A program made the translations under genes and the position numbers. Shown one piece after another: positions 1 through 40,269 of a stretch of 40,269 bases of DNA. Within the stretch, counting starts at the first letter, position 1. The number at the start of each line of letters is the position of its first letter. The DNA comes from Lasiodiplodia sp. COLG20 (Eukaryota > Ascomycota > Dothideomycetes > Botryosphaeriales > Botryosphaeriaceae), in NCBI GenBank assembly GCA_009801085.1, contig VNWV01000060.1, positions 1 to 40,269 of the forward strand, given 5' to 3'. Under the pieces are notes generated by a model that saw only the letters and a program-made list of their open reading frames with translations, was not told where the DNA came from and did not search any database.

Positions 1-75
1 GGGGGGGGGGGGGGCGCTCTGCTTCACCTCGTGGTGGGGGGGTGGGGGGCGCTCTGCTTCACCTCGTGGTAGTGG
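1..75. repeat. G-rich tandem repeat, 35-bp period, two copies
   Basis: A run of 14 G opens the window. A 22-bp block beginning gcgctctgcttcacc occurs at 14-35 and again at 49-70, separated by more G-runs, so the period is 35 bp. It is not a telomere repeat (no TTAGGG). The G-run may mark a contig or assembly edge. The core TGCTTCACCTCGTGGTA recurs with one change just upstream of the precursor-peptide TATA box near 23421-23438. Confidence 0.7.
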
Positions 76-747
76 ACTCGGGCCATATTTCTCGACGACC
101 CTTGCCGCGGCCGTGGTCGACGGCCGCTGAGCCGGCCCCTGCAGTGTCGTGCCAAAATTAGCCCAATTTCACACCTGCACTACTTCGAGATGCCCCACGG
201 AGGAGGCGAGGGCGGCGGCGGCGGGCATGCAGCCAAACCGCCCGAACCTCTGCTGCCGGGTTGGTCATCAACGGCAGTCAACACGTGGGCGGAAGCTCGC
301 CTCTCTGTATGATGGGCTCGCGCAGCCCCTGAGCTCGGCTCTCGGTGGTGTTGCTGCTGCTGCTGCTGCGGCGGAGTGCCAAAGCCTTGGGCGGGTGGGT
401 GGATGAGAGCGCGCGCTGCTGATACCCATCCCAAACCTTGCGCCTAGCAAACCCGCTCCCAGTCCCTTCCTCGCCCTTGCACGTGCGATCGGCCCTGCGC
501 GTGTTCTCAGTGCTCGCGCGCCGCGCGCTGGCCGTCTTATGTCCGATGCGAAGAAAAAAGAAAAAGACCCAGCATTATATTCAAAAGCCATGATTTATTA
601 GCAGCAGGAGGAAACCGGATTATTGCACGCTTGTAGGTATATATATCGTCAATAGTAATGCACACCCCAGAGTCAAGCTGAATGTTTTGCTTGACAGTCG
701 AGACGGATAGCAATCCAAAAACGATCCCGGACCAGACCAGACCGGCC

Positions 748-1077
748 CTAAGTCTTCCGACCGAAAATACAGAACGCGTTCGCAAGGCAAGACGCCCTCT
801 CCTCGTCAAACGCCTCCCTGGCCACCGCCTGGGCCAGTTCGTCCGGGGCGGTCTTCGTCCTCAGCGCGGCCGCCTGCAGCTTCACCAGATCCTCCAGCAC
901 GCGCAGATCCGCGTCCCGGTGCAGATTCTTGTTCATCCAGCGCCGCACGTGCTCGACGTGCGCCTCGAGGTTGTCGGTCCATGCGAACGACGTTGGCGCC
1001 GCGGCGCACTGCTGGATCACGGCCCTCACGAGGCCGGCTTCTCCGATGATAGGTTCGTTCTCGCCACGACAGTCAGT
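748..1077 (-). pseudogene. Inverted C-terminal fragment of a PPxY-type conserved hypothetical gene
   Basis: This minus-strand open stretch has no ATG and is bounded upstream by a TAG near 1077. Its product can be aligned by eye with the C-terminus of the intact 539-aa protein at 12490-14109. Shared positions follow V-x-x-W ... R ... L-V-x-L-x-x-A-A ... A-x-C-x-A-x-A-F-x-x-F-G, ending FCIFGRKT here and FYAFGEVV there. The N-terminal and middle parts of the same family lie next door on the opposite strand (about 1045-1749), so the gene seems to have been split by an inversion near 1045. A last exon of a real minus-strand gene is the alternative, but no upstream exon was found. Confidence 0.5.
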
Positions 1078-1749
1078 CTAAAGAAGTCTGGCTACGTCAC
1101 CCTTCCCAATAGCAATATGGAGGTCATTCGGTCCGCGAATGCAACCGCTAGCAACATCCTCACCGATCTGAAATCCCTTTCGCATACTCTCGAGTTCACG
1201 GTGTTAATGAAACCCAGTGATTATGCCCGGGCTGGATCCAAGTGCGTTTCTGACCACCTGCAAAATGATGCACTCAACCCGCTCGGTCTTGTTCTTGCCG
1301 CCAAAGTTGGCGCCAGTTACGTACCTCTCGACTAGAGCCGCTGCGAGCTGTTTGGGACTGGTAAGAAAGCCCGTCGTCATAGAAACAAGAGCCTTTCACG
1401 GAATGTGCGCCCACTAAGCTCCGTGGCACCCCCTCCGCCTTACCATGAGCAAAGCACAGCGGAAAATGCACTTCCGGTTGTATGTGTGCAGCGCAGCCCC
1501 AGCTGCGACGTCCCACCAGCTTTGCCCTCTCCGAAAGCCGTGGCGTCCGCCGTGGTTCCCGACACGCTAGTCGCTCCCCTCTATATTCCACAGCCTCCCG
1601 CCCTCGCCCCATCCCCAGGCGCGGTCATCACTCGCGTCGATCTCGAGCACAGCCTCGCGCTATGGACCGCCCAAGCCTGCACTGTCGATCCCGCCGTCTA
1701 CCGCCACCCGCGCCTGTACCCCGCTCTCCGCGCCGCTCCCGCCTGCTGA
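1045..1749 (+). pseudogene. N-terminal/middle fragment of the same hypothetical family, with an in-frame stop
   Basis: The plus frame reads DRFVLATTVSLKKSGYVTLP, which parallels DKLPVTTMVQLKK ... SYAVMP in the intact protein encoded at 12490. It continues with an LKSLSHTLEFTV segment matching FKSLSTVKSLDI. A TAG at 1333-1335 interrupts it at a place where TGG would be a plausible ancestral codon. The same frame then reopens with a PPPPYHE motif, the counterpart of PPAYDD in the intact paralogue, and ends at 1749. The C-terminal part is found inverted at 748-1077. There is no start codon at the fragment's beginning. Relationship to the paralogue is judged by eye only. Confidence 0.5.
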
Positions 1750-1947
1750 GGTGCGGCCATAGAAACTAATCAACCCTGACCCAGCGCTTTCTACAATAGT
1801 GACCTGCAATAAATCGTCTAGGCACGGGTGATTATCCTCAACTGAATTTTAAACACCAACTTAAGCAGATACATGACTGTTAGCGCGTTGCGATGTAGTA
1901 TGCGCCTTAAGTAACAGTGGAAATCTCCTTCTAGCCTTTGCCCAATT

Positions 1948-3383
1948 TCAGTACTCTTCATAAGTCTCCAAGATTTTTTGATGCTCCCTTTTGGCCACGC
2001 TGAGGACGAAATTGCGACAGATGTTACAGGAGTCCCACCCAGAAGCTAGATGCTCAGCTCTGTATCGACATTCATCGATCAGCGGTTCGGCCACAGCAGC
2101 GCGTCCCTTCTTCTTCTTCTTTTTCTTCTGCGCAAGAAATTCATTCCAACAATCATCTTCTACTGCCGCTTCGGCTAGGGCTGCAGGGTAGTCGTCAGCC
2201 GCTGTTTCCTCGGCAGCTGGCTCCGGCGATTGTCCAGCGTCTGCCGACTCTGCGGATTGTGCATCTGCATTGCATGGGTCCGGCGCTAGACCGTCGTCTA
2301 CTATTACTTTATGAGAACGGTATCTACAAATGTTGCAAAAAAAAAAAAAAAAAAAAACTAGACCCAGGGAATACTTACAGGCAGACTCAGCGGGCGGAGC
2401 TTCGGCATCAACTTCATCGAGATTGCATGAAACATCATTTTCCTCACGGCTGCAAGAAATGACTGACAAAGAACTATGTGTGAGCCCTTCATACTGGGCC
2501 GTCTCCAGCGAAGTAGAACACTCCGCCTCGGCAACCGGCTCACCTGGAGGCACCGGCATGTAGTACGACTCTTCCTCAAGGCCGTTCTGGGCTCTGTCGG
2601 TGTTAGTCTGACTCATTTCCGCGAACAAGACTGCGGTGCTGTTCAGCATGGCTCTTGCGAAGCGTGATTCCAATTCTTGGTGAGGTGTTGGATCTGGAGT
2701 GTTGGCGTATGCCAAGAAGGTCCTCCTGAGGGTCTTCGCAAGATAGGTTGCAAGCCACTCGTCACTATCACACACCTCGGAAAAAGCGGCCTCGATGTGC
2801 TTCAGGATGTATCCGACTGGCACGTCCGAGTCGATGGCACACATCCGTTCAGTGGCCAGGAACTGCAGCTTCTGTAGCTCGTACTTCCCTCCTGTGACGT
2901 ACAGGCTCAGTGCCCTCTTATGTTCCCTGATATTCCTTGCCATCCAAGTTGTTTCGCCACTCCAAAGAGTCTCATATTGGCCTGTATGGAGGAAATGCAC
3001 AAATGGATGCGCGATGTCCGGATCGATGTTAGGGAGATAGGCTGTTCGGCTGCTATCTCGGCAGGCCTTAGCAGAAGCGATGATAGATGGGAGAAGAGCA
3101 CCTGGGATTTTATATTGGACTCGTTCTCTCCCAAAGTAAAGTGTTGCAATCGCGCTCGTGTATGGACTAGACTGTGTTAGGACAAATCTGTTCCCACAAC
3201 TCTTATGGATGGAGTTGGCGAAGTGGCAATAACATACGAAGTTTTCGGTCGGCAATCTTCAACAGTTGCTCGTGGAGTACTGGTTTTTGGCGGCGTAATG
3301 TTTTCAGAAGCCTGGAACATTGGCGCTGGCTCTTTAGTTGAAGAGAAAGAGCCCATTTCTGCCAACCACGCTCTTTTTTGCAT
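1948..3383 (-). CDS. BTB/POZ domain protein with acidic and poly-Lys tail
   Basis: The predicted protein of about 437 aa has introns at 3237..3188 (GTATGT/ACAG, 50 nt; frame verified) and one starting at 2378 (GTAAGT). The second intron contains a run of about 20 T on the coding strand. The best-looking acceptor for it (TTTGTAG, 2324) gives a 55-nt intron that breaks frame, whereas acceptors at 2307 or 2301 keep it; a homopolymer length error would also explain this. The BTB-like domain starts at SPYTSAIATLYFG and continues IPGALLPS and HPFVHFLHTGQYETL, known from fungal BTB proteins as a protein-interaction and oligomerisation module. A variable acidic region, a poly-lysine stretch and a Cys-containing end (CRYRAEHL ... 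CNICRNF) follow. The first intron lies at the same place, before the BTB domain, as in the gene at 7267, so the two are probably paralogues. Function unknown. Confidence 0.75.
2337..2357. repeat. Poly(A) tract inside the second intron of the BTB gene
   Basis: About 21 A on the plus strand (T on the coding strand). It lies between the GTAAGT donor at 2378 and the possible acceptors at 2324, 2307 and 2301. Its exact length decides which acceptor keeps the frame, so base-calling accuracy matters here. Confidence 0.8.
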
Positions 3384-5270
3384 TTTCTTTTTCCCCTTCT
3401 CTTCTTTGTAAGAAGTGGTCCAACTTCAATGTTCGAATTCAATGAAGTTGAATGAACGATCACCCGGGCTTAAGTTTGGCGAAAGAAGTTCAGACGGAAA
3501 GAAAGTTTAAGTCGTGCTTAGTGTCCTACCCCGCATTTGGATTCAACCTAGCGTGTCAAGTCTGCCTTTGTCCAAAATGGTTCTTCTAAGTCTGCCCAGG
3601 AGCGTGGGATTTTCATCAGTGCATGCATACTTGCGATCTGAAATAGCGATGTGTATCTCAAACCCACTTGACTTCTGCCTGGCGCCTACACACCCGCTTA
3701 GCACGCTCGGCTTATCGCTTCTTGCGGAACGCATTTACTTATCGCGATACCTTTCAACATGGCTATTGGTTGAGATAACACAATATCTTACCTTCGTGCG
3801 GGGAACGGAAGCTTTTGCCTGATAGCTAGAGCCATCAAACTTTCTTGCACGTGCTGCATCTGGAGGCCTCCACCTCATTCGAAAAGGTTACGTAACCCTC
3901 TAGAAAGAAGCGTAGCACTTACCTCACTCTAAGCATTCGACAAAGTTGCAAAAAAGACGAAAACACCATCCTTATAGACCCTTGCGAACTTCCTCTGCAC
4001 TATGATGATGATGGCGATGATTGATACACCCCGTTGGCCTCCATCGGCCATAGAGTTAGGGAACACTGTTCTATGGTGAGCTGTACTGGGACTCCGGTTC
4101 ATTTGGGGCCCAGCACGCTGTATATAAAGAAAGCAACCCTCCCTCCGATCCAAAGATCTGAATCGCGGGCGCAAACGAATGTACTTATAGAAAGGTGGAA
4201 CAAAACGCAAGGAATTAAAGAAAAGAAAAAAAAGAAGAGAGGCATAAATTAGAGTTATACTTCGCATACTCCTCATGCCGTCCCCTTCAAGGTAACTTCT
4301 TCAGCGCTGTCAATCCGTCGGGGTTGATCGGTCTTCAGTGACCACTCCTCCTGTGGTGCAGGAGCTGGGTGCATCACGTGAGCAAATAATGAAGCTAGCC
4401 GTGTACACTCAAAACAGATAACCGGAAGCTACTCCTTCAGCGGCAGACTTCTAATATTCATCAAATCGCCCACGCACGGTGCAGTTGGTAGCCACTGGAA
4501 ACGAAGAAAATCGGAAAGAGGGCTTTTTACAATAAAGCATAGGTATCAAGGCTTTTTGGGGAGCCCGTTCAGGTAGGGACTGATCAGCTGGTCTCGTGGA
4601 AGGAAGCTGCGGAAACAGATGGCAGGGATAATTGGTCGGACGATTGAATAGGAAACCGCGATGAAGAGTAATAAGAGGGGACAAGCGACCGGAGACTTAA
4701 CGAAATGTGTTTGCACGGGAATTTTTTCATTCAACTTTCACCGGAACAACGGAAGTTCGCACTTGCCTGGCGATATAGTTTCTGATCTTACATGGCACTC
4801 TTACCTAGTATCGTTCGATTTGTTCCAGCTTATCGCACCCAGAGTCTAGTAGCTTACGGAATGCGGAAGTGCGGGGTAGTGGACCAAATACTTTGCCTTT
4901 TTCCGGATCATTCCCGGAACAAGGAGCCACCTTATTGCTTTGATGAAAAAGACAAATCGAAGAATATAGTTTAGCTTGACCGAGCTGCCACGTCGGAAGG
5001 CCAATGGATTCTAACGAAACAGCGTCTTACTCCAAGTGCACGTTGAATCGGATTCTCACAGATGTAGTACTCTGCCTTCACATGTGACAGCTCAAATCGC
5101 CAATCAAGCTTGACAATGGTACATCTGAGGGCACACAGATAAGACAGATGCGACGATCGCATCGTTGGTAGCGATCTCAAGACAGCTTCGTATAATACGA
5201 GCATGTCCCGTTCCCTCGGCCATTGTCAACATCTGTTTAGACCAGCATCTTACATGCCAATTTCTTCGCA
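3384..5270. other. Intergenic region without a supported gene
   Basis: Only short overlapping open frames with no family signal occur here. The left end holds the upstream region of the BTB gene, with pyrimidine- and purine-rich tracts. A dispersed repeat copy beginning CAGTGACC lies at 4336-4395. I see nothing else that I can name. Confidence 0.5.
4336..4395 (+). repeat. Dispersed 60-bp repeat (CAGTNACC family), copy a
   Basis: It starts CAGTGACCACTCCTCC and contains GGTGCAGGAGCTGGGTGCAT followed by CACGTGAGCAAAT. Related copies are at 10167-10220 (plus) and 21888-21947 (minus). The CAGTNAC start resembles the terminus of a hAT-type DNA element, but no partner terminus or target duplication was found nearby. 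Confidence 0.6.
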
Positions 5271-6165
5271 ATGCCACAACGCAAGAAGCCGAGATCTACC
5301 GACGCGTGTGGGTGTTGCTCACCAGGAGCGCAGACCCCGGGTGGACCCCGAACGAGCCCGCAACAACGTCTTCTGAGTCGCTTTTACGAGCCACTTGTCC
5401 TTCTCCGTACCCTGGGCCAAACAAGAGGCGAGCGCATCTCTCGGTTAGCACGTGGGAATCCGGCCGAGCTCTCGAATTGCCAGCTACGCAGGACTTTCCT
5501 TGACTGCTTAGCGTACACCTGCGACTACGAAAAGGGCGGTGATACGGTCACATCAATCGCGTTAGAGGCAACGCCGCAAGGTCCGGTCTTTTGGGCTAGC
5601 GTAAACAAGAATCCTGGTCAAAGGGTGACAAACTTCCTACACAGAACTTTGGGGAAGCTACGGGATGTGGCTCAAGCCCCAGAAAAAAGCATCTAGGCAA
5701 GGTCTTGACAACGGTATGTTCAAAGCCCAGTTGGTCCTCAGTGATGAACTAACAAAACAAGATCAGGAGCTCTTTGCCTGGCTTGAACTTTTCAAGTTCG
5801 ATCCTGCGGACCCATCTCTGATTTGTCAGTCCTGCTACGATGCACGGAAAGCACCTCAGATGAGCCAGCTTGGCGTTTGGAGCCAGAAGCACCTCTACTG
5901 CAACGACAAAAATCTACGACCAAATCCGTTCGAGCAGGCGAAACACTACATAGGACGGTTAGGCTTCCACTTTCATGCTACGACGTACTTGATTGCCGCC
6001 GCCAGAAGACTGCCTTACCTTTTCGAGAGCTACGAAATCCGCTGTGTGAAAACGCCACCACCTTCATATCACCCACCGCCGACAGATGCTAAGACAAAGT
6101 TGGAAAGCACTGTCGTTCGCATGTGGTGGATTTTGCGCTTGATCAGTGGAATAATTGATGAATGA
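5271..6165 (+). pseudogene. Frameshifted fungal hypothetical gene
   Basis: Two frames join into one plausible protein. The first (5271-5696) carries RRTFLDCLAYTCDYEKGGD followed by TVTSIALEATPQGPVFWAS, a pattern I associate with a fungal hypothetical family of unknown function (recalled, not searched). The second frame takes over near 5690, reading on through FKAQLVLSDELTKQDQELF to 6165. Removing one A from the gaaaaaagc run near 5687-5692 would join them, so this is either a one-base insertion (pseudogene) or a base-calling error in a homopolymer. No good intron fits the join. The last codons read into a MITE-like repeat (6124-6278), so the original C-terminus may have been replaced. Confidence 0.55.
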
Positions 6166-6278
6166 GTATATTGATTGTTGTTTCAATCTTGAACCCGAAG
6201 TCGTCTCAGAATGAGTGACTATGCTAATAAACTTACCCAATAACAAACAACGGAGGTGATTGAGCTCAGGTTCCATCA
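6124..6278 (+). mobile_element. MITE-like element, copy 1
   Basis: This 155-bp member of a family has imperfect terminal inverted repeats. The left end, TGGTGGATTTTGCGCTTGAT, pairs roughly with the right end, gagctcaggttccatca. It shares the internal block gctaataaacttaccca with copies at 8872, 15808 and 34562. It overlaps the 3' end of the frameshifted gene ending at 6165. Confidence 0.65.
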
Positions 6279-7266
6279 TCTTCCAAGGTTTTGGAAACTT
6301 GCAAGGTCCAACTGTAGTTGCGCCGCTGTTGGCTTGTTGATTGGTTGACTGGCGATCGGTCATGGACTCCGGCCAACTATGGTTAACCGCGTGATCAAGC
6401 AAGGAATTACAGCGGCAACGCTGCAGGCTTTGTGTAGCTTTAAACGTCAGATTAGAAATTCCATGTTGCACCACCTTCATAGCTTTCCATAGCTTTCTCC
6501 CAAATCTTGCAAGACGAGTAACCCAATATTCTCTAGAAGGGGACGGAGATGGTTTCAGAAAAGATCAGGGCATTAGCCAGGTCGGTCAGGTTCCCGCACG
6601 ACCTGCGATGTTATCAAGTTGCCATCGGAACCTGAGTCTCTGTGTGAATGCGGGTACGTTGGCCTGTATGGCATCGACAGGAAGCAGCACCGGTGAGTCG
6701 AATAAGATGAAGGTCGAAATCGTTTGCGGTGGTTCTACGAAGAGACGAAGGAGGCACGGTCTCAGCAGTTTATCTCTCCTAGCCACGCCTAGAAATACAA
6801 CGAGGTGATACATCTGATCCGTATATTCCCTATGACATTGCGCTATTACCTATGACAACCTCAGACTTCCCTTGCTGCCCGTAGTTGTTGGGACACAGTA
6901 GCCTTATTCTGTGATCCCATTTGTAATTGTTGGGAACGCGCACTCGAGGTACAGGCAGATGAGTCACAAAGGTGAGCTAGAGCAATGCATGCCAAAACGG
7001 ATACATTTAATGGTTTCACCAAATCTGCAAGGACAGACCGATGACAGTAAATTTTTTCCTAGAAAAGCGTCATTAGGAAAAAATGGTTCTTGGCATATGC
7101 TCTGACCCTTGCAGAGCTTTTCTAATTATGTAAGGGGTTTAACGCATTATCTTAGAGTTATGTGGCATGAGCTGTGGATGACATTATAGAGGCATCCTTG
7201 ACTTATAAGCTGGTCTCTGAAGGATTTCTCCAGCTCTCATTCTCAATCTCGGCTTTTCATGAGGAC
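6279..7266. other. Intergenic region without a supported gene
   Basis: Short open frames occur on both strands (for example 6586-6813) but show no recognisable domain. The right end is the upstream region of the BTB/GRF gene. Nothing else was seen. Confidence 0.5.
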
Positions 7267-8838
7267 ATGTGTTTGACACCAGATGAGCATACCTATAGGA
7301 TGGACAATTCACCTGAGATCAAAAACACGGCAGTGGAAGGAGAAATTTGGGAAACCTCGTATGCACAGACACATACACTTAAATCACGAGATTCTTGCAG
7401 ACACTGACAAACTCTTAGTCCATATACTGTTCCGATTGTTCTCGTGATCGGATCGAATCAACACAAGTATACTGTTCCCAAAGCCTTCCTACCAGACTGT
7501 CTGTCTAGCCGAGCAAACACTTCAAAAAGACTCCCACTATCAGACATCGACGATGACGTTGCGCACACTTTTGTGCATTTTCTTCATACTGGGATGTACC
7601 AAACCCTTAAATTGCGCGGTTTATCCTTTGAGGCTACGGCCATTCAAGAACACCGCCGCAGTCTTTTGGCCTACTCAGTGGCGAGAAGATACCGAATGGA
7701 GAATCTCGTATCAGTCGCCCAGCTCGAGATCACAGTCAAAGACAAGAGCTTGCCAATTTCCTCAGTTCTGGAAAACTTGAAGTTCACATTTTCAAACTTG
7801 GACGTTGAGGATACCTGGCTCGAGCAGTACCTCCAGCGCAAGATCAACGATGCCAACGACGCTGATGAAGCACTTCTGTCGAGCCCGATGCTGTCCGATT
7901 TTTATCAGCCAGGGTTTGAAAGAGCCTTATTCAAAAGCATCGCAAATCTCGGCAATAGAACTGGGATCTCACCTCAGGCAAGTGTCGCTGATCCAGAGGA
8001 GAATCGAGTTAGTTTTAACATATTCAAGCCGGACCGACTCCGACACGCCTCAGAAATGCCCTCACTTGGCAAGAAGCCGCTGTGTAGGGAGATGAAGCTC
8101 GAAGACGTGGAGGTAAACTGTGAGACAGGGACTCCGACGTAAGTTGTTCCAGGATGTATTATTTGAAAAGTATTCGTGTGCTGATTAAAAATCAGGCCAA
8201 AGAGCCCGGTTTCTCTAAAGGACCTCACAACTGCCATACCTCATGGTTACTCTGATGCATTCTTGAATGCCACGGATGAAACCTCATCTGTAGACGATCA
8301 CTCTGAAGGATTTGTCGCCGTGTCAACACCTACAACCGAGACCGATTCAGGAGCTGTTCTAAACGGTGAAAGTAAAAATGATCGAGAGAAAACCGACTCT
8401 ATCCTCGCACCAATCGAAGCACTCCTTGGTTTTCCTCTCTTTGAAACGCGCGGAGTCGTGCCTTTATGCCAGTTTTGTCAGCGATCCTGCGAGAGGCGAA
8501 TAGTCAGGTCAAACAGTAGGAACCATGGTCGGCCATACTATATCTGCATCGACTGTCCAGCATATGACGGAGTTCCGAACAATTTCGGCAACTGTGACCG
8601 ATGGACGACCTGGGATGATAGCATCGGCGTGGATCCATCAAACCCCAAATGTTACTGTGGATTTCAGAGCCGCCAAGACCGTGCCTTGCATCGAAGCAAA
8701 CGACCAGGAATGGGGTTCTGGACTTGCGCATCTGGGGCTTGCCAGTACTACTCAACATTTCGTAGCGGAACAGTTGATCTTGAGGGCGACCAGGCTAAGT
8801 TGGAGTACGACTCTGAATTTGAACCTTGGCTGCTATAA
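7267..8838 (+). CDS. BTB domain protein with two C-terminal GRF-like zinc modules
   Basis: The gene model is join(7267..7358, 7419..8138, 8196..8838), giving 484 aa with both introns frame-checked (GTATGC/CTTAG with CTGAC branch site, 60 nt; GTAAGT/ATCAG with CTGAT branch site, 57 nt). The BTB-like domain (about residues 30-115) starts SPYTVPIVLVIGSNQHKYTV and includes HTFVHFLHTGMYQTL, close to the BTB gene at 1948-3383; the first intron is in the same place. Residues about 362-410 and 423-460 form two Cys-rich units, CQFCQRSC ... HGRPYYICIDC ... NCDRW and CYCGF ... GMGFWTCASGACQYY. These resemble the zf-GRF fold, which binds single-stranded nucleic acid in other proteins (family knowledge). 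The open frame upstream of 7267 has no ATG, which fixes the start. A MITE follows 33 bp after the stop. Inferred role: protein adaptor that may also touch nucleic acid. Confidence 0.8.
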
Positions 8839-8871
8839 AATTAAGCCTTCCCCTTTCCGTTCTAGCTTTTA

Positions 8872-9029
8872 TGATGGAATCTGCGCTTGATCAGTCCAAT
8901 AATTGATGAATTAAGTGTGTTTGTTGTCTCAATGTGCTTAGTGTTGGAACCCCAAGTTGCCACCTAATGAATGACTAAGCTAATAAACTTATCCAATAAC
9001 AAACAGGTAATTGAGCTCATTTTCCACCA
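8872..9029 (+). mobile_element. MITE-like element, copy 2
   Basis: This 158-bp copy begins TGATGGAATCTGCGCTTGAT and ends gagctcattttccacca. The ends are imperfect inverted repeats of about 20 bp. Its interior shares taagctaataaacttatcc with copies 1, 3 and 4. It lies just after the BTB/GRF stop codon and may supply that gene's 3' UTR. Confidence 0.7.
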
Positions 9030-9289
9030 TTTACTCTTCAAGTAAGGTTGAATCAGAGGAATGAACCATTGAACAGTGACTTCGTCATAGAAAATGATGT
9101 TAGAAGAGAAACCAAGGCTCTGTTTGCACTTTTCGGGGACTTGCGGTGCCATTCGAATACTACGCCCATTGCCGTACCCGAACCCTCATGTCGTATGTAT
9201 GCCAACGACCAAATACTACTTGTTGCCTAATATTCGATTAAAGCTACAGGAACAATTACGGGCAATAAGGACTCACACTTCAAGACTTT

Positions 9290-9690
9290 CACCTCTTCCG
9301 TCCTCTCTTCGGCCGCCCCCAGTTTCCATGATATTTATTATGGATCTCACGCAACAGTCATTTCAGAAGCTGGCCTGTATAAGCATCTTCGGTCGGAAAG
9401 TATCGTCGGTCTTATATTGTATAGTCGTGCAACTGAGCCTCTGGTCTGAAATGGTGCACCGACGATTGGGTCCGCAAGCCGTCGAGTAGATCGATCAAGT
9501 TGACATATGTTTCGACAACCGCATAAGCCAGCTGCAAGCCATTACACTCCATCTATGTGGCTACTAGAACACGCCTTAAGGCGATCTTCCGCATTTGGTA
9601 GTATAGGTACAATACCTATTTACACACAAAGCCGGCCCCAAATCTTTATCTCTCGAAAGGCCCTTTCCAACCGTCCAAGGCTCGATTGAA
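9290..9690 (-). pseudogene. Decayed copy of the small conserved gene found at 34862-35459
   Basis: The minus strand still encodes NLIDLLDGLRTQSSVHHF, then a stop where the intact paralogue continues, then DRRYFPTEDAYTGQLLK, a second stop, and LLREIHNKYHGN. Upstream, WGRLCV is followed by TAA where the intact gene has Q, then IGIVPI. At least three nonsense codons are present. LLK-stop-LLRE against LLKWLLRE fits a TGG to TGA change, and the Q-to-stop fits C-to-T. Such transitions resemble RIP, the fungal repeat-induced mutation process. Homology continues for about 450 bp at the DNA level with 34780-35230. Confidence 0.8.
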
Positions 9691-10166
9691 CGAGCTTTTC
9701 ATCCTCTTCCGTCTTAAGTACGATGCTTACTTTAGCTACATCGATTGAGTTCCTCGTAGTTCCGCATCGATTGACTTCCTTTATAGCTTCTTGATTCCCA
9801 AGCTCTGACAACTACCGCGTAGGAACATCTCTTAAGACTTGCAAAATCGTCGGTGGCGTTGGTGAGATCGAGCTCGATTGTAGGCGGTATTACTGGAGGC
9901 TTAGGCTCGGTCGCATGGCTCGTGCTTACGAAAACAGTGGCAGTGGATGGTTGGCTTGCCGCGGTGGAAATCACAGTGGTCAGGGCATTCTAGAGATGCG
10001 AAGTACATCGCGACACGTTAACGGTCGTGTATCCGCTCGCACTATCTTCTTTAGCTAATATTGCAAGGTCTGGGAAGTTGAAGCGGTCTTGGTAAATCCA
10101 GTTTATGACGGTCCCTTTGTTGCGAGGTAGTACCTGGAAAGTGCTGAGTCGAGATTGGTTGGTTTG

Positions 10167-10220
10167 CAGTTACCCCTCCGCCTGTGGTGCAGGAGCTGAG
10201 TGCATCATGTAAGCAAATGG
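10167..10220 (+). repeat. Dispersed 60-bp repeat (CAGTNACC family), copy b
   Basis: It starts CAGTTACCCCTCCGCCTGTG and contains GGTGCAGGAGCTGAGTGCAT. Differences from copy a are mostly transitions. It is inverted relative to copy c (21888-21947), 11.7 kb away; the flanking octamers do not match, so they are probably independent insertions. Confidence 0.6.
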
Positions 10221-11370
10221 TCCGTGCAGCGACACGGCAACACTATGGACGATCATAAGAACATCAAAGACCGCATTACTACTACCATCCCGCGACTACT
10301 TGGTCTATTTCAGCGACAAAAAAACTCACACGAGCCTGGTAATTCGTTTTAGCGAATAGGCGTGCGCTACTAATGCTATTGATGTTGCTGTTGCTGTTTA
10401 TCGTACTGGCACATCGTCTTCACATCTCAGGCTCGGACCCGCTCTAGCTTGTTCGTTTATTGCGCGTTATCTTGCTCAGCTATGGCTCCGCTATCTTCCC
10501 CCACTAGCCTCTCAGCTTCTTACGCCCCCTCTGCCGCCCTTCTACCATGTTACTCACAAGCAGACATACGTTCGCACGCCCGACTTCACTTCGCGGTACA
10601 GACCTGTCACTTTCCCTCTCCATCCTTCCCCTGTCTCCCTAGAAATGTCTTTTACTCTAGCTGGGATTTGATACCAGACCCTTCTGGAAGTCTCTTATTA
10701 TTATTTCGTCTAATGGCATGGATGTGTAGCTTGATTCTCTTAGGTTCCCTTGAACCAACCCATTCAATCAATCGCACCCTTCGTTGCAACTCGCCTGACA
10801 CATTCTGTGTCCGTACTGAGTCAACCCTTGTAGCGGTTGATTGGAGCATATATCTTAGGATTTGGGTCTTTTAGTTAGGGGCTCTGCTGACGCCAAAAAG
10901 CTTGTTCGTCTTATTTGTGTGATTCGATGGCCTCGAATACTGCGAATTGCGCTGTCGTGGCCACGTAGCTTCGAACAATTTCCGCAGCTTGCACGTGAGC
11001 GCCAAGCTTACTGGCGAGTTTTGGCGCGACTTTCTCTCCACAACACACCACACTCCTCCAACAACATCCATCCCACAGCGCCTTTCCTCATCTCCGCAAT
11101 TTTGTTTCTCTGCTGTAGCGCACGCTCCATCCCGGCTCGCTCGTTCACGTCGCCGCTCGGCTTGTCTCCGCGTTTCTGCGCCTTCGCGTCTCCGCATCTC
11201 TGCACCGCCGCACAACCACATCTCCACCGACCGCATCGCCGCATTTCCATCGCTGCAGCAGCCATCGCCGTGCAATCCTCTAGATCGCGTCTCCGACAAG
11301 CGCAGTCCTCCAGCCGTAGCCCTCCGCCCGCGCCGCAATGTGAGACCCCCCTACGGTCGCCGCAAGGCGT

Positions 11371-11408
11371 TCGCGCACACACACACACACATAGACACAC
11401 ACATAGAC
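11371..11408. repeat. CA/TAGA microsatellite
   Basis: Repeats of CA interrupted by CATAGA occur here, an ordinary microsatellite. It makes the overlapping open frames look longer than they deserve. Confidence 0.8.
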
Positions 11409-11593
11409 GCCAGAGCTGCTCTCGCGCTTCGCAACAACCTGGTACGGCGGATGGGGCTGTGGCTGCGGTGCGCGCTCCTAGCGGTGAAATGCAGCGCCTT
11501 GTTTGTCGTCTGCGCCGTCTTTTTTTTTTTTTTTTTGAGTCACTCTGGGAGCAGGCCTGCCTTGTGCACCTTCTTGTCCGGCGGTTCTGGAAC

Positions 11594-11700
11594 GGAGGTG
11601 CATATGCACCTCCCCATTTACGGGTCATTGAGACCCGTCTCCATCGTCTGGTGTTTGCGTGCCGGGCAGGGCCGGTCGGACCGACAACCTCCGAACCTCA
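11594..11700. other. Run of three short palindromes/hairpins
   Basis: A perfect 20-bp palindrome (GGAGGTGCAT plus its complement) lies at 11594-11613. It is followed by ACGGGTC-attga-GACCCGT at 11620-11638 and GTCGG-a-CCGAC near 11675-11685. All three lie within about 100 bp of otherwise unassigned DNA. This could be a structured RNA, a transposon terminus or a protein-binding array; no family was recognised. Confidence 0.45.
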
Positions 11701-11990
11701 ACGTCCGGACGCGTGGGCATTTCCGCTTGGAGGGGTTTCATCGCTTCTTCATGTCTTTACTTTAGTCCCGATGCTGACGGAATGTCCAGATAATGACAAC
11801 TTACAACCGAGCCAAGACCGACGGTTAATGGTTGCCCCATCCCGAGTTTTCCACCTTCCGTGACCTTGATTCCATTTCCGCAACCACCCGTGTCAACTCA
11901 TCATACAGCCCATTAAGCTAGCATTGCATTTGTCGTTATCTACCCAGACCTCGCAGTTGACCCACGCCATCTATCTCTCGTCTCGCCACG

Positions 11991-12235
11991 CGGCTACTGA
12001 CCACGCTGTGCCATCTCTTCGCGTCGTTCGCTCAGGATCCTCACATGCACTGAGCTTCCTCTGCGGCTTCGTGACAGGTGACCAGTCGCTGTGCCAGTAC
12101 CTCGCTGTTGACCCTCGCGGCTACCGACCACGCTGTGCCATCTCTTCGCGTCGTTCGCTCAGGATCCTCACATGCACTGAGCTTCCTCTGCGGCTTCGTG
12201 ACAGGTGACCGGTCGTTGTGCCAGTATCTCGCGTA
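11991..12235. repeat. 127-bp tandem duplication
   Basis: The unit beginning cggctactgaccacgctgtg at 11991 is repeated from 12118 with only a few substitutions over about 115 bp. The unit length is not a multiple of three. It lies about 250 bp upstream of the gene at 12490 and may be part of its upstream region. Confidence 0.8.
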
Positions 12236-12489
12236 GGATTGGTGTGACCCTGGTTGACTTGTTGGGGTTCTATCTTCTGCGAAGCCTGGGTTGCTTTGTG
12301 CGCATACTTTTCCTGAATCCGGGCTCTGTGTTCTACGCCGGCTGCACTGGAACTCGTTGAGTCAAGGCTACTCGCAAAGCCTGGGTGGGTGGCCGTCCGA
12401 CATGCTCCGTGTCGGGGTTATTGTTTGTAGTCATCTTTGAAGTACCAAACCTGACATTTACTTAGTACTCTCTACCGAGGAAAAGCTGC

Positions 12490-14109
12490 ATGCTTGAGGC
12501 CATGGAGAACCTGAAGATCAAGAATGGCGCACTCGAGCAAATACTTGCGAAGCGAGTTCTTGTCGGATACGAAGACCCAGGAACTGGTAGCTACCAACAT
12601 GTTGGACGCCTCTCGGATCCGCAAGATGCAGAGAAGATCAAGTTCAGTCTGCTCATCGGTCGTGATGTAGAGACGAAGCAAAAATACATCATCTACTTCC
12701 ACCTGCCGTTCAGAACCCGCCATGTGTCCAAGAAGCCCAAGAATTTGTACCTCATCATCCCCGTCGAGCAACTCAAAATGTCTATCGATACTGTCTCTGC
12801 TGACAAGCTCCCGGTGACGACCATGGTGCAATTGAAGAAAGATGATGGTTTGGAAGATTCCCAGTCTTTTCTCCGCATCAGATTGGATCTTGGATGCTCT
12901 TCTTACGCAGTAATGCCTACCCTGTCAAGACCAATGGAGGCTCCATTAACCGGCGTACCTGGCCAACTGCTGTCGCACTTCAAATCCCTGTCAACCGTCA
13001 AATCTCTGGATATCTACCTCAACGACGGTGACGGGAACGAGGAACTTCTGGCATTCCAGGAGAAGCTTCAGACCAACTCACTCACCTCCCCAAAGCTAGA
13101 CATGGTGCACATGTACGAGGGTAGTCTGGCTGGAACGAATAACTGGGACCAGTACCCCTGCGGCGAAGACGTCGGCAACCACATCGTCTGGAACCCTGTC
13201 CTTGAAGACAAGCCCCCAGCCTACGACGACGTTGTTGCCGAACCACCAGCAACCGGCTGGTCTGACAGCCAGAACGACCAGAGTTCCGACCACGTAAGCT
13301 TCGCGAAATCCCCCGGCGGCGCCCACTCGCTGTACTGGCGCAACCGCCCTCAACCCCGCAGCAAATGGATTCGCGCCGTGGACACCGGCCAGCCCGATGC
13401 GGGTGCGATATCGCGCCTCCGCTCCCGGAAGCGCAGGGCAGTCGAAGAGCCCGGCCACGCGGACGAGTACCTATCACCGGGCCTCCGCACCGGCAGCCCC
13501 ACCGAACCTGACAGCTCTCCCCTCGCTGCCATCCCGGGTGTAGCAGTTTCCACGGACAAGTCACCCAGCCCGCACGCGCAAGCGGTCCAAATGCACGAAG
13601 CTATCATAGCCTCTCTCTACCGCCGCAACACCCTCGGCGCCCTCGAACTCGACTTCTCGCTGCTAAAAAAGCCCAGCCTCTTCATCGAGCTCCAGGAATG
13701 GCTGCTCAAGATGTGGGAGTACGACCACCACGCGCATGCGACGTATGCCCGGGAACTGTTCAAGCTGGGGTCGTACGCGCGGCTGGGCAAGCTGCGGCTA
13801 TTCGATGCGGCGATGGCCGAGTTGCAGGAGAAGTTCTTCAAGGCTGTGACTGACTCGATTGCGCCGTGGAATCAGAATCAGGCGAGGACGGATTTCCGGG
13901 AGCAGTGCGGGGGTGTGGCGGAGTGGTTGAGGGGCAGCGTTTGTCGGAATGCGGTCATGTTTATGGCGAAGCCATTGGTTGATTTGCGGAGGGCGGCGGC
14001 GGTGGCGGAGAGGGAGGGAAAGGGGGAGGGGGGCAGGATGAGGGCGTTTTATGAGAGGAAGGCGGAGTGCTGCGCTATTGCGTTCTATGCGTTTGGGGAG
14101 GTGGTGTAG
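12490..14109 (+). CDS. Conserved fungal hypothetical protein with a PPxY motif
   Basis: A single open frame of 539 aa; the second Met (12502) has a better start context and may be the true one. I do not recognise a named domain. The N-terminal half is globular, with IIYFHLPFRTRHVSKKPKNL and a charged LKSLSTVKSLDIYL segment. PPAYDDVV near residue 242 is a PPxY motif of the sort bound by WW domains, for instance those of Nedd4/Rsp5 ubiquitin ligases (family knowledge). A Ser/Pro/Arg-rich linker follows, then a helical C-terminal domain (LYRRNTLGALELDFSLLKKP to the FYAFGEVV end). Codon use is strongly GC-biased towards the end. A broken paralogue is at 748-1749. No neighbouring gene hints at its job. 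Confidence 0.75.
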   Translation: MLEAMENLKIKNGALEQILAKRVLVGYEDPGTGSYQHVGRLSDPQDAEKIKFSLLIGRDVETKQKYIIYFHLPFRTRHVSKKPKNLYLIIPVEQLKMSIDTVSADKLPVTTMVQLKKDDGLEDSQSFLRIRLDLGCSSYAVMPTLSRPMEAPLTGVPGQLLSHFKSLSTVKSLDIYLNDGDGNEELLAFQEKLQTNSLTSPKLDMVHMYEGSLAGTNNWDQYPCGEDVGNHIVWNPVLEDKPPAYDDVVAEPPATGWSDSQNDQSSDHVSFAKSPGGAHSLYWRNRPQPRSKWIRAVDTGQPDAGAISRLRSRKRRAVEEPGHADEYLSPGLRTGSPTEPDSSPLAAIPGVAVSTDKSPSPHAQAVQMHEAIIASLYRRNTLGALELDFSLLKKPSLFIELQEWLLKMWEYDHHAHATYARELFKLGSYARLGKLRLFDAAMAELQEKFFKAVTDSIAPWNQNQARTDFREQCGGVAEWLRGSVCRNAVMFMAKPLVDLRRAAAVAEREGKGEGGRMRAFYERKAECCAIAFYAFGEVV

Positions 14110-14587
14110 TTGTTTAGGTTTGTTCACTATGCTTGAAGGCATAAGGCATGTCGTGGAACTGGTAGCACGACGTAATTTTATTATTACCGGTACCTGCCTG
14201 TTGAGAGTAGAGGACTTTAGAAGTGGCGGGGATTGGCATGATGCCTCCGGCTTACTTTTAGTCAGCTAACAAAAACAGTTTGGCTCCATCGTGTAGATAC
14301 GTTCCTGTTGGCCTGTCTGTGCCAGGGCATGGTTTCCACCAATGGATGGATCCGGTGATACGATGAGTTAGCAATCATACATTTTGGAATGTATTCATCT
14401 CATTACAAATGAGCAAAACGTGTATAATTGCGTCAATGCAATGATTCACGTCCACTTATACGTAGAGCGGAGGGGAACAGAGGCCTTTCCTGCTTTAGAT
14501 GTTGTCAATGCGACAACGAACCCAACGCAGAGTGATGCTTCAGCAATTACTAGCATCCGATAGGCTCACTACCAGGCCTCTGTTTTG

Positions 14588-14720
14588 GCAAGACGCCTTA
14601 CCAAGCAAGACAAGATCATCTTGCAAGACGATCCTCCGCCGGCGTCTTGTATTACAAGACGATCTAGCTCTAGCGTCTTAGTAAAACGCGTCTTATCTTA
14701 GTGATCTTAGACTAAGACGA
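14588..14720. repeat. Array of AAGACG/CGTCTT hexamers in both orientations
   Basis: The hexamer or its complement occurs about seven times in roughly 130 bp, for example caagacgcc, caagacgatc, ggcgtcttg, acaagacgat, agcgtctta, gcgtcttat and taagacgat. Adjacent copies form perfect 7-bp stems (CAAGACG/CGTCTTG). This could be the end of a degraded DNA transposon with nested inverted repeats, or a protein-binding array. Confidence 0.6.
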
Positions 14721-15807
14721 TTTAAGATCATCTATATTGGTAATATATAATCTAACTAATTAAATAATTCTTGCGAAGACAAGGAGAAGGATTAAAATAT
14801 ATTGTTATGTATTACGTGTGTAAAGCTTAACTACGGCATAATAAGACTAATTAACTAGTATTTCTTAAAACTTTAAGAGCAATATATGTACAGATATTAG
14901 TTAAGCGACGCTACTTCAATTGCTTCAAAAGGGTCTTGAGCGGCAAATTTTACTGAAATGTCAGGCGCGCAGTGTATGGTGATCGCTTTACGATAGCATG
15001 TAAAAGGGAGTTGGTAATATGCCATGGGATCGAATTATTTCCCTGAAGAAGTATTCTCCGTTAGCCTGCAGATGCAGAATTCTCATTCTGTTTCGAACTG
15101 ACATCTTCTCTGCTTTGTCTCCACTGTTAGGTTCTGCACCTTTCACTCACATCATAATTGGGTAGGCGATCCAGAGGCTCGAGCGTGCCAAATCAGCCAT
15201 GCCGCGAAATACCCCCCAGTGGCTTCCGCAATTGCCTCCTTGACGGCTCTAAACTGTGATAGTTGGACCCTATGAAACGCTCTCTCTTCCCAGATTGTCA
15301 ACTTTTTACGCAAAGGGAAAGAAAGGTCCCATCGATAGACTAACCAGTTTAAAAGCAGAAAGATGTGGTCGGCGAACAGTATTCAGATAAAAAAAAATAC
15401 CATTTTAGTCTAGTGATATCTGAAGAGTGTTAGAAGCAACATCATTAAAAAAAAAACTACAAAACTACCAGCGCCAAGTACGATCTCCCAACCAGTTCAT
15501 ATGAGCTTCCTGACTGCTACAGCTATGCCGATAAGAATAAAAAAAATTTTAAAGAAACATTCTTAGATCAATATATTCTTCGACATACAACCCATGGAAC
15601 TTCCAATCTCTAAGCTGAAGGTTGACTTTGTAAGACTGCATGGGCCTGAGGTTCCTAGTTGAGCAACCAGTAAATACGTACCAACTGATATTCTCAAGAC
15701 TTACTTTTACGATCGGATGTGGCTAAGATAGCCATAGTTGCTCAACATATTTTGAGACTTGGTGGCAGAGGGATATTGGAAATTAAAGGACAGGAGTACT
15801 ACGTTTT

Positions 15808-15963
15808 TGACGGAATTCGCGCTTGATCGGTCAAATATTTGATGAACTGAGTGTCTTCCTTGTTATTTCAATCTATTTGGTGTTTACATCTCAGAATGAG
15901 TGACTAAGCTAATAAACTTATCCAATGACAGACAGCGAAGGTGATTGAGCTCATATTCCATCA
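15808..15963 (+). mobile_element. MITE-like element, copy 3
   Basis: This 156-bp copy has the clearest termini: TGACGGAATTCGCGCTTGAT at the left and gagctcatattccatca at the right. The right end complements to TGATGGAATATGAGCTC. No gene lies directly to its left, unlike copies 1, 2 and 4, which shows that the family moves independently of the BTB genes. Confidence 0.75.
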
Positions 15964-16193
15964 GCTTCTAATCCAACTCCCACTTCCACATAGACGACTG
16001 CCACGGCAGAGAATGGTAGCATTTTCAGGCCTAACCTTGCGACATCGACGATACGCGCGCAGCAGCTGTTGTCGCTCTTGCTGTAGCATTTCGCAGATGT
16101 AGCAGACGTCGCCTACTGCTACTGCTGCCGCCGAAGCACCCGTATAAGACGCCGCTAAAGTACTATCGTGGCTTCTTTACACGTCCGAGCTAG

Positions 16194-18035
16194 CTAAGAC
16201 CTCTCCGCCGATCGGCGTTGGAGGTTCAGCATATCGTGACGCCACCGGCCATCCACCCGCGGCACGCAGCTGAGCGAAAGGAGCTTGTCGTGTTTGTCCG
16301 CGCCCTCGACGTTGTCGATGTCACAGATACCGTCGTGGTCGTGTCTGAGAATATTGGACGGATCCATCATCACCGCTACAACCCCGCGTTAGTGAGCAGT
16401 CCCTTCAGCGGCGGAATCGACAAACTTACCACTAAGCACCGGATCCCGTACCACCGGCCTCACGACTTGGCTTTGCAAATAGTATACCGCGCCACCCGTC
16501 AACGTCAACATCGCGTTCAAAGCCAGCCACAACCAGACTCTCCAGGCCGTGACCTCTGCCTGGACCGAATGAACGCGTTCGTACGCAGTCGTGGTCAGCT
16601 TATCCGGGCCGTTTAGAAAATACGTCGTCGCGCTCCATACGCCCTGGTATGCTACGTCCAGGATGTTCTTGACGTAGTTCTCGGACCCGTTCTTGAAGTC
16701 CCATCCCGTTCTATTCATCATGTTGACCTGCATGACGGTCTCGGGGACCAGTGCAAGAGAAAATTCAACAAGCGGATCTGGTCCTAGAGTGTCGGGCTTC
16801 TGGCATTCTGCAAGCGAGTCGGCGACTATCCTTGCTGAGTCTTGGCAGGAGACAACGCCGGCCTCGAAAGTGACGTTTGCAACGGCGATGCAGTATGTCC
16901 TGTTGTCATTGTCTCCGAATGGCCTCATGTGGAGGTATTCTCGAACTGGTGGGTCAGAAGGCCTGTCGGTCACGGCTGTAGAACAGCGTGGAAGACCGTC
17001 GTTTTCTGGGTTGTGCTGGAAAACATAAAGGGCAGCAAACGTCTGCGCTGCAACCGTGTGAGGTTGCGGGAGCTTCTTCGTAGGTATACTAGAAAAGTCA
17101 TTTCGGCGTGTCAAAGCCACTGCACCAGAGAAACTGTACAAAGGATTAACACTTCTGCTATAGTTGAACCAGCCAGAATCGCGCTCGTGAACTGCTCTCT
17201 TGATGTCCTGTGGTACTGATTGTAGAGTATCAAGCCAGTTGAATTCAGAGATGCGTAGGTGAGGCATTTTGATGTTCTCCAGAAGACTGCCAACAGGGAT
17301 CCCTCGGAGTTCGGGAACAAATCTGTGAGGATGCTGTAATAGTTTCTTCCCTCCAGAGATGTCGGCATTCATGTCAGCGATCGTTGCACCTGTTCCTCTT
17401 AGAAGCTGGTTGCTTGGTGACAACCGTCCAGGTTTGAAAAGAAGGAGGCGTGTCCAGCTACTCTCTATTCGGGCCGGGACAAAAGCCGTAGTCACTTGAG
17501 CAGGTCTGCCCTGTTGTGACTTCAGGCTGTCGTCTGGAACCCATGAAATTGCACCAGACAGAACTGGTGCAGCCAATTGGGCAGGCCATGCGAGGATCAG
17601 AGATAAGGATATCCATGCGATCAGTCTGCTCCGAGGAGCAAGAGGTCCGATATTGTACGAAATCTGAGTCGATAGCTGAGAGAACGTGAGACCTTTGCGT
17701 TCAAGAGCGATGAACGCGCAACGCCAGGCAAGCATGCCCTGCAAAGTTGAACAAAAGATACCAGTAATCTTGAGGCCAAGTGAGAGAAGTGTCGACACGT
17801 CCGATTGTGTGAGGAGATAGCCGGCTGTCTTGCGCACTGGGAATGCACGCTGGTTGAGCGGTGATCCCAGGACGACTATACAGATAATGATGGACCAGAG
17901 AAGGTGAATAGAGAAGTACCACCATGCTTTGATGAACGACCAGTATTTTGAAGGGGTTTTTAGTGGCTTGCACTGATGCTCCTGTGTGCGCATTGTCTCG
18001 TCGGTGTTCGAAAGCATGTATTCGTGCTCTGACAT
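16194..18035 (-). CDS. Multi-pass membrane protein of unknown function
   Basis: The model is complement(join(16194..16375, 16430..18035)), 595 aa. A 54-nt intron (GTAAGT donor at 16429, CTAAC branch site, TTGTAG acceptor ending 16376) preserves frame and replaces a short read-through tail with a 60-residue hydrophilic end containing RHDHDGICDIDNVEGADK. The N-terminus is cytosol-like and Thr/Gln-rich. Hydrophobic segments lie near residues 35-60 (WWYFSIHLLWSIIICIVVLG), 80-110 and 137-160, and a last one near 500-520 (LWLALNAMLTLTGGAVYYL). A large loop of about 330 residues between the third and last segments contains several Cys and N-x-S/T sites, consistent with an extracytosolic domain. I do not recognise the family. 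It is separated from the peptide cluster by transposon remnants. Confidence 0.8.
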
Positions 18036-19030
18036 GGTTGTGATTTCAATGAAAGTGTTGTTCAGGATGACAATGGGATAGGGTTCGGGCGTAATGGAGA
18101 CTTAGAAGGGTTGAAATTCAAGGGGGATTTATATATTCAAGAGATTATCGTAGAGCTCAACTCACAATAGCTACTGAACAGTAATTTTTAAGCGCCTGCG
18201 AGGCTTTGTCCATTGTCTCCAGCCACAGTAATTTGCGCGTGACAAACTGTTTCCTATTCTGATCATGATGCCGAAAGATTTAGAGAATGACATCTCGTTT
18301 TGTTTCATTCTGGGACAATCTTGTCCAATACTTTCATTCTATGTAGCTTCTGATACGCGGTTCTTGATGAGGCGGCAATTTAAATCATACACTACATACC
18401 GTTCACTTTTCGTCTTGGCGGATCCTTTGTTTAGTGTGGCGTCTATTGCCGCCGCAATCAAGTGAAAGAAGGCGAATGTCTCTGCCTTAGCCCCCACTTA
18501 CAGCGGCTAAGGTCTGAACATGGACATACATACATCCAGCTGAGGCTTGACAATGAAAGAAAAACGGCATTGCTGTGCGTAGAAGGTGGGTAGCGGAGAA
18601 TTGGTCTATCTATCAGCTGGTGCCTCACATTTGCGCCAGTAAACAAGCCCGAGCAAAAGAAAACGGGTGTTTGCACGCTAATCGGAAGGCTCTGTAGGGA
18701 TGCGCTACACTTAATAAAAGTGATCGTCATGACCTGCAGCTGAAAGTTTATCAATAGATTTATGTAACGTCACACAAGCGAGTGCATCACTCCAACAATT
18801 AAAACCACTCAAATCCTGAATAACTCCACAACGCCCTGCTGAATCAGCTTGCTATAACATATATTCCACTCTGTAGTATCTCTTGCATCTTTTTGACATT
18901 TGTGAGAACTGTGTCCAGTTTCGCTGTATTTTCAACATCACCGATGCTTCACTGCAACCCTTCCTGACCGTGCGCTACTCTGGCGTATTTCCTGCGAAAT
19001 CTGCGCAGAATAGCAGCTTTATTAATTAGG
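18036..19030. other. Upstream region of the membrane-protein gene; no gene seen
   Basis: Short open frames only, with no family signal. The first 150 bases (18036-18190) are probably the promoter and 5' UTR of the minus-strand membrane-protein gene. Confidence 0.5.
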
Positions 19031-19780
19031 TACTGCCCTTACTGAACTGTATGAGCCCCTAGTTTCTTAATCCGCTTTATTTTCTTCCGCACTTTCTGCG
19101 TTGTGTTGCGATCTTATTTGCCTAGTGAAGATTCGCGACTTCCGCCTGTAGAAGAACAGTCGAATGCGCTATTATTTGAGCCCCCTTGGTAAGCTGATCA
19201 AGGGCCTTATTGATTGGTGCTAGTGGGCTATCTTGATGTCTTGCAATTCAGCCCTAAATCAGCTTAGTCTGATGGGCCAACTCGGCTAGGTTGTGTGGTG
19301 TTTGAGAGTTCCATCACTCGAGGGAGTGTTTGCGTACGAATCTTGACGTCAAGCTTAGAAGTTACGGCTTCTGAATCGAGTGGAACTAACCTTGCACCTC
19401 TGAATCCACCTGCTATGTTCTTTTGCGTAAACGAAGCTTCAAATGCAGCTTTAAACGCGGGGAGAAACTCGAGCCTCGTAATGTGGTTGATGTCCACATT
19501 AGTTCTTCAACTCGCTTTCCGTCCGCCTTCTTAAGTGGTGCAAAACAGCCTAAATCAAGCGGCTGGAGAAGGTGGGATGAATGCGCAGGCATGCAGAGCG
19601 TGATAATCTTGTGTTCCTGGCAGAAGGCGTCGAACTTGGCTGAATTATGGTTTGCGTAGCCGTCAAGGATCAGACGTCACTATGCTCTAGTTGTACGCTC
19701 CTTTGTGTGCTTTTCGAAGTGTTGCAGCCACTGCAGACCAAGCTAACACATATGGTCGAATGAACTCAACCCTCGAATTA
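19030..19780 (-). pseudogene. Decayed pogo/Fot1-like DDE transposase
   Basis: Reading the minus strand across frames gives GLQWLQHFEKHTKERT, then a stop, LILDGYANHNSAKFDAF, CQEHKIITLCMPAHSSHLLQ, PLDLGCFAPLKKADGKRVEE, a frame change, INHITRLEFLPAFKAAFEAS, then NIAGGFRGARLVPLDSEAV and, after further stops, ALDQLTKGAQIIAHSTVLL. These are the typical blocks of the fungal Tc1/mariner-pogo DDE transposase, including the LxLDGxxxH region and the C-terminal GFRxxxLVPxDxExV block. At least three stops and one frameshift are present and the N-terminal DNA-binding half is missing, so it is inactive. No terminal inverted repeats were recognised. Confidence 0.85.
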
Positions 19781-20300
19781 ATTGGACATGGGTCCTACTT
19801 TAGTACTAGCTCTCCTGTCTTCTCCGCCCTTTTCTCGCCCCACTAAATTTCTGCTGCTCGCCTTCCGTCCAACCGCCTATTACCGAGAGTAGTAGAATGG
19901 AGTTTGTTCCGTCTCAATTCATTATTTTATATACTTGACTTGATCCAGACCTCTAAGTGTGTCGCGTCCGGGCGCGCAGCAGACGCATAGATGCCCTCCG
20001 CGCCTTTCATCTCTCTCTCCTACCTTTGCTATTAACTTCTTTTCTAGCAGGTCTTACCTCTAGACCTCTGCTCGCTGCATAAAGCACGTTTGACAGAGAT
20101 TGACTTCCTCGATTACCGGAAAAGACTATAGCATGCTGATATTCAACTGCGCACCTTCGCCTTTCCCAGTAGCCCACTCGCATTTGCCTGGCTGAACCAA
20201 CTTCGGTTGATTACCTCGGTGTTACGCTATAAAAAAAATCCCGGTCGCATTTGCGTCCGTATTTCAGAGTGTTGGATTCGATGAAAGGGATTTCTGCTCT

Positions 20301-20372
20301 GTATAAAGCGTGCTGGGCGTTGGATGAACCGAAATCTCAATGCAGGTTAGCGTGGATCAGCGCTCCTTGTAC
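20301..20372 (+). repeat. Dispersed block, copy 1 (partner at 21083-21157)
   Basis: The block gtataaagcgtgctgggc ... gaaccg ... caatgcag ... ttagcg matches gtatacagcgtgctgggc ... gaaccg ... caatgcag ... ttagcg at 21083-21157, in direct orientation about 780 bp apart. Differences are mainly transitions. Probably part of a degraded repeat. Confidence 0.55.
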
Positions 20373-21082
20373 CTGTACTGCCTCCTGCTACTTCTCACCC
20401 TATTTTGTAGGCAACGCGCGGCAATATTCTAGTACTACACATTGAAACAGCCATCTTAGGGGCCTCACTTGATGTACGTGCATCTTTGAATCGTTGCCGA
20501 AGGTGATGCTGTTAGAAAACAGAACGGTGAACGTAACAATAGCGAATGCTGTCCCCACCGTCACTAGAAGCGCAAGACCATCTTGTTGGGGCACATCGCA
20601 GTCGGTTAGACGCAGGCTCGGCCGCAGTGCTAGCCCGGATATTACCGACCACCTAGAGCGGCACGCATCGGTGACACTCGTTGGAGGCCAGACGATCTCT
20701 TATCTCAGAACGCGACGTGTCTGCCGTGAACGTGTCAACTCCACACTAACCCCCTAGACATCCAAAGCTTTTGGTCATTGATGGGATTCGGGCCTGTTCA
20801 GTCAATAAAATGGATGATTGAGTGATCGCAACCCACGACTGAAAGCTCAGTCCTTCTCAAAGCAAACAAATCCCTTCTCTAACCAGCCGTCACACCGCTA
20901 CAGGGACTGACAGCACTCGGGAGGTGGTCATGAAGGGATGATATGAGAGGGGTATATGAAGGATGGCTCTATGTTATATTTCTTTTCTCACCTTTCCTGC
21001 GTGTTGCTTGATTTCGTCTACTTGTACTCTCGTTTGCGTCTGCGTTTTGGATCGTCGGGTAAGAAGAAGAGACAGCTTCTTT

Positions 21083-21157
21083 GTATACAGCGTGCTGGGC
21101 CTCGAGTGAACCGGGATTCCAATGCAGCTTAGCGCGGGTAGCGTTCTTCGTCCCTAT
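21083..21157 (+). repeat. Dispersed block, copy 2
   Basis: Partner of the block at 20301-20372, in the same orientation and with similar sequence interrupted by transitions. Confidence 0.55.
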
Positions 21158-21184
21158 GGCCCATGGAGGCCGATGGGGTGTATG

Positions 21185-21186
<2 letters not shown>

Positions 21187-21219
<33 letters not shown>
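21187..21219. repeat. (ATC)n microsatellite, about 11 units
   Basis: A pure run of atc repeats. It encodes poly-Ser or poly-Met in spurious open frames on the two strands. Confidence 0.9.
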
Positions 21220-21599
21220 AGAGCAAACTCCTCTGCTCTGCTCTGTGGCAAAACCATGCCAAAAAAAACACAGAGCATACAGAGCAGCGTAAGCAGATTG
21301 TCAACTCTCCTATATGTATATCAACCACACTCCTTAGATAGCTTTGACCTTTGTGGTCAACTTCCTGAATTTACTTCAGCAATAGAATTTGGACTCTATT
21401 GGTAACACGGCCTTCGCATGTGCAGTGCTCAGTCGCGATACTTACCCACTTCGTTCTCGCCCTCTGCTTGTACCCACTCAAGGAGAACCCCTTCAACAGG
21501 GCTCCACCCTCTTTGGTGTTTGGATCCTTAGAGGCAGAGGCCTGCTAGCAGGGTAGAGGTTACCTTTCTAACCAACCGTTGCCGTTCGCTTGGTTCTCT

Positions 21600-21830
21600 G
21601 TCTGGCTTCTGGCATAGCTAAACCGCCTTCTTTGCTGCCTTTTCTGCTGCTTCGTCTCCCTTCAGCCCAGAATGAGCCGGCACCCGGACGAACCAAGGTA
21701 AGTCCTTGCATGGCAATCTCTTCTATCACCTTATGGATCTCTCACACGATGTGTTGTGTTTCTGTCCATCGTGCTCGATCCTGGTTTCCTCTAGGTCCTT
21801 CTGGCTGTTCTGTAGTCTAAGCCGTGCGCG
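21600..21830 (-). mobile_element. Remnant of a non-LTR retrotransposon RNase H region
   Basis: The minus strand at 21687-21619 encodes RVPAHSGLKGDEAAEKAAKK then V and a stop. Just upstream, in another frame, is RARWTETQHIVREIHKVIEE. The VPAHSGLxGxExA pattern is the conserved block of the RNase H domain carried by fungal LINE (Tad-like) elements. Stops and a frameshift show it is dead, and no reverse transcriptase remnant was recognised in the window. Confidence 0.65.
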
Positions 21831-21887
21831 GGCGGCTGGAGAAACATTAGATTCTGCCGCTGGAAGAGCAGCTTTCAATTAAGCCAA

Positions 21888-21947
21888 CTTCATTTGTTGC
21901 TCACGTGATGCACCCAGCTCCTGCACCATACGAGGAGCAGTTACTGG
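21888..21947 (-). repeat. Dispersed 60-bp repeat (CAGTNACC family), copy c
   Basis: Minus-strand copy beginning CAGTAACTGCTCCTCGTATG, then GGTGCAGGAGCTGGGTGCAT and CACGTGAGCAA. It is nearer to copy a than to copy b. Confidence 0.6.
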
Positions 21948-22220
21948 AAATCATTCGAGCGGAAACAGACCAACACCTGAATACAACTCATTGCGACGGA
22001 GAGAAGCCACCAGAATCACCATGCTTCGGTGGGTGAATTTCTCGACCCTATAGTGTCGGCGGACGAAGATGATGAGGGTTGGCGCCGACATACCAACTAC
22101 CGCGCCGTCCACACCGGCAAATCAACAGGACATTGAAAGGCTCGCACGACCACCGCACCTGAAGTGCCTACAGGTTCGACCTTAGATTACGTAATTGACT
22201 TGCTTAATGTCATCGTTACA

Positions 22221-22423
22221 CAGATGGCTGGCCTGCCGAGCAGAATCAAGAGCTTGGAGACAAGAGCAAGCGCTTGCGCGAGACGTCTGAGGCAATGCAG
22301 GTCAAGATGGAAGAATACATGAAGAAGACGGAGAAGCAGATGACGACACTCGTGGAGTCGACGCGCAGGAATCTGAGCTCGCAGTCCCAGATCAACGCTA
22401 CGTACGCGGATATGCTCTGAGGA
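22221..22423 (+). other. Coiled-coil open frame, possible retroelement ORF1 fragment
   Basis: The frame reads EQNQELGDKSKRLRETSEAM and continues with KMEEYMKKTEKQM and ATYADML before TGA. The heptad-like charged pattern predicts a coiled coil, and an S/T-Y-A-D end occurs in ORF1 proteins of fungal LINEs (recalled). There is no ATG at the start. It runs straight into repeat A at 22419. A fragment of an ordinary gene is possible. Confidence 0.35.
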
Positions 22424-22596
22424 GCTGATGAAACTCGGTCATACGAGCCTCAAAATGAGAACCAGTCCACGAAGCTGATGATGAGTTTCTTGGTAATTCT
22501 TCTAATTAACGAGTAGCGTTAGCTACAGACATTTACACTACAAGAAAGCTTAACCAAGTCAGGCATCAAGGCACTGATCAGCCAACGATTGGGCTC
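22419..22596 (+). repeat. Direct repeat A flanking the peptide cluster (left)
   Basis: About 178 bp, similar to 30977-31162 in the same orientation. Shared blocks include gagctgatg, gcatcaaggca, aagcttaa(c/g)caagtcag and agacattta(c/t)acta. Differences are largely C/T and A/G. It lies 330 bp beyond the 3' end of the precursor gene. Confidence 0.7.
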
Positions 22597-22927
22597 AAAT
22601 CATCAGTCTTTCTTCTGCTTACCATTGGGTGGTCTATACCGTCATTTACCCCCCGGAATGCCGGATAGGTAGGCTTGTAGTATCAGTCCGGACTTTTCAT
22701 AAATGTCTCGTACTTGTTGTCATAGTAAACGAATGTCCAGTCGTATGATACACCTGCTGAGGAAAAGCTTGAGTTCTCGTAGAAGACATTTTGTCATTGT
22801 CGCTACATAGTAATCATCCCTTAATTGACTGCATAAGCATCATTTCTCCAGTGCTCCCCTGCCCATTCTAGAAGATGATCCCATCACCATCTCCCCACCT
22901 CTATCAAGACCCTGAGGAGCCTGCACC

Positions 22928-23212
22928 CTACTGCTTCCTACCGCAAGAAACCCAGGCTTCAGGGTCAGCATCACGCTTGACTTTCCCGCAAGAAGCCCAG
23001 ACATAAGCCGGCGCCGCCTCAGCGGCGTCACGCTTGTCCTTGCCGGCGCTGACTGAAACGTAGGCGGGAGCCTCCTCGGCGGAAGCGGCGGCGGCGGCGT
23101 CACGCTCGTCGACAACGGCATCGATGATGGGGTTGGCCTTCGGGTCGGCGATGGCGGCGGCCATGGCGGACGCGGCAAGGGCGGAGAGGGTGATGGTGGT
23201 GGTGAACTTCAT
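22928..23212 (-). CDS. Secreted Kex2-processed repeat peptide precursor (candidate dikaritin-type RiPP)
   Basis: The protein has 94 aa. The start is fixed by the only ATG of the frame, just downstream of a probable 62-nt 5' UTR intron. Residues 1-20 (MKFTTTITLSALAASAMAAA) form a signal peptide with an A-x-A type cleavage region. An acidic Ala/Asp-rich spacer (residues 21-48) leads into three related units: APAYVSVSAGK-DKR (48-61), APAYVWASCGK-VKR (67-80) and EAWVSCGRKQ (85-94). KR pairs after the first two are Kex2 sites. The DA-DP-EA before the last unit is a run of x-Ala/x-Pro dipeptides, as removed by dipeptidyl aminopeptidases. Likely cores are YVSVSAG, YVWASCG and WVSCG. Three UstYa-type oxidase genes within 7.5 kb fit ustiloxin/phomopsin-like (dikaritin) systems. 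An alpha-pheromone precursor has the same architecture and is the main alternative. The signal peptide and processing sites are secure; the product class is inferred. Confidence 0.8.
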   Translation of the reverse strand: MKFTTTITLSALAASAMAAAIADPKANPIIDAVVDERDAAAAASAEEAPAYVSVSAGKDKRDAAEAAPAYVWASCGKVKRDADPEAWVSCGRKQ

Positions 23213-23257
23213 TGTTGTTGATGTTTGTTCTTGTTGATGTGTTTGGGCGGGTTTGTG

Positions 23258-23319
23258 CTGCACGGGGCAGGGTCAGTAGTTGAGTCCCCTTGTTGGTGCT
23301 CATAGAGCGGAGAGCTTAC
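23258..23319 (-). other. Probable 5' UTR intron of the precursor gene
   Basis: The minus strand reads GTAAGC at the donor (23319), CTACTGACC as branch site and GTGCAG at the acceptor (ending 23258), 62 nt long. It lies between the TATA box and the ATG at 23212. Confidence 0.6.
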
Positions 23320-23409
23320 TGTAGTCGAAAGATCTGGTGCCGTCACTGGGAGATGGAGAGAAGAGCTGGTGGAGCGATGCTGAAGCGTTGGAAGCGTGAG
23401 AGAGGGGAC

Positions 23410-23440
23410 TTTATACCACCTTGCTTCACTTCGTGGTAAG
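23410..23440 (-). promoter_or_regulatory. TATA box and upstream motif of the precursor gene
   Basis: The minus strand carries GGTATAAAG with TATAAA at 23415-23410, about 200 nt before the ATG. Immediately upstream is ACCACGAAGTGAAGCAAGG, whose complement TGCTTCACTTCGTGGTA matches the repeated motif at 20-36 and 55-71 of the window with a single change. A TATA-containing, possibly inducible promoter is inferred. Confidence 0.55.
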
Positions 23441-23742
23441 TGCCTCAAGCCATTCTAAAACTTTCTGCTGACTATTCGCGGAATGCCTTCAGATGCATCT
23501 GGGGCTTCTAGCGCCGCACTGCTCGTATCCCAACAATTACTGCCATCCCCGGCGGTCACGGACGTCCAGACAGTCGTCAAAGATCGGTTCCGCACCTTCC
23601 AAATTGCGGCAATGTGAGGGATTCTGCAATAGAGCTGTGCTACATTACGGTTCGATTCTGCACCAAGATCCCCAAAATTGCGTGGTAGATGTTGGTGGCT
23701 TGAAGTGAAGTGGCCGACTCAACCGTCTCCCTAGGGATCATT

Positions 23743-23902
23743 TTCCTGATTTGGCAAGAGTATGGGATACGTTTGGCTAGTATTTCTGGTTTAGCAAGGG
23801 TAGGGAATATGTTTAGCTCCCATTCCTGATTTGGTAGGAGTAGAGCATATATTTAGGTCTTATTCCTGATTTGGCAAGAGTAGAGGACATGTTTAGCTGT
23901 CG
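23743..23902. repeat. 40-bp tandem repeat, four units
   Basis: Each unit begins with a variant of TTCCTGATTTGGCAAGAGTA and ends near TTTAGCT. The TG of the conserved TTCCTGAT falls at 23747, 23787, 23827 and 23867, an exact 40-bp period. Units differ by substitutions only. It lies about 330 bp upstream of the precursor TATA box. Confidence 0.85.
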
Positions 23903-24054
23903 CCGATGTTTGAGAGAATGGTCCGTAGCTCTTATGCGCTGGCATACCTACCATCCTTCGCGTGGAATGCTAGTGGGTAGCTAGTGGGGGTCAATCTGCG
24001 CGGATGGCGGTGCGCGTGTGGTGAGCTGGGTTTGGATAGTGCACATACTCGGGT

Positions 24055-24275
24055 GTACATGACCGGTGATCATGACCGGTGATATGCTTCGGGGAAAAAA
24101 AAAGAAATGGGAATGTCGGCTGAGGCCCTGATTGGCTGGACCGGTGAAACGTGAGCTTTGGATATCCCAGTAGTCCGTGTATGAGCCAAGCGAACGGGCT
24201 GAGCACGCAATTCGGGGGCGTCTCGGAAACGCCGTGTATGCAGGTATGGGATGGTTTACGGGCTCACCGGTAATG
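24055..24275. promoter_or_regulatory. Cluster of ACCGGT palindromes
   Basis: ACCGGT occurs at about 24063, 24076, 24140 and 24266. The first two belong to a 13-bp direct duplication (catgaccggtgat twice); three of the sites read ACCGGTGA. The position is between two genes of the candidate cluster. A transcription-factor site array is possible but unproven. Confidence 0.3.
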
Positions 24276-24934
24276 GCGACTGGTGCTCCGCATGCATGCA
24301 ACGTGCCGAGCCGAGAAATGTAGGATCTAGGGCGAAGGAATGCGCATCCCGGACAGCCACAGCTGCAAGGGGAGCATAGACCCCGTCAGCACTAGAGATA
24401 ACCTACTAACACTGTGCTTTCTCGCGATGGGAAACACCAAGACTGTTTAGTGTCCAATGATTTATTGCTGGTAGTAGCGCTAACACCGAAGGATTTGCAT
24501 GGGCAACGGTTTGAGCTTGCAGCTGTAACGGTGCGCAGCCGTTCTTGCTGAGTATGAGAAATAAAACTGATTTATGAATGGGTTTATGCTGCACGAATTA
24601 TGCTAGCTATCGCTCGGGGTCAATGCGAGGCCTTTCGCTCTCGTGGCGGAGGTACGTCCGCAACGGCGGAGCTACCTCCGGGCAATTGAATCGTCGCCTT
24701 TGATACTCTCAGTAAGGCAAGTGCTGGACTTCCGAAACTCCCATTGTTCCAGTAGACAGTCATGTCAAAGAGAGCCTGAAGTTGTAGAAGGATATGCGGC
24801 AAATCTTCAAGCCTCAATTCTGCAATCATGAATCCAGTACTGTCGCAATGCAGCACGAATAAAAGAGACGAAGCATTTGTGGAAGGAGTCATGATTCAAT
24901 TGACATTGTAAAAGCACTCTTTTAGGAGAAAGTA

Positions 24935-25834
24935 TCACTGCTGCTCGGGAATCCACTTGTCCCTCCTCGTGAAAATATTCAACCCAACCTTCCTCCCCTT
25001 CTTCACAGGCATCCCCGCATGCCACACACCCGGATGTCCCGTGCCGTTGGGATACAGGTTCTCCCAAAACACGGCATTGCCCACCTTCGGCGCGAACGCG
25101 ACGCCACCAACGCCCGAATCGTCCTCGCAATCTACCCACCCGCACCACTTGGCCGGGAAACGTCCCTCATAATGCGGAAACTGCGTCGCGCCGCCCTCGC
25201 ACTTGCCGCCACCCATCTCCGTCGCATCGTCACCATCATCGCAGGCGAGGTAGACGAAGAAGGTCGAGACGCGCGGGTTCGCCATGCCTTGGAACCAGTC
25301 GAAGTGCGCGCGGAAGTGGTCGCTGACGCCGTACTTGACGACCTGGACGTCCTCGAGGTGGTCGCGCGGCGCGAACCCCTGGAAGTCGACGGCGCGCTGT
25401 TCGATGCACGAAACGACGGGATCGTCGGGCACGACCGCCGACATGCTGCTGCGGATCTCGCGGTCGTACGTCTCTAGCGCATAGCCCTTTGACACGGGTG
25501 ACTGCCGATAGTACGGCGTGGCGAGATGTAGTAGGTACAAGGTCTCGGCCGGCGTGAGGTAGTCGGCGATGTAGATTATAAGAGGGTCACTGCTGAAGAT
25601 GTGCGGGCTGATGGTGTGGGCGGGGCAGGCGGCGGCGTATCGCTCCGCCATGGCGGTGAAAGTGTTGTTGGGAGAGGTGGTGGTTGAAAAAGGAGGAATG
25701 GGGATCTCGATGTTGTGGATATTGAACTTGGAGCTGATGTTCTGCCATTGTAGAAAGCTGAAGGGGAGTAGTGGGAGTAGAATTGCTACTACGGCTGCCA
25801 TCTTAGACGACTTGGCTCTGGTTGGAGAGGCCAT
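24935..25834 (-). CDS. Membrane-anchored 2-oxoglutarate/Fe(II) oxygenase, prolyl-4-hydroxylase-like
   Basis: The protein has 299 aa from the Met at 25834 (a later Met at 25801 has a stronger start context, and the open frame extends up to 25978). A hydrophobic segment at residues 12-29 (MAAVVAILLPLLPFSFLQ) is a signal anchor, putting the catalytic domain in the ER/Golgi lumen. The C-terminal domain shows the P4H signature: H177-x-D179 in HFRAHFDWFQG, distal H272 in VWHAGMPV, and K282 in GRKVGLNIFTR for 2-oxoglutarate. Several Cys (CIEQR, CDDGD, CEGG, WCGWVDC) could form disulfides. It is the gene next to the precursor and transcribed in the same direction, so hydroxylation of the precursor or product is the natural inference. 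An ordinary collagen-type or housekeeping P4H is the alternative. Confidence 0.85.
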   Translation of the reverse strand: MASPTRAKSSKMAAVVAILLPLLPFSFLQWQNISSKFNIHNIEIPIPPFSTTTSPNNTFTAMAERYAAACPAHTISPHIFSSDPLIIYIADYLTPAETLYLLHLATPYYRQSPVSKGYALETYDREIRSSMSAVVPDDPVVSCIEQRAVDFQGFAPRDHLEDVQVVKYGVSDHFRAHFDWFQGMANPRVSTFFVYLACDDGDDATEMGGGKCEGGATQFPHYEGRFPAKWCGWVDCEDDSGVGGVAFAPKVGNAVFWENLYPNGTGHPGVWHAGMPVKKGRKVGLNIFTRRDKWIPEQQ

Positions 25835-26404
25835 TGAGATGGCTTGTGTAGAGGTAAGAGGTTCAAAGAAGTTGAGGATGAAGTCCGAGTTTGGTGAAGG
25901 CTGAAGGGGAGCTGGGTGTATATTCTGGGAGCTCTCTACGACCTCTTGCACGTGTGAGCATAATTCTGAAGCATACACATGCGAGGATGTGCATCACCCG
26001 TGAGCGCAGGGACACCCTTGGGATCGACAGCTGTGGAGACTGCAGGGTTCGTAGGCTTGGGGGCGGAGGGCTGACCTGCGAATCCTTCAGCTGCCCATTC
26101 CGGTAGTCCGGAGTTGATGATTAGGCTTCCTTGCGGAGGAATACAAGCAAGCCACTACTAGTCAGTATCAGCGCTGCTGTCAGAGACACATCCATTCTGA
26201 TCCTGCAAGCCCAACGCTGGCTCCCTAGCCCGGCCTTTCTCTTTTGGTGATCGTGCATGAAGTAGCAACGCAAGCCAAGTCGTACGCTCCGTCACGGTGC
26301 ACAGCGTCTATTTTGGGTAATGGTTCCATCTCCTATGGTCGTTTGTCTCTCATGCCCAACTGACATTCTACGCTCACAGTCTTCCCTCTTACATTTAATT
26401 TACA
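25835..26404. promoter_or_regulatory. Divergent intergenic region between oxygenase and first UstYa gene
   Basis: 570 bp separate two oppositely oriented start codons, so promoters for both must lie here. No clear TATA or palindromic activator site was singled out; cacgtg occurs near 25950. Confidence 0.45.
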
Positions 26405-27258
26405 ATGTACAAGCTCAAGGCGACGCAAGGCCGCGACTCCTCGGAAGAGCAGCTCTCAAGCGCATCCACCAGCACGGAGGACGACAAGCAGTTCCTGCTC
26501 GATGAGTCTCGTGGTTTCAAAATGTCAAAGAGAAGTCGTGGACGGGTGAGTTGGAAGGCTGCAGCTGTGGCATTCAACGTACTCTTCTTCATAGGCGGCT
26601 TGTCTATCTGGGGGCATGTTGTTGTGCTTCTGAAGAGCCTGCGCTGCGACACCAAGCCCAAGACTGACCATTACGAGCCAGACTGTAAGGCTACACAGAT
26701 CGGATATCAGGAATGTACTAATAAACGGTAGTGCTCTACAACAGCGCCGTCACCTTCCAGCCGCACGCGTACATGGGCGGCGCCCCCAGCAACACAACAG
26801 ATGAGATGTGGCAGCGGCTGTCTCCGCCGGGCGACGGCATCGTCGAGGTGCCCAACGAGTTTACAACCAACTTGGCCGAGTCTCTCCCGGCACCCAACAA
26901 CCCGGAGACGCACAAGGTGTACGGAGTGTCCATGTTCCACCAGCTGCACTGTCTGAACTTTCTGCGGTTCGCGTACTATCCGGAGGCGGTGACGGACATG
27001 ACGGTCGAGGAGGTCGTGTTCCACCGCGACCACTGCCTCGACTACATCCGCCAGGCCATCATGTGCGCCGGCGACGCCACCTTCGAGCCGCTGACCAAGG
27101 TCGGCATTAACGGCATGGGCGCGACGCACCAGTGCCGCGACTTCGAGAGGATGTTCAGCTGGGCCTACGCGCACCGCTCTGACAAGAAGCACTTCGCGGG
27201 CTACAAGGGCGGCAAGGTCACCCACACGCCGGGGCACAGAAACGACTTTGAAGAATAG
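26405..27258 (+). CDS. UstYa-family (DUF3328) oxidase 1
   Basis: The model is join(26405..26684, 26732..27258), 268 aa. The 47-nt intron (GTAAGG donor, TACTAAT branch site, GGTAG acceptor) is frame-checked. After a Ser/Asp-rich cytosolic N-terminus, residues 50-77 (WKAAAVAFNVLFFIGGLSIW and on) form one transmembrane helix. The luminal domain carries both family motifs: HQLHC at 163-167 and HRDHC-LDYIRQ at 191-201, followed by C205. UstYa-type enzymes cyclise or oxidise fungal ribosomal peptides (ustiloxin, asperipin, phomopsin pathways); the two HxxHC motifs are the presumed metal site. Oriented away from the oxygenase gene and followed 190 bp later by the GNAT gene in the same direction. Confidence 0.93.
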
Positions 27259-27448
27259 GGTGGTCTTCACCATTGAGTTATTATATCGTAGCGAATCAGC
27301 GGATAGACATTGAATGTAACCTCATCGAGCAATCGACTTTTCTCGCCGGGCAACTACACCGACCGTGCATGACTCGAGCAAAATGCACATAAAAAGCACC
27401 ACTCCCCAATCCCCAATTCAAATCACTGCACATCTCGAAGCACTAAGA

Positions 27449-28066
27449 ATGACAGACGCCAAGTTCCACATCACCACCCCGCGCCTCTACCTCACCCGCC
27501 TTCTCCCCACCAACCTCTCCCACTGCGCCTTCATCGTCGCCCTCTACAACACACCCGAATTCATTGCCTCCATCGGCGGCAAGCCGACTTCCATCACCAC
27601 CCCGGAAGCCGCGCGCAAACTCATCGAGAACCGCTTCGACGCCGAGCACGCCCGCAACGGATACGGCACCTACCTGGTCTCACTCAAGCCACCCACCACC
27701 GACGAGATAGACGAAGAAGAAAACAGGGCCAGCAGCACGCCCATCGGCACCGTGTCGCTCTCGCGCGGACTCCCACCAGACGCGTACGCTGCACCGGACC
27801 TGGGCTTCGCGATCCTGCCAGATTACACGCGGAAGGGCTATGCGCGGGAAGCCGCTGCCGGGCTGCTGGAATGGGCGGGGCGTGAGCGCGGCGTCAGCGC
27901 CGTGCTCGGACTGTTCGACCCGGCCAACGAGGCGTCCAAGGGCGTATTCAGGAGTCTCGGGTTCGAGGATCGCGGGACGCGGATGCTGCGGGTGTTTGGG
28001 GGCGTGGAGGGGGCGGTGTGGGCGCGCAGCGGGATGAAGGGGGACTTGGGAGTTTATGGACTTTGA
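27449..28066 (+). CDS. GNAT-family N-acetyltransferase (RimJ/RimL type)
   Basis: The protein has 205 aa from the Met just before the domain; in-frame ATG at 27383 is possible, while the codon opening the frame at 27365 is GTG. The fold is recognisable: FHITTPRLYLTRLLPTNLSH (beta-1/alpha-1), PIGTVSLSRGLP (core strand), LGFAILPDYTRKGYAREAAA with the R/Q-x-x-G-x-A acetyl-CoA loop (RKGYA), then FDPANEASKGVFRSLGF, the usual N-x-x-S motif before the last strands. It lies in the middle of the UstYa genes, on the same strand as and 190 bp after UstYa 1, and converges with UstYa 2 (75 bp between stops). It may acetylate a product or be a bystander; no transmembrane or secretion signal is present, so it should act in the cytosol. 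Confidence 0.88.
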   Translation: MTDAKFHITTPRLYLTRLLPTNLSHCAFIVALYNTPEFIASIGGKPTSITTPEAARKLIENRFDAEHARNGYGTYLVSLKPPTTDEIDEEENRASSTPIGTVSLSRGLPPDAYAAPDLGFAILPDYTRKGYAREAAAGLLEWAGRERGVSAVLGLFDPANEASKGVFRSLGFEDRGTRMLRVFGGVEGAVWARSGMKGDLGVYGL

Positions 28067-28141
28067 GCGTCTGCATCCATCGCGGCAGAAAATACTGTAG
28101 TTCTGAACAGGAAAACAAATATGTTTTGAGCATCTCTCTGT

Positions 28142-29034
28142 CTACTTGTGCTGCTGCCATGTCTCGTTGTACTTTGCCTCCTGCTCGATCTGGAACTGGC
28201 GCAGGCGGTCGAAGTCGATGCAGTCGTGCTCGACGCCCCAGCCCGTCACCGACGTCGCGTGGCCCTTGCCGACGTTGATCGGGCTGCTGCCCTCGATGAT
28301 CAGGTCGCCGCCGCACGAGATGCCCTGCCGCAGGTACTCGAAGCAGTGTTCCACGTGCACCTTCCACTTGAACGCGTCCGGGTCCGCCGACGTGTCGACC
28401 CGCTTCTTCTCCTGGTAGTACTGGAAGCGGATCATGTTCTGAGAGCAAGTCAGTACCTCTCTCCTTTGTTTTCTAAGGAATTCCTACCAAACAATGCAGC
28501 TGATGCAAGATTGAAATGACGTAGAAGTCGGTGGGCTTGGGGCTGGGCGTGTTTGGGTGGTCGTATGGCGCAACGATGCCCTCCGGCAGGCTCCATTGTT
28601 GCGGGTTCTCAATCCAGACAGCGTCGTGGCCTAATAAACTTAGAGACGGGTTCCCAATATGGTTCCCAATGTCGCCTGTGGGGAAATTTACCTGCAACAA
28701 GCTTGTCCCAGAAGTGGTTCACCTCAGGCCCGTCGCCCATGTAACGCGGGTCCTTGTCGAAGACCTTCTTCACCGGATTGAAGACCTCTCTTGGGATGGG
28801 CGTGTGGGAGTAGACATGCAACAATGTGCTTTCGTTTTCTTCATGTTCTATTGCTTGCGTGCGGTAGTCGTGAACCGCCGTCGCAGCCCATCCCAGAGCA
28901 AGAACGAAAATGCAGATGTAGTGCCAGACGGTAGGACGCGCAATTCTAGGTTCATCTTGGGAGCTCTGAGCGGCTTCCTCATCCAAAGCAACCTTCTGAT
29001 ACTCTCTCTTGGCACTGACGACGCCGTCCAGCAT
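28142..29034 (-). CDS. UstYa-family (DUF3328) oxidase 2
   Basis: The model is complement(join(28142..28438, 28488..28630, 28692..29034)), 260 aa. Both introns are frame-checked: 61 nt (GTAAAT/ATTAG) after residue 114 in phase 1, and 49 nt (GTAGGA, CTGAC branch site, CTCAG) after L162 in phase 0. Residues 35-54 (TVWHYICIFVLALGWAATAV) form the membrane anchor. Family motifs are DGPEVNHFWDKL, HQLHCLNMIRF at 157-167 and HVEHCFEYLRQGISC at 190-204. The end FQIEQEAKYNETW is typical of the family. Its first intron has the same position and phase as that of UstYa 3, so these two are closer to each other than to UstYa 1. It is divergent from UstYa 3 and convergent with the GNAT gene. Confidence 0.93.
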
Positions 29035-29749
29035 GATGATAACGATAAAAGTGATTTTTTTTTGCAGCGAGCGAGAACGGGGGAGCAGAGATACCTGAGA
29101 GTTTCCGCCCTTGAAGCAGCAGCTTGCGAGCTTGGGGGCGAACATGAGAGCATAATCCTCCGCGGAGCGGCGGGTTACCTCATTCGTCACATGAAGCAGC
29201 AGGTGGGTCCTACCGCTACTACTACCTAATCGGCACCATGTGAATCATGGCGGGTCCGCGCTTGGCGCCAAGGCAGCGGTCCGACGCGGCGGCGCAACGG
29301 GTCGAGGGCCGGGCTTTTTTTTTTTTTATTTTATTTTAAGGCGGTAATGCTTGTCCTCCGTCCTCCGCGTTGTGGATCGTCATCCGTGCCTCCGCCCGGG
29401 CTAGCTTGCATAAAACGCCTCGTCGTATTCGCCATCGCGTTAGCCACAGGAACCCCAAATCCAGATCGCCGCCGTCGCCGCCGTTAACAAATGGCACTGA
29501 GCGTGTCAGTGCTTGACGTGTTGATTGTCTCATACACGTTGAGACCGACGTTTCGGCCCCCGGGACGATAGGCTGGGGTTTGTGAAGGATGCGACGCTCG
29601 GATACAGTCCGAAGAGAAACCCGTTTAGGAAATAGTAGAAATAAACGAATAAGGGAATGAGCACTTCATTCATTCGGTATCTGGCTTGCTCCCACTGATA
29701 TTGGATACTTTCCGGAGCTGCGCATTTCTTTCATCTCCTCAGCTTCACA
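29035..29749. promoter_or_regulatory. Divergent promoter region between UstYa 2 and UstYa 3
   Basis: 715 bp separate the two ATGs. It includes a T-rich tract at about 29315-29337 and a GC-rich stretch. No open frame with family resemblance is present. Shared control of the two UstYa genes is plausible. Confidence 0.5.
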
Positions 29750-30640
29750 ATGCAACCCCCCAAATTCTTCAGAAAAAGTCAAGACTACGCCGGAATCGAG
29801 CAAACAGACAACCTGCTGCCGACTGACGAGAAGACGCCTACGAACACCCGCCGTAGACTACCCTACAACATTTTCTTCTATACCTCCATCGCACTTTTAA
29901 ACATCGTCGTCGGTCTTTTGATCGGCTACCTGGCCGCCAGCGAAGAGTCAGCGTCAAGTTTCGGCATTAACTCCAACAACCCCATCCCCCGCAAAATCCT
30001 TACAAACCGCCATGACGTCCCCTTCAGCCCAAATCCCGACTACATGGGGCCCGGGCACACCGTCAATACAAACTGGGCCAAGCTGACCAAAGGCAAGCAA
30101 AAATACATACTACCTCTTCCTCTCTGCACTCTAAAAAAAAAAAAAAAAAGTTCTAACCAACGACAACATACAGGCTCTGACTCCATTTACCTCGCGGAGC
30201 CCGCCCGCTACGGTTTGCAAGACCCAGGCATCCACGCCCCCTTCTTCATCTTCTCCGAACCGCCCGCCGCTGCCGCCGCTGACGCCGCCAACGTCAACAA
30301 CTTCTACGTCCTCAACAACCTGCACCAGCTGCACTGCGTTAACATGATCCGCATGCGCTACAACTCGCTCGTCTACCACCGCGACGCGACGGACCCGCTG
30401 GCGAGGACGCCCATCGACGAGGACTGGATCAGGCATCTAGAGCACTGTTTCGAGTACCTCAGGCTCAGCGTCACGTGTGCGGATTACCTCACGTTTGAGA
30501 GCGACTCACCGCCGGGCAGCCCTGAGGAGTATTGGAAGGACGGCCTAAGTTGGGGCGTCGTACATTCGTGTGTTGATTGGGATGCTTTGATGGGCTGGCA
30601 GAGGAGCCAGGTCGTCGCGTATAATGCAACCTGGAGCTGA
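29750..30640 (+). CDS. UstYa-family (DUF3328) oxidase 3
   Basis: The frame is open across the whole span, but 30093-30173 is best read as an 81-nt in-frame GC-AG intron (AG|GCAAGC donor, TTCTAAC branch site, TACAG acceptor) containing an A17 run. Removing it gives 269 aa with NTNWAKLTK-GSDSIYLAEP, matching the same intron position in UstYa 2. Residues 40-63 (NIFFYTSIALLNIVVGLLIG and on) form the membrane anchor. Motifs are DYMGPGHTVNTNWAKL, HQLHCVNMIRMRY at 165-177 and HLEHCFEYLRLSVTC at 202-216, with WGVVHSCVDWDAL near the end. In known systems such enzymes form ether or C-C cross-links in Kex2-cut precursors; here the substrate is inferred to be the peptide at 22928-23212. Confidence 0.93.
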   Translation: MQPPKFFRKSQDYAGIEQTDNLLPTDEKTPTNTRRRLPYNIFFYTSIALLNIVVGLLIGYLAASEESASSFGINSNNPIPRKILTNRHDVPFSPNPDYMGPGHTVNTNWAKLTKGKQKYILPLPLCTLKKKKKSSNQRQHTGSDSIYLAEPARYGLQDPGIHAPFFIFSEPPAAAAADAANVNNFYVLNNLHQLHCVNMIRMRYNSLVYHRDATDPLARTPIDEDWIRHLEHCFEYLRLSVTCADYLTFESDSPPGSPEEYWKDGLSWGVVHSCVDWDALMGWQRSQVVAYNATWS

Positions 30641-31691
30641 GATGGTGTCATTTGTGCTCAGCACGGAGATTGCGTAGCAGAGCAATCTATTTCATTGAAA
30701 TCAATCTCGAAAGTCGTCGAATAAAGCCGTCCACTCACGTGAATGGGAAGGATCTCTGCTTCCGATGCGCCGTCCGCTATTTACTTTTGCTTACATACTA
30801 TCATCGTATGACTGTGTCTAAAGAATGCAGAAGCCGGCCATCTTTAGCAACGGATAGAATCATCGTTTCTAGCATTCTGTGCAAGTGCATTGTCCAGCAA
30901 GAAAAGTGCGTGACTAGACTAATTTTAATCGGGCAGCAGAGAAAAGACGGTAAGCTCGGCTTTGCAGTTTATGGACAAGGAGTTGATGGAACTTAGTCAT
31001 GCGAGCCTTAGAATGGGAACTAGTACGCGAAGCTGACGATCGATTTCTGGTTGTTTCAACTAATGAGAGGCACTCGCAATAGACATTTATACTATAACCG
31101 AGGAAAAGAGAAAGCTTAAGCAAGTCAGGCATCAAGGCATTAATTAGCCAATGAATGGTCCCATATTCCATCGCAAACAGACGAGAAACCCACGTTAATT
31201 CGTGTCCTCGAAAGCAACACATATATATAAAGAGAATAAACATAGGTGAATGGGTAAATGGTAGTAGCATCGGCTCAACGAGGTTTTTCTTTTACCAATC
31301 CTTTTTGTTTTCTATTCTTACCCCGGTATTTCGTATCCATCCACGTCACTTGCTTCATTATCAACTTGACATTTCGCAGCATGCAGAATTATGTGAGCAT
31401 AGAGAAGGTACTTAGTCTAAGATGGCACTAGTGCCCTACCTATAACATCACGCCATTCAATCGCAGTTGACGTTCAGCGGACATTGTTCGAAGGGCTGGT
31501 CAAATGGCGCGTTCCAGCTTTGCCACACCGCTTTCCCTAGTTTGTTCTACTCTATAACATCAATAGTATTAGCAGGCCAAGTGTTAGCTCATTTTTAAGG
31601 GCTAACAGCGTTAATAAGTGTTGTGATAAACTCATTAGTGATGATTCAGGTTACTCTCGTAAGTGAATTGGTGTATGGAGCCCTGAGGAGT
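30641..31691. other. Intergenic region right of the cluster
   Basis: No supported gene. It contains direct repeat B (30977-31162), the partner of the repeat left of the cluster. Other open frames are short and unconserved. Confidence 0.55.
30977..31162 (+). repeat. Direct repeat B flanking the peptide cluster (right)
   Basis: Same orientation as 22419-22596, with matching blocks spread along the whole length (gagttgatgg-aact, gcgagcct, acgaagctga-type, agacattta, agaaagcttaa, caagtcaggcatcaaggca). This copy is richer in T/A, as expected for a more RIP-affected copy. Confidence 0.7.
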
Positions 31692-32327
31692 TTAGATACA
31701 ATTGATGCATAGGCCGCAATTCGCTGGATCAGACGAAAGTCTCCTAAACTCTCTACATCTCAAGCATACGACTCCCCACCCGCCTCCAAAGTCGATACTG
31801 CCGCCATATCGCATAGAGGTTCCTGGTCTGTATACGCCCATCCTAACGCCACAAGGAATGCAGAAACGATTGCGCCGATCATCAGAGTCCAGGTGAGATC
31901 GCTTGCCCCGACTGCCCTTCATCATGCTGTTCGAAAATTGTAAAGCTGGCCTGATCTTCAGGCAGAAATTGCAGGTGAAGAAGTCATGATGGGCAGTAGG
32001 TTGTTGAAATCCTTCGGGGCGTTTGCCGGCGAGGTCGTAGCACGGCCATCTCTCGATTTCCAGGAGATCTTCCATAGTATAAGTGCGTGTTTCGTTCATA
32101 TGGTGATTGTGTTTCTCTGCCTCCATCTGGACAACTACTGCATGCAGGTGTCTGCATGTCCAGCTTACAGCGATCTTCTCTGAGTAGGTTAGGTGATCGC
32201 AGATATTTCTGACTAGCTCCACCGGCAAAGTTAATAAAGGACCTATAGAATAGCGTTCCTTGTTGTCAGAGCATAAGTCTTCGGGCGTGGGGGAAAACGC
32301 ACTTGCCACATTCAAATGGGGTGCCAT
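31692..32327 (-). CDS. F-box protein with Cys-rich C-terminal region
   Basis: The protein has 211 aa, starting at the ATG at 32327 (context acaATGgc); the codon opening the frame further upstream is TTG. An F-box lies at about residues 30-70: LLTLPVELVRNICDHLTYSE and KIAVSWTCRHLHAVV. F-boxes connect targets to Skp1-cullin ubiquitin ligases. The remainder has paired Cys, FFTCNFCLKI, RFCIPCGVR, VVCLRCREF and CGLCINC, arranged like a small zinc-binding domain common in fungal F-box proteins. It lies outside the flanking repeat of the peptide cluster and is probably unrelated to it. Confidence 0.82.
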   Translation of the reverse strand: MAPHLNVASAFSPTPEDLCSDNKERYSIGPLLTLPVELVRNICDHLTYSEKIAVSWTCRHLHAVVVQMEAEKHNHHMNETRTYTMEDLLEIERWPCYDLAGKRPEGFQQPTAHHDFFTCNFCLKIRPALQFSNSMMKGSRGKRSHLDSDDRRNRFCIPCGVRMGVYRPGTSMRYGGSIDFGGGWGVVCLRCREFRRLSSDPANCGLCINCI

Positions 32328-33534
32328 TGTGCGGAAGTCGGACAATTAAATAATGACATGGACAACGGATTCACTACGCACTGTTAGACTGACAGGATTT
32401 ATATTGTAGGAAGCGCAATGACCAGCGGAAAAAAAATTGCCTGTCGATCGATCGGTGACCTCATTCTTACTGTCATAAAGGGTTACAGTTGGATTCGTTA
32501 GCATTTTTTGCGCACGTTGAACTGTGTAATGTAAAATTTGTCGAAGAACTCATCAAAATTATTGTTTCTTGAACTCTGTCGACTATAGTTCTCTGACGAA
32601 TTATAAGAAAAGAAAAAAAAAGAGATAGATTCTGCTGTTGAGATATGTGGCAGAACCTAGATGCGATAAGCTCTCAACGCCAGGCTGTCCACCACAGAGC
32701 CTAAGTCTAGTGCTACAGCAAGATCTATTTTCAAGGGATCCAGATCTATGTAAGTAATTTATCGTTCTTGATCAAGTTGCACCAGGTAAACGTGTATGTT
32801 AATAGAGAAATGAAATATTAAATCATGCTCCTGAGCATCTCAGATTCTTTTCTCCTAATAACTGTCGACCAAAATGCTATGAGGAATGTGCTCACCCACC
32901 TCCGTTATCGATTATTGGAAAATTCTAGTAGCTCATTATTCAGTTTGAGACAGCTAAGTCTCGGCACCAGATAGATTAGAACAGAATCAATGCACTCGAT
33001 AATCAATTATAACGACCGGTCAAGGATCTATAGAATCGATCAAGTGCCTGGGTATCTGAGCTAGCTACTAGCAAGATCAGGCGTCTTCATCGTACCTGTC
33101 ATACTATTCCATACAAAAATGCTACTTATTAGAGTAGGCATTCTAAAGCATGTCTACCACTAGTTGAAGCCGCAAGCATGGGTTAAGGAGATTGCGTCCC
33201 TAGATATCAGACGTATGCATGCCAAGCTACCTTGTTCCTTAAACAAAAAACATTCCATGACAATTGTGCTAAGGGAATCGTGTTTGATTGTATTGTGAAG
33301 GGATGATAAACCTTACATGACTAGTCAAGATTTGCCCCTTTTCACATTTTATAATTTGAGGAAGAATTCACTCAAATAGAGCTACCTCTGACGGATTCAC
33401 TTTATCCAGCCCCTAAAATGGGATATATAGGGTGATAGAAGCCACGAACTGGGAACTATGCTTTCAGTTAGCAGTGAATGTTATATCTCCTCTAGCACCC
33501 TCACCTACCGTCCATCTGCTTGCTCTTCGATCTG
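32328..33534. other. AT-rich gene-free region
   Basis: No open frame of note and a high TA-step content from about 32400 to 33450, as in RIP-mutated or decayed DNA. The last 100 bp form the upstream region of the BTB gene at 33535. Confidence 0.6.
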
Positions 33535-34532
33535 ATGGATGAATTTTCCGGAGCCACAGAAGTATCAATCGACCCTGAGGGCGATGTGCTTTTGGAGTTT
33601 GAGAAGGGAAGCCTCCTCGTCTCTTCTAAGGTCCTTCGCTTGGTGTCTCCCGTGTTTCGAGCCATGTTCAAACCTCACTTCAGAGAAGGAACACATCTAG
33701 ACAAATCCGACGGACCTCTTGCCCTTCCCCTCCTAGAAGACAACATGGAAGCTTTCAGGATTTTGTGTTATGCCATCCACTACGTACCGGACAAGCTCCC
33801 TCAACATCCGACTCCCTTGCTCCTAGAACAGCTGGCTGTTATCTGCGACAAATACGATTGCACGAGCTCAATGACTACCTATGGAACCCTGTGGCTTCAG
33901 AGAGAGATGGATGGAACTTCTCTCGAGGATCTTTGTCGGCTACTATTATTCGCTTACGTTCTGGACCTTCCGGACTCGTTCTTGGTGATATCGTCCCAAA
34001 TTCTATTCCGTCAAGGATATCCACCCACAAGCCTCCCCGTAGTAACTGATCACCCTCTTGTTCACCGCAACCTTCTTGGTAATTAGGACCATTCAAGATG
34101 AATTTGAATCCAAGCTAACATATTCTAGAGGAGTTTAGGATCCGTGGAGCCGAGCTATATATCAAGATTCCGAAGGCATTAATGAAGCCGCTGTTCAGAT
34201 TTGCGGAATACCAATGCGACCAATCCATGAGAGCTATGGCGAGATACTTTCGTCAACTAAAGGAGTGTGGAATCCGCCTGTGTGACAACACTTTCGAAAA
34301 CCAAAGCCTCCTCAAAATCATCGAGAATGCTTCAACGACTCAGGAGATGAATTTTGAGACTTGCAGCAGTTCATATTGCTCATGCAGGCAGCTGAAACGT
34401 GTTGACTTGAGAGAGGAACTATTGGGTCAGTTAGAAAACTTGAAAGTACCTCAAACGGGTCTTTGTCTAGACTGTGTGAGATCTTCGAGGGAATCGGCGC
34501 CAAGAGGGAAATGCCGGGTGACACATAACTAG
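33535..34532 (+). CDS. BTB/POZ domain protein
   Basis: The model is join(33535..34078, 34129..34532), 315 aa. The 50-nt intron (GTAATT donor, GCTAAC branch site, TCTAG acceptor) is frame-checked. The start is the first ATG; the frame upstream opens with TTG. The BTB domain (about residues 10-125) reads VLLEFEKGSLLVSSKVLRLV, SPVFRAMFKPHF, then LPLLEDNMEAFRILCYAIHY, the usual fungal BTB pattern. The C-terminus has a Cys cluster (CSSSYCSCRQ ... CLDCVRS). A MITE copy follows 29 bp after the stop, as at the BTB/GRF gene, and a small minus-strand gene lies beyond it in both cases. Function unknown; such proteins are often adaptors for cullin-3 ligases or transcription complexes. Confidence 0.85.
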
Positions 34533-34561
34533 TGTTCACTACAAGTTCTCGCAATCATATT

Positions 34562-34721
34562 TGATGGGATTTGCGCTTAATCGGTCAGATAACTGATGAC
34601 TCATTGTATTGATTCTTGTTCTCAAATCTATTCACTGTTGAGCCCGCAGTCGTTTCAGAATGAATCACTAAGCTAATAAACTTATCCAATAACAAATAAC
34701 GGAGATCGAGCTCTTTGTTGG
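34562..34721 (+). mobile_element. MITE-like element, copy 4
   Basis: It begins TGATGGGATTTGCGCTTAAT and contains taagctaataaacttatcc. The right end has decayed (no clear TTCCATCA). It sits between the BTB gene and the small minus-strand gene. Confidence 0.65.
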
Positions 34722-34861
34722 TCACTTTCGAAGCAGACTACGGAAATGCAACGCGCAAAAATTCGCAAATTTCGAAGTCTAAGGTAAGATACTGGTTGTT
34801 GTCTAACATTCGATTGAAACTACAGGAACAAGTACGAGAAATACATATTCACACAACGTTT

Positions 34862-35459
34862 TCACCTCTTCCGTCCCTTCTTCGGCCGTCCCCGGTTTCC
34901 ATGGTATTTGTTGTGGATCTCACGCAGCAGCCATTTCAGAAGCCCGCCTGCGTAGGCATCTTCCCTCGGAAAGTATCGTCGGTTCTCTATTGTATAGTTC
35001 TTCAACTCAGCCTCTGATCTGAAATGGTGCACCGACGACTGGGTCCGACAGCTGTCCAGTAGATCGACCAAGTTGACATATGTTTCGACAACTGCCTAAG
35101 CCAGCAATTAGCCATTGCACTGCATTCAGATGGTTACTGGTATATACCTTACGACGATCTTTCATCTTTGGTGGTATAGGTACGATACCTATCTGCACAC
35201 AAAGCCGGCCCCAAGACTCATTGTCATTCGGATCCTCTCCAAAGGACGAATTGAAGGTTTCGACAACCGCAACCCGAAAGATTTTCCAGGCTTCTTCTTG
35301 CTCTGGCGGGTAGTTTCCTTCGAAGTCTTTTCTCCACCCTTTCATGCGGCATAACCTCATGAACTCGTCACAAGAGGACCTATGCCGGTTGTATGGGAAA
35401 GCCGGATGCAGCCTGAAGAATTGGTCGATCTTATCTTTCTCAGTTGCTGGCATCATCAT
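34862..35459 (-). CDS. Small conserved fungal hypothetical protein
   Basis: The model is complement(join(34862..35095, 35148..35459)), 181 aa. The 52-nt intron (GTATAT donor, GCTAAT branch site, GCTTAG acceptor) joins KDRRK to AVVETYVNLVDLLD in frame. The sequence follows a family I recall from many fungi: FFRLHPAFPYNRHRSSCDEF, a MRLCRMKGWRKDFEG segment, FNSSFGEDPNDNESWGRLCV, QIGIVPIPPKMKD, NYTIENRRYFPREDAYAGGL and LKWLLREIHNKYHG. No catalytic motif is evident and its function is unknown. A wrecked paralogue lies at 9290-9690. It converges with the BTB gene at 33535. Confidence 0.85.
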
Positions 35460-37827
35460 TTCGGTACTGCAACGATCTTTAGAAGATATTCAGGGACTGA
35501 TTTCTCGTATCAATGAAGAAAGGTTTTTGAAAGTTCTTTGAACGTGGAAGTGATGAGATATAAGTCGATCTGCAGAATAGTATTGATATTTGCTCGTTGG
35601 AATCCCACAGCTTAGGTCTCAACAACTCTGCAGAGAACTCAACCTATTAAAAAGAGCAAGGTACAGACCTTGTATTCCAAGCTAGTCAGAATTGATGCCG
35701 TAGGAGTTTTCTCCTTGCAACAACTTACAGACTTTCCTTGCTCTCCTCGTTCCACACTAGCAATTCTTTGAGCGAAGTCGAGCTCACGAACCTTATCCTT
35801 ACGTATGCGTTACGTAGACTGCATTGTTGTCCTGAAGTTGCAGCACATCTATAAATCAAAGGGATTTTATCATTAGTTATACCGTGCCCTAATTGCTACT
35901 AATTTGAATGTAGTTTGCAGAGAATGGCGATGGGGTGCAAGCGAGAGAGCATTGCCGCCACGAACACCAACGCTGCTAGCCCCATTCCCGTGGCACGTAG
36001 AGAGCCTAGGGTTCTTTTCAGCTACTCAAAATACTTTCTAGTTTATAATTTTTTTTTCAGATAGATGAGGAACATCAAGACCTGTGCACAGACTACAAAA
36101 CAAGGACAGAGTAATTTGCGCACTATATTGATTACCTGATTGTCAACTCTCCTAGAGCTGATCTATGTGCAAGCAATGCGCTTCTCTATACAACGCGCAG
36201 TCGGAGCCGATACCATGATAGCGGAAATTGGCGCGAGAGGCCCAGCGTTTCATGCCAAGAAGTTTGTAAATGCATATTTCATCTCGTCGAGTGTCTGGTT
36301 ATCTCTAACAGGCTGACGCGAGTGGTAGATCTATGTACGGTTACGCGGAAGGTGGATGCTAAGCTGTAAGGGCGAATGAAATGAAGGATAAATGGAAGGG
36401 AGGGCAAAAGGAATGTATCGTATGGGAAAAGGTAAACAGGCGTGGCAAATCAGGTGAGGTAGGGATTGATCAGGACTGTCGTACGCTAATCCCTTAATGA
36501 GTGGTTCTATCTTGTTTAATTCACAACGTCTCATTTCGGGCTAGCGCTCACGTTGGCGAAATGAAAACGATGGCCGGCATGATCGGGCGCTCAAGCGCCG
36601 TGCACCTAATCCCTCTCGTTGCATGCATGACTCTCTCTCGCATCATTGCTACAAGGGAGTCTCTTGCAACCGCAAATATGCTGCCCGGATTTCAGAACGG
36701 AGGCGAGCAGCTGATAGCGTTTTACCATGTGGCAACTGTGCTGTGTCTTCTTTTGCGCCACTGCACCTGAAGGTAAACACGATAGTGTTCGTGTCGCGGA
36801 GTAAAGCCAGGACATAGTATAAGACAAGATCAAGATGCAATTAGCATCCTGAATCTTAGACTATAAAATTCGCCAATTCCCGGAGTCGTGGCGGCTGAAC
36901 ATTTGCAAGCAAAGGTTGGCTACGAATTTGTGGATATGGGCTGCTTGATTGCGCTCTCAGTGAGGCCCACAGAAGCAACGACCAAAGCCTATCTTTCGAC
37001 TGGAACAGGGGTCTGGCCAGCTTGGGGATATATGTGATAGAGATGATGCATACACTGTATACCATAGTCGTGGAGAACGGCACTCAAAGTGAGTCTCACT
37101 GTGCGCTCCTCAACCGGCAAGTTTCTTAGAAAAAGGCAGGGGACGTGAACAGGTATGACCGCTGATACAGAACCAAGACAGGACAAGCAAGAGCCTGCAC
37201 GAAGCTAGGGATTGACAATTAGCAAACGGAGCATTCGACAACAGCGCGATGGACCCTCTCCCACGGTTCTGTCCAATGCTTTGACTGCCATAATTGGTGC
37301 AATCTGACTCAATTTCGGCGGAGTTAACGAGGGTACTTCGAGTGCTTGCGAGCAGATCTTCCGCATTTTGCGTCGAATAAACAACATGGTCATAGACAGA
37401 ACGCTAACAATTGAGGAAAGGGACTTCGCGGCCCTTGAGATGGATGGTGGCAACATACCTGGCGAAATGTCGGACTCAACCGCGCCGAACCGAAATCTGG
37501 ATCGATTGAACGCTTCGACAACCCTTTCCTCCGATGAAAGCCATTACAGCTCAATTGTCTGTTCGTATCCATATTTGCTTCCTTCCCTTTATTTGGAGCC
37601 CAAATTAAATACTCCCAGGCCAGTTGAAGCTGAGAGTATGTCGTAGAAGCCCATGCCCAGAACACAAACGTTCTCCACTTTGGCCAATGGATGAATGAAA
37701 TAAGTTTAGACGGCTTTGGGTTGTCTATATTTCACGCGGCGGTCCCATAGTCGGCGCAGAGAACCTAGATTGACAATGGAGGGATGGTTGGTTCTCTCCC
37801 CAGGCCATTAGACACGTTTGAGATCCC
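35460..37827. other. Long intergenic region without a supported gene
   Basis: Open frames are short, overlap on opposite strands and show no family resemblance (for example 36501-36770 and 37368-37646). AT content is moderate. I see no repeat shared with the rest of the window apart from a few short matches. Confidence 0.45.
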
Positions 37828-38607
37828 ACAGGCAGTGACGCAAACAGGAATGAGAAGCACTCGCGGGCGCGGCGTGGAAAGCAGCCTAACAGCTCTCTGC
37901 ACCAGAGGCTTGTCAGTGACGAGTTGGAAAAGTTGAACGGCCTTCCAGGCTCAAGGCGCAGCGATCTAGAGGTCTTTCTGGACCACGCGCGAGTTTCCGA
38001 ATTGAACACAAATTCCTCGCATGTGGGACAGCTGCAACTACCCTATCTAGGCATTGGCAGTTGTCAATCTCTTGTCCAGTTCAAGGAAAGCCTTCGAGTT
38101 GCCAGAACCAAAGCGAACACCTTTGTTTACACCATTAAATCAAACCTGCTTCCCACCGAAAGATTCAGAGAAATCTGTCTACATGACGACCGGGAAGCTT
38201 TGTCTGTGCCGGTGAGGCGTTAGCACGTAGTCAAGCTGATCGAAACAGAGCTCAAAAACCTGTGTCAGGACAACGGAATGATCATGGAAACCCTATTAGA
38301 TTTTGGAACGAGTCATATGCCTCTGGAAGGAAATCCTGCTATGATACAAGAGGCTGCGCTTACAGATAGATTGCTGGAAAAGGTCGCGCCGGATTTAATG
38401 ACGGGGACAACAGAGCTCAGAAAGGTCCGCGAAAGACTGACGCAGGTGCGGAGACTTGCAAAGAAGTTGCAGGTGTCAACTAAAAGATACAGGTTCGGGG
38501 TCCTTGTGTTGTTCCCATGCGGCCCATCGTACTCGGACTTTACAACCACAGATTGTAGGTCAGTATCGGAGTTGATCTGTTAATATGAGATTGGCTAACA
38601 TACGTAG
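37828..38607 (+). pseudogene. Stop-interrupted fungal hypothetical gene
   Basis: One frame runs from about 37828 to 38554, interrupted only by a TAG at 38221-38223. Before it stand VFLDHARVSELNTNSSHVGQ, LQLPYLGIGSCQSLVQFKES, LRVARTKANTFVYTIKSNL and RFREICLHDDREALSVPV. After it come HVVKLIETELKNLCQDNGMI, METLLDFGTSHMPLEGNPAM and TTELRKVRERLTQVRRLAKK. The strong continuity of sense across the TAG argues for one former protein of unknown function. A likely intron follows at 38555..38607 (GTAGGT, GGCTAAC branch site, CGTAG), after which no convincing continuation was found. There is no clear start codon; the first one or more exons may lie upstream. Alternatively TAG is an assembly error. Confidence 0.55.
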
Positions 38608-39942
38608 GCCGATGTCAATCCCAAACGCCGTGTTTGCACAGTTTGCGGAGCTACTGTATCAACAACAGGGAACGGTTCTCACCGAGTTCAGCAAAGCTGT
38701 TGAGCTAGCTCTCACGGCACTCGCGGATGGGAGGATGCAATCTGTGACGTTGTTTTCTATTGGGTTTGCGGAAATTAGCGATTGTGCTTTGTAGGAATAT
38801 AGTATATTTTTCAGCGATTTGTCCAGACAGCTTAGCGTCGACCACCTGAACGAGGAATTCGTCGCTCGGGTGGTCGACGCTTAGCAGCATTCGGCATAGC
38901 GCATTATCATTGAGTTTTGCTAGTTGACATAAGCAGGCCCACTATCCTCGCTTCTGTCTCAAACGTTCTGGATAGGCGATAGAGGCCACATCGTGTCAAA
39001 GTCTATGTGTTGCATACCAAGGCAAAACATGCACAGCTGCCGCTGTGATAATTGGGACACAACTGTGAGAAATGTTAGGTATGGAAGAGAAGAGCTGGTT
39101 GATCCTAGTAAAGGTATACGAGCTTCTAAAATCACTTGACTTATCAAAGCGGCGCTACATTCAAGTGCCTGGACAGTAGGTTCTTGTGCTCCAGCACATC
39201 CATGCAGCGAATACACCGTTATGCAAGGATCGCCTTTTCCTTTGCTGGTGAGTAGCAGCGCGTTCCAATAAAGTTTAAATACTGGTCCTAGCATAGTTTG
39301 AAATATATGTCGCTCCGTAAGGGGCGAGGTGTGGGCTCACAGCCTACAGAATGCTCCGATCAGCCAATGCAACCCCTTTCGCCACCTTGACGAGCCGCTA
39401 CCTGCATCTTACTAGCGCGACCCTCACTTGCTAACTTTTTGTCCTTTAGCAGCCTATAGACATATTTTGTAGCTGATTTATTAATCCCTTGCTAACAGTC
39501 CCGACCCTGGCAGGGAGCCTGACCCCTGAGATATTTGCACACCTACGACACCGGTTCTCTAGATCTCGAGTATTCATAGTCTACAGAATATTAATAACGC
39601 ACTGTCAGCAGTCAGCGCGGATAAGTAACACTCACCTCAGAGTTGTTATCTGAGTCGACCTTGTTTTTACGGTTCTATATCGTCTGTTTCCACTGATCGG
39701 TCTAGGGCTTGGTAACATTTCCTTATCCGACGCTGTACTAGACAGATTTTGCCTGCCTTAATTGAAGTGGTGGGTGATGCGATGCCGATCCGTGGCCCGA
39801 TAATAGCAAATAGCCCTTGCTTGTCTCACCAAGTAGATAACGATAATGCGGCCCTTCAACCTATTTTTTTTTCTCATGCGATAGTCAACCTCTATGAAAT
39901 CTTTCCTTCGCTCCCTACAAATCCACACTTTACTTTCTCACA
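38608..39942. other. Intergenic region
   Basis: No supported gene. It contains a 16-bp-arm inverted repeat at 38834-38881. The right end is the upstream region of the NFX1-type gene, with a T9 run at about 39865. Confidence 0.5.
38834..38881. repeat. Inverted repeat with 16-bp arms
   Basis: AGCGTCGACCACCTGA (38834-38849) pairs with TCGGGTGGTCGACGCT (38866-38881) with one mismatch. The 16-nt loop itself contains ACGA...TCGT. It can form a stable cruciform or RNA hairpin. It is GC-rich in an otherwise AT-balanced region and is not followed by a T run. Confidence 0.75.
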
Positions 39943-40269
39943 ATGGTTGCTGTGAAGCCCTGCAGATTCGAAAATCGGCCTGGAGGCTGCCGTTTCGGTG
40001 CCTCGTGCAAGTTTTCTCATGTTGGTGTTCAGACATCAGCTTCGAGCGAAGGGAGTCGCCGCCCTACTACAGATGAGAATCGCAGCATATCCACCACCGA
40101 AGCCGAGTTCCGCAGCTGGAGATTCATGATCCCCAAAGATGGCCACTATCCAGACACCCTTGGCCCTCAGCTATCCAAATTTTTCCAGAAAGGTGCTGAG
40201 CTTGTTGTTTCGGACCCGGGAATACGGCAGGACGTAATCATGCGCATGGCATCCACCGGTGGCTTATCC
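39943..40269 (+). CDS. N-terminus of a CCCH/NFX1-type zinc finger protein (runs off the window)
   Basis: 109 codons are open from the ATG at 39943 (context acaATGgt) to the window end. Residues 7-26 form a CCCH zinc finger, CRFENRPGGCRFGASCKFSH (C-x8-C-x5-C-x3-H). After a Ser-rich linker, EAEFRSWRFMIPKDG, LGPQLSKFFQKGAELV and QDVIMRMASTGGL match the region that opens fungal NFX1-type zinc finger/helicase proteins of the ZNFX1 group (recalled). Such proteins carry an SF1 helicase and NF-X1 fingers and are linked to RNA surveillance and small-RNA silencing. Helicase and NF-X1 finger regions would lie beyond the window. Confidence 0.8.
   Translation, partial: MVAVKPCRFENRPGGCRFGASCKFSHVGVQTSASSEGSRRPTTDENRSISTTEAEFRSWRFMIPKDGHYPDTLGPQLSKFFQKGAELVVSDPGIRQDVIMRMASTGGLS

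What the first reader, a model, noticed from the sequence alone, without database searches (positions are those of the whole stretch)
22928..30640. Candidate dikaritin-type RiPP cluster: Kex2 precursor, three UstYa oxidases, 2OG oxygenase, GNAT
Seen: within 7.7 kb lie a signal-peptide protein with KR-separated repeats, three proteins each with two HxxHC motifs and a membrane anchor, a P4H-like oxygenase with HxD...H...K, and a GNAT. Known: UstYa (DUF3328) enzymes beside Kex2-cut repeat precursors define ustiloxin, asperipin, phomopsin and epichloecyclin pathways. Inferred: a fungal ribosomal peptide pathway. Cores of the YVWASCG type differ from the ustiloxin core YAIG. I saw no P450, tyrosinase, methyltransferase or peptidase gene here, and a P4H-like oxygenase is not a standard partner I recall.
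Basis: partly seen in the sequence, partly recalled or inferred. Interest (0 to 1): 0.92.

Follow-up and report, generated by a model that had tools for sequence, protein, structure and literature searches.

The report
Duplicated fungal peptide-pathway genes with hydroxylase
This fungal DNA carries six neighbouring genes, present in a second copy elsewhere in the same genome, that are predicted to make a small ribosomal peptide likely cross-linked by UstYa-type oxidases; a prolyl-hydroxylase-like gene inside the block would add a step that I did not find described for this class of fungal peptides.

Summary
Window 22,928-30,640 encodes a short secreted precursor, three UstYa-family (PF11807) proteins, a prolyl-4-hydroxylase-like 2OG oxygenase and a GNAT. 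New evidence: the same six genes, in the same order and orientation, lie on contig C34 (9.6-17.75 kb), 71-78% identical in DNA, with similarity stopping at the block edges. The C34 precursor has ten near-identical repeats (...APAYVWASSAKAKR); the window precursor is a shrunken, cysteine-bearing version with one fully KR-bounded repeat. All six gene pairs show purifying selection, the hydroxylase and UstYa3 most strongly. Both lineages have close relatives in Lasiodiplodia hormozganensis. In five of six species named in both homologue lists, hydroxylase and UstYa relatives lie on contigs of equal length. A divergent hydroxylase sits among UstYa genes on C7. No tyrosinase, S41 peptidase or scored P450 lies near either block. 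Best reading: a dikaritin-like RiPP pathway with a hydroxylase and an acetyltransferase as regular partners. Product, cross-link and hydroxylation site are inferred, not shown. The papers searched gave no report of this hydroxylase partnership. Verdict: new variant of a known kind.

The parts
22928..23212 (-). Precursor gene, 94 aa: signal-like N-terminus, then repeats DAAAAASAEEAPAYVSVSAGKDKR / DAAEAAPAYVWASCGKVKR / DADPEAWVSCGRKQ
   Evidence: ORF; paralogue on C34 with ten repeats, E 6e-25; repeat split; dN/dS 0.21 against the C34 copy
24935..25834 (-). Prolyl-4-hydroxylase-like 2OG-Fe(II) oxygenase, 299 aa, hydrophobic N-terminal stretch, HxD...H...K
   Evidence: PF13640 35.5 bits; PDB sequence match to algal P4H E 7e-11; predicted fold matches 3gze, TM 0.81 by target length, 0.59 by query length; 89% identical to C34 copy
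26405..27258 (+). UstYa-family protein 1 (exons 26405-26684, 26732-27258), 268 aa, HQLHC and HRDHC
   Evidence: PF11807 110 bits; splice sites by reading and by the C34 copy
27449..28066 (+). GNAT acetyltransferase, 205 aa
   Evidence: PF13302 69.4 bits; only close genome relative found is the C34 copy at 83%
28142..29034 (-). UstYa-family protein 2 (exons 29034-28692, 28630-28488, 28438-28142), 260 aa, HQLHC and HVEHC
   Evidence: PF11807 118.5 bits; 97% identical to a Lasiodiplodia hormozganensis protein
29750..30640 (+). UstYa-family protein 3 (exons 29750-30092, 30174-30640; GC-AG intron, also GC-AG in the C34 copy), 269 aa, HQLHC and HLEHC
   Evidence: PF11807 85.1 bits; C34 copy 88%
22960..30677 (.). 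Block of similarity to contig C34:9595-17751 (71-78% identity in three main pieces); defines the six-gene unit
   Evidence: blastn of window against C34:1-50000; flanks give no blastn or tblastn match there

Best explanation
The six genes at 22,928-30,640 are a block that occurs twice in this genome and is predicted to make a dikaritin-like ribosomal peptide: a secreted precursor would be cut at dibasic sites by the Golgi protease Kex2, and its Tyr-containing cores would likely be oxidised and cross-linked by the three UstYa-type proteins. The hydroxylase-like protein has a hydrophobic N-terminal stretch like the UstYa proteins, so it likely works in the same secretory lumen. Its most likely target is the proline that stands 2-3 residues before the first aromatic residue in every one of the 13 repeats of the two precursors (12 of 13 at A-P-A-Y). 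Hydroxylation there would mark the core for the oxidases or stay in the product (inferred). The GNAT would acetylate the freed amino end or the lysine of the core, as tailoring or self-protection (inferred, weakest step). The C34 copy is the multi-core version; the window copy is a diverged, nearly single-core version with a Ser-to-Cys change in the core. Shown here: gene content, order, duplication, family membership, catalytic residues, purifying selection. Not shown: expression, cleavage, any modification, any product.
For: Three proteins pass the UstYa model. A paralogous block on C34 has the same six genes in the same order and orientation, with no similarity found between the window flanks and C34:1-50000. 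The C34 precursor has ten repeats of DAAEEAPAYVWAS[S/T]AKAKR type. dN/dS between copies is 0.08 for the hydroxylase and UstYa3, 0.14 for UstYa1, 0.17 for UstYa2, 0.20 for GNAT and 0.21 for the precursor (Fisher P 5.4e-8 or lower for each). L. hormozganensis has a UstYa2 97% like the window copy and a hydroxylase 96% like the C34 copy, so both lineages occur in a second species. In 5 of 6 species named in both homologue lists a hydroxylase relative and a UstYa2 relative sit on contigs of identical length. A divergent hydroxylase lies between UstYa matches on C7. Predicted hydroxylase fold is nearest to an algal P4H solved with a Ser-Pro peptide.
Against: No expression or product data. The window precursor has lost clean Kex2 sites and most repeats, so this copy may be fading. 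Four of the ten species named have no UstYa2 relative named, and many species (Neurospora, Diplodia and others) have no hydroxylase; both lists are limited by word sharing and 90% clustering. The C34 precursor found no homologue in the protein database (the window precursor was not searched there), so its presence in the other fungi is unknown. One of the four hydroxylase matches in this genome (C1:5.21 Mb) has no listed UstYa match within 130 kb. Pairwise dN/dS averages over both lineages.
Confidence: 0.72

Rival explanations
1. The window block is a fading duplicate: the C34 copy does the work, and the window enzymes either decay slowly or act on the C34 precursor.
For: Window precursor has one fully KR-bounded repeat against ten repeats on C34, with first site ER instead of KR.
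Against: All six window genes read open with intact motifs; enzyme pairs show strong constraint; a window-type UstYa2 is 97% conserved in L. hormozganensis.
Confidence: 0.2
2. The precursor makes a linear secreted signal, such as a pheromone-like peptide, and the UstYa and hydroxylase genes serve only to adjust it without a cross-link.
For: KR-D-A/x-P spacers resemble pheromone precursors (recalled); no canonical pheromone was found elsewhere in the genome.
Against: Cores lack the WC...CW motif (recalled); PMC7329392 (passages) reports that all but three KEPs annotated as pheromones lack nearby DUF3328 genes.
Confidence: 0.1
3. The hydroxylase and GNAT are ordinary neighbours that have nothing to do with the peptide.
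For: P4H-like and GNAT families are large and mostly unrelated to peptides (recalled); one hydroxylase relative (C1:5.21 Mb) is not near a listed UstYa match.
Against: Both genes were kept in place in both copies of the block while nothing outside it was; hydroxylase constraint is among the strongest of the six pairs; a divergent relative sits among UstYa matches on C7; equal contig lengths in other fungi.
Confidence: 0.06

Closest known systems
Ustiloxin B and phomopsin clusters (dikaritins)
   Same: Secreted repeat precursor, Kex2 sites, Tyr-led cores (PMC7329392 passages, give YAIG/YVIG and YVIP), two and five UstYa/DUF3328 proteins
   Different: They need a tyrosinase (PMC7329392) and carry further tailoring genes such as methyltransferase, P450 and peptidase (partly recalled); no tyrosinase, S41 peptidase or scored P450 lies near the blocks here. 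Core here is YVW-A-S-[S/T/C]; hydroxylase and GNAT present
Asperipin-2a cluster
   Same: UstYa-type cyclisation with a small gene set (PMC12048977 passages)
   Different: One UstYa (PMC7329392), a reductase and a transporter there; three UstYa, a hydroxylase and a GNAT here
Lichen RiPP Clan R2 (PMC12048977, passages only)
   Same: DUF3328 signature gene flanked by GNAT acetyltransferases
   Different: No repeat precursor was found there, and no word beginning with hydroxylase or oxygenase occurs in that paper's main text
Plant/algal-type prolyl 4-hydroxylases (Chlamydomonas P4H-1, 3gze)
   Same: Fold and HxD...H...K site
   Different: About 24% identity; fungal, hydrophobic N-terminal stretch, linked to UstYa genes; substrate unknown

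Membership tests
UstYa / DUF3328 (PF11807) | Score above the curated cut-off | tested here: met
   110, 118.5 and 85.1 bits against 25
UstYa / DUF3328 (PF11807) | Two HxxHC motifs | tested here: met
   Seen in all three sequences; invariant in 30 aligned proteins for UstYa2
UstYa / DUF3328 (PF11807) | Oxidative cyclisation activity | not testable with these tools
   Needs product analysis
Dikaritin, broad sense (Kex2 repeat precursor + UstYa homologue; PMC10512285 passage) | Secreted precursor with repeats separated by Kex2 sites, C34 copy | tested here: met
   Ten repeats each ending AKAKR; signal peptide judged by eye
Dikaritin, broad sense (Kex2 repeat precursor + UstYa homologue; PMC10512285 passage) | Same, window copy | tested here: inconclusive
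   Three degenerate repeats, two KR sites, one repeat bounded on both sides
Dikaritin, broad sense (Kex2 repeat precursor + UstYa homologue; PMC10512285 passage) | UstYa genes beside the precursor | tested here: met
   Three within about 8 kb in both copies
Dikaritin, broad sense (Kex2 repeat precursor + UstYa homologue; PMC10512285 passage) | Side-chain cross-linked peptide product | not testable with these tools
   No chemistry available
Dikaritin, five-gene sense (Ding et al. as quoted in PMC12048977) | Tyrosinase in the cluster | tested here: not met
   40 tyrosinase matches in the genome, none on C57 or C34
Dikaritin, five-gene sense (Ding et al. as quoted in PMC12048977) | Methyltransferase in the cluster | tested here: inconclusive
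   None in the Pfam scans of the 19 proteins tried; no genome-wide family search
Dikaritin, five-gene sense (Ding et al. as quoted in PMC12048977) | Transporter or peptidase | tested here: inconclusive
   No S41 peptidase on C57 or C34; a PF12044 metallopeptidase-like ORF lies at C34:932-3100, outside the block; transporters not searched by family
Prolyl 4-hydroxylase | 2OG-Fe(II) fold with HxD...H...K | tested here: met
Prolyl 4-hydroxylase | Hydroxylates peptidyl proline | not testable with these tools
   Needs enzyme assay
Fungal alpha-pheromone | MF_alpha model or WCxxxGQxC[W/Y] repeat (motif recalled) | tested here: not met
   Cores YVWASCG, YVSVSAG and WVSCG lack the motif; no PF04648 match over cut-off in the genome

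The most novel reading that the evidence does not exclude
A distinct branch of fungal ribosomal peptides, spread over Botryosphaeriaceae and several Sordariomycetes, in which a membrane-anchored prolyl hydroxylase first marks the proline beside each core and UstYa oxidases then close a Tyr-Trp ring; in one Lasiodiplodia-like lineage a whole-cluster duplication turned a ten-core precursor into a nearly single-core, cysteine-bearing one with its own full enzyme set.
Probability: 0.25. Interest if true: 0.75.

Novelty: new variant of a known kind. Interest (0 to 1): 0.6.

Why it matters
Few dikaritin-type products are known (five in the 2022 review PMC10512285, passages), while about 22% of 7,878 Kex2-repeat genes lie near UstYa genes (PMC7329392, passages). 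A hydroxylase and an acetyltransferase that travel with the UstYa genes through a whole-cluster duplication would point to modifications that I did not find described for these peptides (the acetyltransferase has a precedent by gene neighbourhood in lichens). They would also give a marker for finding such clusters in other fungi. Two diverged copies in one genome, one ten-core and one nearly single-core, are a ready natural comparison of how cores and enzymes co-evolve.

Tried and rejected
Search with the C34 precursor in the protein database gave nothing at E <= 0.001; the 7,998 candidates sharing most words were scored, and low-complexity words probably swamp it. Alpha-pheromone: PF04648 best 16.4 bits against cut-off 19; strict motif 0 matches; loose motif 360 matches against 234 for the reversed control, uninformative, and only the first places were listed. 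Allelic copy or assembly artefact for C34/C57: rejected, 71-78% DNA identity with unrelated flanks. UstYa fold search in PDB: no match at E <= 0.001, so it says nothing on mechanism. NCBIfam: no hits for the three proteins given. The hydroxylase tree leaves window, C34 and L. hormozganensis unresolved together, split from the other relatives at 92/99 (not starred); the UstYa2 tree pairs the window with L. hormozganensis at 99/96. Other GNAT matches in the genome are marginal (E about 1e-4).

Literature: searches. One search (YVWAS, APAYVW) found no paper. One search (at least three of five terms) listed one paper with UstYa, and it holds neither 'prolyl 4-hydroxylase' nor '2-oxoglutarate'. One search (DUF3328 and dioxygenase) gave four papers and (ustiloxin and prolyl hydroxylase) one listed; these five were seen as search listings only and not read, so a mention in them cannot be excluded. 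Searches returned mostly unrelated papers. Papers seen as passages: PMC7329392, PMC12048977, PMC6339444, PMC8336260, PMC9233826, PMC7099791, PMC10512285. Supplementary files were not open to me, and subscription journals are mostly missing.
Full report
What is there. The window is the whole of contig C57 (40,269 bases) of a 43.5-Mb, 88-contig fungal genome. Its nearest database relatives are from Lasiodiplodia hormozganensis, so the host is probably a Lasiodiplodia or close kin (inference). Between 22,928 and 30,640 lie a precursor gene, a 2OG oxygenase, UstYa1, a GNAT, UstYa2 and UstYa3. All three UstYa proteins pass PF11807, the oxygenase passes PF13640 and the GNAT passes PF13302.

The block is duplicated. 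Searching the genome with the precursor found C34:10058-10306 at E 6e-25, with more repeats beside it. Reading that place gave the same six genes in the same order and orientation. Blastn of the window against C34:1-50000 aligns 22,960-30,677 with 9,595-17,751 in three main pieces of 71%, 72% and 78% identity; the largest (24,122-30,677) covers 6,709 columns. The window flanks (1-22,900 and 30,700 to the end) give no blastn match to C34:1-50000, and 106 flank ORFs give no tblastn match. The duplicated stretch therefore draws the border of the unit itself: the hydroxylase and the GNAT are inside, and no other gene was found in it.

The two precursors differ. The C34 precursor is 240 aa: a leader, ten repeats and a short tail; the ten cores read YVWASSAK (nine) or YVWASTAK (one), each followed by AKR. 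The window precursor is 94 aa with repeats ending in YVSVSAGKDKR, YVWASCGKVKR and WVSCGRKQ; only the middle one is bounded by KR on both sides. Proline stands two residues before the Tyr in 12 of 13 repeats of both proteins and three residues before the Trp in the other (read). The repeat part still shows fewer amino-acid than silent changes (pN 0.20, pS 0.66), but the choice of which C34 repeats to align is arbitrary.

Selection. Nei-Gojobori dN/dS between copies: hydroxylase 0.08, UstYa1 0.14, GNAT 0.20, UstYa2 0.17, UstYa3 0.08, precursor 0.21. Fisher tests on silent against amino-acid changes give P between 1.9e-36 and 5.4e-8. These are pair values, so one lineage could be freer than the other. 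Against decay of the window block: an L. hormozganensis UstYa2 is 97% identical to the window copy and 87% to C34, while its hydroxylase is 96% identical to C34 and 87% to the window. Both lineages therefore exist in a second species; I did not see its other genes.

Other fungi. One search returned 38 hydroxylase relatives (of 446 candidates), one search returned 80 UstYa2 relatives (of 2,108). Ten species are named in the first list; six of them are named in the second too. In five of six, one hydroxylase and one UstYa2 relative have the same longest-contig length: Podospora appendiculata 922,806; Rhypophila decipiens 86,333; Apodospora peruviana 3,629,735; Microdochium trichocladiopsis 2,949,242; Penicillium cf. 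griseofulvum 5,612,375. The Penicillium UstYa is only 35% identical; L. hormozganensis does not match (53,862 and 5,829). A pair with the same locus-tag prefix F5Y19DRAFT but different organism labels does not match (28,943 and 469,591). For the first four, sharing a contig by chance would be about 3e-7 if each genome were 40 Mb (the size is assumed); two of the four had two UstYa2 relatives to choose from, so roughly four times that. Equal length is not an accession match, and sharing a contig is not adjacency.

Own genome. PF11807 gave 22 exon matches. The hydroxylase gave four matches: window, C34, C7:296690-297205 and C1:5210405-5210899. The C7 one lies among four UstYa matches at 294,873-301,323; the C1 one is more than 130 kb from the nearest listed UstYa match. 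Window and C34 are one event, so the independent count is two of three.

What is missing. Tyrosinase: 40 matches, all 39 candidates scored, none on C57 or C34. S41 peptidase: five matches, all seven candidates scored, none there. P450: none on C57 and none on C34 before 368 kb, but only 92 of 354 candidates were scored. Methyltransferases and transporters were not searched by family; Pfam scans of 19 proteins (9, 10; six of the 19 are the block itself) showed none. One flank ORF of C34 (932-3100) matches a putative metallopeptidase, PF12044.

Hydroxylase. H177, D179, H272 and K282 are invariant or nearly so in 33 aligned relatives. The AlphaFold2 model (mean pLDDT 75.6, 65 residues under 50, mostly near the N-terminus) matches Chlamydomonas prolyl 4-hydroxylase with a Ser-Pro peptide best (E 2.6e-15, TM 0.81 by target, 0.59 by query). 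The UstYa2 relative P0039 was modelled (mean pLDDT 80.4) and has no PDB fold match at E <= 0.001.

Mechanism. Signal-led entry to the secretory path, Kex2 cutting at KR, UstYa oxidation of Tyr-led cores: by analogy with ustiloxin, phomopsin and asperipin (PMC7329392 and PMC9233826, passages). A Tyr1-Trp3 cross-link is my guess from the Tyr-Ile link in ustiloxin and phomopsin at the same spacing. Proline hydroxylation next to the core and acetylation are inferred from family and position. PMC12048977 (passages) notes GNATs beside DUF3328 genes in lichens and points to N-terminal acetylation in bacterial RiPPs, so the GNAT link has a precedent; for the hydroxylase I found none in the searches listed under Tried and rejected.

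Verdict. It belongs to a known kind (Kex2-repeat/UstYa peptides) with partners that make it a variant. The product and all chemical steps remain to be shown.

Noticed in passing
L029:248-1684 (-), contig C1 near 4.098 Mb: Another Kex2-repeat precursor (11 repeats of VDDQKYAWYNFKR type) about 3 kb from a UstYa match.
   Followed up: no
L031:1883-2806 (-), contig C21: Kex2-repeat precursor with about ten QFMIDAYEELD repeats about 2 kb from a UstYa match.
   Followed up: no
L032:7162-7686 (-), contig C36: Kex2-type repeats [E/D]P[Q/H]KVKVD[K/R]R, seven copies, about 2 kb from a UstYa match; cores lack Tyr.
   Followed up: no
L026 (C7:295001-305000), with UstYa matches from C7:294873 to 301323: Four UstYa matches with a nested hydroxylase-like gene, but my scan for KR repeats found no precursor in C7:285001-315000; a small secreted cysteine-rich ORF lies at L026:4388-4684 (-).
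   Followed up: partly
22420-22600 and 30978-31166: Two directly oriented copies (72% identical) of a dispersed repeat flank the window block; 14 matches genome-wide, none on C34. It may mark how the block moved.
   Followed up: partly
23743-23898: Three to four tandem copies of a 40-base unit between precursor and hydroxylase, partly in a stretch left out of the colinear match to C34.
   Followed up: no
L021:7814-9481 (-), C34:17814-19481: Hydrophobic ORF pieces, perhaps exons of one membrane protein, directly beyond UstYa3 of the C34 block; the three pieces scanned have no Pfam match and the window has no counterpart.
   Followed up: partly
P0039 (relative of UstYa2): AlphaFold2 model of a UstYa-family protein (mean pLDDT 80) without any PDB fold match at E <= 0.001.
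   Followed up: no
UstYa2 and hydroxylase relatives: Podospora, Rhypophila and Microdochium proteins are about as similar to the window copies as Neofusicoccum ones, which could mean transfer between fungal classes or old duplications.
   Followed up: no
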